Part shown: positions 1 through 64,000 of the stretch, in pieces
How positions within the stretch are numbered: the first letter of the stretch is position 1
How the letters are laid out: each line of letters begins with the position of its first letter
Source of the DNA: Triatoma infestans
Lineage: Eukaryota; Arthropoda; Insecta; Hemiptera; Reduviidae
Length of the DNA stretch: 64,000 nt
NCBI GenBank assembly: GCA_011037195.1
Contig: JAAEAF010006875.1
Coordinates: 1 to 64,000 of the forward strand
Direction: 5' to 3'
The notes under the pieces: model-generated
Told to the model about the DNA's origin: nothing
What the model saw: only the letters and a program-made list of their open reading frames with translations
Database searches by the model: none
Translations under genes and position numbers: made by a program

Positions 1-9
1 TGATATCAG

Positions 10-235
10 TACAATGCATTGTACCTCTAAATTATTGGTTCTCATTTGAAGCCTTGGTAGAATTTCAAATTTGAAGAAAATCGTTTTATAATATAGCTTT
101 CCAGTTTTTTGATTTTCCTCGAAAAAGTCAATAACGATTTCCTTTAAACTTGGAATGCTAACTGCACAGGTACAAAACCAATTAGTTTTATTTGATACAT
201 TTTCCTGAAAAAAAAAAAAAAGAAAAAAGATTTTG
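10..235 (+). repeat. Family A dispersed repeat, copy
   Basis: A copy of the commonest repeat in the window, recognised by shared blocks: a run like 'cgatttcctttaaacttgg', then 'ttttatttgatacattttcctg' followed by an A-rich stretch. The same ordered blocks recur near 12.7, 19.6, 24.4, 25.1, 28.5, 31.4, 33.2, 37.1, 40.6/53.0, 56, 57, 58.4, 58.8 and 59.5 kb on both strands. No coding capacity is seen; the family class is unknown. Confidence 0.6.
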
Positions 236-334
236 GGTAGTTGTGAGCGTCAGTATTATTGGCGCTTTCTACTGGACAATAATGTAATCCACACTTTCAC
301 TACCTGTCTGGGTAGGTATTTGTGAGATCCATAG

Positions 335-410
335 GGTGTCGCGGTGGCGCAGGCTGAAGAGTCAATCCCCCAGTTAGAGTCTAATCTAATCTAATCTAGG
401 TATTTGTTCC
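335..410 (+). repeat. Short SINE-like fragment with TCTAA pentamer repeats
   Basis: A locally GC-rich block ('gtgtcgcggtggcgcaggctg') resembles a tRNA-derived SINE head (box A-like) and is followed by repeated TCTAA units. No clear box B was seen, so this is a weak call. Confidence 0.25.
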
Positions 411-839
411 CCACCATGTCTATACTTATGTTAGGACTAATTAGTAAAATATTAGGTTAAAAGAAATATTTTTCCTTTTTATATATAATTAATTTGTAAT
501 AGGTTGTTTTTCTAAATTTGAAAATGCCCAAAAATTTTTTAAAAAATTCTAATACTCACCAACCTTAATTTGTAAACAACCTCAAATCCTAATTTGAAAA
601 AAAAAAATTCCTGCTTCTCTCGTTATGTTATTTTTTAAAAAATTTTTTTTTCTTCATCAATTTTAATTCGTCAAATTTTTTTGAATAAAACTCAAAGTTT
701 TTGTATAAGACAATACGAGAGTGATCCATTATAATTTTAAATTAGCAAGTTTCTAGTGATTAAACTATATTTTTTGAGGTTAAGATGTCATGTGCTGGGT
801 TAATATTTAAATTTTATATTTAATATTTATAATGATAAA

Positions 840-1500
840 CGACAAGACAACGTCCACAGAACTAACAGACTACCAGGGCAAATTCTGAACCTAATCCATG
901 AGAAAAACAGAATTCGTAAGATTTGGCAGAGCACTAGAGACCCTTCAAATAAAACTCACTTCAATCGACTTGCCAGACAAATCAAATGGGACTCTGTTTG
1001 GGAAAATATCCTAATCGAAGACAAGCATTGAAGATGCCAGTTAGGAATGCAAGACCTTTCAGAGGCAGGTTTTTTATGACAATATTAGGAACTAGATCGT
1101 CTCCCGGAGCTTTTTTGTTGGGGAGTCCTTTGGTTATGGATAAAATTTTGGAAGGAGAAGTAAATGCGATAGGAAGTTCTGCTGTGTGGTGAGGTTGTTG
1201 GAGTTCAGAATAGATGTGGTCATCAATGTCCTGGCCCGTATGGTCTTAGAGTAAATTTGTTTTCAAGATGAGTCGCTATTGCTCCGCATTTTTCTTCATC
1301 GCTTTTTGCCAACACGTTGCCTGATTGTAGTGGAGGAATCTGAGTGTGTTCGTTTAGCAGTCTTTTTGTTTCTTTCCAGAGACAACAGCTAACTTTAGTG
1401 AGGGCTAACTTAAGTGAACGCTGTCCGGAGGCCGGCAGTGCACTGAGAAGGCTCCGGGCGCCAATGACCATAGATGTTGACGCGCCTTAAATTAAAAAAA
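840..1500 (+). pseudogene. Jockey/I-like LINE remnant with 3' tail
   Basis: Reading 890-1015 in one plus frame gives a peptide with the pattern IHEKNRIRKIWQSTRDP followed by K..FNRLARQIK, the charged linker that precedes the reverse transcriptase in jockey-type LINEs. The frame is then broken by stops. The segment ends at about 1440-1500 with a 3' terminus (gatgttgacgcgccttaaa plus A-run) that recurs at 7240, 15310 and 32195, so all four look like 3' ends of one LINE family. It is decayed and non-functional. The link between the coding part and the tail is inferred from order and strand. Confidence 0.55.
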
Positions 1501-1839
1501 AAAATTGTCTAACAATCACTTTATCCTCTTAGTTATCCAGTACTAAAAAATCATATCAATTATCGATATATTAGTCAGTTTAATAATCGAATAAATATAA
1601 GAAAAATAAAAATTCTATTTTAACCCTCACTCTTATAATTATATATAAAATTAAAAACAAATCAATCCCCCTCCCCCTATAATCGCCATATCACTCACAA
1701 TTTAAATCAGTCTATTAAATAAATTTTGATTCACATTAATTACGTTATTCTTAAATTGCAGTAACGATGTATTTGTTATATATAGATATATATACATATA
1801 TTACATTAGATATATATACATTTAAATGGGCCACTTTGA

Positions 1840-2790
1840 TAAAAGATATCAAAAAAGTGAACATAACGTTTGTTGAAGTATTTGCGCTCTAGTTTATGAT
1901 GGTGGTAATGTTATTTGATTTTATTGTTATTGTTAATGTTTTTATTATTTTTATTGTTAATGTTATTTACACATCAAATCGGTGATTGAAAGTTGCGATT
2001 GCCTTTTGAGCCCCACTTTTTACTATTGCATTGAAAACTACTAAAAAAATGAAGAAAGACGCCGGTAATTTCGCAAAGAGAGTTCAAATGCTGATAGAAC
2101 TTAAAAGATATTTTAAAACTCTAAGGGACTTAAAAATCAAGTAAAACATCATTAAAACAAAACAATATTCGAGTTTATTTACAAAAATCTATACAAAAAA
2201 TTTTTCCTATTTATTCAAAATGACTTCCTCGGCTTAACCGGCACAAGCGCCGCCGTTGCCCAGCAGAGGAAGTTGCTAACCGTATCGTGTCTGCGGAATT
2301 GCTAAGCAGGTTTTGATTAAGTGTTCTCTAAGTATTTCTGGAGTTGTTGGTTCCCTGAAATAAATTTTTTCTTGGAGATATCCCTAAATTTGGCGATCTG
2401 GAAGGCCAGCTTACCGGCCCTGTCTCCCGATTCAGCGGCTACTGAACATCTCATTCATTTTTCTCCTTGCCTGATCGCCAGATTTAACCCCTCTTGAATT
2501 TTTTCTTTTGTGGAGTCTAAAAAAATTCATAAAGGGAATAATTTATATCAGGGAACCAACAACTCCAGAAGCACTTAGAGAAGACCTAATCCAAACCTGG
2601 TTAGCAATTCCGACAGACATGATACGGTAAAAAGGAAATCGCAACTTTCAATCACCGATTTCAGGTGTAAGGCGGCAATAAAATGAAATAACATTAACAC
2701 CATCATAAACAAGAGCGCAAATACTTCAGCAAACGTTATGTTCACTTTATGATATCTTTCTTCGTTTAAGAATTATTTCAAAAATGGCCC
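1840..2790. repeat. Imperfect inverted-repeat element
   Basis: The segment 1840-2010 (gaacataacgtttg, gcgctctagtttatgatgg, atcggtgattgaaagttgcg) reappears inverted at 2635-2760. Inside it, 2290-2375 reappears inverted at 2543-2630 (gggaaccaacaactccag). The whole is a roughly 950-bp palindrome-like structure with an unrelated insertion in the left arm at 1920-1970. It encloses a transposase fragment, which suggests a fold-back derivative of a DNA transposon. Confidence 0.6.
2470..2632 (+). pseudogene. DDE transposase C-terminal fragment (Tc1/mariner-like superfamily)
   Basis: One plus frame reads SPDLTPLEFFLLWSLKKFI and then REPTTPEALREDLI. This matches the 'SPDLxPLDxFLWgxLK' end of DDE transposases of the IS630/Tc1/mariner superfamily, followed by the usual C-terminal helix. 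Only about 55 codons are recognisable, and an inverted partial copy of the same segment lies at 2290-2375. It is a fragment, not a gene. Confidence 0.6.
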
Positions 2791-3763
2791 GTTAAATGGG
2801 ACACTATATATATATATATGAATCATGTCAACTCTTGAAAATGGCGTAACTACACGCTGAAACGTCGAGATTTATTATAAAATAAAATAATAATAAAAAA
2901 ATGAAGGCTAAAAGATTGGTGTTTCTATAAACAAAGATTGTTTTTTTTATAAACAAAAACAACCTATAACAAATTAATTCTAATATATTAGCCTAGAACT
3001 ATATAAGCATATTTATATGTGTTAACCAGCAGTCAGAGAAAGTTGTGTGAGTGTTTCATCCCAGATTTTTCAGAATTAATATAGTTTCACAATCAATAGA
3101 TATTTTATAAAGAACGCCACATCATACTTTTCACTCTATTAACATTCTAAAACTATAATTTCCTCCATTATTATTATGATGAAACTAACTTATGTTCACT
3201 CATTTTATTAACTCAAACTATAAATTTAATGGACAAAGTTATTTAATATGAACGTTATTATTAGTAAATGCCGGTGGTTTACTCATCCCTCCTTTACATT
3301 GTTTTTGGTTGTTGTAATATTATATTGTGAATTATGGTTAGATATATGTGACACGGCCAGACTTTACAGGCTGACCGAGCAAACGACCGGACTTTACAAT
3401 TAATTCAACACAAAAACCAAAACCACTATGCACTGGTTGCTTAGTAAGAAGAGGGTGGGGTGGGGGTGGCAAACAAAACAGTTCTTGTTTACCATCTTGT
3501 TTGTATATAATCAGTATTATTAAGTATCATACATACTTCTTAAACAATATTATTATTACATGTTACAACAGTGCTTGCTTGATCGAATCTTGCATCAAAA
3601 ACTTGAACAATTCAGATCCTATGGAACATATTGTTAGCGCAAAAGCAGACGAAGATTTCTTATGAAAATATGAGCTGCTGTTTGTGAGTAGGCAAAACGT
3701 AAGTACGTAGACTGGATGATGGTTGGTCTATTAACGGTACATTGATATCTTAATGGACACATA

Positions 3764-4965
3764 AGAGGGCAAGGTGAAAAGTTCTCGGCACAAATGAAAT
3801 TACAAATTAAATTGGTACAATTGTTGCAAAAGTAAATACAAGTGTGAATTAGGTCAGACAAACAATTTGCCGTTTTGTACGGCTGTTTAAAATAAGTGTT
3901 TTTGACAAAATGAAATATATTTGAATACCGTTCCGTCAAAAAATTCTTCGTATTGGATGGTTTATCCAAATAATTCGTATATTCATCCACAGTTGGTGAA
4001 AGTATATGAGGAGTCTGCACCTTCGTTATCAACAGTAAAAAAACTAGTCAGCTGAACTTAAATGTGGTCGTTTGAAGATGATCCACGTGAAGGACGGCAA
4101 AAACTGCAACTACCCACAATATAACTGTAACTATACTGCAACTATACACGATATGGTTCGGATGATCGACGATTAAAGGTGCAGCCATCTCAGAAGAAAG
4201 CATTTTGCACGAAGAACCCAGCATGAGAAAAGCTTTGAGCAAGAAGGGTGCCACATTGTTAAATGCTGATCACAATCAAATGAGGAATCGAGTTTCCCAG
4301 CAGTGTTTGTGCCGTTTTAAGAAAAATCCAAACGATTTGTTACGATGAATGAAACAAGGGTTCACAACTTAACACCCCAGTCCAAGCAGTGGGTAGAAGC
4401 CGGTGGTTCTGCACCGAAGAAAGCAAAGACAATTGCATCGACTGGAAAGGTTATGGCTAGTGTTTTTTGGAATTCCAAAGGGATTCTTTTAATTGACTAC
4501 CTGCCAAAGAGTCAAACAATTAATGGGGAATACCACGCACATCTTCTTGACCACCTAGATGAAAAAATTAGAGAGAAAAGATCTGGTTTGCAAAAGAAAA
4601 AAATGCTCTTTCACCAGGACAATGCACCAGCTCACAAAGGCGCTTGGCAATGGGAAAATTGAGGGATTTGAAGTATGAATTGTTGGAAAATCCTCCCTAT
4701 TCGCCAGATTTGGCTCCCTCTGACTGTCATCTATTCTCAAACTTTAGAAATTTGTGACTGGAAAACTTTTGGGGGCAAATGAAGAGGGAATTGCAGCGAT
4801 AAATGTATATTTTGAAAACTTTCCAGATTCGCATTTCAGAGACGGAATCCAGTTATTGGAGAAACGTTGGACAAGTGTATTGAACATTGAGAAATAAATG
4901 CATTTTTAAAATAAAAAAACTCATTTTCACTACTACGCCGAGAAATTTTCACCTTGCCCACGTAT
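3764..4965 (+). mobile_element. Mariner element, decayed copy 1
   Basis: The left end carries 'gggcaaggtgaaaagttctcggc' (about 3767-3789) and the right end its inverted form (about 4937-4962), giving roughly 25-bp terminal inverted repeats. The interior resembles a mariner transposase. An open stretch at 4345-4662 contains VMASVFWNSKGILLIDYLP, then the FHQDNAPAHK catalytic-region motif, and after a frame break at about 4655 the PPYSPDLAPSD motif. The N-terminal half (4030-4330) is frameshifted. It is shorter than a full-length 1.3-kb mariner with a ~345-aa transposase and cannot encode one. Copy 2 lies at 14540. Confidence 0.85.
4345..4662 (+). pseudogene. Mariner transposase, central open fragment
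   Basis: A 105-codon open segment of the mariner at 3764-4965. It holds the second catalytic region: GILLIDYLP, the short helix with YHAHLLDHLDEKI, and HQDNAPAHK, whose D is the second D of the D,D(34)D triad. The third D lies after the frame break in PPYSPDLAPSD at about 4700-4735. The apparent start codon is internal to the ancestral gene, so this is not a real protein start. Confidence 0.8.
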
Positions 4966-5249
4966 CTATTGATCCTGGGTGGTGGATAATTAGTACAGCT
5001 ACCACAATCGGAAGTACAGCTACCAGTCGGAAGAGACACAGGTGTACGAACGTGCACATTAAGATGGACTCTAACCAGCTTGAACCCTTGATTAAGGCAA
5101 TGAGATTGGATACAGGTGCTCTTAGTATTAAGAAGAAGTGCTGCAATCATTTTGGGATTATAGTGGTAAGGCGTAGTAGAAGCCGGCTACGGACTTACTG
5201 TTTATTCTCTCTCTTCTGTGTGTTTTGAAACCCCCAAAGAAAGGTTTTA

Positions 5250-6095
5250 TTTTCAAAAGATTGTCAAAACCCGATTGGTTACTGGAATTAAAAAAAGAAA
5301 AAATGGCCCTATAGAAAACAAAACAAAAATGGATTAAACGAATAAATAAACGAATTTCATTAAATGAATTATAGGAAAAAATAAAAAAAACGAAGTCAAA
5401 TCGAAACGTTAATACACATTCACTGACAATTACACATTATACACTTGACTAAATTCTTCGTACAAACATCTACATCTACAATAGATCAAGGTCGCATTGG
5501 ATTTGGCTTGATCGACACTCTAATAAAAATCGTGTTCTTAAACGAAAAAACAGTGATAGACCTTTAGTTAGTGTGCGAAGATAAAGAGGAAATGGTTGGA
5601 ACCATTTTTCGAAAAAAAATCACGAAGAACAGAGAGAGAAAGATTATTTCAGAAGTAGAACGAATTATTAAAATTAATTAGCAACATTATATCGTTTAAA
5701 ATTAAATTATGGCGCAAGAGTTGTCTGTGGAAGAGGCACTCTTGTAACATTATACATAAACATACACAGAGTATTGTTATTTGGAAATCCAGTGTAGTAA
5801 TAAACTATAGTAAGTAATAACTTCAAAAGCATAACGTAGTATAAATTACCTAACCATTTCTTTCTAAGAAATAAAAGCCGGAAATTCATGACGTTTATTT
5901 GTTATTACATCGGCAGAAATTAGATTACAGTTTTTCTAGGAACATCGCCTAGATAATACATTTATATCTCTAACCTAAATGAGGTCAGAGTTTTACAACT
6001 AACTGAAGATTAGCTATTTTTATTACTATCCATTACTTTTGTAATAGGAAGTATTGCAATTTTGTTAGATTTTAGATATTTTATAGCGCAGGTAC
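5250..6095. other. No gene seen
   Basis: AT-rich sequence with scattered stops in all frames. I see no recognisable coding, RNA or repeat structure. Confidence 0.6.
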
Positions 6096-6108
6096 ACATT
6101 ATATATAT

Positions 6109-6430
6109 GTTGTGGTGGTTGGTTCCGCAGAGCTGGAAAGCATCAGAGACATTTTCCGTGGTAGCCTGCTTCATTTTGTGGTCATCGACCGGCTTCGGGC
6201 GTTCGCCCATCTTCAGGATGCGTTTTTCAGACAGTGTGCCAACACAGACTCGTACAGAGACTTAGTTTCACACTAACTTAGAGTAATCTTAAGAGTTAGT
6301 GTGAAACTAAGTCTCTGTACGAGTCTGTGTTGGCACACTGTCTGAAAAACGCATCCTGAAGATGGGCGAACGCCCGAAACCGGTCGATGACCACAAAACG
6401 AAGCAGGCTACCACGGAAAATGTCTCTGAT
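6109..6430. mobile_element. Fold-back (hairpin) element with 13-bp target duplication
   Basis: Arms of about 140-150 bp are near-perfect inverted copies separated by a short centre at about 6280-6295. Direct copies of 'acattatatatat' flank it (6096-6108 and 6431-6443), indicating a 13-bp target duplication. The right arm contains a hammerhead-like motif (6356-6385). The same sequence family forms the giant palindrome at 34398-35850 and a single-arm copy at 36747-36882. A long target duplication of variable length suggests target-primed insertion, as in Penelope-like or other retroelements, rather than cut-and-paste. Confidence 0.8.
6356..6385 (+). ncRNA. Hammerhead-ribozyme-like motif
   Basis: In order: CTGAAGA, a stem GGGC/GCCC with a GAAC loop, GAAA, a self-complementary CCGG and the cleavage triplet GTC. 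The flanks CATC (before) and GATG (after) can pair as helix I. This is the arrangement of short-stem-III (dimeric) type I hammerheads known from Penelope-like elements. The extra T between CTGAAGA and the stem is a deviation. The left arm of the same hairpin has GAAG in place of GAAA and should be inactive. Confidence 0.55.
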
Positions 6431-6469
6431 ACATTATATATATTTTTGGACTGCTCTGAAATCAATTCC

Positions 6470-7270
6470 ATTGTAATCTAGAGCCTGGGGCCTCCCAAGA
6501 GGAGGCAACAAGAGATCACTGTCCTCCCCGAAATACACCCTTAAATCAGCAACAACCTACAGATGGAGCAACAGCGATAGGAAGAAGGCAAAAAGGTAAA
6601 TAGTTACGATTAACTCCTCCAATCCGCGGTCGAAGACCAAATGACTACAACCCGCAGGGAAGGAAATGGGATGGGAAATTGATCGGTTTTTCACTTTCTC
6701 TCTCTGGAAATGATTGTGATGTGCGCATGGTGCAAATGAAGCTCTCAAGGAGTTAAAAGAAAAGAATCTCCCCGGTGCTTAGTTCTGCGTTAAGGAAACT
6801 GGAATCAAAGGATGGTCAAACTTGTTTTCTCACTTTGTATGTGACGTGTTGTGTATTATGTCCGCAGACAATTCTTAAGGTTTGGAAAGGAATACTGGTA
6901 TAAAACCAGGGTTCGAAAGATTACCTCTTTCGCCTCAATCCTGGCAAGATTGAGGCGGAATTAATGAAACAAGGCTGATGAAATAACAATGAAATCGGGG
7001 CTATATATTGGGTCCCAGTTGTGGCCTAAGTTTAGTATTAACCCCTTCCTCATTGGACCCCCTCCTCGCTCACGAGAATAGAGAACAGGATGATGGAGGT
7101 TTGGTCAAAGTTTGTTTAACAATATTGTAGTTGATATGTAGTTTGCGATTTGGTGTGCGTCACCTGCACTTGAATAAAAAATGACCCCCACAACACAAAT
7201 GAGTTTGGCACAGTTTGAGCGCTCCGAGGATCAATGACCATAGCAGGGTCTTAAATTAAAAAAAAAAATA
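6470..7270 (+). pseudogene. LINE-like remnant ending in the shared 3' tail
   Basis: Ends at 7220-7270 with 'ccgaggatcaatgaccatag...gtcttaaatt' and an A-run, matching the 3' terminus seen at 1440-1500. The upstream GC-richer stretch (6480-7100) is broken by stops and I could not place it in a reverse transcriptase domain. Confidence 0.4.
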
Positions 7271-7274
7271 GCAT

Positions 7275-8040
7275 TAAATTTACTAATCGCTCCTTGGCTA
7301 ATATGTTATTTAAGAATCCATACAACCCCTTATTCACTGCTCAAGGCAATTAAATATTTATTTTCTTTTTAAAAAAAGAATGTAAGATATTTCTCGTTGA
7401 AGCAAAAATAGGGAGGATGAAGCAAGACATAATTGCGGGCAATAAAAAGGCTAATAATCCGTTTAGTTCACAATATCCGTACTGGGGAGCAGCTTATTAA
7501 CTCCCTCTTCCTAAGCCGTCCCCTCCATTTTTTCTACTCATATAAAAAAAGTAAAGAAAGGGCGGCTTATAAAAAAAAAAACGAAAGCGCACATATTTAA
7601 GCATTAATGGCGGATTCAAGCTGATTTAAAAATTATTTTAATTTCCCCTATTACAGTCGCTTACAATCTTTTATAACATAAATATTCCGGTGTGAATCAC
7701 TTATCACGTTATTTTTTTAGTGCAATTCATTAGTTTTAATTTAAATATTTTTTACAGATCTCAATTTTTAAAAAACATGCTTATATTTGTGTTTAATATT
7801 AAATGAGTGCTGGAAACGTAGAATATTAAAATCATATTTCTGGGGGCCCCCTGACTTGCCCAGTAATCTCTAGAAATCAATTTTTTGTAATCGTGTTTTG
7901 GTAAAAATGAAAGGACTAATGTAATTAGAATTTTATAATTAATCAAGATTTCGAAAGAAATTAGAAAAATTGCAGAAAAAAATTTTTAGAATTCTAGGAC
8001 GAGCAAAATTAACAAACATTACTTGCACTGTAAGACACAT
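7275..8040. other. No gene seen
   Basis: AT-rich sequence with short A and T runs. Nothing recognisable. Confidence 0.5.
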
Positions 8041-8049
8041 ATTTGCATA

Positions 8050-8720
8050 CACACATTTTGGTATAACTGTGTGTAGGAATTTTAGAAAGAACAGAGTGAC
8101 CGAACGAAGAATAATGATCTTAGTGGTGAATGTAGACTGGTAGCGTTGGCTATGTTAGATAGCGTAGTTTGAAATGCGGTGTGTCTAGTAAAAACTTTTG
8201 CTTGTTCTAACAATGGATTAGCTAGTGTGGCTTGACGTCTGCAAAAGAATTTTGTCAGCAAGCAGAGTGCAGACAGTTGATTTCTTGTTATAAGCAGTTG
8301 TTTGACGAAAGTCTTTGAAAGTTGTGTGTGAACTCCTGGATAATTAGAAGCTCTTGAATGGCTATTTCCTTCTTGATAGTGGATTTTTAGTTTCTGATTA
8401 TTGGTTTTAGACTGTTCAAATGACTTGTTCTAACAGTGGATTAGCTAGTGTGGCGCTTTCTAGCTTCTAGGGGACTTAAACGGAATGTTTTGTAGCTCAA
8501 AATTGTAATCCATTCGTCCGTACTAAATATTTGGCGTAAGAGAGAGGATAAGGGTATTCGTAGAAGGTACATTAAAGATCAGCAGCGTTGAAGCGGCAAT
8601 CACAAGCAAAATGAAGCTCTCATCGCTTACTATGTGAATTTTCATACAAAATGATACAATATTCGGCCCATGGAATTAGAACAATACATTCGATGACTTA
8701 GGCGATTTTCTAAAGTCAAG
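8050..8720 (+). repeat. Family B dispersed repeat, copy
   Basis: Contains 'ttctaacagtggattagctagtgtggc' twice (about 8213 and 8426) and 'tggtagcgttggct'. Related stretches occur at 17220-17760, 38440-39060 and 59920-60370. No open frame of note; class unknown. Confidence 0.5.
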
Positions 8721-8729
8721 GTTAATAGG

Positions 8730-10370
8730 TCTAAACACACACACATACATAAACACTTTGCCACTCATTCATTGGTGCCAAACTCACTGACGTGCAAAAC
8801 CTAATCTTGTGTCCGGTTGTTTGCCAGCCGTTGGAGTAGTTATTGTTAAAAGAGGTTCGACCAAAAGTAAAAACAAGTGGAATTCTTTGCCAACTACTTT
8901 ACTATATTTTTGAAGGCCAGAAATTAAAGGTAGTTAATGTTTAGTGTGTAATGGTGTAACGAAAATGCTGTATATCAAGGTCTATTTGAATTCTGACTGT
9001 TTACCTAATTTAATCTTATTTCGACATATATATATATGTACCACTATCATTATTTAACTATATATAGTATATTTAATTATAAATTAGCCCCCAGAAAGCT
9101 GACCCTAATTTTAAATGTGAATTAGTTGCTGTTGTATTTATCAATAATAGGGTTAACCAAAATTAGTTCTGTGATTAGTTGTTATATTCATCATAGTTGC
9201 TCGTGATTTTATTGTAATAAGCCTTGGGCTAATTTTGACTAAACACAGATATAAATAATGATCTAATCTATTACTTCAAATAACCTTATATTTTCTGGTG
9301 GAAGATATACGGTTATTAATGACCATATTTAATATACTTTTATAATTTCCATACTTATGTTGCCTAATCTCGGTTAATTTATCAACAGAACCGGAAGGAG
9401 TACGATAACGGATGTGTGCCTCACTGTTTTTTTTTTTATATAGTTTTCCGTTTATCCTGAATGTTTTTCACATAAACCTTTATATAAATAATAACGTACT
9501 ATTATACAAATTCTGATATTATTATTTTGAACACGACGGAAAATTAAAAACAAAACTCGTAATTGTTAATTAATAAAATCGTTTAAAAAAGTTAAATTAG
9601 AAAAAAGAAATTATTAGCAACATTAAAAAGTAATTACAGATTTCTTATCCAACTGCTTAACTCAAATTCATCACATTTCTTTAATATCTTTAGCGTAACA
9701 TCTATGTGTTTATTTGTGTGTGTGTGTGTATGTAGCCATATCTCAAATCCCCCCAAAAAATCAGAGGTGGCACAAACTTGATATCCTAGCAGGTACCATC
9801 ACTGGACCCCATACCAAAGTTTAGGCAAAATCCGACAACCGGATGTAAAACTCTGCAGAATATGTTTATTCATTACAGAAATTTCTCACAAATGACTCCC
9901 AGGATTTCTTTAAAACTTAGCATTTTCTGTGTGTTTATACACAACACATACGTTTATCACTTTTATTTGAAATATTTTCTCAAGGAAAATTGAATTTGGG
10001 GTGGGTGTAATTCTGGGGGGATTTATAATTATTAAGCTTCCTTCCTTCTTACAACATTTCATTTTTTCCCATACCTGGGGGTCTTCAGAATATATATAAC
10101 AGATGAAAACTGATTTCGAATGTCTGATATATTTTAGTGGTTACCTTAGGGTAGATAACTATCGGTTACGGATATAAGAGAAGTTTAAAGATAGATTTGT
10201 CGTAATAAAGATGAAAAGTGTGCTACTCTGATACAATAAATTGAAATATCACTTTTTCAGAGTTTTAATGCAATAAGCATTTATTTGCCACTAAGTTGCA
10301 TAAATAAATTTTCATTAATAAACAAAAAAAAAAGAAAATCCATTTATAAAAATGCTATGGATGTTCTCTT
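8730..10370. other. No gene seen
   Basis: AT-rich sequence with a (GT)n run near 9717-9730 and a TA run near 9026. A family A-like stretch is suspected at 9745-10000 from 'accggatgtaaaac' and 'tttatttgaaatattttctcaagg'. Confidence 0.45.
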
Positions 10371-10379
10371 CATAGAAGT

Positions 10380-10507
10380 AGGTTTTGTTGGGGTGGGGGG
10401 TGGTAAAGGACATTGTAGATCTTGAAGAGTTAGTTGATAGAAGAACTAAGTCCATACTTGCTGAGTTTGGAAGAACGTATTTGGGGAAAAAGTTTGAAGG
10501 ATTATGA
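10380..10507 (+). CDS. Possible coding fragment, unrecognised
   Basis: A short open stretch between an in-frame stop and a TGA reads with strongly protein-like composition (VKDIVDLEELVDRRTKSILA, then EFGRTYLGKK). It has no start codon of its own and no recognised family. It could be a last exon or a transposon remnant. The preceding G-rich run ending in 'gtggtaaag' does not look like a good splice acceptor. Confidence 0.2.
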
Positions 10508-11190
10508 ACTGAATTATAACTAATTTTAAGGAAATGTTTGTATACTACAAAATCAATATTGTTTTTATTTTGAATTTTCGTTACCCTTAATAAAATGGAA
10601 TAAATAATTTTTTTTTGCAACCATATTAAATCAAAAGTAATTAGTGAAGTTATATTTTTAAGTGAAGAAAAGTAATATTATTCAACTCTAACTAGCCCGA
10701 CATCTAGCACTAATATGCGAAAACAAGATCAAAACAAATTGCAGATACAGCGGAGGTTATACCAAACGGAGCAGGTTATACAGAGAGGTTACTATTATTA
10801 TTTGTCTGCGGGGAGGGAGCAAACCATACTACGCTATCCAAAGCACCACCATGTACAGAGAGGTAGTATTTGATTTGATTAAATATATTTTCAGAACTTG
10901 CACGTTTTCATATTATTATTTTTTTTTATATTCGTATAAAATAAATACATAGTTGCAGACAAAAATTAATATTCAACACGTGAGTAAAGTATTTTTACTC
11001 TCTCGTTCAGTTGCCATTCGCTGAAAAAATTTATTGGCATTTAGTGAATTTACATTCATTTAACTAATAGTGGAAAGTGTGCTAGCCGTTTCAACAGAGC
11101 TAGTAGCATCTCAGTGGACTGGCGTATCTGTATAGTATTGGATTTTAATTCTTTTAGGACTTTAGTGCACTGCGATCTGCGAAAGATCTA

Positions 11191-11427
11191 TTGCCCCCCC
11201 TCCCGGTTCTATATATAATGTTAAATGTGGGAGGTGAGCTAATGTTTGCCTATGGATACGCTACCATAATTGTGCGCACATATCATCCACTTCTGCAGGC
11301 TCTGTCTGTGATATATGAGAAAAGCTGGGATTTCTGGGACATACCCGCTGTGATGCAAACTTCCCTGAAGAAGTGGCTAGATCCACTTTCCCTTAAAGGA
11401 AATCTAAAAAGATTATCAAAGTGCTAG
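11191..11427 (+). CDS. Unrecognised 78-codon ORF
   Basis: It lies in a locally less AT-biased patch and has a hydrophobic N-terminal half (VLYIMLNVGGELMF) and a tryptophan-rich C-terminal half (KSWDFWDIP). No domain is recognised. The first in-frame ATG is at 11218. A passing likeness of the LNVGGELMF stretch to the start of the OSCP1 family is too short to rely on. It may be a chance ORF or a remnant. Confidence 0.2.
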   Translation: MPPLPVLYIMLNVGGELMFAYGYATIIVRTYHPLLQALSVIYEKSWDFWDIPAVMQTSLKKWLDPLSLKGNLKRLSKC

Positions 11428-12244
11428 TTATTAAATTTTAATTTATTAAACATCTAGTTTGGAAGAAAACTTTGGAATAGTGAATAAAAAAATTGAAGGA
11501 AGCTGCTACAACGAAGTATCATTTTTTCTTCAACTTCTCCAAAAAAAAAAGAGTTTTAATTATACTAATGTAAGAAGAATATATACTGAAAAATTGTGGA
11601 TCTCAAAAACAAACAATAAAAAAAAGTATCAAGTGGGAATATGAAAGAACGTTCTAACAGCGGCCAGAGAGATAACTACTCTCCTTAATTGTCACTTGAA
11701 GTGATGAAAGATTCAACTAATAGTGACACACTTATTAAATTGTGACAAGTTGGCTACAACTGTTTGGACATAAGCGGATACTTTTTAAAAATATCTGACA
11801 TGAAACATATACCATACCTTTATCTAATAAATGGATAGCATTATGACTATGATATTGTAAAGATCATATTCTTTATCAGCTAGTAAGGGCGGATATGTTT
11901 TTAGCTAGAGACAGTATTTCTAAGGCGGCTAAATGTTATTTGGATGGGTAGTATTTTTGGTTTGGCCTTAGTCTCTTCCTATCTGATTAGTACTATAAAC
12001 CTTCTGATTTACTCCACTTTACTAATGATCACCAACAACATAATTAAGTAAAGTTCTAAAATAGAATATTGTGATATGCCCTCAGATGTTTGCCAATAAA
12101 AAACGTTTTCAATAGTCATCTATAATGGTTTTATAAAATTAATAGTAATCATTACAATTATAATTATATTATTCCATTGTCAAATAATCGTTTTTTTTTT
12201 TTACTTTCTCTTACTCCTAATAAGGAGAAGTATTTTGCATACTA

Positions 12245-12278
12245 CTGATGAAGAAAATATATATATTTCCGAAACTTT
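12245..12278 (+). ncRNA. Hammerhead-like motif
   Basis: CTGATGA, then an AT-only stem (GAAAATATATATATTTC region), then GAAAC and TTT in place of the usual GTC. It follows the dispersed hammerhead pattern of the window but has a weak stem. Confidence 0.35.
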
Positions 12279-12527
12279 GGCAAAGAATGTGAAGTTCTTA
12301 ACCCATCCAGCCTAACCAAAATCCCCCTCCCCCCAAAAAGAAGCATACTGTATTGTAATATAATCAATAGTTGCTAAATTCTGCATCAATTTATTTCATT
12401 TATATCAACGTTTAATTGAAAGGAAACCATTGATGCAGTTTTCTACATAATCTTCTTTATTGCTATACAAGAGGAAGTAATGCGATAGTGGTGAAATTTT
12501 AGAGAATTGAGTTGTCATTGGGTGGAT

Positions 12528-12531
<4 letters not shown>

Positions 12532-12560
<29 letters not shown>

Positions 12561-12617
12561 TTCGAGGTTCCTGTTTATGCAATAATTTGTTTTTAGCTAG
12601 TGTTTTGCATAGTTGAA

Positions 12618-12652
<35 letters not shown>
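12532..12652. repeat. (AT)n and (GT)n microsatellites
   Basis: An AT dinucleotide run at about 12533-12560 and a GT run at about 12622-12650. Confidence 0.9.
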
Positions 12653-12657
<5 letters not shown>

Positions 12658-12679
12658 AAGAAAATTGTCTCAAAATAAC

Positions 12680-12860
12680 AAACTCGGAAGAAACTGAAAC
12701 TTTATATTCTATTTAGGTATCACCGGTGCTTCGGATAAGTATTTTCTGATAAAATGCATCAAACGGATGTGCGATTTTCTGAAAGGTTTTTTCAATTTTG
12801 TTTGCGGTTTTCTTGACAATATTCAATGATTGTCTTTAAACTTTGCTTACTAATTCACAG
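12680..12860 (+). repeat. Family A dispersed repeat, copy
   Basis: Has 'tttaggtatcaccggtgctt', 'aaacggatgtgcgattttctg' and 'gattgtctttaaactttgc' in the family A order. Confidence 0.55.
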
Positions 12861-13324
12861 ATATATAACTTGTGAATTATTATTTGAAGAATATTTCCAG
12901 AAAAATGAACATTTTATACGGTTAAAGCTTTTTTACAAATTTTGGGAATAATTTACGTTTCTGCGACCTATGTAACATTAAGGTTAATCGAAAATATTGC
13001 CAGTTTCTCAAATTTGAAAATAGATCAGAATATTAACTGCATATATGGTAAATCTATCACTATTATTAGAAACATTATAGTACAAAATTTTTATTTATTT
13101 GAAAAACAACATGCAGAACCGCCGCGAGTTGTGTGCAAGTTGTGCATCGCACAAAGGCGCCTGATCTAGCGGAAGGTGCCATGACTCCGAGATAAGTAAT
13201 AGCACTTTTTTGTCATTGTAATTTTTTTTTTAATTATTATTATTATTGTTGTGTATAAGTAATAGAGATGATAGAAGAAAATGTACATACCAAACGAGAG
13301 GGGTAGTTACCCAGTGGTTGAACT

Positions 13325-13450
13325 CTGCAAAAAGAACTTCATTCACTAGATTAACTCGCGAGCATGTCACGAGGCTATTGTCGCTTTAGACGTCTAGAAA
13401 GATATTCGCGGAGAGTTTGGGAAGAGAAGCGACGAACAAGAGGTGGTTAT
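13325..13450 (+). repeat. Family C dispersed repeat, copy 1
   Basis: 'gagcatgtcacgaggctattgtcgctttagacgtc' and the following 'gggaagagaagcgac' recur in diverged form at 29830-29920 (there 'gagcaagtcacaaggttattggcgcttcagacg'). Confidence 0.5.
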
Positions 13451-13611
13451 AGTGGGTGTAGTTAAGTTGCTCTGGAATTACTTATATCAGAGTGTGGTTA
13501 AGTCGGAAGGAATTATTGAAGTTATATGCTCTTTTAGGTTTCCGCGGCTATTTTCATGAACAAAAACTTGATTTTGCGGGTTGAAACTACGCCAGTTGTT
13601 TGTTAGAAAAC

Positions 13612-13647
13612 CGACGTTTCGTCCATGTTGCAATGAGCCTCTTCAGG
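13612..13647 (-). ncRNA. Hammerhead-like motif
   Basis: On the minus strand: CTGAAGA, a GGCTC-start stem region with a long loop, GAAA, CG and the GTC triplet, with CC before and GG after able to start helix I. This is a good core match with an irregular stem II. Confidence 0.45.
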
Positions 13648-14539
13648 GACGTTATACCTTGAAAGAATAAGGCAATGATCCTTGGTAGAGAAGGTTAAGA
13701 GAAGAGATATGTAAAAAAAGTGTTTAGATTTCTGAATCACTCAATTATAATTGAATATGGCGCGATTGTAAATATTTAAATTAGAGAGTACTACATGTTT
13801 ACTTCTTCCCCTTGTAAAAGGAAAGTTGCGACCGTCACAAATTTTCCAAATGGAGTTTTCAGAAGAAATATGTGTCTCGAAGTCTCCTGAAAACAAAAAT
13901 TTTTTTGCATGTGGTGTGTGCGCGTGCGCATGTATTGTGTGAGTGACGTTTGATGGGAGAGAATCTTAACAACTAACAAAGCACAACTTGATATTCCGTT
14001 TAGGTATTACCAAATCCATCAATTGAATGCAATGATGGCCATTATTCAAACTTAACATGTCACATAGGACTTCAAAACATTGATTTCCTGTGAAAACTCA
14101 ATTTCTAAACTTTGTCACGATCGCGTTACTTCCTGTTACTGAACGCGATGGTAATGAGAGAAAGCACAAAGTCTTTTCAACCACAAGACCCGCTATATTT
14201 ATCATGTAATTACTATCACAAAGTTCAGCCATGGTAATAAAATAAGACATTTACAGTCCAACTGCACCAACTGTAATAGTACAAAGTAATTTAAATCCGA
14301 ACGCAAATTACAAAAGAAACAGCTGGCAATAATAAAAGAAACTTTATTATTAACAATAATTTAGTGCCCATTTAATGTAGTTTATTTTCTTGTTATAACC
14401 CCATCGATAGCAGTTTCTTTTATTATGGGTTTCATCAGATTTATAGTTTTAAAAAGGATAAACTAGCTAAAGCAATTAAAGTTTTATTATGCAATATTTT
14501 AATTTGGATTCATGTAGTTTTTAAATTTGTTTTACATAC

Positions 14540-15890
14540 TAGGACAAGGTGAACAGTTCTCGGCCTTGCCCATAGATAGCAGTGCTATAAATGAAATTAA
14601 TGTTTTGTTATGTTGGCATACTTGTTGCAAAAGTAAGTACCAAATATGAATTTGATCAGACAAATAGTTTGTTTTATACGGTTGTTTAAAGTAAGCGTGT
14701 TTTGTGTGTATTTGACAAAATGAATAAACTTGAATACCGTTGGATGATTTATCACCAACAGAAATTCATCCAAAGTTGGTGAAAGTGTGCAAGGAGTCTG
14801 CACCTTCGTTATCAACAGTAAACAAATAGGCAGCCGAGTTTAAACGTGGTCGTACATCGATTGAAGTTGATCCACGTGAAGGACGGCCAAAAACTGCAAT
14901 TACCAATGAAAATATCGAGAACATACATAATATGGTTCTAGATGATCGACGATTAAAGATGTATGAAATAGCTGTAGGCATCTCAGAAGAAAGGGTACGA
15001 TACATTTTATACGAAGAACATAGTATGAAAAAGCTTTGTGCAAGATAGGTGCGCATTTGTTACATGTTGATCACAAACAAATGAGGGATTGAGTTTCTCA
15101 GCAATGTTTGTGCCGTTTTAAGAAGAATCTAACAGATTTTCTGCGCCGATTTGTAACGATGGATGCATCGTGGGTACACCACTTTACACCTGACTCATAA
15201 CAACAATCCAAGCAGTGGGTAGACGCCGGTGGTTCTGCAAAGCCATTTGCACCGGAAAGCAAAGACATTTGAATGAGCTGGAAAGATTGTGGCCAGAGCT
15301 TCAAAGGGATTCTTTTAATTTTTTATTTTAATTTACGCGCCTCAACATCATTTGCGTCCGGAGCCTTCTCAGGGCACTGCCGGCCTTTGGAAATGTTCTT
15401 TCGTTACAAACAACACAACCAAAGCGTCAAACAATTAATGTGGATTACTACGCACTTCCTCTTGACAGCTAGATGAAAAAATAGAGAGAAAAGGCCTGGT
15501 TTGCAAAAGATAAAGTCCTCTTTAACTAGGGCAATGCACCCGTCCACAAAGGCGCTTTGGCAATGGGGAAATTGAGGTATTTGGAGGATGAATTGTTAGA
15601 ACATCCTTCCTATTCGCGAGATTTGGCTCCCTCTGACTTTCATTTATTCCCACACCTTAAGAAATTTGTGGCTGGAAAGCGTTTTCGTCAAATGAAGAGG
15701 TGATAGCAGCGGTAAATGGGTATTTTGAAGACCTTCCAGAATCTCATTCAGGGACGAAATGTAGTTATTGGAAATGCGTTGGACAAAGTGTATTGAACTA
15801 TAGTGAGACTACACTGAGAAATATATCCATTTTCAGAATAAAATAACTCATTTTCACTGTTAGGCCGAGAACTTTTCACCTTGCTCACGT
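14540..15890 (+). mobile_element. Mariner element, decayed copy 2
   Basis: The left end 'aggacaaggtgaacagttctcggcc' (about 14541-14565) matches the inverted right end at about 15863-15887. The interior reads as mariner transposase in broken frames. The N-terminal helix-turn-helix region is at 14835-15045 (GRTSIEVDPREGRP), and the C-terminal 'SNEEVIAAVNGYFEDLPES' part is at about 15690-15750. Multiple stops and a nested insertion at 15310-15405 make it dead. It is longer and less deleted than copy 1, and the two share ends and sequence. Confidence 0.85.
15310..15405 (-). repeat. LINE 3' tail inserted into mariner copy 2
   Basis: Minus-strand match to the 3' terminus at 1420-1500 (gccggcagtgccctgagaag, ggctccgg, gttgaggcgcg, then a T-rich run on the plus strand). 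It interrupts the transposase reading between 'aaagggattc' and 'agcgtcaaacaatt'. Confidence 0.6.
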
Positions 15891-15989
15891 ATATATAATA
15901 TATAAAAAAATCAACTTTTGGTGGCACAACAAACAGCCCATGAATGGCCAAAACTTTTTTATTGGGAGTTGGCCGTTGGTAAGCAAGTC

Positions 15990-16142
15990 ACTGTCCCCAG
16001 CGCCATTATTCTGACCTTCGCTACCTACTAGCCACAGCTTTCCACATTATCTCACCATGCTGAGACAACACGGTCTTTGCCCTGAACGAACTCTAAATTT
16101 TAGCACCAAAGGCGAGTGCGCTCGACACTAGACCAACATCTG
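15990..16142 (-). repeat. tRNA-derived SINE fragment
   Basis: On the minus strand, a box A-like TTGGTCTAGTGTCG (16123-16136) is followed by a box B-like GAGTTCGTTC (16081-16094 region) at tRNA spacing. No cloverleaf closes, so it is a SINE head rather than a tRNA gene. Confidence 0.55.
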
Positions 16143-17219
16143 GGGCTGTTTCATTAACGTTTTAACAAATAGAATCAAAATATAGGTTCTATGTTTAAGG
16201 TTCAACCAAACCATGTTGAATTAAATGCAAACAAGACAATTATTATTAGATCATTGTCGTTTTATGTGTCATCTATTTAATATTTACTAAATAAATTTAT
16301 AAATTTGTATTTATTTATATTTATTTAAATATAATGACGTACTTGATAAGTTTTTATGTTTGATCTTATTTCAAAATGTTTGTCTGTTATCTGAATAAGT
16401 TCCATTAGACCCAAAAACGATTCGATAGTAATTTAATAGTATTTGGCTGAATTATAACGTAGTTATAGATAGACAAATTACTGAATTTTGTGACAGTACA
16501 CATTACAGGGGTTCTACACATTATTAGCACAAATTTACACATATATAAAAAAAATATCGGATTTTTCATGAAAAAGTCAAATATTGAAAATGGCAGATTA
16601 ATTAAAGCAAAATATCATGTATCTTCCATGAGAAATATTTTGCATCACAATTGGATTCCAATTATAGAAATATCGTGTACCACATCATTTCGTACAAAGA
16701 CGTTCAACTGATAAGAATTTTAATGATATAGGAAACTGCACGATACCCAAAGTTTAATTGATAAAAAAAGCACACAACCTTACAAATTTCATTCACGATT
16801 GTCTTAACTACAACAAACACCCAAACCGACCAATTTATCAATCATGTGATTTCTTTAATTGAAACCAATATTTATTATTTTTTAATGCCATCTTGCCTCC
16901 TCTGGCGATTCCAACTTTTCTAATCCCATATATTACATTTACACAAACAAATATAACAACAATCATACCCTACTGCAATTATTGTTTGAGAAGGAGTTCG
17001 GCTATTTTCGTAGGCGTTCGGCTTTCATCGTGGTCGTTACATTTTTCACGAAATCACCCACCCATAAAATGAATATATTATAAAAAATATAATTTATCAA
17101 CATAGGACATATGTTTTATTTTATTTTTTCAAGGAAAACGAGATGTTTAGCGACAGCTTTTAAAGCATTAGTTTTTACGGTAATGGTAGCACTTTCCGCA
17201 AATTAATACTTAGGATTTA

Positions 17220-17760
17220 CTGAGCAAGACTGTAAGGAGAGTGTGTTAGAGAGAAGAGACCGAGAGAAGAGTGATGGTGTGATGATGTTGGCAGCATGTT
17301 GTAGATATTGGTAGCGTTGGCTAATGTGAGTCCCTTGAAGAGAGAAGTGGCTACTGAGAATTGTTGCTTACTGTAATAGCTGAACGCTTGGTGAAAACTC
17401 TCTGGTCTCCAAAATTACTTTGACAAAGAGAGAGTTAAGACAAATGATGCTTGTTTCAAGCTGTTGGAATAACTCTTTAAGGATTGTGTTTTAGGCTTTC
17501 CTTGAATACGTATACTTCTTCACGTTTTGATTTATCTCTTCAAAATTGATCTTGCGACGTTTTATCCCTTCAAATTTGATTTTGCAACTTGATAAAGTCC
17601 TCAGATTGCTGGCATTTTATCCGAATTCTCTTAGCTAGAGCTTCCAGGAGGAAGTTTGAGCTGTCATTTAAGCTGTATTCAATTCGTCCGTACAGTGGGA
17701 GGGTCACGATGCTAGTGATTGACCCGTATTGACAACTTGCAGGACCATGCTTGTGTGAGC
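17220..17760 (+). repeat. Family B dispersed repeat, copy
   Basis: Shares 'tggtagcgttggcta' and adjoining gaga-rich sequence with 8050-8720, plus 'aattcgtccgtac' as at 8515. Confidence 0.45.
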
Positions 17761-17799
17761 GATGTAACTCAACCAAGAATTGATTCCACTGCATTGTCA

Positions 17800-17925
17800 A
17801 TGATCTGAAAAGAAATGTTACCGGACAGAAAAGTTGAAAAACATTTAAGATATTCTCTATGGTTACCTGTTTCATTTTTTTTAGGTCATCAATTTCAGGC
17901 GTTCAACGATCGTCAGGAAGTCTTC
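17800..17925 (-). repeat. Penelope-like/hammerhead repeat, diverged copy
   Basis: Shares the order 'attctctatggttacctgtttcatt...ggtcatc' with the fold-back element arms. On the minus strand 17885-17917 reads CTGACGA, a stem region, then GAAA, a decayed hammerhead core. Confidence 0.4.
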
Positions 17926-18419
17926 GATAAGTAGTGTGTATCCCCCAGACCCAAAATGGAAAGCGAGCATACATATCACATGACACAGCATGCTTTGCAA
18001 TATGCAGTGAGTCTATGATGTCAACCTTAGTTTTTCAAGGTATCCTAAGAAAAGGAAGAATATCCAAAATCAATATTGATGAGTGTTGGATTCATTTCAG
18101 AATTTCAAAAATTCTTGTTTGAAATTGAATTTTTACAGGAAAACATGTTTTAAGAATCGAAAAATGAGTTTTTGCAATATGAGGGATAAAATGTTACAGA
18201 TTTGGTTGATGGATTATAATTGAAACTGTTATCTCGAATCCAATAGTTGCACCTATACCGAAAGTATTTGCGCTTAGTGAAAGTAAAAAAAGAAAAAACG
18301 GTGGATGATCAGTACGAGTTGAGAGCACCATAACTTGTAGAGAAGATGCGGAGAAGGGGTTCACGAAAAAATACACTACTATTATTTAAATTTATGGAGC
18401 AGATTATAGTTTAAAGGAA

Positions 18420-18460
18420 AGGAATAAAAAGGCAAATAATAATAATAATAAGAAACTCTA
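18420..18460 (+). repeat. (AAT)n microsatellite
   Basis: A short AAT trinucleotide run. Confidence 0.7.
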
Positions 18461-19094
18461 GTTACTTCGAATAATGACAGTTATTTATTTAGAATTGTGG
18501 TCAAGTGTGGAGAAAGAGTCTGTACCTGAAGACCCCCCCGCCATACCAATTATCTATCGAGCTACTCAACTTTCAATGGAGAGAAATTCTCCTATAACTG
18601 ATATAACCATCCTGTCTCGTTGGACAAACCTTTTGAAAGGTCTATTGTGGATAAAAGCGATTATCTAACAACACAGACAGTTTCGAACTTTACACAATAC
18701 AACAGGCTATTTTTAGTAGTGTGTGTGTGTGTATATGTATGTTTTGTTGCGCGTGTATGTTTAAATTGCAAGATATTGTGTGATAGGATTACTTCAATAG
18801 AAAATCTAGCGATGATAATGCCATAAACTGAGTTATTTCATTACTTCAATAGTTATTTCACAGCCTTGTCATTTAATAATACTCTCTGATCGTTATACCA
18901 TAGTATAATAATATACTTGATTGTCTTCATAATAACATTTTTAATTTGCAAATTACCGTTTTTTCAAAATGATATTCAAATGGTCAGGCCTTAAAATTAC
19001 AATGGCTATGGCCAGAGGTGTTTTTAAAGAAAAAGAATTCTTTGTTGCTCTACATAACTTCCCCACATATATACAACCAACAAGTGTGAGTGTA

Positions 19095-19265
19095 ACAGAA
19101 ACATTAAGTTGAAGTGAGCTCTCTACACGAACTTAGTGAATTTACTCTGACGATGGGTGAAAATCTGAAACTGGCCAGGAAAACTATAAATATGCATGCT
19201 ACAACGATAAAATACCAGATGTTATCCAGCATTGTGGATCCATCCACATATTCACAGTGCTTTAA
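19095..19265 (+). repeat. Penelope-like/hammerhead repeat copy
   Basis: Contains 'ctctgacgatgggtgaaaat...gaaactggcc' (hammerhead-like, 19147-19176) followed by 'atgcatgctacaacgataaaataccaga...ccagcattgtggat'. The same order is found inverted at 25165-25245 and 26880-26990. It ends near the family A block at 19270. Confidence 0.5.
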
Positions 19266-19559
19266 GAGAACGTTGTGTGAGTGTATCAAACCAGATTATT
19301 TTTTTTATGCCCAAAAAAAATCTTCATCCTATTCACCAGAAAATATTTATATACAATTTGGAATATATAATTTTCTCCAGAGGAAATAATGTGATCGTGT
19401 AAGTTTTCACGAGAAAACATCTTTTTCAGAAGACGAAAAAATATATCTGATGAATCTTGGCATGAGTTAGTAACGTACAGATGGCATCATAAGAACTAAC
19501 CATGTAACATAAAGATTTGGATTAAGAAATTAATTTCGGTTTTTAATAATATTTTTTTT

Positions 19560-19705
19560 TTAGTTTTTTTGCGATTTCTCAAAAGAGCTCCAACGATTTT
19601 CTTAAAGTTTGCAAACTAACTACCCACTAAAAGGCCTTATTTGAAACATTTTTCTAGGAAAATTGATTTTAAGTGGGAGCGTTAAGCATTGCAACATCAT
19701 GCTTT
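19560..19705 (+). repeat. Family A dispersed repeat, copy
   Basis: Has 'ctccaacgattttcttaaag', 'atttgaaacatttttctagg' and 'aaattgattttaagtggg' in order. Confidence 0.6.
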
Positions 19706-19719
19706 TCTCTAATGAACCA

Positions 19720-21500
19720 GTGATCTAACTGTACATACATATAAAGAGATATGCCCTGACTGACTGACTAATTCATCATATGATAAACCTTCAAATTGTG
19801 TCCCATCAGAATAGAAATTGGATAGCCATTGCTTTATGAATCACGGCATCCTTGTGGGAATCCAGCCTAATAACACAAACACTGAACTCTCCTAAAACAC
19901 ACAACACATATATATACGTACTATAAAAGCACAAAAGCTATTATTGATGTATACGTTTGATTTAACGTCACCGTATTGACAGATCTGCTAGTAAACCTTA
20001 TCTCCATCTGTATTATATTTCTACACATCTATAGACGGCTACATTCAAAGTACAATCACAGTATTCCAAAGAGCTATAATAGATACAATAGAATTAGTAG
20101 GTCGCCGTAGATTTGGATTTGTAGCTCCCGCTCACTATATACATCTAACATCTAACTATATAAATGTAACTAGGAATTATATCAGAACCTTTTAGCCTGG
20201 CCCTTTAAATTGCTATGGTGGTGAGAGGTCAATTAGATGAATTACTAAGGTTTCTATTCGACTATTCGCTGGACTATGTATTCAATTAATCACTCCACTC
20301 CATTTAGTCTAGTCCAACTGTATACACTAGTAAGGTAAATGTGCAGTCTATAACTCGGCTCTTATCCCGCCTTTTAATTTGCCCTACATCAATCTTTGGC
20401 CTGATATATGGTGTTACATTTCTAAGACTCATGAGCGTCTACTTTCTTGTTATTCTAATCTATAAATTCAAATATTTCAGTCTTTCATTTAATCCTGCTC
20501 TTTAAGTATTGCAATCGTCTCTTAGTTTATATTTCTTGTTCTTCAGATACTGACTAAATCTTGTAAATAACAAACCACAATTGTTTAAAAATAAAAAATC
20601 CCCAACATTTTCTTACATCAATTAATCAGTGCTCAGAATAATTCGGAAAAGGCACATATCGTAGCTTTCCAATTTTGTTTAAGTGAAGTTTTCCTTTCTA
20701 CAAAAACAGGGACATCACAAGAAGGGTTAAGTAAAAAACAAAAAAACAAAAAAAGATGTCATATACTGCGCCAACAAATTCTTGTAAGAAAATTGTATTT
20801 TCACTAAAGAGAGAACGAGACTATTACTTCAAGAGCAAAAAGGAAAAGTGAAAAGGAAAAGAGAATAGCAAGTGAGTAGAAAAGGAAAGATAGACTCTAG
20901 TAGAAAACCTTTTACTCGATATTTTGTGTGTGTGTGTGTGTGTATGTTGTGTTGAAACGATTTGATATTTCAGTGTGTGAACTTACTATTCTTGTATCAC
21001 TACTACTACAAGTATTTGTGCTACAATACTGCCTGAGTCCTGCTGTATACATGTCAGTACATACACTATACAGTCAATGTAGAGAAGCTTGACCACACAG
21101 TAAACACAGTCAAAGTTATGGTTTACGATTTTCGTGTTTGCAGTTTTACGATTATTACAACATCTATCAAAGGCTAAGCAATAAATTATATTACTAAAAC
21201 ATTTATCTGGGGAAAATAATTCTCTTTGGTTCTTATCACTATGATACTTATCATAAAATTTAGTGCTTGTACCAAAATTTACTACCGATTTAAATGTTTA
21301 TTTAGTGAAATAAAGTTATTTTGTTGATAAGTTGGCCGTGCAGTATGTTTTGATGCAGAAGAAGTTCCTGATGTTGATGATTGGCTTATTTATAATGATA
21401 AATGTTGTGTAGTAATGGGCAGAGTCATTCGTGATCATGTAGAAAATTGAACTTACTGCAGCAATGTTACTCTACATGCCTACTTACCCCATGACACTAC
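19720..21500. other. No gene seen
   Basis: AT-rich, with a (GT)n run near 20925-20945. No recognisable domain or RNA. Confidence 0.5.
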
Positions 21501-21519
21501 GGTCCTATAAGAATCTGGA

Positions 21520-22130
21520 CCTCATCTTTTCATTGGCTCTGTCCTCAATCCTCTGACACCCAGTTGCCTCAAAGTATCCTCGACATCTCTCCCCTTTGCC
21601 CCTTCTACGTCTTCCAGTCTGTATAACAGAATAACAATAGTTTCTTTGAGATCCTTTGATCTGACATCTTTTCGACATGTCCCACCCACTTCAAGCACTT
21701 CAAACAGCTGCCGCCACACAAAGTTCCTGGAACATTTTTTGTAATTCTTCATTCTCATTTTCCAAATATTCTTCTGAGTACTTTCCTCTCCCATATGTTA
21801 AGGATTCTCTCGATTTCTTTCGTCAGTCCCAGGTTTCACTACTGGCCTTACATTTGTCTTATATATCAGGACCTTAGCTCTGTTTGTTAAAACTTTAAAT
21901 TTTAAAGGTTTTTGGAGGGCAAAGAAGCATTTGTTGCTGGAGCTTTCTCCCATAGCATTTAATTACTTTCTGCGATTAATGCTTCCAAATACTTAAATTG
22001 GCTCACCATCCAGACGGTAAACTCTCCAACTCTCCATATCTTTTCAGTTCTTCCTAGGTTCCTTGAAGTCTTCATATACATTGCTTTTTCTGAATTAATT
22101 TGCTAGGACTCCAACTTCTTATGGCAGCTC
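21520..22130 (-). pseudogene. RTE-like LINE reverse transcriptase C-terminal remnant
   Basis: Minus-strand frames give YMKTSRNLGRT and FTVWMVSQFKYLEALIAES (about 21960-22090), the thumb-side 'F.V...F.YLG.ii' pattern of RTE-type LINEs. Further on come KVLIYKTNVRPVVKPGT (about 21840-21890) and a decayed C-terminus with GRDVEDTLRQLG (21560-21600). Frames change several times. Function is lost, and assignment to the RTE clade rests on motif order only. Confidence 0.55.
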
Positions 22131-22529
22131 TTCCTTCAACTTAATATTCAATACCAGGTATTTCCACCGAAACTTAACATTTCGGCATCTATTGTATCAA
22201 AACCAGGTGACCTCTAATTCTTAAGTGATTAAACCACTTGTTGGATTCTTCACAATCTGGAGGTTCAATATCGTCTTCGGTTTCCAGATCTCTCATTCTC
22301 TAGAAGCTTCTATTCCTGAATTTTCTTTTTCCAAGATATTTTTATTACACATATACAAGATATAAGCAGATTCACACGTACACAACACACTTACTCGTAC
22401 AGACTATTCACCAAAAACAATTTCTTCGTATTTAGCGATCTCAAAACTTTATTTTGCGAAAAATCAATTTCGAACATTCGACACGATCGCAATTCTTTCT
22501 CTTACAGCGGTTAGAGAAAATAATTTATG

Positions 22530-22552
22530 AAATCTAAAAAAAAAAAAAAAAA
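22530..22552. repeat. Poly-A run
   Basis: An A homopolymer of about 18 bases near 22537-22553, likely a retroelement tail or simple repeat. Confidence 0.6.
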
Positions 22553-23172
22553 AAGATACAGTTAGTAAGTAATAATAATTTCATAATAAATGAAAGTTTG
22601 AAAATTTCTAAATTTAATTTTCATATTTGTTAGTTGAATATGGCTAAAATTAGGCGGCTATAACATGCACGTCTGTCTATCCCATTGCATTTTGCTACCT
22701 CTTGAAATGTCAGGTACAGGTCTATTGTTACTCCGCCATCATAATGAATAACTGATCTCATTGTAAATAGAACCAATTCCATTACAATCTACTTATCTCT
22801 CTCTCTATAAATAATTTAATACGTGTTGCTTTATTTAACATTAATTAATAAATAAACTTATATAAGTTGTTAAATTTTTTTATTTTTACATTCTCTCACT
22901 TCTGTCTGAGAAAGTATGAGAATTGATGTTAGATTTATGTAAATTGAATTTTCACCAGTAGTTTATGTTTTGAGGTTCCTACACTAAGACTGATTTTAGC
23001 TAATCGTATGTGAATAAAATATCCAGATAGATAAAAAACTTTAATATAAATATACATAATTATGTGCAATAAGTATGTACATTAACATTATAACCTTCCT
23101 ACATTGTTTATATAACGATTTCTGGGATAAGGCAGGAACAATATGCAGGGAAAAAGGGAAAAACCTGCAGCT

Positions 23173-24010
23173 TTAGGAAAATATTAAGAGAGGATGTGTT
23201 TCAATCTTCTGCGCCTGTAATATATCGAGGGATCGTAGGTTGCTACTTCGTGGTAGTCTAGATTGGAGAGGAGTTTCAGGAGTCGATTTTGGATGTAGTA
23301 ATAAACTGGGGTTACTGAAGATTTTACGTGAAAAGTAGGTCGATTTTGGTGGGTCATGGTGAGTCAATCGCAAGTCTTTGGAATTCGTTCTGGGTTATCT
23401 GAAGTTTTTTGATGTTACTATTACTAGTAAGGCTCCAGGCGGAGGAAGCGTGAAGTAATATCGGTCTGATGACGATTTTGTACAGTACGAGTTTCTTTTG
23501 TGTGGTCATTTTTCTAGAATTCACTTTGTCCTGTACGTGGGTCGTGAAGTTCAATTTGTAGTCCAGAGTTATTCCGAGTTGTTATCCAGAGGGACGTTGT
23601 TGACGTTGTTAGTGCAAGGAATCAAAATATTGTTGTGTTCAATTTGTCTGTTGATTATAGGTCTACGTGTAGTAAACAGTATGGCGTTTGTTTTGTCATG
23701 ATTTATTTTCATTTTCCATTTAGTGCAGTATTTTATCAGTTTGTCTATTGCAAATGTAAGTCTGTTAGTAATGGTGTCATGATCATGTGTACAAAGCAAC
23801 ATCATCAGCGTATAGGGCTAGGTTTATATGAGGAGTTTTGGGAAAAGGATTAATGTAGGTGATGAAGAGGACGGGTCCAGCATAGAACCTTGAGGAACAC
23901 CTGCTGTTATTGGGTTATTGGGGAGTCAGAGGAGGCCGAATGTAAAATTTTCTGTTGGCAGGTATGTGCTTAGCAGTTTAGTAAGATATAGAGGGAAGTT
24001 GTATTCAATC
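23173..24010 (-). pseudogene. Jockey-like LINE reverse transcriptase remnant
   Basis: On the minus strand, GVPQGS (about 23900) is followed by VLFITYINPFP and LYADDVAL (about 23808-23835, the catalytic YADD box). Next come LCTHDHDTITNRLTFAIDKL and MKINHDKTNAILF (23690-23800), and then KKLVLYKIVIRPILLHASSAWS (about 23440-23510). This is the order of RT domains 4-7 plus the thumb in jockey/I-type LINEs. At least two frameshifts separate the pieces, one directly after YADD. The upstream half and the endonuclease are absent here. Confidence 0.85.
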
Positions 24011-24080
24011 AGGCGGAAGAGAAGTCCAATATGCCAGACTTCCCAATATGCTGTGTGATATTAGAGAAAGGGTACTTGGG

Positions 24081-24228
24081 TAAAACTAAAAACTACCTAG
24101 TGTACGAAATTATAAAATTATTGGAAACTTTTTTATCTTTCAGCTTTCCGTGGGTCCCTGCACATATAGGAGTATCGGGAAACGAGGAAGCCATGCCAGG
24201 AAAGAAATTAGTGGTTAAATGCGGATGA
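24081..24228 (+). pseudogene. LINE RNase H domain fragment
   Basis: A plus-strand frame reads FPWVPAHIGVSGNEEA, matching the fourth-strand WVPSHxGIxGNExAD motif of the RNase H domain in I/jockey-related LINEs. The final D of the motif is lost (NEEAMPGKK). A near-identical 148-bp copy lies at 27036-27183, longer on its 3' side. Confidence 0.7.
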
Positions 24229-24299
24229 TATATCCAAAAATAGAAAAATCATCATTACAAGATGGTTCTATTATAATTATAATACTAAGTTACTTTAAA

Positions 24300-24530
24300 A
24301 ATATTGCTAGAATTTCAAATATGAACAAAATCGGTTAACCGGAAGTGCTACTTAAAAGAATACAGGTTTCTAAGTTTTTAGAATTTTCTTGAAAACAGCG
24401 CTTAAGATTTTCTTTAAACTTGAAATGCAAACTGCATATACATTGCACTGCATTTTTGTTGCAGGAAAAATTGAATTTTAGGGGTTTCTGTGGAAAATCT
24501 GTTACGTTAGATTTCAGTTATTATACTGGT
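24300..24530 (+). repeat. Family A dispersed repeat, copy
   Basis: 'aaccggaagtgctacttaa', 'aagattttctttaaacttg' and 'ggaaaaattgaattttagg' in family order. Confidence 0.6.
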
Positions 24531-25009
24531 TTGATGCAGGCTTTGTCATTTGGGACTACAATGCAATACGACATTTAAGGCCGTCCAGTACTGGGCACCA
24601 ATACGTACTACCCTTCCCCATAAAGGGAATGTGTCAAATAGAATAATAGTAATTGCAGTAAGAGAAAATAATGTGAGTGTTTCTCGCCATCATTTTTTTC
24701 TTACTTCCTGAGAAAGAGAAACTGGCATACGGTATGCTAGGTATACAAATTTGGACAGAATTTCAAACTGTAATTTCTATGCAAAATGACTCCATCAGTG
24801 TTGGGTGGTGGTAACTTAGTAGTGTATAACTTTCTCTTACTGAGACGGTCGTGCTGAGGGGCGATCGTGCAAGATTTTCAAAACGGAAGTAATATTTTGA
24901 AGTAATATTCAATAAGAACCATTGAATGATGTGTTTTTATATGTCTGAACAAAATACGACTCAAAAACGAAAAATCACATGAATTTGAAATTGACCACCA
25001 AGCCGTATG

Positions 25010-25530
25010 ACAACAAGGTTTTGATCAAAATCTACCAACCGAAATTGAAGCTATACTGAATGTTTTTGTTTTTCTTTCAGTTTTAAGGGATTTTCTGGAA
25101 AACGGCTCATCGATTTTCTTTAAACTTTGTATTCTCTCTAGGCAAATAATTATCTATCATTGTTATAAAAGTGGGTAGGTCCGCAATGCTGGATATCATC
25201 AGATATTTTATCCGTCGTGGCATGCATATTGATTTTGTCCCTGGTTCGGATACTGGTGACAACTGTTGTACGACTTGGCGCAATTTCAACATTGTTTCCA
25301 ACTGTATTATATATTTCTTCTGGACGTATGTGTGTAAAAACAAAAATATCTCAAAACCAAAAAATCACAGGAAGTGCAAACTTCATATTCCGTTTAGGTA
25401 CACACCGCCTCTGATGCAAAGGTTTCGTTCAAAATCCATTAACCGGAAGTGCATTTTTAAGTAACAACTTTTTATTTCAGGTTATAGCGATTTTATCGAA
25501 AACAAGGTTTCTCGGGGACCAGTTAAGTTT
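25010..25530 (+). repeat. Family A copies around an inverted hammerhead-type repeat
   Basis: Two partial family A stretches (25035-25165 and 25370-25530, each with an 'accg(g)aa' motif and 'gattttctttaaactt' or equivalent). They surround a minus-strand piece of the 19095-type repeat at 25165-25255 ('ccgcaatgctggatatcatc', 'gtcgtggcatgcat'). Confidence 0.5.
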
Positions 25531-26879
25531 AAATTTAAAAACTGTCGCTACAAGTATTGTTTGTTTTGACAGAGAACGGCGGCTGTCGCAAAGTCCATCC
25601 AGGCATGCATGTATCAGCCCTAATTTTTTTTATAGCCAACCCAACTAAACGTTCGTAAATCTTATAATTTTGAAGAAAATTTGTCCATTTTAAAATTTAA
25701 ATTTATTAAAATAATAAATAATAAATTATTAAATTTATTGTATTAATTGTAGAAAAAGTTTTGTGAGTGTTTCATACCAGATTTATTTTTAAAAATTGCG
25801 ATATAAACATTTCTATATATTATTTATATATAATTGCATACTTGTCACTTATATCTGTCAGCTGATCCAAACAAATTGAAAACTTTCAGAAACGTCATAC
25901 ATTTTCTTGTTTTCGACAGGTTATTTTCTTGTATTAATAATAAGAAGAAATATATAATACAGTTGGAAACAATGTTGAAATTGCGCCAAGTCGTACAACA
26001 GTTGTCACCAACTGGTCCAAGAATATTCATGATCTAAAACCTGAAACATTCTTCAAGATTCTCTTTTAGCATGTAAAATATTTCTTTAGATACTTTTAAA
26101 CATCGAATTCTCTAGAAGTCTAGAAGTGTATTAATAACTTTTATACAAGTGTATAATAACTAATATACAAGTGTATAATAACTTTTATACAATATAGTAT
26201 ACAAAGGCAATTACCTCGGCAGATTCCTTTGTATACAGTAATAAATATGAAATCTATTTTTGACTTTAGATATTTCACATTTTCTAATTGTTTTAAATAA
26301 AATATAATATTTAAAGGTTCTTTTAATGATATGAACATCTGGAGATCGAGATACAATGAAAATCGATTGAACTTTAACGTGATTTGTAATTATAAACTAA
26401 ACTCTTAACTATAGAAACAACAGACGCGCTGAAAAATGCTCCTCTCTTCAAGTATGGCTGAATGTTTGTCACCAGAAAAAGAAAAATCTGGTGTAAACAC
26501 CTCCCTGCCACACGGACTTTTGCTTAATGCAGTTAATATAATTCGAAAAGTGATAAATTTTCTATATATATCAACATAGGAATTTTTATTCAATAAGTAT
26601 ACAATTGGTGGGGTATACAATGGTTAGCACTGATGGCAAAGTAGGTAGAAATTGAATATGCTCAAATTATAATCCAGAAGACAGCGCCAAAACATTGCAA
26701 AAAACTCCAAATATTATTTGAATTTTAATCGAATCCCCATCGGTCCCATTTTCGGTTTGGCCGAAATTTCTTCCAGGAGATACAATCAAATTGAAGTGGT
26801 ACATTAGAGGGATGAATGACGCTACTCTTCCCTCTAAATACCCCCCCCAAAATCAATTTTTCTTGGAAAATGTTTCAAA

Positions 26880-26995
26880 TAAAAGTGATAGATATTTTCT
26901 GGTATTTTATCCGTCCTAGCATGCATATTGATTTTTGTGCCTGACCGGTTTCGGATTTTCATCCATCGTCAGAGCAAATTCACCAAGTTCGTATA
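26880..26995 (-). repeat. Penelope-like/hammerhead repeat copy
   Basis: Inverted relative to 19095-19265. On the minus strand 26942-26973 reads CTGACGA, stem GGAT/ATCC with a GAAA loop, GAAA, palindromic CCGG and the GTC triplet, a clean short-stem-III hammerhead core. Confidence 0.6.
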
Positions 26996-27035
26996 AAGAG
27001 TTCACTTCAACGTAATCAACGTAAACTAAAAACTA

Positions 27036-27480
27036 CAAAACTAAAAACTACCTAGTGCACGAAATTATAAAATTATTGGAAACTTTTTCATCTTTCATCT
27101 TTCCATGGGTCCCTGCACATATAGGAGTATCGGGAAACGAGGAAGCCATGCCAGGAAAGAAATCAGTGGTTAAATGCGGATGCTAAATATCTTGTCCCGC
27201 TATCAGTACTTTCTATTAAAGGAAGAGCGCTCCTATTAGAGGAATGGCAACAATTGTATGAGCAGGAATCACTGTATAAAGGCAATTTCCATTTCACATG
27301 CGACCGCGAGTGGGTGTTAGTCCGTGGTTTAGGAAGTCTGGGCTGAACAGAAAGCAAATAATAAATCTGACACGGTTAAGAACAGGGCATGCACTAGTCA
27401 ACAAAATTTGAAAATGTTTAAACACTCTGTAGAGCAGAGAGTGTCTTGTAAAATTTATGACCCGTTTAGACAGAATAGCC
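27036..27480 (+). pseudogene. LINE RNase H and C-terminal fragment
   Basis: Begins with the same FPWVPAHIGVSGNEEA stretch as 24081. After stops it continues to NRKQIINLTRLRTGHALVN (about 27340-27400), the conserved 'LTRLRTGH' segment that follows RNase H in I/jockey-type LINEs. It is broken by several stops. Confidence 0.75.
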
Positions 27481-28439
27481 AATTATTTAAAAAATTTCGC
27501 AGCCTCCCTGACTTAATAAATTCAAGAAATCTGGCATATTATAAAACACTTCTCACAGTTTTAAAGGAGGCTAAAATTATAATTTAAAGAAGGAATCGTA
27601 CGTATAGGACTTCAAAGTATACAAAGGTATCTGACAAAATGGGTGTCTCTTAAAAGACACCTTGGTCACAAAAAAACAAAAAAATATATTATAAAATAAT
27701 GTATCAAGATGAATATGTACCAAGACATAACAGCGCTGCCAGCTATCTAAAAATATTTTCTTTTTTTTTTTTTTCTTATTCAGAAGATCATAAAATATAT
27801 ATATGTATTTCCGGTTAAAACTCAATTTTCAATATTTGATACGATCGAAATATTTCCTTTTACAGCAATGAGAGGAAGTAATTAAATTTCAATGTATAAA
27901 AACTATAATTCTTTTAAAAATATAATTTCTTCTGCTCGCATACATACCCACTGCGAAGAAGGAAGAAAAAAAAAAAGCAAAAAATACGCGGCACCACTTG
28001 GTCTGTAACTAGAATTATGTTGGCTGTGAAATTCTGAAAATTGAATTAAATTGCTGGGAAGTAAATGGAACCCAGTTTTATGATTCAGGTTTTATTACTG
28101 GCAAAGCAGTAATTTCAGAATAGTTTACAACCGTTTACACTTCCGTCTTTGCAATAAAGTATATATTTTGTTTGGTACTATATTAGAGAAATATATATAT
28201 ATTATTATATTATTATATATATATAGTATAATACAAAAGAAAAATTATTGATAAATAAATATCGGAATAAATATTAACGAGAAATAATTTTTTATAAAAA
28301 TAAATATTGTAGTTGCGTGAAACTATCGCAAGACTCCAATTAAAAAAAAAAATTCTAGTTTGAATCATTCACAGACCTATCTAAATAACAAAATTATTTT
28401 CCTAAACTTCAATTTTTATTCTTTTGTCTGAACTCATTA

Positions 28440-28600
28440 ATATTGAGGTTCTGGAGTTTATCTATTAACCGGAAGTACTATTTTACTGAATCTTTTTTTT
28501 TTTATACATAGTTTTTTTTGCAATATTTTGTCGAAAACGATTTCAACGATTTTCTTTAAACTTCACATAGATAGTATACGATAAAAAATACAAGAGAATA
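28440..28600 (+). repeat. Family A dispersed repeat, copy
   Basis: 'attaaccggaagtactattttac' followed by 'cgattttctttaaacttc'. Confidence 0.6.
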
Positions 28601-29172
28601 AATAACCTGTCGAATTTCTTCTACGACGTTTTCTAGGTGTTTTCAATTTGTTTGGATATGCTGGACAGATGATGTAAGCGACAAGTATGTGAAAAGTAAA
28701 CATATAAACCTACTATCTATATAAATAAATGCCTATTACTTTCAAGTGAAATATTTTGCCGGATAAATTTATTTTTGCGACGTACTGAACGGGGAGGGGG
28801 ACCTATCAGATAAATTTAAATTAAGCTGCTAGTGTTGGTTGTGACAGAGAGCAATGCACACCAGTCACCTTAGTAGGGTATTCATGTATAACCCTTCAAA
28901 AACCTTTTCTTAGATTCCATAAATGATTTACATCAGATTTTATACAAGAAATCAATATTTAATTTTATTATAAATTAGGAAAAAACATTTTTAGTGCATT
29001 GCTATTTTCACGAATATTTCCGGATTTTTTTCTAGTTACTTACTTACCGGATAAATTGAATATATTTATCAGTGATTAACAGTTATCAAATATATATATA
29101 TATAGTTATATATTTATTTATTTCAATTTATATAATTAAGAGGCGGTTTCTTATTACTAAAGTGAAATTCAA

Positions 29173-29403
29173 TTGGATGATGACAAATTTATTTCCCCCC
29201 TAGGTTTGAAGACATTTAACATTGGAAATCCGCCTTTTACAGGAACTCTATTAAAGTCTAACCACTTGTATACTCCAATACAAACTTTTCAAGATGTATT
29301 GGCGCGGGGTGGAAAGCTTGTTAAGTCCAAAAGTTTATCTTTGAGAGATTGTTGCTTGCAATCCATCCAATCTCACAGAACCAAGTTTGGATATTGTTTC
29401 TAA
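29173..29403 (+). CDS. Unrecognised 76-codon ORF
   Basis: The ATG-initiated stretch reads with mixed composition (ISPLGLKTFNIGNPPFTG, TFQDVLARGGKLVK). No domain recognised, no promoter seen, and no homologous copy in the window. A chance ORF cannot be excluded. Confidence 0.15.
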   Translation: MDDDKFISPLGLKTFNIGNPPFTGTLLKSNHLYTPIQTFQDVLARGGKLVKSKSLSLRDCCLQSIQSHRTKFGYCF

Positions 29404-29829
29404 TCTTGCTGATTTACTTGTTTGCTTTTAGTATCTTTTTGTTTTATTTTTTTTTTTTTTAGTATTATAAAGGCGGTGGTATTAAAAGTTAGCTCTGTGA
29501 GCGTGGATAAGAAATACATAATAGATGGGGGATTGTTAATGAAATTAATCCTTCGCAGAGAGAAAGTGAGATAGATAAAGTAAGAAAGAAAGGAACTAGA
29601 ATTAAGAGATTAGTTCTTGGAGTTTTTGTTTTCTTACTACTTGTAATTCGTTATTTAACAAAATTTTATGTATTCTTTATTATTTTTTTTTATAAATAAC
29701 GGCAAAAGCTTGCCATAAATATCAGATATAGGATATATACATGTATAATAAACAAGTGGAAAAGCTACAAAGCTGTAGCACCCGCAAAAATAACTTTACT
29801 CACTTATTATCACCCTCCTAGATTATTAA

Positions 29830-29925
29830 CTCAGGAGCAAGTCACAAGGTTATTGGCGCTTCAGACGTTTGGGAGGATTGTTGGGGAAGAGAGGCACCGC
29901 ACAAGAGAGTTGGATAGCTAGTAGA
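29830..29925 (+). repeat. Family C dispersed repeat, copy 2
   Basis: Diverged copy of 13325-13450 (see there). Confidence 0.5.
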
Positions 29926-30009
29926 GATGCAATGGTTCGAAGGAGGTAAAGTTTTGATTTTTAGGAGATTGAGAGGCTCGGCAGCAACCCCGCAAATCTA
30001 CACGTAGAT

Positions 30010-31300
30010 CCACATTGGTTTAAGTGGAATGTCGCTTGTTTTCTCGTTTTACTCGTGATGTTTTATTAACAGCAGTGTAGAAAGTCGTGTGAATGTTACA
30101 CAATAGAGCTGTTTCGAAATTAAACCATTCATTATATTTTATTTAAATAAAGAGACAAAACTTCAAATAGTTTATTTAAACAATGAAACAAGAACTAAGT
30201 GTCCTCGTATTGGCTTTCTGCGGTGGTTGGAGAAATGCAGAAGAAGGGGCCAGACAGCATGTCCAAATGTGGTTGTTCTTTTGTTCCTCCCATTTTTAAA
30301 CAACAGACACTGCGGTTTTAATTGAACAGACAGACACCCAAACATTTTGACCCGCTTTAAATGTCTTTTATGTTATTTGATTCAAACTTTTATTTAAACA
30401 AAAAAAAGTAACTCTATTTAAATAAAAACACAATTTCCTGCGAACACTTTTGTTTGTTTAAAATTTCTCTTGAAATCAGTTTGAAATTGTGTACAATAAA
30501 ATTAAAAATAAATAAAAAAATTGCCTAAAGTACAATCTGTTTGTTTCCCTTCAATAATGTGATGGATTCAACGATGGATTCATTGTTTTTTTTTAGTTTT
30601 TCGCGACTTTTCTCAAACAACTTGTAATGGAATCGTTTGATGTGATTCCTGATGTAGTAGATGTCTTGAAGAGGGCGGAAGTTAGTTGAGAGATTTTGGA
30701 AGTTAGTGCATCGAATTATTAATACGGATTTTATAAAAATAAACTGTATTTTAACAATAATTTTAACGTATAAATGGTAACTAATAACTAGCACAATACT
30801 TAGGAATAAATAGAAGATAAATAAGTAATAAATTAGAATGATAAAATAAACGAACTAAGATGCTCTACTAAAAGATAATAAGTTTAAATGAAACTGTGTA
30901 TAGTCGCGTAAACTGCTGCTCGTGTATATGGACGTGCTCGTATCGTCGTATAAGATATAATGATCCTCTCGTTGTATATGATAGAGTTTATATATCGGTG
31001 TTGGCCACACTCACACCAAGACATCTGTCCTAGTGTGCGACCTTGTGCGACCTTCGTAGTTTGCTGACCTTATTTAGGTCAGTGGCCAATCTTATCGGTG
31101 CTTGCTTTGATGTAAAGTATTGAAAAGAGCTTTGTTGTTTGTTTGGCCGGCATTGTCTTGAAGACGGCGCTGGTTATAAATTGCTCTTTTATTACTGCCA
31201 TCCTTTGTTAAGATAGCATCTGGCTGGAACCACTTTGACATTGGTATGACTTTCCATGTCATTACAAACTCCACACAGTTTTTTTTCAATCAATCCAGTT
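30010..31300. other. No gene seen
   Basis: AT-rich. A repeated 'tttatttaaa(ca)' phrase at 30135-30440 may be a degraded repeat. No domain found. Confidence 0.45.
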
Positions 31301-31319
31301 TATTAGTTCCAGCTTTTCA

Positions 31320-31560
31320 ACATTGAATTTTAATCGAAAGTGCACGTTTTGAGGTTTTCAGTGGTTTTTTAAAATGTCCTTTGCATAAATAATGTATAAG
31401 TAACTTGCGATCGATTTTATGCTTTCTCACCTTCCATTACATAACCAATCAATTCTGTTTGTTTAATATTTTTCTGAGAAAATTGATTTTAGAGATATTC
31501 TGGAGAGAATGGTGGACATTAGGCATTCCTCTAAAGTGCCATTTCCATGATTTGTACACT
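31320..31560 (+). repeat. Family A dispersed repeat, diverged copy
   Basis: 'tttctgagaaaattgatttt', 'ttctggagagaatggtggac' and 'attcctctaaagtgccattt' in family order. Confidence 0.5.
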
Positions 31561-32189
31561 TCCGCCACATTCTAGCGAATTGAATATTAGACAAAATTCT
31601 TAATTTGCAGGATATCGATTGATTGGAGTAACAATGCAGATGATGAAGATAGAATATGTCCAAAGATAATACAGAAATTATTATATATCGATTAACTTTA
31701 TGCTAACATATATATATTTCGATTTAGTATACATATGAATAAATTATAATATATTTCGATTTAGTACACACATACGTTCTAATGTTAAATCAGATTGTGG
31801 TTTAATGTATTTTGATTCAGTTAGAGTATGAGCTATTGCATCTATAGTGATGATGCTATATTCATGAATAATGAGACTTAGATAATATGATCGGTGATTA
31901 ATACAAATCATTTTAGCAAACATTATAATACACAATTTCCTAACGCTAACCTAAATGAAATTAGGTTACATTACAATAAAATAAATTAACAAGTGTGTAA
32001 TCCTATCAGAATTTTTTTCATGTTACTCGTTCCGCGTCGGCTTGTATATTAAAGTGAAATTCATAACCACTTAATGTATTCACATTTCCATCTCTTGAGA
32101 GGCTTCACAACGCAATCCAAAGTATGCATTTCATTGCTAATGTCATGTTTTTACTTAACGCAGCATAAACGTTATTAGTACTTTCATTG

Positions 32190-32400
32190 TTTTTTTAAGG
32201 CGCGTAAACATCCAAGGGCTTTTGGCTTTTGGCATGTATCCCAAGGACAGTGTTCTCTCATTGTAGACTACACTGTCAAATGAGTGTTCTGACGGTACAG
32301 TAAGTGAGATGTAGAGGCTCCTAGGAAGAGAAAAGCTAAGGGCAGCTGCACTCAAATCTGGGTCCATCGCGTGGAAGTCCATTGCACTCCACTAGCTCAT
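32190..32400 (-). repeat. LINE 3' terminus
   Basis: On the minus strand it ends in 'ggatgtttacgcgccttaaaaaaa', the same terminal phrase as 1470-1500. The upstream 170 bp are GC-richer and contain broken coding-like sequence. Confidence 0.55.
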
Positions 32401-33059
32401 AACTTCTGTTATTTTCATTACTAAAATGGTCCCTTTCATCTATTATTCTATTTTATTCACTTCAAAAGCTGTCTATTTAAAGAAGTATTTTCAGTTTGAA
32501 CAATCATCACAAAAAAATAAAAAAAAACTATTCAAATAAAGGAATTCACTGGGAATTCATTCTTTTATCTAGTTTTCAGAAAAGCTATTGAGAATACAAG
32601 AAAAAAAAGACTAGAGGCTATTATTTGTAAGTGTGAAACAATTGAGATTTCAATATACTTACACCCACGTAACGTGAAGACCCAATAAAACAGACGTGAT
32701 CAGCTTCTTGAACAACTTCTTTGGAACTCAGAGAAGAATTTATTACCTGGATGGCTGGCACTAGAAGATATTTGAATGGTGAACATATTCTCTTTTTATA
32801 TGCAGTTCTGTTGCATTTTTATTGTTTCTGCAGCCATCTTCAGATAGCAGTCGGTATTCAGATGATGATGACTTTATAAAGTGAGTGTATATTGCTTTTA
32901 ACATTATTGCCAGGATTGTTCTGGTTTTTTGTCTGTTATCTAAATCGATAGCTGCTAGTGTTATTAAAAAGAAAAGTTATAGTAAATTTGTAAAGAACGT
33001 AAAATTCACAAATATTCCAAGTTTATTAATTTTAATGGTAGAATCATCTTTGATTTATT

Positions 33060-33135
33060 TCATTAATAAATGATGATGATGATGCTAATTATTATTGATA
33101 TTAATTAATTAATTATTATTAATTAATTAATTGCG
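33060..33135. repeat. GAT and TTAA simple repeats
   Basis: A short (GAT)n run followed by repeated ATTAATTA units. Confidence 0.7.
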
Positions 33136-33149
33136 ATTGAGTCAAATTG

Positions 33150-33385
33150 TCTAAATTGAATTTTCAACGAAAATAACATATATTGAAGTTCCCTAAATAC
33201 GGAGAAAATATGTTTGCCGAAACAACTTTATGTTATGTATGCGTGTGTGTGCGTGTGTGCAACGCGTCTGACATGAATATTTCCATCAAAATTTATCAAC
33301 AGGAAGTGCGATTTCCCTGTTTTATTTTTTCAGTTATTCGCTAAAATGGTTCCCAAAATTTTCTTTAAACTTAGTGTATTATCAA
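33150..33385 (+). repeat. Family A dispersed repeat, copy
   Basis: GT-rich centre, 'aacaggaagtgcgatttccc', 'cagttattcgctaaaatgg' and 'attttctttaaacttagtg'. Confidence 0.6.
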
Positions 33386-34397
33386 AATTCATTTCAGGAA
33401 TCGCTATCTTAGAATCAGTGCAGTTCCACAATGTATTAATAAGTGTATAATATCTTTGCAAATAACTTGTAGTTATTATTTTATTAGAATATATTTATTG
33501 TTAGCAGTGGTGACTACTTTCTTATTTCTGGTACTTCCTTCTTAAACATATATACTTACAAACCCTTTACTAAACCGCTCGTGCTACACCAACTACTGCT
33601 ACAAACACACAACAACAGCACACCAAACACATTTCAGGTGTTAACCAACATTTGTCCTACCATACTATATTTATGTTAAGGGTAACTGAATAAAAATTTG
33701 CAATTTCATAATTGCATTAAGGCAGTAATGGAAAAAGTCGTATTAATGATTCACACCAGATTTTTTTCTGTTTGTGTGTGCGCATGTATGGGGGCGGTTA
33801 TATCAACTATAGAGGCCAATAACGATGTTAATTACTATCTCGAACTGTTTGGAACTTCGAGCTATGATGATGACGATGATGATGATGATTATTATTATTA
33901 TAATTATAATAGAGGGTCAGATATGTTCACGTACATGTGCATGTATATATTACATGTTTAGTCCTCGAACGAGGTTATTTATGTCCAATATCGACGGATT
34001 TAGTGTTTTGATTTTTAAATCAAAACATTAAATATATTCTAATAAAATATATTCTAATATGGGTGTATTTCACATTGAAGACAACCCATATTATTATTAT
34101 TATTATTATTAATCCCGACCTTTAACGTTTGGATTTAAATGAGGAACGGCATTGGCCTAGGTACCTTATGTTACATACCATCTGACAAAATTAATAGAAA
34201 TTAACTATTCTTAGAAACATAATTCAGGCAATCTGACAGAATGTCCACAGCTATGACGGAGTTGAATATTGGTCATTAAATATTTTTTTGTAAATTTCAT
34301 TTATATTATAATTGTAATTGAATTAATTGGATGGCCAATGATTAATAAAATGGCCTTATTTATTTATATAAAACTGGATTACAATATAATCACTTAT

Positions 34398-35850
34398 GTT
34401 GTGGTGGTTGGTTCCGCAGAGCTGGAAAGCATCAGAGACATTTTCCTTCCGTGGTAGCCTGCTTCATTTTGTGGACATCGACCAGTTTCGGGCGTTCACC
34501 CATCTTGATGCGTTTTTCAGACAGTGTGACAACACAGACTTGCACAGAGCAAATTCAGTTTTACACACTGTGGTGTTTTTAACTGTATTTAAAACCAACC
34601 TCATAAACTAGGTCAAGGAGTATGGTCAGCTGGGTAGGAAAACACGTGTTTGGGTTGTTAAAGGGCAAATTTTCCTTACAATGGAAACAACACATGGGGT
34701 GTAATTTTTAAACTCTGTTGCTGGAGGGAGATTACTTTACAATTAACTAGTCAAAATAAAATATAAAATATAAAAATAAATTAAAAATTAAATTAAATAA
34801 CGATTTAAACTAACATAATTTAAAATTAAGCGATTTTTATAATTAAGTTTCTTATAATTATGCATTGCAGTCAATAGTTCACTTTTTACAAAACATTCAT
34901 ATACGGCATCCACGCACGCATGTGGATGGTTTCTTATAATTAAGCTTTTTATATATTATGCATTCCACCTTATTTCACCCTTTCAACATTATTTTTGTAT
35001 TTTTTATTTATTTTTTTAAATATATGTATACAAATAGCAGATCTAAAACTAACCTAAAATTAAAATCTGTGTAAGAACTATTTGGTGCATGTATAATGTT
35101 TTTGTAATTGCGTTTATAATGTAAGTGCGTACTCTTCCCACAGTAGCAACAGAAACGCAATTACATTATACATGCACAAGTGCAAACATTATACATGCAC
35201 CAAATAGTTCTTACACAGATTTTAATTTTAGGTTAGTTTTAGATCTGCTATTTGTATACATATATTTAAAAAAATAAATAAAAAATACAAAAATAATGTT
35301 GAAAGGGTGAAATAAGGTGGAATGCATAATATATAAAAAGCTTAATTATAAGAAACCATCCACATGCGTGCGTGGATGCCGTATATGAATGTTTTGTAAA
35401 AAGTGAACTATTGACTGCAATGCATAATTATAAGAAACTTAATTATAAAAATCGCTTAATTTTAAATTATGTTAGTTTAAATCGTTATTTAATTTAATTT
35501 TTAATTTATTTTTATATTTTATATTTTATTTTGACTAGTTAATTGTAAAGTAATCTCCCTCCAACAACAGAGTTTAAAAATTACACCCCACGTGTTGTTT
35601 CCATTGTAAGGAAAATTTGCCCTTTAACAACCCAAACACGTGTTTTCCCACCCAGCTGACCATACTCCTTGACCTAGTTTAAGAGTTTAGTTTTAAATAC
35701 AGTTAAAAACACCAGTCAGTGTGTAAACTGAATTTGCTCTGTGCAAGTCTATGTTGCCACACTGTCTGAAAAACGCATCCTGAAGATGGGCGAACGCCCG
35801 AAACCGATCGATGACCACAATGAAACAGGCTACCACGGAAAATGTCTCTG
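34398..35850. mobile_element. 1.45-kb palindromic fold-back element with about 11-12-bp target duplication
   Basis: Two arms of about 700 bp are near-perfect inverted copies around a centre at about 35110-35180. For example, 34610-34740 (ctaggtcaaggagtatggtc to gagattactttacaattaac) is mirrored at 35540-35690. Direct 'ataatcacttat' copies flank it (34386-34397 and 35851-35862). Outer ends are the same sequence as the 6109-6430 hairpin, but the interior is unrelated AT-rich sequence. A hammerhead-like motif lies in the right arm. No coding frame of note. Confidence 0.85.
35780..35809 (+). ncRNA. Hammerhead-like motif in palindrome arm
   Basis: CTGAAGA, stem GGGC/GCCC, GAAA, CCGATC. The stem-III palindrome CCGG seen at 6356 is mutated here, and the left-arm partner (34470-34508) has lost the CTGAAGA box. 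Confidence 0.4.
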
Positions 35851-36449
35851 ATAATCACTTATACTGTCTGCCTGGGTGGTACTTGACCCCACCACCTTCA
35901 TGATAATATGTTTTTTTTGGGACAAATGAAGAATAAAGAAATTTGTCATTTTATATAGAATTATAATAAACAGGAATAAGTGAATGTCACGTGAGTTAAT
36001 TATTGATAGAATCATATAATGACATCGCATCCGGGAGAGAAAAAAAATTAATGGAATAAAGAACATCCCCCTTCCTTAAAAGTGGGAAGAAAAAAATATA
36101 TTTTAACCGACTCACAAACAGAAATTAGTATAATGTTGACGTCATTGGGAATCTGTCAAAAGCTGTAGGGGGGTATTTTGATAAATGGGACTACACTTTA
36201 CACCCATTGACTGACGACCTCCCCACCCCCACACAAACACTGAGTCAGGACAAATTTGACATTTATTGAGGAGACCTTCTTTAACTCCATATAATTATTC
36301 ATTTTTAGGAAGAAATATTTTAATAAAATTATAGTAATGAAAGCTCTGACCAGTTAACATTCCCTTTAATGTTTTGCTTCTGTTCAGGCAAAAACGCATA
36401 TTAAGTGTTGTTATTATCTTATCTCTATCACTGTTACCGTATCACACAC

Positions 36450-36485
36450 TGTCTCTCTCTCTCTCTCCCTCTCTCTCTCTCTTTT
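36450..36485. repeat. (CT)n microsatellite
   Basis: A CT dinucleotide run with few interruptions. Confidence 0.85.
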
Positions 36486-36746
36486 GCTGAAGGAGAAAAT
36501 CATTTAAAATTAAGATCTGAAATGATATCAATTACTGGAGAACCAAAGGCAAGGTTGAAGAGTCTTGCAATGCTTCAAGCATTGCTTATAAATATTATAT
36601 ATGTGGTAAAAGCATGCATTGTACTTAAGTTGTACTTTAGAGGAATGCTTAACGTTACCGCTCACCCCTCCCCCAATAAATCGCGTGAAATACCCTCATG
36701 ACTTTCTCTTACTCCAAATTAATACAAGTCCAACAAACAAAATTTT

Positions 36747-36882
36747 AAGCGAATAAACTGAATTTGCTCTGTGCAAGTCTGTGTTATCACACTGTCTGAC
36801 AAACGCATCCTGAAGATGGGCGAACGCCCGAAACCTGTCGATGACCATAAAATGAAGCAGGCTACCACGGAAAATGTCTCTG
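36747..36882 (+). mobile_element. Single-arm copy of the fold-back family with 12-bp target duplication
   Basis: One arm only of the family at 6109 and 34398, in one orientation. It is flanked by direct 'aaacaaaatttt' copies (36735-36746 and 36883-36894). It contains a hammerhead-like core (36810-36839: CTGAAGA, GGGC/GCCC, GAAA, CCTGTC). A truncated single-arm copy with its own target duplication argues for insertion by reverse transcription. Confidence 0.75.
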
Positions 36883-37079
36883 AAACAAAATTTTCCAAAA
36901 ATTTGCAATGTTAGTAACGTTTAACTCGATTGGCCATAAAAAAGGTGGTAGTGGTTATATCTGTGTGGATGTTTGTTGGGGAGCACCCTCTGTCTCTAAG
37001 AACTTTGCAGTTTAAATTTAAATCTAATGAGAGGCCTCTAAAATAGTTATTTATTTATTTCTTTTTGAAAAATAATTCA

Positions 37080-37560
37080 AATAAAAGTGAAACGTTTTTA
37101 TCAGTGAGTGAGCGTTGAAGTTTAAAGAGAATCGTTACAGCCGTTTTCTATAAAACTCTAAAACCTATTCTTATAAAGTTGCATTCCTAATTAATCGATT
37201 TTCTTCAAGTTTGGAATTCTAGCAAAGCTTCTAATGTATATTAATGTAGTTGGTAAAAATCATACATTGTACGGAAGTGGTACTTTATAGACAGGTACAC
37301 TTCCGTTTCGGATGCGGTGGTAGTATGTACACCACGGATTACCAAGTTTGAACTTCCTGTAATATTTCGTTTTTGAAATATTTGGTTCACACATACACAC
37401 ACATACACATATATATATATATATATATACAGACAGATCATTCGTGAAAAACTCAATTTCGAAAATTTGAAACGATCGCCATGTTCCCTTCTACTAAATG
37501 TACAAGGAAGTAAAAAAAAAATCAATTTTTCCGGGGAAAAGCTTCAAATAAAAGTAAAGA
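37080..37560. repeat. Family A dispersed repeats, with AT/CA microsatellite
   Basis: Conserved family blocks on both strands ('aaaagtgaaacg', 'acttccgtttcggatgcgg', 'aagtttgaacttcctg', 'aaaaactcaatttcgaaaat') and an AC/TA run at about 37390-37430. Confidence 0.55.
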
Positions 37561-37572
37561 AGATTTACGAAA

Positions 37573-37633
37573 TTCAAAGGAGTACCGCAAGGTAGTATCC
37601 TGGGTCCAATATTATACGCAATATACTACAATT
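37573..37633 (+). pseudogene. LINE reverse transcriptase domain-4 fragment
   Basis: A plus-strand frame reads FKGVPQGSILGPILYAIYYN and then a stop. This is the GVPQGS-x-LGPILF box of LINE reverse transcriptases. Only about 20 codons survive. Confidence 0.75.
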
Positions 37634-38439
37634 AGAGAAAGTAAAAAGCTAAGCTTTTCTAGTTGGACAGTTAATGAGACGTATGTGTATTTATGTAGCA
37701 AAGCTTGGCAAAATTTGTCACCTACAGAAGATTAACGTTGTGAAAATACGTACACAAATGACAGACAGACTGACAGATATGGCACTCTCATTTACATACA
37801 AGATTGTCAAATTTTCTAAATATAGCCGCCAATACTAAATAGGTACAAATGTAATCTTAAATAGCTTAATTTCTATGATTATTAATATATTCTGTTTTTG
37901 ATATAAAGAATTTATTTTATTTTGAATACATTTATATAAATAGAATTACATAATGTAAGAGACTGCCCTTGTCATCAACAGAATTAAATTCAGAATTTAA
38001 TAACAAGTATTACATTCACATTACAAATATCGCTCATGCTGTACATTCATAAAGTGTGGAACTTCTAAACTTACAAGTCTGCCTCCATCATCTACTCTCA
38101 GAATATGTTTTTAACTGCGACAGAGACGCGTATTTGAAAACAAAGATTTTCTTTAGTTTCTGCATTAGATTCATAAATTTAATTCATTTTAATGTAATAG
38201 TTTGAGACACAGGCATAAAACATAATTTACAAAATACTTCCAAAAATGTATAGTGACTACTTACTTGGTCTTAATCATTCAATTATTTATTAAATTAATA
38301 AACTATTGAGCATTTCCTTTTCGCCATCTCTTTAAGTGTATAAACAGTGAATAAATATATGGGTGAAGTTGTAGAGTTTGGGTCATTCAGCTACCTATAA
38401 AACACCATTAAATGTTATGTTTATGGAAGGAATAGCTGG

Positions 38440-39060
38440 CTATAAACTTAGATCCCTTACGAACTAAAAGATATATTTGATGATCCATTTGGTGTCAAAT
38501 TGGGTCACCAAACGAAAAGTGGTTGAAGGGCTGATATGAGTTAACTGAGGTGTGATATGGATATTTAGAACTCTTGCTTGTTCTAACAGTGACTTAGCTA
38601 GTATGGCTAATATGACTTGTAATCTTCAAAGTTAATTTGGCGACTGTCTGATTAAGCCCTCAGATAATCGTTTTTTTATTCAATTTCTCTTATATTTAAG
38701 TGGGTGATTAGCTGTACATTTGTAGATGATTTGCCAATCTATTGGGCGTGACAGAGGGTATAATGGTAGTTGAAGTGCTCTTAGGACGCTCAAAGTTGGC
38801 ATTTGCTGTGGCCTAGTATTGAAACTATTGAGTTCAGCATAAGTATGGAATTTTCCGCCTTGTTTCCACTACTTGGTAAAGAGAGTTATATGTAGAGAAT
38901 AGTGATCCATTTATGGAGACTTTGTTGGCCGAAGTTAACTTCTTGATGATTAGTTTATAGTGTTGTCACGATAAAGAATGATTATAAACGCCTAATGTTC
39001 CTGTTTTATCTGGTTTAAGAATGATTTAGACCCATATTTATAAGAAAATTCATGGGGAAT
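38440..39060 (+). repeat. Family B dispersed repeat, copy
   Basis: Contains 'ttgttctaacagtgacttagctagtatggc' and 'aagccctcagataatcg...ttcaatttctctt', shared with 8050-8720 and 59920-60370. Confidence 0.5.
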
Positions 39061-39559
39061 AGGGCAAAACTGTTGTTGCTTAAACTGGACTCGCATGGAG
39101 TGTTCTGCTGTAATCATCACACCTAGTGTAATACAAACAGAGTGAGAGAGCATGAATAAGTGTGGCGAAGTGTGCAGTGTTTAACTATACTTTGCCTGCA
39201 GGTAAACTAATACCAGGTACTTGTTGCACACATTAACTATATCTGCAAGCTCTCTGTGTATTTCAGTGTTGGGAGTTATCAGTGTCAGTGCTGTGCATGT
39301 CAGAATGGCCACAGGCACGCCAAGATCTCCAAAGAAATGTCTAGTTCAGATCTTGAATCGGAGCTATTAGTATTCAGGCCCTGTATTAGACCTGACAGAT
39401 GTGATTGCCGGGTAAATATTAATCGGGTGATTAAGCTGAGATTTAATGTCGGAATACTAACTATACCTGTTTAGAAGAACTATCACCTTTACTTGCTCTT
39501 ACTGCAAAGTGAGAGGAAGTATTATGATAGCGAAAAAAGTGATTTTTTTTTAGAAATTG

Positions 39560-39625
39560 ATCTGTGTGTGTGTGAATGTGTGTGTGTGAGTGTGTGTGTG
39601 TGTGCAAGAGAGAGAGAGAGAGAGG
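39560..39625. repeat. (GT)n and (GA)n microsatellites
   Basis: A GT-rich run followed directly by a GA run. Confidence 0.85.
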
Positions 39626-40489
39626 TAAATACGGAAAGAGTTGTGTACGTACGACATCGTTTGTTAGAAATTCCCAGATGACGCAATTATGTAAATATTG
39701 TGATTAACTTTATTTGTTGGGTCGAATATACTCTTGGCAACACCAAGATTTCTGTACAATTGGTTAATCCACCCCAGTCTTCATTTCTAGTAAACCAGGA
39801 GAGTTCACCAGGATGTATGGTAAATAAATATAATATTAATAGTACCTTTATTTTCAAGTAACTATGACTTCTCGAAAATCAATTCGAAATAAGTTTAAAT
39901 TTCAATAGCTTTAAGAAGAAAATTAGATATTCAAGTGTATTTATATATCAATTAGAATTTCATTAAATAAAGACATACTTGAATATTTGGAATATTTTGT
40001 ACAAAACCTTGGATATTCAATCCAATTAGGATTGCTTTAATATATTATTCTCCCCGTTGTTAGTAATTACACAGTACAACTTTAATACCATTCTGTTATC
40101 TAAGTACATCCTTTATTAAAGACCTTATTTAAAGCACATTCTAATTCTAATTAAATATATTATATAAAAGGAAGTGTTCATTAAATTTTAATTATTTATA
40201 ACAATGTTTTTTCTCAACTGTTATTTCTAAGTGCTATTAAGTAAGATTTAACTTACAGATTTTGAAATAACTGGACCAAAAAATCTGGTTAATAATCGAA
40301 CTGAGTCTGACTCGAAATCATCATTGGAAGATGAAACACTGATTCATTCGGTATTACAAAAAAGATCATCATTCTTTGAATGAATGATTAATGCTTCGGA
40401 ACATTTTCTTTAGAATAAATTGAAATTAATTCGCCAATCGGGCGAGTAAATTGGCCGGCCAGTCAATCATTTAAAATTAATAAAAAAAA

Positions 40490-40767
40490 AAAATAAATCT
40501 GGTATGAAACGCTCACACTACTTTCACTTACTAGAATATAAATATCATTATTTACATAATTTGCATCAAACTTGGAATTTTTACTAATTTAAATAACTTC
40601 AACATTATATGAATAGCTGGGAGTATATAAACTGAAAATGACACATGAGAGTAGCTGCTCCAGAAAACCCCCTATAAATCTACTTCCTCGGAGAAATTTG
40701 TCAAAACAAAAGTGACAAGTTGATACATAGATGTGTATACCATATTTAAAGAAAACTTATTCTTATC
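40490..40767 (-). repeat. Family A repeat, left half of the Polinton insertion target
   Basis: On the minus strand this reads as the family A 3' half ('ttttctttaaatatgg', 'gtcacttttgttttgacaaattt'). It stops at the Polinton and continues at 52804 with the 'gattatctc...ttttttccg' portion. Removing the Polinton and one target copy gives a continuous family A segment. Confidence 0.55.
40762..40767 (+). repeat. Target-site duplication, left (CTTATC)
   Basis: Six bases immediately left of the Polinton, identical to 52798-52803. Six-base duplications are the rule for Polinton/Maverick integrases. Confidence 0.95.
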
Positions 40768-41522
40768 AGTAGGGGGAGAAATGGCGGTTCTGGCGCACCT
40801 TTTTTGAGCAGCCAATCAGATTGCAGTATTTCTCCCCACCCCTCCCAAGCCACGCCCACCGACCAATCATCGAACTCGATGAGCACTTAAGCCACGCCCC
40901 CACCACGCCCACCGGCCAATCATCAAACTGGGCGAGCACTTAGGCCACGCCTACTTACCCCCACTCCTCTCCAACTGACCAATCATCGAACTGGATAAGC
41001 ACTTAGGCCACGCCCACCTTCCCCCCACCACCGGTCAATCATCGAACTGGATGAGCACTTATGCCACGCCCACTTACCCCCTCCACTTCCCCGTCATCGA
41101 AATCGACGAGCACTTAAGCCGCACCCACTTACCCCCACCACTGACCTATCATCGATTTCAACAACTCTCTAGACCATGCCCGCTTACCTCCTCCCCTTAA
41201 CTTATCATCCAAATCGATGACTCCATTTTCTTTCCACCCCCACCCCTTAACTTATCGTCCAATCCGATGGCCGTATTTTCTTCTCCCCACTTCTTGACCT
41301 AACATCCAATCCATTACCCCCACTCCTGAATTTATCATCCAATCCGATGACTCTATTTTTATCCTCCCACTCCTAACCTAACATCCAAATAGATGACTCC
41401 ATTTCTTTCCACCTCCATGGTCAATCCATCCCCACAACAAGATGGCGGAACCTAACACCGTAACACACCACCCCTCTCCTGACTCTAGGCTGGAGGGGTA
41501 TTTTTTATTTTTATTTTATATG

Positions 41523-41612
41523 AAAAAACTTGTCTTACCTGTGATTCGATCCTACAATCTTTAGGTTGGAAGTCCATCATCATAACCAGTCGGCCACAAT
41601 GATCCTCTCGCT
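41523..41612 (-). ncRNA. tRNA-like RNA polymerase III cassette in left terminal repeat
   Basis: On the minus strand: box A TGGCCGACTGG (41586-41596), box B GGATCGAATC (41543-41552), then a T6 run (41523-41528) 14 bases after box B. Spacing is as in a tRNA gene, but the acceptor and anticodon stems do not pair, so it is not a working tRNA. It is either a fossil SINE head carried in the terminal repeat or a small RNA unit. The mirror copy is at 51961-52045. Confidence 0.45.
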
Positions 41613-41855
41613 AGTTATACTTTTCAACGTACACTTCTATCTTAACCCGCGCACTATCATAATTTTATTCGCCTCGCCCCACTCACAAAAAATTCAATTA
41701 TAATTAAAAAAAAAAAAAACAATATGGCGGAGTGACATCCAACTTTCACCACACAATCTAAATCATTTTTAAAAAGATTGACTTACCCCTTCCAGCTCCC
41801 TGCTGCTGCTGCTGATATTAACACGACGCGCACTTACACAGAACTGAACCTCCTT

Positions 41856-42005
41856 ATGGCAAAACAATCTACTATAGTAACGTTTATCCCCACTCCTATG
41901 ACGTCACTGCTAGTTGGGGCATGCGCATTATTGATTTTATCATATTGTATAACAAAAACCACTGCCTTTTCAATATATTATTCGTATGACGTCACACAGC
42001 GATAG
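41856..42005 (+). CDS. Small ORF in left terminal repeat with one membrane segment
   Basis: From the first ATG, 49 codons (MAKQST...). A hydrophobic stretch MTSLLVGACALLILSYCI could span a membrane. The open frame extends upstream to 41778 without an ATG. The mirror copy in the right repeat differs by one residue. Two CRE motifs lie inside the frame, so the conservation may belong to the DNA sites and not to a protein. Confidence 0.25.
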   Translation: MAKQSTIVTFIPTPMTSLLVGACALLILSYCITKTTAFSIYYSYDVTQR

Positions 42006-42218
42006 TATTGCCAGTGCCTTATTTATTACCACTGCCTTCTAGACAAATCCCCCATTTAGATAACGTCACACACTCTATAGTGATTCACTGCCAATCGCAA
42101 TATATCGATTACAAATATCGATTATCCATATCAATTAATATCGATTTTATGAATATAATTTATTAATAAAAAACTAACAAAACCACTGCCTTTTCAATAT
42201 ATCATTCGTGTGACGTCA
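41899..42218. promoter_or_regulatory. CRE (TGACGTCA) motif cluster, left repeat
   Basis: Perfect 8-bp palindromes TGACGTCA at 41899-41906, 41987-41994 and 42211-42218, with half-sites at about 42062 and 42303. These match the binding site of CREB/ATF-type bZIP factors. The mirror cluster is at 51353, 51577 and 51665. Confidence 0.6.
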
Positions 42219-42562
42219 CAGCTAATAGCATTGCCACCGCCTTATAGATTAAAAATGTACATATTTATTACCACTGCCTTCTAGACAATTTCTGTTCATA
42301 TAACGTCACACAACCTATAGTGTACCACTGTCAATCGCAATATATCGATTGCAAATATCGATTATCTAAATTGATTAATATCGATCTTATAAATAAAATT
42401 TATTAATAAGAAAAACACTATCTATTACTTCTACCAGTTATTGCATCACCTTTTGAAATTAACTTTGTACTAATAAAATTTATATATATATCTATTCTTA
42501 CCTTAATCACTTTGTATTCTTTTGTTTATTGAACTTTGTAATCAAAACAACATATATCTTGC

Positions 42563-42960
42563 CTGTCCGAACATGTTAGTTACTTATTAAGAAAAATGCA
42601 CAGAAACTACAATGAGTCATCCAGGAAATGATTTATTAATACTTAATCCTATTATTTAAAAATAAAACTTTGTACTCATTACCTTTCTTGCCTGTTCGGA
42701 CATGTTACCACAGGTCTTCTTAGCATGTTTTACTTAATCCTATACTTAATCCTATTATGAAAAAGATTTGTATATACAATGAGTCATCATGCATGTCTCA
42801 ACATGCATCAGCCTGCATTTATTATTCATAGCTTGTATTATAATTTTGTTTACCCCTCTTTGTTCAGCATTCGCTTTAAGCTTTCTCATCACGTCAAGGT
42901 GGGGGTAATCGAGAAAGTTTTATAATAAAATAAAATATAAGGAAATTAATAAAAACAAAA
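42563..42960. other. Inner flank of left repeat; AP-1-like sites, no gene
   Basis: Contains two copies of 'cttgcctgt(c/t)cg(a/g)acatgtta' (42563, 42687; the mirror is near 50896) and TGAGTCA at 42613 and 42780. No ORF. Confidence 0.5.
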
Positions 42961-42981
42961 TAAAATATTTTTTTTTACTCA

Positions 42982-42987
42982 TTTATT
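42982..42987 (-). terminator. Poly-A signal for the 172-aa gene
   Basis: AATAAA on the minus strand, about 330 bases beyond the stop at 43317, followed by an A-run on the same strand. Confidence 0.45.
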
Positions 42988-43201
42988 GAAACATAATGCA
43001 AAATATTTACAGAAAAAAAACAGAAAACAAACTTCAAATTTAAAATAAAAATTAACTTCTTCTTAATACAAAATAACAACTTAGGAAAATGCAAGTAGAC
43101 AGAGAAATGTTCAGTATCGGAATTACTTTTTCTAGGTTTTGCCTTAATACACATTCAAACATTGTACAATTCATTCAAGGTTTACGGGGTTTTTAGAACC
43201 T

Positions 43202-43295
43202 CGCCAGTGACCAGCAGTCAGGTTTACGGATATTTCTACCACGCCAGTGACCGACATTCAAGGTTTGCGTGCAATTTAATGCATCGCCAGTGACC
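43202..43295 (-). repeat. Three-copy motif repeat in a 3' untranslated region
   Basis: GGTCACTGGCG (minus) occurs at 43202-43212, 43242-43252 and 43285-43295, each followed by a 'cgtaaacctgact'-like phrase. The period is 40-43 bases, just downstream of the 172-aa gene stop. Confidence 0.7.
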
Positions 43296-43316
43296 ACATT
43301 CACACACACACACACA

Positions 43317-43835
43317 TCAAGGCAAAAACATTTCTGCATCATTCCAACCAAACTTACTATTTAGCCAATTGTTAATGACTTGAATTCGATACTGCGTACA
43401 TTTCTCTCTACATGTGTTATGTTTAATACAGTGGTTGCCTTTTTCTACTGCTTGAAGTGAATCAATTTTCGGACAACCATAATCTTCCAAGTTGATTACA
43501 CAACAATTGTACAAATTTTGCAAGAGAAATCTTTTCTTATCATAACCCTTAACAAATACAAATTTATAGTTACAATCAATACATTTGAAAATATCTCTAA
43601 TCACTTCATATTCAACTTCCCCATCATTCCATCTGATTTTATGATAATAATTTTCTAACCAATAATTAGTTCTTCTACTTTTATCTGTTTGTTTATGTTG
43701 TATTGGCGGTTTGAATATCCAGTGACGAACAGTTTGATAGTTATAATCAAAAAGTGATAGCTCTTTAACAATATAACCTCCTACACTATCCACAAAGCAC
43801 TGGAAGTCAGCAATCAGTACGCCTGTCTGAGCCAT
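43317..43835 (-). CDS. 172-aa accessory protein, possible RNase H-fold (exonuclease-like)
   Basis: Last gene of the Polinton block. I start it at the ATG giving MAQTGVLIADFQCF because the open frame above it begins at a GTG and a TATA/initiator pair fixes transcription just upstream. A hydrophobic strand ending in D-x-Q near the start, a strand FVFVKGYDKKRFL in the middle and a late HNTCREKC...INNWL helix follow the strand/helix order of DEDD exonucleases. Most expected acidic residues are missing, so an inactive or diverged nuclease fold is possible. The WIFKPP and W-x-x-G-x-x-x-Y features resemble, as I recall, uncharacterised invertebrate mobile-element proteins. The fold is inference; the gene itself looks real. 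Confidence 0.7.
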   Translation of the reverse strand: MAQTGVLIADFQCFVDSVGGYIVKELSLFDYNYQTVRHWIFKPPIQHKQTDKSRRTNYWLENYYHKIRWNDGEVEYEVIRDIFKCIDCNYKFVFVKGYDKKRFLLQNLYNCCVINLEDYGCPKIDSLQAVEKGNHCIKHNTCREKCTQYRIQVINNWLNSKFGWNDAEMFLP

Positions 43836-43871
43836 ACTGAACACTGAGCCAACAGTTCACACCTTTTTATA
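43836..43871 (-). promoter_or_regulatory. Promoter of the 172-aa gene; TATA overlaps the capsid stop
   Basis: TATAAAAA at 43864-43871 contains the TAA stop of the capsid gene (43867-43869). TCAGT initiators lie at 43843-43847 and 43836-43840; the second puts its A 33 bases after the first T of TATA. The ATG at 43835 leaves a leader of about 3-10 bases. Confidence 0.65.
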
Positions 43872-45099
43872 CCATACGGCGTACAATGCCAGTTAGAGGA
43901 TTATATTCTACCACCCTATCATGTATAATAAGGCAATATGCCGTTGTGTTGGGCGGGAACGGATTTTTTGATTCAAATTCTAATCTTACATCAACTGGAC
44001 CCGTTTTGATAGATTCAGACTGTTTAGAACAATCTATTACAATTAAGGGTGTTTTCTCTTTAAAATTTCGCCAAGAAGTTAGAGGTTTCATTTGTTCCCC
44101 ATAATATGACATTTGAAAAGAAGCATACATGTGATACAATAGTGCATAACGATTAGCTGAGAAATCTATGTTCAAATCATCGTATGGAAAAGCTTTACAA
44201 TTTAAATAAAGTTTCACATTTGAAACATTGCAATGGTCAAAATGGCTAGCATTGCTTTCCACATTATTTGCTCGTTCAGTTTGAAAAGCTAAAATGAGGT
44301 AGCGCGGCTTTTCCAGCTGACTTGATGTTTTCACCGGCCAGATTTGTCTTTGAGTTGCCGGCAATAGTGGATAATCATAGAGTTCCCAGCTTCTAAAACT
44401 TAGTGAAAATACCTTTTCAGATTTGAGATGACGCATAAGAGCTAATCTCTGATGTTCGTTGACGGCAACGTAGGGCAGCTTCCAGCATAGTTTCACCAAT
44501 TCTATTTTACAGTTTTCTACCGCATCTTCAGCTCTCTGTCGGCTGAATTTGTAAGCGTTTCCATCTTGTCTGCTTCTAACGAGTATCAATTCTTGTTTAA
44601 CATTGATCACAATCTTCTGATAGTCTTCACAAAATCCCAGTAGTGATGATAGAGGAATGCATAAATTAAAGTATCCCTCATTTGAAGTGATGTTCAGCGT
44701 ATCACTCTGAGGATAGCACCAGCCCCAGTTTTCTATGTATTGACAGCCGTCGTTAAGTGAAACCAAGCCTTTAAGGGTGCAAGCAATTCCTGGATTTCTT
44801 ACACGATCTATTTCAACTCCACTCAGTTCATATCTTATTTCATCAAATAGAAATGCAAATGCATTATTGGTTAATTTTGATGAAGTTGGTATTGTTGAGC
44901 CGTCTTCTTTTAAAAACTTACCCTCCAAATAGAGTAAACTTTGACTGGGCAGCGTATATAGATCTTGATGTTGTACACTAATACGTATTTCATCACCAGG
45001 CAACAGTTTTGATGATGCATAAGGGTGATGTGAATGCAATTCTATGCATTCAATTGAATTGTCGAACAGTCGTCTTTCTTCCAAATCTAACACTTCCAT
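43867..45099 (-). CDS. Major capsid protein candidate (double jelly-roll type), 410 aa
   Basis: Intact and the longest ORF of the element. It is rich in beta-strand-like segments with few long helices. Conserved-looking blocks include an N-terminal IELHSHHPYAS, EIRISVQHQDLYTLPSQSLLY (residues about 35-60), FLFDEIRYELSGVEIDRVRNPGI (about 88-110), and a C-terminal YPYDDLN-like to ALLYHMYASFQMSYYG block (about 310-345). To my knowledge these resemble capsid-type proteins of Polinton-like elements in invertebrates; the double jelly-roll assignment is inference from that and from context (ATPase, protease, integrase). Length is short for a Polinton capsid (commonly 500-700). Its ATG lies inside the end of the 53-aa ORF, and no separate TATA box was found, so both may share one transcript. 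Confidence 0.65.
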   Translation of the reverse strand: MEVLDLEERRLFDNSIECIELHSHHPYASSKLLPGDEIRISVQHQDLYTLPSQSLLYLEGKFLKEDGSTIPTSSKLTNNAFAFLFDEIRYELSGVEIDRVRNPGIACTLKGLVSLNDGCQYIENWGWCYPQSDTLNITSNEGYFNLCIPLSSLLGFCEDYQKIVINVKQELILVRSRQDGNAYKFSRQRAEDAVENCKIELVKLCWKLPYVAVNEHQRLALMRHLKSEKVFSLSFRSWELYDYPLLPATQRQIWPVKTSSQLEKPRYLILAFQTERANNVESNASHFDHCNVSNVKLYLNCKAFPYDDLNIDFSANRYALLYHMYASFQMSYYGEQMKPLTSWRNFKEKTPLIVIDCSKQSESIKTGPVDVRLEFESKNPFPPNTTAYCLIIHDRVVEYNPLTGIVRRMV

Positions 45100-45248
45100 A
45101 TTGGTGATAACACGTAGTAACCTGCCGCTTGAAGAAAGCGAATATTGCTGTTGGTTATCGATGTTCTCTCGTCAACTGTTCTCACTGGAATGATGGTTTT
45201 CTCCTCAGCAGTTGTCCTTATATTCACTCTCCTAAAGTCTAAACCCAT
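45087..45248 (-). CDS. 53-aa ORF overlapping the capsid start
   Basis: First ATG after the TATA/initiator at 45264-45299, about 20 bases into the transcript. It encodes a small polar protein (MGLDFRRVNIRTTAEEKTI, VDERTSITNSNIRFL) and its stop TAG overlaps the capsid ATG region by 13 bases (45087-45099). No family recognised. It could be a small virion or regulatory protein, or an upstream ORF controlling capsid translation by reinitiation or leaky scanning. Confidence 0.5.
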   Translation of the reverse strand: MGLDFRRVNIRTTAEEKTIIPVRTVDERTSITNSNIRFLQAAGYYVLSPIWKC

Positions 45249-45263
45249 CGCTGTCTGGCGACC

Positions 45264-45299
45264 AAATGAATGCACACGACTATAATCCTTCCTTTTATA
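45264..45299 (-). promoter_or_regulatory. Promoter for 53-aa ORF/capsid; TATA overlaps the protease stop
   Basis: TATAAAAGG at 45291-45299 includes the protease TAA (45295-45297). A TTCATTTG initiator-like site has its A at 45267, 32 bases downstream. Confidence 0.65.
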
Positions 45300-45756
45300 G
45301 GAGATCCAGCAAGTAAAGTAAACACAGCTGTCCACAATTGTTGCTGCCCATTTTTTGATACTGCTTTCTGTTCGATGAAATACGGCAACCTTTTAGATAG
45401 CGGACTAGTTCAGAAGGTGGACTGGCTCCACTGCTGTCGAAGAATTGAGCATAATCCCCTCTTTTCTTATAGCAAACCCAGTGAGTTCCTCTCCCATAAC
45501 TACTATCTAAATTGAAAATGGCTCGCTCATTTTTCCACGGTTTCACTGGAAATTCATCAATCATGAATACCCCTCTAAAATGGGGAATTTTCTTCGATTT
45601 AGCTAATCTGAGTAGATCAAAATTACTCAGCCGCAGACGAGGTAGTCCATCCAGCATTCGTTTAGCTTTACCACTCAATTTAGGAGAATTCCCACCAATC
45701 CGTTTAGGAGTAGGAATGACTCGTTTCTTCTTCTTCTTGTCTCTAGCACGTCTCAT
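45295..45756 (-). CDS. Adenain-like cysteine protease (virion maturation)
   Basis: 153 aa with a basic N-terminus (RDKKKKKR) and the catalytic layout of adenovirus-type C48/C5 proteases. The catalytic His is in GTHWVCY (H92), an acidic residue in FFDSSG (D107), Gln134, and Cys141 in SNNCGQLCLLYL. The Gln-Cys spacing of 7 matches adenain. In adenoviruses and Polintons this enzyme cleaves capsid precursors. All catalytic residues are present and the frame is intact. The start is fixed by a TATA/TCAGT promoter 8 bases upstream. Confidence 0.88.
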   Translation of the reverse strand: MRRARDKKKKKRVIPTPKRIGGNSPKLSGKAKRMLDGLPRLRLSNFDLLRLAKSKKIPHFRGVFMIDEFPVKPWKNERAIFNLDSSYGRGTHWVCYKKRGDYAQFFDSSGASPPSELVRYLKGCRISSNRKQYQKMGSNNCGQLCLLYLLDLL

Positions 45757-45761
45757 GATGA

Positions 45762-45796
45762 ACTGAATCGAAGTTAGCCTCGTCCGGCTTTATATA
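45762..45796 (-). promoter_or_regulatory. Protease promoter; TATA overlaps the integrase stop
   Basis: TATATAAAG at 45788-45796 contains the stop TAA of the integrase C-terminal frame (45790-45792). TCAGT at 45762-45766 has its A 32 bases after the first T. The ATG at 45756 gives a leader of about 8 bases. Confidence 0.7.
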
Positions 45797-46149
45797 AGTA
45801 CATTCTTCACATTCTCCCAGCTGTTGTGTGAATTGTCTAAACCTAGCCATTTCACTAAAACTTTATCACCTTTTCGCTTCATAATCTTCTCCACAAGATA
45901 GATGTCGGGATATTTCACTAGCTGTAGTTCCTCTTGATAAAAACCTCCAGCAATTATTTGCCCTTTATAATCTTGTAGATTATATGTCACTGGTGCGGTA
46001 CTCTTAACTTCTACAACTTTAAATACCTCTGTGGACCATGAAGGATGATAGCCTTTGGCAAACTGCGCTTTATACTTGGATATCCGTACATGATCGCCTG
46101 CTTTGAATCTAGGAACTGGTAGTGATTGTTTTCTTCGCATATACATCAC
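45790..46149 (-). pseudogene. Integrase C-terminal part: SH3-like domain plus chromodomain (second frame)
   Basis: Overlaps the core ORF by about 40 bases in a different frame. FKAGDHVRISKYKAQFAKGY and the following GGFYQEELQLV are the small barrel domain that follows the catalytic core in Polinton and Ty3/gypsy integrases. YLVEKIMKRKGDKVLVKWLG...NSWE (residues about 84-113) is a chromodomain with its aromatic residues (Y, W, W). The open frame begins with GTG and its first ATG is two codons further, inside the core coding region. This is best read as the detached 3' part of one gene, joined by a frame change near 46110-46150, and not as a separate protein. Confidence 0.85.
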
Positions 46150-46717
46150 GTAACAGCCGTTCTTCTACATCCTTGCCTCGTACAGAAACCGGTGCCATTT
46201 TGATCGTTCGATGTTTAGTTTGGTTATATTTCTTCACCAGAGAGTTTATGATGGTCAGCCAATCATAGGATCCTTGTAGGCTAAACATTTTCCACATTGC
46301 AGATTTCAAAGTTCGATTGAATCGCTCAACAATTGAAGCTTTCAAATTACTAAAGGTTGAATAGTGATTTATACCATTCACTTTCATCAGCTTGGCAAAT
46401 ATTCTGTTATAGAACTCCTTGCCATTATCAGTTTGTAGATTGTTTGGCTTCCTTTCCTGCAATACCTTTTCAAATGCTCTACTCACCTCAAGTGCTGACT
46501 TATTCTTAAGGGGTACAGCCCAGGCATATTTGGAAAAACAATCAATCACTGTCAAGAGATATTTGTTGCCTTTGTTGAATCTGGCGTAGGGAAGCATCTC
46601 TACGAGATCAATTTGCCACAAATCGTCTATTCCCTTCAATAAAACTGATCTTCTCTTGAATATTCTTCTTGCTGGTCTATGCAACTCATGCACGATCTGT
46701 TCCTTAACGGATTTCAT
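46109..46717 (-). CDS. Integrase catalytic core (rve family), truncated by frame break
   Basis: 202 aa with the retroviral-like D,D,E triad: D37 in LWQIDLVEM, D97 in QTDNGKEF, E131 in ASIVERFNRT. The basic RRIFKRR stretch and the 'KGIDDLWQ' lead-in are typical of Polinton integrases. It catalyses insertion with 6-bp target duplications, consistent with the flanks. The frame ends at a TAG (46109) just before the C-terminal domains, which continue in the next frame. A fixed mutation, a sequencing indel in 'gcgaagaaaac', or a translational shift could each explain it. Promoter: TATA at 46751-46758. Confidence 0.9.
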   Translation of the reverse strand: MKSVKEQIVHELHRPARRIFKRRSVLLKGIDDLWQIDLVEMLPYARFNKGNKYLLTVIDCFSKYAWAVPLKNKSALEVSRAFEKVLQERKPNNLQTDNGKEFYNRIFAKLMKVNGINHYSTFSNLKASIVERFNRTLKSAMWKMFSLQGSYDWLTIINSLVKKYNQTKHRTIKMAPVSVRGKDVEERLLRDVYAKKTITTSS

Positions 46718-46720
46718 GAT

Positions 46721-46758
46721 GAAATGAGGTGTATTGTAGGTGAGTTTAAGCTATTATA
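46721..46758 (-). promoter_or_regulatory. Integrase promoter inside the end of the 314-aa gene
   Basis: TATAATAG at 46751-46758 is made of the last codons of the upstream gene, just before its TAA (46746-46748). A TCATTTC initiator has its A at 46725, 33 bases downstream. The ATG is at 46717. Confidence 0.6.
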
Positions 46759-47690
46759 CCTCCGTCTCTCAGTTGATCTTCTATTCTTTTTATTTCAACA
46801 CCAGCATTCTTTGTGCTAAATAACATTCTTAATCTGTCTACAAGCTTGTTGGGGTCGACAGGTCCAGCACCTTTTTTCGTTGGAAACAATTTTGAAATCA
46901 CTTTCCTATATTTCATGTTTGTTTTCAGTTCCTTGACTGGTCCAGTTGGACTGTGCCCTTCTTTATGAGCGTTCGTTTGTTGTAGTATTCGCTTGTAATT
47001 ATCGCAATCTGTCTTTTTTACCAGCGTTAAGTTTGGATATTTCATAAATAACAATTCAAAAAGTCCTGGGGTAGCATAAAAGGTATCTTCACCAACAGAT
47101 AAAATGTCTTTACTGATGGAGATCTCCGTGTCACCAATGGTGAACTTCTGGCCATTATAAACTACGCCATATACCATATCCAAATCCTTAGTTTCATTTT
47201 TCATAAATTTTGCAATATAATTTGAGGATATTTCTCCCACTTCTTTCAAATATTTTTCTGAAATTTCTTTTCCTTTGGGCGTGTGTACCAGTTCTCGTAC
47301 TTCTTGCAGCGGTGTAGTTGGAACTGAAGTTCCAGACGACTGTGGAGTACACTTCAGCGGCCCCTTTGCTGGAAGCTCCCGCTCTTCTTCTGGCGAGGAA
47401 TTTGATATTCCGGGTGTTGTAGCCGATTCTAGCTTTAGATATCTTGGTCTTTTTGCTGGTGGTGTTTCGGAAACAACCGGCTCCGGCTTCAGTGTTCTCT
47501 TCAGATTAAGTTGAGACGAATGATCCTCTTGTTTACCCATTAATTCCTTCAAAGGATTCAACAAAGGCTGATATTTCATTTTCAAATATTCATCAGTTTC
47601 TTCCCTGTTTCTCCTTAGCAAGTTATACTTTTCTTGGATTGCTTTCCTAGTGGCGATTATATCGCGCATTGCTTGAGTTGACTCTTCCAT
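46746..47690 (-). CDS. 314-aa Polinton accessory protein, unrecognised
   Basis: I choose the ATG at 47690 (MEESTQAMRD) over the upstream ATG at 47720 because the predicted start of transcription (47705) lies between them. The N-terminal ~60 residues are charged and probably coiled-coil (MRDIIATRKAIQEKYNLLRR). The middle ~90 are low-complexity, rich in P, S, T and E. The C-terminal ~160 residues are globular, with GDTEISISKDILSVGEDTFY, TPGLFELLFMKYP and KRILQQTNAHKEG, and a basic end. The TPGLFELLF/TNAH block resembles uncharacterised proteins I associate with invertebrate mobile elements. A structural or DNA-binding virion role is a guess. Confidence 0.75.
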   Translation of the reverse strand: MEESTQAMRDIIATRKAIQEKYNLLRRNREETDEYLKMKYQPLLNPLKELMGKQEDHSSQLNLKRTLKPEPVVSETPPAKRPRYLKLESATTPGISNSSPEEERELPAKGPLKCTPQSSGTSVPTTPLQEVRELVHTPKGKEISEKYLKEVGEISSNYIAKFMKNETKDLDMVYGVVYNGQKFTIGDTEISISKDILSVGEDTFYATPGLFELLFMKYPNLTLVKKTDCDNYKRILQQTNAHKEGHSPTGPVKELKTNMKYRKVISKLFPTKKGAGPVDPNKLVDRLRMLFSTKNAGVEIKRIEDQLRDGGIIA

Positions 47691-47702
47691 GTCTTGCAAT
47701 AG

Positions 47703-47737
47703 ACTGATTGTTACACCCATATTCAGGGTATTATATA
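47703..47737 (-). promoter_or_regulatory. Promoter of the 314-aa gene inside the end of the ATPase gene
   Basis: TATATAAT at 47730-47737 is formed by the ATPase's last codons (Ala-Tyr-Ile-Ile-Pro), whose TGA stop is at 47723-47725. TCAGT at 47703-47707 has its A 32 bases from the first T. Confidence 0.68.
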
Positions 47738-48412
47738 GGCCTCGAAACCTTTTCGATACCTCCCATCATTAATTTGTCTATCTTTATCCAACACTAGAAA
47801 ACCGTACCTGTCATCTTTCCAACACCAATGACACATTTTTCTAAAGGTTTGAAATTCCATATCAGAGTTGATATGATCGTCATAAATTCGTCGCAGATTT
47901 AATTCATCCTGCCTGAAGAGTATTAGGAAGTTGGCATTTTCTCTCACCAAATGTTTCGGAACTCTAGTATAACTTTGACTTAGGTAAAATATGTCAACTC
48001 CATTGTGACGCCCCATACAAAAGTAAGACCGTACATTATCCTGCTTATCACAAGCAATATCATCGAATATAATGATTGAATTGGGCAGGGCCTCTTTAGG
48101 TGGTGGAACTTGGGAGTTGTCTTCATATTGGAACAATCCAATATCTTTCAAAGGTTGTAATATTTGTGCTAACATCCTATACTTGGGCTGTTGTAAGGAC
48201 TTGGCAAACAAGTAAATATTTTCAAATCTTAGCCCCTTAGGATCATAGATTAAGCTCAACATGAGATTAGTTTTCCCACAATTTGATGGTCCACATATTA
48301 TACATCTAATGGTATCGGGGAACAGCGGACCGTGTTTGGATTCTTTCTTTAAAGAGGCCCCGTCGTCAAGGTTTTGAACAGAGAGGGTGTTATGTTGCTT
48401 TATCAAGCGCAT
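47723..48412 (-). CDS. A32-like genome-packaging ATPase (FtsK/HerA superfamily)
   Basis: 229 aa from the ATG at 48412 (MRLIKQHNTL); the frame above it starts only at a TTG. Walker A is GPSNCGKT (residues 41-48) and Walker B is IIIFDD (113-118). A downstream YLSQSYTRVPKHLVRENAN segment is the conserved sensor/arginine region of poxvirus A32 and Polinton ATPases. It is expected to pump element DNA into capsids. Length is typical. The frame is intact. Promoter: TATA at 48447-48455. Confidence 0.92.
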   Translation of the reverse strand: MRLIKQHNTLSVQNLDDGASLKKESKHGPLFPDTIRCIICGPSNCGKTNLMLSLIYDPKGLRFENIYLFAKSLQQPKYRMLAQILQPLKDIGLFQYEDNSQVPPPKEALPNSIIIFDDIACDKQDNVRSYFCMGRHNGVDIFYLSQSYTRVPKHLVRENANFLILFRQDELNLRRIYDDHINSDMEFQTFRKMCHWCWKDDRYGFLVLDKDRQINDGRYRKGFEAYIIP

Positions 48413-48417
48413 GGTGA

Positions 48418-48455
48418 AGAATAACAAGAATCGCTCTTCCGTTTCTCTTTATATA
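48418..48455 (-). promoter_or_regulatory. ATPase promoter
   Basis: TATATAAAG at 48447-48455 with initiator TTATTCT (A at 48422), 33 bases apart. The leader to the ATG at 48412 is about 10 bases. This one is in intergenic DNA. Confidence 0.62.
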
Positions 48456-48662
48456 TCTTTCGGAAGCTATGTACGCATCGAAAGAAAAACTTATATCTAC
48501 ATAAACATACGCACTCATACATACAAAACCATTACCAACATACACGCACTCTTTTTACAATTTCACACTAAATACTTAAAATACCCGCCACCAATAAACT
48601 TTTGTTTTATTTATTTATATTTGTTTTAATTTTTTGAAGCTGTTGCCCTCCTCCCCCAAAGG
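48456..48662. other. Intergenic gap where no polymerase is found
   Basis: About 200 bases between the zinc-finger gene stop and the ATPase promoter. It is AT-rich and without coding signal. Confidence 0.6.
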
Positions 48663-49259
48663 TTAGAACCGGTTCACGCGCAGAAGGACTCCATCGAACT
48701 CCTTTAGAACCCAGCCGCTTCCCTTTAATGCAGACTCCTCCATCTCCGCTACGATTTTCTTAAAATTTTCATTTAAATATTCTTCGATGGAGGAGTCTTT
48801 GCATATTACTTTATTTTTGGTCTTGAAGGCGCGATCACAGGTTTCACCTTTGACATTTTCAAAGGTCGCCTCCAAGACCAAATTGTATTTGAGGAGAGCG
48901 TCACTTTTTTCCAAGCATTCTGTAAGCAGTCGGTGCAAGATAGCTGTCTGAGCAGATAGAAATTCCATTGCATCAGCTGCTTCAGTGCATGGAAGAAAGA
49001 ATGTTGTAAGAGTCCCTCCGAACGCCGATTCCACTTCATATAGATGTCCCTGAGCGGCATCTATGCGGACTCTTTTAGACATGGCAACTGGCGTGTTATC
49101 GCTACAACGACGCATGTGCGCATTTAACGTCTTTTTTGAGGAGAAACCCTCGCCGCAATTATTGCAGACCTGGCGCTGATTATGCGCAATGCACACGCGT
49201 TCATGTCGATCCTTGTTATATTCCCTTTTAAAATCCTTTTGACAATATTTACACTGCAT
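48663..49259 (-). CDS. Two-zinc-finger protein with GSGW domain, polymerase-less
   Basis: 198 aa. Two C2HC fingers open the protein (C3, C6, H19, C23 and C32, C35, H48, C52), then a linker with a basic KRVRID. The domain at about residues 65-198 ends in SSIEEYLNENF...GSGWVLKEFD...LLRVNRF. In many Polinton/adintovirus-like polymerase proteins a GSGW segment of this kind lies ahead of the DNA polymerase B domain. Here the protein stops directly after it. It may bind element ends or serve as a replication accessory. The polymerase link is from memory of the family and needs a profile search. Confidence 0.7.
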   Translation of the reverse strand: MQCKYCQKDFKREYNKDRHERVCIAHNQRQVCNNCGEGFSSKKTLNAHMRRCSDNTPVAMSKRVRIDAAQGHLYEVESAFGGTLTTFFLPCTEAADAMEFLSAQTAILHRLLTECLEKSDALLKYNLVLEATFENVKGETCDRAFKTKNKVICKDSSIEEYLNENFKKIVAEMEESALKGSGWVLKEFDGVLLRVNRF

Positions 49260-49797
49260 ATTTAAAAAATAAAATAAAACTGTTCACTTATAAATACTTG
49301 CATGCACAATAAATATATATAGAGAGAAAAGTAATAATATAATAATAATACTATATAATAAAAAGAAAAAAAACTACTATATAATAAAACTATAGATATA
49401 CTATATACAAAAGAATTTTTTTTAAAAAAAAGTTATGAAATGAATAGAAAGAATAAAATTGAGAAAAAATAAATAAATAAGAAATTACACTTAGAATAAA
49501 ACAAGAAATTAAACGGATTAAAAAAAAAAGAAAGTTAAAATTAAAAATTAGAAAAAAAAAATATATATTAATCAAAATATGTATTAAATAAAATTGATTA
49601 ATAATTAATAATAATTAATAAATTGGAATAATAATTATTAACAAAAAAAAAAAAAAAGAAAAAATTGTTCAAAAGAAAATATAAAAGTAACAGATACAAA
49701 AAAAATTTAAATTAAGAAAAAATGAAAAATGTACTTGCATAAAAATTAAGATTTAGTTGAGATTACCAAAGCAGTTTACACAAAGAGCACTAAACAC
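49260..49797. other. AT-rich leader or intron of the zinc-finger gene
   Basis: Lies between the predicted start of transcription (49802) and the ATG at 49259. It is extremely A/T-rich. An intron is possible (minus-strand GTAATC near 49760 and AACAG near 49281), but neither site is strong. A second TATA-like site (49287-49292) is too near the ATG. Confidence 0.4.
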
Positions 49798-49835
49798 AGA
49801 ATGAGAATGCGGCGATATTCGTCACGACTTATATA
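49798..49835 (-). promoter_or_regulatory. Distal promoter of the zinc-finger gene
   Basis: TATATAAG at 49828-49835 with initiator TCATTCT (A at 49802), 33 bases apart, the same spacing as the other units. Confidence 0.55.
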
Positions 49836-49982
49836 CCTTCGGATGATTCTCGAAATACTATTGGTTAATATGGATGGCGTGATGCTAGGGAAGGGGGTAT
49901 GTAGACTGTTTACTAGCTAAGAATTGTATGGTGCGTCATCATCATCATCAACATCATTGTAGTTGACAAAATAATTAAAATA

Positions 49983-50668
49983 TGACTCATGGTATTACTT
50001 ATATTTTTCCTTAATCGGATTAAATTTAACAATGTTCGAAGAAAAAAATAATAAACCTTTTAAAATAAAAAAAAGAGATTAAGATAAAAGTAGATTTTTT
50101 TTTTCATAATATAATTAACTATTAACATTGTTAAAAAATTAAAAACCTTTTTCTAGATGAGTCATTGTATATACTTATATTAATCGGATTAAGTATTAGC
50201 AACATTCGAAATAAAAATAACAAACTTTTTAAAATAATAAAAAGGGATTAAGATAAGAAAAATGACTCATTGTATATACTTATATTAATCGGATTAAGTA
50301 GCAGCAATGTTCCAAATAAAAATATGACTCATGGTATTACTTATATTTTTCCTTAACCGGATTAAATTTAACAATGTTCGAAGAAAAAAATAATAAACCT
50401 TTTAAAATAAAAAAAAGAGATTAAGATAAGAGTAGATTTTTTTTTTCATAATATAATTAAGTATTAACATTGTTAAAAAAATTAAAAACCTTTTTCTAGA
50501 TGAGTCATTGTATATACTTATATTAATCGGATTAGGTATTAGCAACATTCGAAATAAAAATAACAACCTTTTTAAAATAATAAAAAGGGATTAAGATAAG
50601 AAAAATGACTCATTGTATATACTTATATTAATCGGATTAAATAGCAGCAATGTTCCAAATAAAAAAAT
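49983..50668. repeat. 342-bp higher-order tandem repeat with AP-1-like sites
   Basis: Two copies of a 342-bp unit (offset between matching TGACTCA sites 49983 and 50325), each made of three related ~100-bp subunits containing 'ttaatcggattaa' and 'gggattaagataag'. TGACTCA/TGAGTCA occurs at 49983, 50158, 50263, 50325, 50501, 50606, and beyond the array at 50762 and 50856. Confidence 0.75.
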
Positions 50669-51352
50669 AAAAAAAATAACAAACATTTTAAAATAATAAA
50701 AAGGGATTAAGATAAGAAATAGATATATATATATTTTTTTTTAAATAAACCTTTGCATGGATGACTCATTTCATAATAGGATTAAATATTAGAAAAACCA
50801 AATAATAAACCTTTTAAAAAGAATGGGATTTACATTTTTGTTGAGACATGCACGGTGACTCATTGTATATACAAACATTCTTCATAAGTAAGGCAAGTAA
50901 CATGTCCGGACAGGCAAGATATACGCTAATTACAGTACAAAGTTTAATAAACAAAAATAATAAAAAAAAAAGATTAAGATAAGAATAAATATATATATAT
51001 ATTTTTTTAATAGGTTTAGTGTTACAAAATATTATGCAATAACTAAGCTGTTGTGGTAGAAGCAGCAGTGTTGTTTTTTATTAATAAAATCGATATTAAT
51101 CAATATGAGTAATCGATATTTCTAATCGATATATTGCGATTGCAGTGGTACACTGTAGGCTATGCGATGTCATCGGAGTAGTAATTGCCTAGCAGGCAGT
51201 GGTAATAAATAAATCAATATGTACATTTATAATCAAAAAGGCAATGGCAATACTATTGGCTGTGACGCCACAGGAGTGGGAATTGTCTAGAAGGCAGTGG
51301 TAATAAATATGTACATTTTTAATCTATAAGGCGGTGGCAATGCTATTAGCTG

Positions 51353-51672
51353 TGACGTCACACGAATGATATATTGAAAAGGCAGTGGTTTTGTTAGTTT
51401 TTTATTAATAAATTATATTCATAAAATCGATATTAATTGATATGGATAATCGATATTTGTAATCGATATATTGCGATTGGCAGTGAATCACTATAGAGTG
51501 TGTGACGTTATCTAAATGGGGGATTTGTCTAGAAGGCAGTGGTAATAAATAAGGCACTGGCAATACTATCGCTGTGTGACGTCATACGAATAATATATTG
51601 AAAAGGCAGTGGTTTTTGTTATACAATATGATAAAATCAATAATGCGCATGCCCCAACTAGCAGTGACGTCA
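51353..51672. promoter_or_regulatory. CRE (TGACGTCA) motif cluster, right repeat
   Basis: Perfect TGACGTCA at 51353-51360, 51577-51584 and 51665-51672, mirroring the left repeat. A TCAGT initiator-like site (51724-51728) and a splice-donor-like GTAAGT (51785-51790) follow on the outward side. Confidence 0.6.
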
Positions 51673-51715
51673 TAGGAGTGGGGATCAACGTTACTATAGT
51701 AGATTGTTTTGCCAT
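51566..51715 (-). CDS. Small ORF in right terminal repeat
   Basis: Mirror copy of 41856-42005; one residue differs in the longer frame (Leu for Phe). Same caveats. Confidence 0.25.
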   Translation of the reverse strand: MAKQSTIVTLIPTPMTSLLVGACALLILSYCITKTTAFSIYYSYDVTQR

Positions 51716-51960
51716 AAGGAGGTTCAGTTCTGTGTAAGTGCGCGTCGTGTTAATATCAGCAGCAGCAGCAGGGAGCTGGAAGGGGTAAGTCAATCTTTTT
51801 AAAAATGATTTAGATTGTGTGGTGAAAGTTGGATGTCACTCCGCCATATTGTTGTTTTTTTTATTTATAATTGAATTTTTTGTGAGTGGGGCGAGGCGAA
51901 TAAAATTATGATAGTGCGCGGGTTAAGATAGAAGTGTACGTTGAAAAGTATAACTAGCGA

Positions 51961-52045
51961 GAGGATCATTGTGGCCGACTGGTTATGGTGATGGACTTTC
52001 AACCTAAAGATTGTAGGATCGAATCACAGGTAAGACAAGTTTTTT
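51961..52045 (+). ncRNA. tRNA-like RNA polymerase III cassette in right terminal repeat
   Basis: Box A at 51972-51982, box B at 52016-52025, T6 at 52040-52045. It would be transcribed outward toward the element's end. See 41523-41612. Confidence 0.45.
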
Positions 52046-52797
52046 CATATAAAATAAAAATAAAAAATACCCCTCCAGCCTAGAGTCAGGAGAGGGGTGG
52101 TGTGTTACGGTGTTAGGTTCCGCCATCTTGTTGTGGGGATGGATTGACCATGGAGGTGGAAAGAAATGGAGTCATCTATTTGGATGTTAGGTTAGGAGTG
52201 GGAGGATAAAAATAGAGTCATCGGATTGGATGATAAATTCAGGAGTGGGGGTAATGGATTGGATGTTAGGTCAAGAAGTGGGGAGAAGAAAATACGGCCA
52301 TCGGATTGGACGATAAGTTAAGGGGTGGGGGTGGAAAGAAAATGGAGTCATCGATTTGGATGATAAGTTAAGGGGAGGAGGTAAGCGGGCATGGTCTAGA
52401 GAGTTGTTGAAATCGATGATAGGTCAGTGGTGGGGGTAAGTGGGTGCGGCTTAAGTGCTCGTCGATTTCGATGACGGGGAAGTGGAGGGGGTAAGTGGGC
52501 GTGGCATAAGTGCTCATCCAGTTCGATGATTGACCGGTGGTGGGGGAAGGTGGGCGTGGCCTAAGTGCTTATCCAGTTCGATGATTGGTCAGTTGGAGAG
52601 GAGTGGGGGTAAGTAGGCGTGGCCTAAGTGCTCGCCCAGTTTGATGATTGGCCGATGGGCGTGGTGGGGGCGTGGCCAAGTGCTCATCGAGTTCGATGAT
52701 TGGTCGGTGGGCGTGGCTTGGGAGGGGTGGGGAGAAATACTGCAATCTGATTGGCTGCTCAAAAAAGGTGCGCCAGAACCGCCATTTCTCCCCTACT

Positions 52798-52803
52798 CTT
52801 ATC
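52798..52803 (+). repeat. Target-site duplication, right (CTTATC)
   Basis: Identical to 40762-40767. Confidence 0.95.
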
Positions 52804-53500
52804 TTTATTGAGATAATCGCGGAAAAAATATTTAGAAAAAAACTTTAGGGATGTGGTTAGCTCAATGGTAGCGTGCTGAGATGCAGGATTCGAATCAAGG
52901 CTACTCTAAGATTTTTCTCTTCCCAAGATAATAAATAAATAAATAAATAAATAAATTCCTATCAAACCGATTTTTTTCGAACTCAGAATTTTGGTAGCAC
53001 ATTTAATTGTTACATGATACGATCGTACACATACACTGTTAATATGATATTTTTGAGAAAGTCTAAACTTTACACATCCCGCAAAAAATCCCCTTAAAAA
53101 AGAATTTTTATGAAAATAATATTTTAAATAAAAATTGTAACTCTTTATAAGGATAATTGGATGTGCCAGGCTTAAATAAAATCTTTAAGGCCATTTTCAG
53201 GCAATTCCACAAAGAAAAAAGAAACTAAGAAATCCATTCAGTAATTTGGTACTTCCGGTTGACTGATTTTGACCAAAACCATATTGTTACATCCTCTGGG
53301 AGAATTTCATATAAATATCGAGTTTGAACTCGCAGCGTTTTTCCGTTTATGAATAATGCTTTAATCAAACACAAACAACACCAATTTCTAAAAATATTTT
53401 TATCTTACTTGAGGAGACCTCAAAATATATATTTCCGGTGAAAAACTTGATATGGAAAATTTGACACGATTTGCAACACTTCTTCCGTTTTTTTTTTTGA
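52804..53500 (-). repeat. Family A repeat, right half of the Polinton target and neighbours
   Basis: Continues the copy at 40490-40767, is interrupted by the SINE, then runs into further family blocks ('acttccggttgactgatttt', 'atatttccggtgaaaaact'). Confidence 0.5.
52850..52956 (+). repeat. tRNA-derived SINE with (AAAT)n tail
   Basis: Box A-like TTAGCTCAATGGTAG (about 52857-52871), box B-like GGATTCGAATC (about 52886-52897), and an AAAT-repeat tail at 52930-52955. It sits 50 bases right of the Polinton, also inside the family A copy. Confidence 0.7.
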
Positions 53501-54104
53501 TGATCAATAAAACCGGAAGCAACAATGAACTAAACCTAAATTATGCAGAAGTGATAATAATAATTAATTCTGGCTTCTTTTATCGCGGGAGGGGAAAAAA
53601 GATTAAAGAAAAAAATGGAATTAATGTTCAAAATTCGTGGTGATAAAGATAACAAACACACAAACAAAAGAAGAAGGCTGAGTACAGAATATTTCGTTGT
53701 GTAGAAAAGGTTAGAGAAAAAAAAAAGGCAATTATCATCTGTGTAATTATACTAATGGAGTTTGGATAAATGCTTAATGAATGAACTTTCAGGAAAACAT
53801 ATATTTATACGTATATTCTAACATACATGAACTTTAACACACAAAAAATGGGGGGGCAGGAAAAATAAAAAAGATAGAAAAATAAAAATACTACAGTAGA
53901 TTTTCTAAGAGTGATTTTCGTTCTTTGTGTTCTACGTTTCTCACTGCTGCTCTTATCTCCTCCGTTAGGTTTTTACCCTTACTTGTCCCCAAGGGTCCAG
54001 TTTTTTATTTCCCACCACTTTTCACTGGTTTACCTGTAGAAGACACAAGGATTATACCTTACCCGTATTCCCACTACTACTGGACTACTCACCTTTACAC
54101 ACAA

Positions 54105-54385
54105 ACACATATATATATATATATACACACACACACATTTTTATGCTTATACAGAACAGAATTTTCTAGGGATTCCTGGGCTACATATGTATGTATGTAT
54201 GTATGTATGTATATATATATATATATTGTTCCAGGACTGTTTTCCAGTAAAGTGAGAAATGCCATGCTCTACACAGACAGCTCACAACTCTTCACCCACA
54301 CTTCCTCTCTTATCTCCGAGTGCATGTATGTGAGTGTGTGTGTGAGTTTATGCGAGAGAGAGAGAGAGAGAGAGAGAGAATATAT
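54105..54385. repeat. Microsatellite cluster: (AT)n, (AC)n, (ATGT)n, (GA)n
   Basis: AT/AC runs at about 54110-54138, ATGT at 54186-54210, AT at 54211-54226 and GA at 54353-54380. A 191-codon frame crossing them is an artefact of simple repeats. Confidence 0.85.
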
Positions 54386-55079
54386 ATATTCGGACAGTGA
54401 AATTATCTGGACACAAGGAACAGAACATGGCCACTTGGCCCCCTACAGCGGCCCCCAACATAGAACAATGTCACATTTTCCACTTTCCTTGCCTTCATAA
54501 AAAAAAAAAGAAAAAAGGAAAGTTACTTTTCTCCTTTATTCCCTCTTTCCAGGAGTTTCTTTCTTTTTTATCCGCTGCCTTCCACTTCCCTTATTTCCGG
54601 CACCCTCTTTCCATTCTACAAGTTAAACTTAGTGATAACAATTTTCCGTTCGACTGATCTTTTTCTTTCTTCTTCCTTCTCTCACCTTCCCTCTCACTCT
54701 CACACACTAGACTAAAGCTGTTTATCTCCAGCCAAATCACGCTTATAAAACTAGAGGTTATAAAAACATATCAAAAACAAGAAAACTTCAGCAATATTCT
54801 GCTCCAACCGTTTTATTATACTAAGCCTATTGCTATTATTATATTTTTTAAAATGCCACTGATGCATGCAATCAGATTACAATTGTATTTTTACGCTATA
54901 CTACAATGTACGTCTTCTGTACTCCATTATCAAGCGGTATGATTTTTTTTTTTTTTTTTTTATGGAGGTGAGACAGTTAGAGAATTGAACTACACACACG
55001 GATTCACTGGTATATTAATTAAAACAATAGACACTGCAAGGATTTTACATTTAAGACGAGCGAAAGATAGAATACAGCG

Positions 55080-55480
55080 GCGTGACAGAATAAGCTGGTA
55101 GAGTTTTGCCTTCTCTATTTTCAGTAGAATACTCCATCGCTTCTATGGTGGTCAAGCCTGTTCCTGAATGCCCCTCTTTGGTTTTGCTAGGGGTGAATAA
55201 GCGAGGCTTGACTTTTCCTCTGATGTAATCTTGAGATTAGTTATACTAGGAGGTGCTACTATCATAACTAAAGTGACGTCTTAGGTGATGTATATGTTGG
55301 ATGTCAAGTATTATCAATCTAGCCTTATCTTTTAATGAATAATTATTTCCGTTTTTGATGGCCGCAATTAAATAAGGCATGCCCAAGACCAGCCTAGATG
55401 AGAGAAGGCTGTTAAGTGAATAAGTGAAATCAGCTTTTGTGAGAGATATGCTATTTCCAGCATGCATTTAGTACACAGAC
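55080..55480. other. GC-richer stretch, no recognised feature
   Basis: Less AT-biased and possibly an old repeat. I see no domain or tRNA-like boxes. Confidence 0.35.
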
Positions 55481-55799
55481 AACTTTGGGATGAGCCGTTT
55501 CCTTCTATTTTTTTGGCCAACCCGAAAAGCTTTATTGACTACTAACATTACCCATGCCTCATCATGGATGGTATGCAAAATATTCCACTCCACTTTTTAT
55601 TAGGGTGCTTTACATTAGCACATACTTTGATAGAAGTGCAGTTGCGCCCCAAAAGTCCGTCTCGTCTGTACAGAAGCAGTCCTAAGAATGACAGAAGCTG
55701 TCTTATTCCATTATACAAAAATAAGCAAACAGATCACGGTTAATATCTCGCTTGATGTCCTCAACTGTTTGACCTGTGATTTCATGTTAGGAATGGCTA

Positions 55800-56260
55800 T
55801 AAAGCTATTAAAGTGCAAGAAAATCGTTTTTTACAGTTTTCGAGAAAATTCCAAAACATAGTCTATAAAATCGCATTTCGGTTTAATCGTTGGAGCAGTT
55901 TTCGAGAAAATATCGTATAACTGAAAAAAAAAAAAAAACTATTCCGTCAAGTAGCATTTTCGGTTTAATTTGATTTTAGCAATCACAAATGCTCAATTTG
56001 GAAAATTTGAAAAATTTCCTACTTTCTCTAGACGGGAGTAAGAATAAAGTAAAAATCAAGCAACCGGAAAGTGTAACTTTAAAAAAATAAGTTTCTGAAT
56101 TTTTTTCTATTACTTCTGGAATTTTCTTGATGGAAGCTTCATCGATTATTTCAGTTTAAACTTGAAAGAAATGCAAACTGCACTGATATAATATATAACC
56201 AATCATTTTTATTTGAAACCTTTTTTTGGGAGAAATAGATTTTAAGTGAATTGTACGTGA
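55800..56260. repeat. Family A copies
   Basis: Two partial copies in opposite orientation: 'gaaaatcgttttttacag...cgagaaaat' and 'caaccggaaagtgtaac...agtttaaacttg'. Confidence 0.55.
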
Positions 56261-56839
56261 CTGACATATAAAGTTTACATCTAATTTGCACAGTTAATAT
56301 TTTGAGGCTTGAACTAGTGCTGACGTATGAGCTACAATAATGATGTAGTAGTCGTATTCTTGTTTATCAAAGTCACCAGAATTTTTTTTCTATTTTTTTT
56401 AAATAATTTACAGATAATCATAAAAATGAATACTCACAATTCACCGGACTGGCCATCTGGTTGAGCTATAATCTGTGTGTGCGTGTGTTTAGGATTGTGT
56501 AAAACAGGGGAGAATGTTTTGGGCAATGCAAAGGTTTTAGAAATGATGTTTGCCTGTTTGGTAACGGTGTGGACTAGTTCACTATACTACTGGTTTGTAA
56601 TGAACATTTCTGTAAGTGACAAGTCAATTAAAGCAACACTTTACAACGCCATGAAATCAGCAAGGCCACTAATAGTTTGGTCATAGCTCCATTCTACTGT
56701 TTATATTATATTATATAAAGGGGAACAAGGGACATGATTAAAATACAAGATTGTATATACATATTTACTACATACTTATATTTTTACATTTTCTTCCATT
56801 TTAATTTCTTGGGTTGTTCGTACATTTCTTTAAAAATAA

Positions 56840-57660
56840 AAAAAATCTGATGTGAAACGCTCACGCCACTTTCTCTTACTCACGCCACTTTCTCTTATTC
56901 ATGGATGACGAACTTTCTTCAAATTTATAATTTTTACTAAAATGAAGAATTTAAATTTCATAAATTGACTTCGTTATAGGAAAGCATAACCTTCCCCTTC
57001 GCCCAAAACTTCTTTTAAATGAACCTTCTCGGAAAAAAGATTCAACAGAAAATGATAAATCTCTGTATTCAAAGTTTGGTGTAACAAATTTAATGAAATA
57101 GGTCACGTCGCGGTGGACAACCAACTTTTTCCAAACTGGGAATTTCGGCAGCATATTTAATTCTAATTAATTTTAACTGAATGATAGAATTGTATAATAA
57201 ACTAGTACCTAAAAGGAAAACATAACCTAGCCCCTCCTTTAAAAGCTCCATTAAAGGAAATTTTCCCGAAGAAACCTTACGAATAGAAGTTGTATCTTCT
57301 CATGTTGTAGCTGATAAACTAAGTTTAAAGAAAATAGTTGGAGCCATTTTTTTTGGAGAAAATCGCAAAAAAAGTGAAAAATCCATTCAGTAAAGTGGAT
57401 TGAGTTGCTTCCGGTTGAGGAATTTTGGCTGATAACTTTCTGTCGGATCCCATGGTCCAAACGGAATGTCAAGTTTAAACTTTCTGATTTTTCCAGTTTT
57501 GCGTTATGTTGTACACATACATACTTACATACGTACACAGACAAATACTCAAACACAATTTTAAGAAAACCACGTTTTCTGATTCAGGGGACCCCCCTCA
57601 AAACGTATACTTCCGGTGAAAACTCGATGTCGAAAATTTGACACGCGCATTAAGAGAAAT
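56840..57660 (-). repeat. Family A copy, long
   Basis: One of the most complete copies: 'gatgtgaaacgctcac', paired 'ctttctcttact' motifs, 'ttgcttccggttgaggaatttt', a block ending at the TA/CA-rich 57510-57560 region, then 'acttccggtgaaaactcgat'. Confidence 0.6.
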
Positions 57661-57870
57661 TAATAAAAATGAATAGAGAATTTATTAATTTCAGCTTTAT
57701 TATAATAGATTTTATTATATAAAATCTAGCATAATAAAGCTGTAATATAATATAAAATATAATAATATATAATACAAAAAAATTTGACACGATTACAATA
57801 CTTCCTCTTACTAGGAGTAAGAGAAAGTAATATAATATAAAATTATATTAGATTTTATTATATTAGGCAC
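57660..57870. repeat. AT-rich inverted repeats with 'cttcctcttactaggagtaagag' motif
   Basis: Short inverted repeats built from 'tataatagattttatta' and 'aataaagctgtaatat', and the palindrome-like motif at 57800-57830 also found at 60400-60425. Confidence 0.55.
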
Positions 57871-58060
57871 CATTATAATTTACTCAGACCTGGTCATCAA
57901 CTGCCAATCACATGCGAGCAGGAAAATGAAGGAACAATTAGGCCTTACCCAGTACCAAAAGCCATTCATGCGCGTGATGGAGAGGATGTCCTGTTCGTAT
58001 ATTGCTCTGTTCTTTTTTTTTTTTGCAACTATCTACGGTTTCTTAACAGTACTGGTATTG

Positions 58061-58259
58061 GCGGATGTTGGTGTAGTGGTTATGAGCATGGACTTGTAAG
58101 TGGGAGGACCCCAGTTCGATTCCAGCGATAGCTGCTTAAATTTTATATTTGTTTAAAAAATGTTAATGGCAAAGTATGTGCTTCCGCCTCCATCCACGAC
58201 ACCTAATTGGTAGTTGGACGTTAAGCCCGCCTGAATAAATAGGCATTACTTTACTTACT
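58061..58259 (+). repeat. tRNA-derived SINE
   Basis: Box A TTGGTGTAGTGG (about 58069-58080), box B GTTCGATTCC (58114-58123), a roughly 120-bp unrelated body, and a 3' end with 'gcctgaataaataggcattac'. The head resembles a tRNA-Thr-like anticodon arm (TGT), but stems do not close. Confidence 0.7.
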
Positions 58260-58329
58260 GAACTTTTTTCAAGCTACTGAAGAGAAGTCAGTTTTTACTA
58301 AACAACTAGCACGAACTCATCCCGTATAG

Positions 58330-58965
58330 CGATTTTAAGTTTAACAAATTTTTGAAATAGATTTTTCACCGGAGAAACACTTGACATTCCGTTTGGAAAT
58401 CACAATAGAAATCCAACAGGAAGTTATCTGTCAAAATTCCTTAACCACATTATAAAAGGGAGTATCAAATTTATTGAATGGATTACAAGTTTTTTTTAGT
58501 GACTTTCTTGAACATGGCTCCAATGATTTCCTTTAAACTCTTATACTTACTACGTACATGTAGATCTATCACTTTTATTTGACACATTTTTCTGGGAAAA
58601 TTATTTTTAGAGGGGTTCTGGGGGAGGGATGACGTTAGGCTCCCCTCTAAAGTGCCATTTCAATTTTGTACGTATCTACCACCTACAAAATGTTTATAGA
58701 AATTAAATTTGTTGGCGAAAAATTTCGACTGTGAGGAAAAATCAATTGACCGGAAGTGTGAAATTCTGGAAAAGTTTTATTAGATTTCAGCGACTGATTC
58801 TATAACCACACCAGCAGTTTCTTTTAAATTGGTGTGCTAATTTGAAGGCTAATTATTTCTGTTTGAACCTTTTATCAAAGCAAATTATTTTAGGTGTTTC
58901 TAAAAGAACCTGAAATGTCAAGCTTCTTTCTAAAGTGCCAATTACAATATAGTTTCTACCGGCTA
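58330..58965 (+). repeat. Two tandem family A copies
   Basis: 58380-58700 and 58730-58960 each run from an 'aggaagt/ccggaagt' motif through 'tttctttaaa' to 'ctaaagtgcca'. Confidence 0.6.
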
Positions 58966-59399
58966 ATATTAAAGTCAGTTAAATTTTTAATACAATTTGT
59001 TAATTAGAAATGAAAATGAAAGTAAATGTGAGTGTTTCACAACGGATTTTTCTTCTTTTTTTTTAATTTATTTATAAATTGATAGACGAATTGTTCTATA
59101 AAAAAATCTGGCATTCACACGTGTTTCCCTCACTCTAATTAATACAATTTAAGCAAGAAATTTTCTTTAAAATGGCATCGTTTCAATGTTTATTTGGGCT
59201 GGCCATAAACATGGTGGTCGGTATTTCACTTGTGTTACCAAGCGGCCTTATGTGCAGCTTATATGTCAAAAACCAACAATGCTTGTTTAAATTTAAAGTT
59301 AAACCAACTGACCTCTTTAGTAGCAATTCTGTCAATGCTACTAATGTATATTAATATTATGTGGGTGGTTATAACTATATATTATACTAAAGTTGTATT

Positions 59400-59721
59400 T
59401 TAGAGGAAAGCATAACCCTACTGTTCCCCCAGAGCCCCCAAAAAATCACAAAAAATAAATTGTTGGAGAAAAATGTTTCAAATAAAAGTAATATATATAT
59501 TTGGTATACGAAGATCAACGAAAATCATTGGAGCCGTTTTCGAAAAAATCACGAATAACTGAAAAAAATCAGTAAAGTCACACTTTTGGGTTGACGGATT
59601 TTGCAAGAAATCTTACTGTCTAATGCGGTGGTAATACCTAAACGGAATACGAATTCTGAGCTTCTAGTGACGTTTCATGTTTGAGAAATTCTGTTAAAAC
59701 ACCCACCCACACACACACACA

Positions 59722-59759
<38 letters not shown>

Positions 59760-59790
59760 ATTCGCTAAAAATAGTTTTTTCGTTTTCAGG
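59400..59790 (-). repeat. Family A copy with (CA)n core
   Basis: 'ataaaagtaatatatatattt', 'tcattggagccgttttcgaaaaaatc', 'acacttttgggttgacggattttg', a CA run at 59704-59758, then 'attcgctaaaaatagtttttt'. Confidence 0.65.
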
Positions 59791-59919
59791 GAACCTCACC
59801 TGTTGAAGATTGTTTTAAAACTCTTTAAGTATTTAATTAGATCTTCATATCTACTTCTTCTACTTCTCCTTCCTGATTTCCTAGTAATTGAGGTAGACGG
59901 AACTTAAGCTTTCCTGCGG

Positions 59920-60370
59920 TATTTGGAATAGCTTGTGGTGGTGAGGTGCGTTACGCCTCATGTTACGTGTTGGCATATGACACTGGCTAAGGCAATCCAA
60001 TCCGTTACACTCTTTAAAGTTTATATGGTGAGTTGTTTCTTAAGCCCCTCATATAGTCGGCTTTATTCAATTTCTCTTGCCGCTAAAGACAGCTTCTAGA
60101 TGAGAGATTGGCTTTGTGTAGGACTCCATAAGAATTACTTATAGAGTCCTGTGATCGGTTGCTAATAGAATGATTGAGTCCAGCTTTTGTTTGGCGAATT
60201 TGCTGGCAATGATACCATTACGTTTCCATTGTTTTATTTGTTAAAAATGTAGATGGATTGGCTGGCTATGAAACAGAATCCATTCTGATCTAATATATTT
60301 TTAGTGATCCATTTGGGTTGGGGTTGCTGCAATTAGAAAATAGTCGGCTGTAAGTAAGCTAGGGTTATCG
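59920..60370 (+). repeat. Family B dispersed repeat, copy
   Basis: 'ttcttaagcccctcatatagtcgg...ttcaatttctctt' and 'gatccatttggg' correspond to phrases at 38440-39060. Confidence 0.5.
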
Positions 60371-60439
60371 GAAATCGAAAATCTGGCACAATTGCAATAC
60401 TTCCTCTTACTAGGAGTAAGAGGAAGTAAAAATTTGTCA

Positions 60440-62040
60440 TATCGAAAAAAATGATATTAAAATCTCAGTGAAACTGTGGAATTTGGGGTCTAAGGTGTTT
60501 GAAACCCGATTTCACTCAGGTGGCGGAGCTGAAAATAAAAAAATATTAAGCTCAACATATTCTTAATAATGCTCATTTCAAATAAAAAATTAACACATAT
60601 TTGATCAAATAATCAATTTACACATAGTAATAATAATGGTTAAACAAATTTTGTAATGTCTCATGTGAAATATAGTTCAATATAGTGGAAACACTAGCTG
60701 GGTAGTTCAACATCCTTTATAAGAACACTTGAGTATCAACTTTACGTTTCCCCAAGGAGTTCACTAGGTAGTTCTGATGCTAGATTAAATTGGTATAGCA
60801 CTGAGCTTCAAGTTTAGATCAATTTCTGTCCTTTGTGTATATAGGTTAGATAAATATATATTGGAAAATTCCATAGAGTAACTTTACCATACATATACAA
60901 CAAGAATAGTTATGAGAATATTATTCAATAATGTCAATAATTGTTTTCAATATTTTCATCTACACCTGTTTTTTTGGAAAATTATATTTGCCAAGGAGAC
61001 ACTAATTTATAATGAGCATAGAAATAGAAATTTACATTAGATACAATTTAATTTAACAGTTAGCTTTAACAACCTGTATCCTTTTTGATACTGTATATAT
61101 AGCAGGGATGTCAAAACGCATGCCGGTTCCCGACGTGATATTTTTGTGGCTCGCATGCCTTCAAACAAAATGAAAAAAAAATAAATAAATAAAATTTAAC
61201 AGGATTACAATACTTTCTCTTGCTAACAATATGTGAAACTAATAACTACTAATAACACTTGATATTTTTTATTAAAGTGTTTTATTATTTTTATTATATT
61301 GAAAAAGTGTTGCGAACTTTAAAACTATATAATTGGCTTTCTTTCCCGGCATGTTTTGCATAAAAATTTACTTTGTTTAAAAACTAATTAAAAATAAAAA
61401 CGCTTTGATCTATTTTTTCTAAATTTGAGCGACTGTATATTTACGTTTTCCCAATTAAAATATTGCGCTTTTTCACAATATTTTGATACAATTAATGAAA
61501 TCATAAAAGAATTTGATAAGCGTAACTATATAAGAAATGTATTCTTTGTTTTACAGATATTTTGCTTTTGGAAATGAAAAAGCGTCTACTCCGAAACAAC
61601 TGCAGCTAATTGAGTTTCACAATGATTAAATTTTGAACACCCCTGGCGTAAAAGTTTAATAAATATATTTTTATTTAAAGTAAAATTAACCACCAATAAA
61701 AAACGTTGTTATACAAATTTTACGCTACATCCGCAGTACGTATGTGTTCATGAACAATAATTATTTTCGTGCATGAAAATATTTACAGATCAAGACTTAA
61801 ATTGATAAACATATTCAGGCCATCATGAAGATTGTTTTGTTTCTCTGTCATTAAATCCAAATTATTAGAAAATTTGTAGGCAGGAAACGCTGGACTATGT
61901 CCGAAAAAAAAGAATAATTTTATTTAATTACATTGAAAGAAATGTTAAATTTTGATGATTGTTAACAAGCAAAATGTTAGTTAGTGGGGGTAAAGAAAAA
62001 ACTTTTGATTTACAAAAAAAAGAAATTATTTTTAACTTCC
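60440..62040. other. No gene seen
   Basis: AT-rich sequence without recognisable domains, RNA motifs or clear repeat copies. Confidence 0.5.
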
Positions 62041-62056
62041 CTTTCTTTGACAGTTC

Positions 62057-62089
62057 CTGATGAAGGACATCAAAAATGTTCGAAACGTT
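62057..62089 (+). ncRNA. Hammerhead-like motif
   Basis: CTGATGA, a stem with GGACAT/ATGTTC around a CAAAA loop, GAAA, CG and the GTT triplet. Flanks 'gttc' and 'ggaa' can partly pair. It has one of the better stem II helices in the window. Confidence 0.5.
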
Positions 62090-62419
62090 GGAAACAGTAA
62101 ACTTCTTGAAGTTGAAAAGTTATTTACTTTAGCCCCAGCCAACCAACATTTTGCTTGCCCTGAAATGTAATTATTTCCATTCTACTGATTCGAGTTAAAA
62201 TTTACCATATATTAGTTGCATAATTTTTTACTTTCTCTTACTCCTAGATTTTTGAAATTGAGTTTTCTCCGAAAATACATGTTTTAGGATCACCTGAATG
62301 CGAAAAAAATGACTACATCTTGTAAATGTTCTGTGAGGCATCCTGTGTGTGTGATGTGTTGGCAAGAAGAAGAAGAAGATATAATTTTTAAATAAATCTA
62401 AAAATTATAACTAGTGGTT

Positions 62420-63140
62420 GGAATTTGGAAAAGGATCCAGGCAGCCGCTATCTGCAGGTCAAGAACCGCGGCAAAACCCTTTGAAACAGGGGTCAATATA
62501 CAGTCAAGAGAACCGCCGCAAAACCCTTTTTGTATTTCCTTCATACAAGGGTCAACGTACACTCAAGAGGCCACCTGGCCACCATCTGTTAACAAAGCGT
62601 CGCCACCCCGGCCAAAACAGCCTTTGTTAACTACCGACCTCCCCTAGGGTCAATATACTATGAGAGATGTCTTAGTGTGGCACGTACTTACACATCAGCC
62701 GATGTGTGAGTGATGCAAATATAAACGTCGCCCCACTGGAGTTCCACATCAGTTAAGTACAAGTTATAGAGCAGTTAAGTACGAGTTATAGATGAGTTAA
62801 GTTCGAGTTATCAATCAGTGAAGTGCCAGTACGAAAGAAGTTCACATTAGTTCCAGATCAACCATCACACATCGCGAGCGCGTCCCTATTTAAGATTTTG
62901 ACACTACTACTTTAATAATTTATATTCATTTTATAATTCTTATATTCATTTACAATTGTGCATCTTAGTTTTTCTATTTCAATACCCTTTAAATTATTTG
63001 TTAAAATATAGTTTATTTTCATAAATCAGTAATTCGTATTTCGAATCCCAATTCTCTAATCTCTCTCACTAACAACACTTACTCCTCACTTCGACTTCCG
63101 GTATCCATAGAACGATACCAATACATGTGCAAGGATGTGA
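62420..63140 (+). repeat. LTR-like GC-richer block (possible solo LTR)
   Basis: A compositional island with two copies of an 'aaccgcggcaaaacccttt...gggtcaa.atacagtcaagag' unit (62465-62570), a TATA-like 'caaatataaacgtc' (about 62716), four 'cagttaagtac.agttatag' units (62749-62835) and 'ttcgaatccc' before the end. No flanking duplication was established, so the boundaries are approximate. Confidence 0.35.
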
Positions 63141-63819
63141 ATAGTTAGGTTATGATCGGCAGAATCCTGGGCATTTTCAGTTTCTGCCAAAAAAGTTCTC
63201 AGAGTTGTAGTAAAAAAAAAAGAAAAAAGTTGATACCATGAATTTCTAATTAATTACACATCTGAAAATCCTTCAATACGAAAATATTAACCCTTTAAAA
63301 GAGTAGTGGTAAATTAATACAGTTCATGATCTATTTTCTGTCCAATAAGCAGTTTGTTTGAAATTAAGAATTATTAATAATCACTAATTACATCCTTACA
63401 TTAATAATCTAATCTCTCATGGATATGAAAGTTGAATTTATCAAATCTTAACAGAATCAAGCAAAACTAACATTAAATAGGTTTTAATTTTGTATTAAAA
63501 AAAAGAAAAATACTATTTCTAAAGTTAAGGAGAAAAATTTTCCTTAATTCTATTTTCACTTTTAAAAGTTGGTTTTTCCAGTAAGTTAGGTCACATATTA
63601 AATGTTGTTAGATAAAAGCTGGAGAGAGTGTATGTAAGTGTGTATGGGTTGAGTGAGTGAGAGAGAGAATATGGCTTCTTCTTATTGGCTGACTAAGTGC
63701 AATTAAGGGAACCATCTATTTTCTTAATGCCTCTTCTGATTAACACTCCTTGCTTCTTCTCATGTAATTACTGATTTCTTTATGTCCCTGAACATCCTGT
63801 CAGCATTCTCACACACTCT

Positions 63820-63880
63820 CTTTATAAATATATATATATATATATATAGTATAATAATATTGTATATATATATATTTCAA
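63820..63880. repeat. (TA)n microsatellite
   Basis: TA runs at about 63827-63848 and 63864-63876. Confidence 0.85.
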
Positions 63881-64000
63881 TAGATTTTCATTAAATTTAT
63901 TAATTATTATTCAATAATTTTATCAAAATATTAAAGAAGAAATGCTTCTGATATCGTTTCTGATATGTTTTCTGTTTTGCCCAAACAGAAGTGTTGTTTG

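Follow-up and report, generated by a model that had tools for sequence, protein, structure and literature searches.

Polintons are usually regarded as self-synthesizing because they carry a protein-primed DNA polymerase, PolB. Satellite genomes, defective-interfering genomes and virophages need a helper for replication functions, a dependence that we propose here for a PolB-less Polinton element. A report on vertebrate Polintons gives their end motif as 5′-(AGT)2 and the span of intact elements as 12.7 to 24.6 kb (PMC8097293). A second source describes the terminal proteins (TPs) of adenovirus and PRD1-like phages as stand-alone proteins with the linking Ser or Tyr between helix 2 and strand 4 (PMC11071308).

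The element studied here is a capsid-encoding Polinton without a complete PolB (positions 40768 to 52797 of the window, the whole 64-kb stretch of DNA analyzed). At 12.0 kb, it falls below the size range given for intact vertebrate Polintons (PMC8097293). It resembles Polinton/Maverick elements (Polintoviricetes) in its double-jelly-roll (DJR) capsid, protease, A32-type ATPase and rve integrase, as well as in its long inverted repeats, 6-bp target duplication and AGT-type ends, and it differs from them in that PolB is cut down to the N-terminal 198 residues. Since only this fragment is left and sister copies carry a full PolB, the element is a PolB-deleted Polinton derivative and not an autonomous Polinton.

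Ends and gene content

The boundaries proposed in an earlier note on this DNA were borne out, and so were its perfect 6-bp target duplication and near-identical ends. The sequence CTTATC occurs at both flanks (40762 to 40767 and 52798 to 52803, unstranded). The left terminal inverted repeat (40768 to 42310, plus strand) has the tip AGTAGGGGGAGAAATGGCGG and an outer part made of GC-rich tandem units of ~55 bp; the right repeat occupies 51261 to 52797 (minus strand), and the main arms are complementary at 98 to 100%. The end motif AGTAG...GGCGGTTCTGGCGCACC is common to the window element and the PolB-bearing C13435 and C6548. There was no tRNA or Rfam match at the gathering score in positions 40000 to 53500.

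All genes described here lie on the minus strand. Family profiles confirmed three of the predicted functions: a DJR major capsid protein (MCP) (43867 to 45099; PF21738, E = 6.6e-119) with at least 102 matches in its own genome, an A32-type packaging ATPase (47723 to 48427; PF04665 [Pox_A32], E = 7.5e-6, above the curated cutoff) and an integrase catalytic core (46109 to 46717; PF00665 [rve], E = 2e-15). The predicted maturation protease, an adenain/Ulp1-like cysteine protease (45295 to 45756), gave zero matches in Pfam and NCBIfam scans; it was recognized in the PDB set, where it matches African swine fever virus (ASFV) S273R (E = 2.1e-4). No relatives of the capsid protein or the ATPase were found among viral contigs.

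The integrase frame is broken in the window copy, as previously suggested: the C-terminal part with the chromodomain (45790 to 46149; PF00385, E = 2.4e-6) is out of frame with the core, and the two share one frame in the PolB-bearing copies L033 and L032. Among the seven PolB-less copies in a set of 30 MCP stretches, the frame is open over residues 40 to 308 in four (C536, C3908, C12971 and C5323) and broken in three (the window, C12804 and C9833).

The PolB remnant and its PolB-bearing relatives

The earlier note had found no PolB and had spoken of a zinc-finger gene. The first claim holds for the polymerase domain, which was absent from all eight ORFs of the element scanned with family profiles, and fails for the N terminus; the second does not survive, as the presumed zinc-finger gene (48663 to 49259, minus strand) has no independent standing and is the N-terminal 198 residues of PolB. 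A six-frame search of the window with PolB proteins returned this fragment (about 48597 to 49259) as its sole match. A Polinton annotated as lacking PolB can thus hide a PolB N terminus mislabeled as a zinc-finger gene.

The remnant contains two C2H2-type zinc fingers (about residues 1 to 55) and a TP-like domain (about residues 81 to 198) predicted to adopt a little-finger/PAD-like fold in the order beta-alpha-beta-beta-alpha-beta. Ser181, located between H158-178 and E183-197, is the predicted linking position, as judged by position alone, and is invariant across the 11 sequences of alignment A1. The remnant resembles the adenovirus and PRD1-like phage TPs in that the TP fold has a separate gene and a Ser sits at the corresponding site, after helix 2 and before strand 4, but it adds N-terminal zinc fingers, its polymerase is absent from the same genome and its role in priming is putative. 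A protein search with the 198-aa remnant for stand-alone TP relatives yielded 98 candidates, limited to proteins 0.55 to 1.75 times the query length, and none at an E value of ≤1e-3.

Two relatives carry PolB between the zinc-finger-bearing fragment sequence and the ATPase, an arrangement named beforehand as speaking against a separate lineage that never had PolB. L033 has a PolB ORF of 1,213 aa at this position (PF03175, E = 1.1e-26), and L032 has PolB there in two overlapping frames, the first of 993 aa and the second of 309 aa; their MCPs are 98% and 78% identical to that of the window, respectively. Both share with the window element the order fragment (or PolB N terminus), ATPase, p324, integrase and protease, but retain ~3.2 kb with a vOTU-like region and the polymerase. 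With PolB-bearing sisters that have PolB at the predicted place, we rejected an independent PolB-free lineage.

Genome counts are lower bounds because the searches score only the best candidates. A PolB search of the genome gave at least 39 matches, at least 11 of which cover at least 1,200 of the 1,213 residues without a stop. Twenty further MCP copies were sampled; 14 had the PolB C terminus, adjoining the ATPase, 5 had the remnant, and 1 had neither. The distance from fragment to MCP is ~3.5 kb in most PolB-less copies, compared with ~6.7 kb in PolB-bearing ones. By this spacing, the 102 MCP matches divide into 37 of the PolB-bearing type, 15 under 4 kb (C1158, at 150 bp, and the decayed C2107, with a 62% match, being atypical), 1 other and 49 without a listed fragment, in a count that took in 76 of 150 fragment matches and left out at least one relevant match, C12505.

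The junction and its spacer occupy 48428 to 48665 (minus strand), with the breakpoint near 48635. A TAA stop is followed by about 30 bases homologous to PolB and then by sequence resembling the A-rich spacer behind PolB in PolB-bearing copies. The deletion thus begins some ten codons past PolB codon 198 and ends in that spacer, a loss of ~3.2 kb that removed the vOTU-like region and the polymerase and retained the zinc fingers and the TP-like domain. In the deleted vOTU-like region, the candidate catalytic residues Cys30 and His120 are invariant in alignment A2; the structure model (pLDDT, 60) is too poor for a fold search.

The PolB-less state is multicopy. A DNA search with the junction gave 40 matches: at least 32 run across this same junction, 7 PolB-bearing matches extend only to base 106 to 108, and 1 is ambiguous. 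Eighteen of the 32 junction loci have an identity of ≥95%, and 17 of these 18 keep the remnant frame: 16 match residues 1 to 198 without a stop and C7460 matches residues 7 to 198 without a stop, the exception being C4358, with two pieces in different frames. Both ends were located in three of six PolB-less copies examined, so duplications are known for those three, which occupy different insertion sites; the duplications are perfect but different (CTTATC in the window, CACCTA in C536 and TGGAAA in C3908). An assembly artifact or a one-off deletion in the window copy is next to impossible given these different duplications and a junction common to at least 32 loci, and we rejected a single-copy deletion on the latter ground. 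The earlier proposal that the absence is ancestral and not a deletion of this copy is thereby upheld, and the window element belongs to a non-autonomous, capsid-encoding Polinton lineage. The shared junction suggests that PolB was lost through one old internal deletion event of ~3.2 kb.

Mosaicism, selection and replication of the PolB-less copies

The window element and L033 are 95 to 98% identical in p324, the integrase core, the protease and the MCP, 93% in the chromodomain part, 84% in the ATPase and 68% in the fragment. Between the L103 fragment and that of PolB-bearing L066, the first 190 aligned bases contain 2 differences, and the bases beyond contain 7 to 16 per 100. These alignments show that PolB-bearing and PolB-less copies have exchanged segments.

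In the MCP, synonymous differences outnumber nonsynonymous ones in 18 of the 21 pairs of the seven PolB-less copies (21 against 8 between the window and C5323); the reverse holds in three pairs, all with C12971. The C5323 MCP is nearer to those of PolB-bearing copies than to the window MCP, and part of the MCP constraint may stem from periods in a PolB-bearing backbone. For the fragment, L103 and the window give a pairwise dN/dS of 0.30 (P = 1e-4 to 8e-3, depending on kappa), which we did not count as purifying selection because both sequences are mosaics. A conserved-site test on the fragment was null (its 17/17 denotes 16 young PolB-less copies plus L103). For the 19 PolB-less fragments, the log-likelihood was −1627.4 with omega free and −1629.4 at omega 1 (taken at a kappa of 4, the boundary of the values tried), a difference that is marginal at best. 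Within the young clade, the window differs from L099 by 12 nonsynonymous and 6 synonymous changes (P = 0.19 to 0.44) and from L038 by 9 and 7 (P = 0.04 to 0.16), both of which fit neutrality. The trees comprised 26 fragments (19 PolB-less and 7 PolB-bearing), without L101 (C7460, whose start does not align), L032, L033, L068, L070, L071 and L074.

With PolB-bearing relatives at hand, one option of the earlier note, a polymerase supplied in trans by autonomous Polintons, is the best-supported account of replication, minus the separate lineage that went with it. On the sequence evidence, we consider it highly likely that the lineage arose from the ~3.2-kb deletion and is copied in trans by the PolB of full-length Polintons; the element probably spread by borrowing the polymerase of these relatives. 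The protein-primed PolB of full-length elements would copy the PolB-less genomes by recognizing the ends common to both copy types. Capsid proteins, either their own or shared ones, would perhaps package these genomes, and insertion would fall to their own integrase, where intact, or to a shared one. The case for copying in trans, for packaging and for the presumed helper consists of the ends, the mosaicism and the co-residence of the copies, and chromosomal gene conversion could yield mosaicism without co-replication. The lineage might instead move without any Polinton polymerase, by host polymerases or driven by its integrase like an ordinary DNA transposon, which the four open integrase frames would allow; this seems improbable, as the ends are of the same type as on PolB-bearing copies, the capsid is retained and the mosaicism suggests shared replication.

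As likely as not, the remnant is an inert leftover of the deletion, spared from decay by its youth or by frequent repair through recombination with PolB-bearing copies, with only the ends mattering for mobilization in trans; the relaxed omega, the null conserved-site test, the neutral counts in the young clade and the exchange of fragment segments with PolB-bearing copies all fit, but the deletion product has kept a whole domain and the frame has survived at all but one of the 18 closest junction loci. That it works as a stand-alone TP, priming with the PolB of full-length copies in the manner of the adenovirus pTP/polymerase split, is a tentative idea that we consider rather unlikely. Slightly more doubtful still is a transmissible Polinton satellite that has its own capsid genes, integrase and stand-alone TP and takes the polymerase alone from relatives; if true, a satellite supplying its own primer would be a natural, present-day TP/polymerase split as proposed for the origin of adenovirus.

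Under trans-replication, the element would be like a satellite or a defective-but-transmissible genome of the full-length Polinton, differing from satellite and defective-interfering genomes and virophages in that it derives from the helper itself, retains capsid genes and integrates. A capsid-encoding PolB-less lineage has persisted beside PolB-bearing relatives, and trans-complementation between helper and satellite in an animal genome is therefore directly testable. The retained part of PolB, zinc fingers plus TP-like domain, offers a model for the splitting of a fused TP-PolB into the adenovirus TP and polymerase. No PolB-less, TP-keeping Polinton was announced in the titles or abstract openings of the literature searched, which mostly lay outside subscription journals.

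Unassigned ORFs and the AT-rich region

No minor (penton) capsid protein was identified, and the 175-aa (43317 to 43844) and 324-aa (p324; 46746 to 47720) ORFs have no family match above the cutoff to assign a function; the set of virion genes may therefore be incomplete. The 175-aa ORF is a single open piece in 26 of the 30 MCP stretches, among which the window is L003. The AT-rich, repeat-containing region (49260 to 51100, unstranded) has no ORF of 100 aa and is 99.6% identical to that of the sister copy C12804 over 1,843 aligned bases.

PolB terminal-protein end in the element

The element at 40768-52797 of the window is of Polinton type and spans 12,030 bp. Its perfect 6-bp target duplication and near-identical ends, both claimed in the earlier note, were borne out: CTTATC lies at 40762-40767 (left) and 52798-52803 (right), and the inverted-repeat arms (~1.5 kb) are 98 to 100% complementary in their main aligned blocks. 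All genes found are on the minus strand and comprise a PolB remnant, an A32-type ATPase, a 324-aa open reading frame (ORF), an integrase, a protease, a double jelly-roll capsid protein (nearest protein match in Rhodnius prolixus, 89%), and a 175-aa ORF. Judging by the capsid match, the host probably belongs to the kissing bugs or their close kin. The outer part of both terminal repeats consists of ~55-bp GC-skewed tandem units (40844-41140 and 52375-52717), and two ~343-bp tandem units (49973-50668) lie in the AT-rich region between the remnant and the right repeat.

The 198-aa ORF at 48663-49259 (minus strand), labelled a zinc-finger gene in the earlier note, is in fact the N-terminal part of PolB. 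We fetched four sister copies upstream of capsid genes (L-numbers denote fetched stretches; C-numbers denote contigs of the same genome, an assembly of 941 Mb in 13,959 contigs). In two of them, a long frame separates the zinc-finger region from the ATPase. L033, whose capsid is 98% identical to the window's, has one of 1,213 aa; L032 (capsid 78%) has one of 993 aa, after which comes an overlapping frame of 309 aa. The protein encoded in L033 hits DNA_pol_B_2 (E = 1.1e-26), and its residues 1 to 198 align with the full length of the window ORF at 68%; closer PolB-bearing relatives of this fragment are found on C54, C132, and C12540 (86%; frames of 1,216 to 1,217 aa). The window has no PolB match at E 0.01 outside the 198-aa ORF. 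The earlier note was right that a full PolB is missing here; sister copies with PolB between the zinc-finger region and the ATPase, which it had named as counting against a distinct PolB-free lineage, do exist. Of the other two, L034 resembles the window in lacking PolB, and L031, the most distant capsid copy (62%), showed no match to the fragment within the fetched stretch. By eye, L031 (C743; ORF coordinates 704-1585 and 5209-7606) has an RNase H-like 293-aa ORF between protease and integrase and, beyond the ATPase, Penelope-type-like ORFs of 628 aa (no Pfam match) and 136 aa.

An ancestral deletion in a mobile lineage

The fragment-to-capsid spacing is ~3.56 kb in most PolB-less copies versus ~6.7 kb in PolB-bearing copies; therefore, ~3.2 kb is missing from the former. 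In PolB-less copies, the fragment frame runs through GVLLRVNRF to TAA, or to CAA and other sequence, whereas PolB-bearing copies continue with QPLGG, LPLGG, or TPLGG. PolB homology extends ~30 bases beyond the fragment's last codon, to near 48635. Beyond this junction, the sequence resembles the A-rich spacer behind PolB: of 14 PolB-bearing stretches, 7 match at ~70% over 130 to 156 bases, and the other 7 give only shorter matches. The CAA-to-TAA change, precisely at the end of the terminal-protein (TP) domain, occurs in the young clade and in L103 and L104 and is absent from L102 and L105 to L107, reflecting either parallel change or recombination.

Searching the genome with junction DNA gave at least 40 matches, at least 32 of which span the junction (25 full length, 87 to 100% identical); 7 PolB-bearing copies end at base 106 to 108, and 1 match is ambiguous. 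Another 20 capsid copies were sampled; 5 carried the remnant, 14 the PolB C terminus, and 1 neither. Both ends could be located in three of six PolB-less copies, each with its own perfect duplication (CTTATC, CACCTA, and TGGAAA), and one end only on C12971, C12804, and C5323. C12804 shares 99.6% identity with the window across 1,843 bases of AT-rich region and 99.2% across 1,526 terminal-repeat bases. The PolB deletion is ancestral, and the PolB-less lineage has moved. Further PolB-less copies, of the sort that the earlier note had proposed seeking, exist, and its view that the absence is ancestral and not peculiar to this copy stands; the absence itself arose by deletion. On C13348 (G000), two equal-scoring PolB-less remnants, at 39425-40006 (minus) and 45690-46271 (plus), lie inverted ~5.7 kb apart.

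The window integrase is interrupted, as previously described, with core and chromodomain in different frames. Of 30 stretches around capsid matches, 23 have an integrase frame that is open over residues 40 to 308, and the window (L003) is among the 7 broken; in L018 and L021, the match begins only near residue 60. Four of seven PolB-less stretches are open; the breaks in the other three (window, C12804, and C9833) lie at three different positions and are therefore copy specific.

Possible remnant function, potential helpers, and sequence exchange

That the remnant serves as a stand-alone terminal protein is possible but unproven. Its frame is open in 17 of 18 junction loci with identity of at least 95%, and the zinc-finger Cys/His residues and Ser181 are kept in all 17 sequences compared. 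However, omega is 0.62 to 0.69 for the PolB-less remnant versus 0.20 in PolB-bearing copies, changes do not avoid conserved positions (6/40 versus 13/88), counts in the young clade look mostly neutral, the frame is broken on C4358, and older copies contain stops. The pairwise ratio of 0.30 between the L103 and window fragments is confounded by recombination. In the capsid gene of seven PolB-less copies, synonymous change exceeds nonsynonymous change in 18 of 21 pairs. On this evidence, the best reading is a trans-complemented, capsid-encoding, PolB-deleted Polinton lineage.

Potential polymerase sources exist, since at least 11 of at least 39 PolB matches in the genome run stop-free through 1,200 or more of the 1,213 residues. 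The window and C536 share ends of AGTAG then GGCGGTTCTGGCGCACC with the PolB-bearing copies C13435 and C6548; PolB-less C3908 and PolB-bearing C132 have variants of them. PolB-less and PolB-bearing elements have also exchanged sequence, as three mosaic patterns indicate. Window and L033 proteins are 95 to 98% identical in the 324-aa protein, integrase core, protease, and capsid and 93% in the chromodomain part but only 84% in the ATPase and 68% in the fragment. The C5323 capsid gene has 7 to 11 synonymous differences from five PolB-bearing copies compared versus 21 from the window, although C5323 carries a PolB-less-type fragment. The first 190 bases of the L103 fragment are PolB-bearing-like, with 2 differences from L066; beyond that, there are 7 to 16 per 100.

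Internal-deletion derivatives are of a known kind. A Polinton derivative of this kind with capsid genes, integrase, and the PolB terminal-protein end at 32 or more loci is not announced in the titles and abstract openings of the open-licence literature searched.

Two further observations concern the border between TP and vOTU, the region that follows TP inside the deletion. On L032 (C79; 1785-2384), PolB residues 1 to 200 are identical to Rhodnius prolixus protein P0121 and later stretches differ (94% overall across 857 residues), reflecting either a mosaic with a boundary near that border or recent transfer. In G000:C13672:83961-87583, a PolB copy has its TP part in a frame of 230 and its polymerase part, which starts at residue 203, in a frame of 1,012; the two are listed separately and meet at the border.
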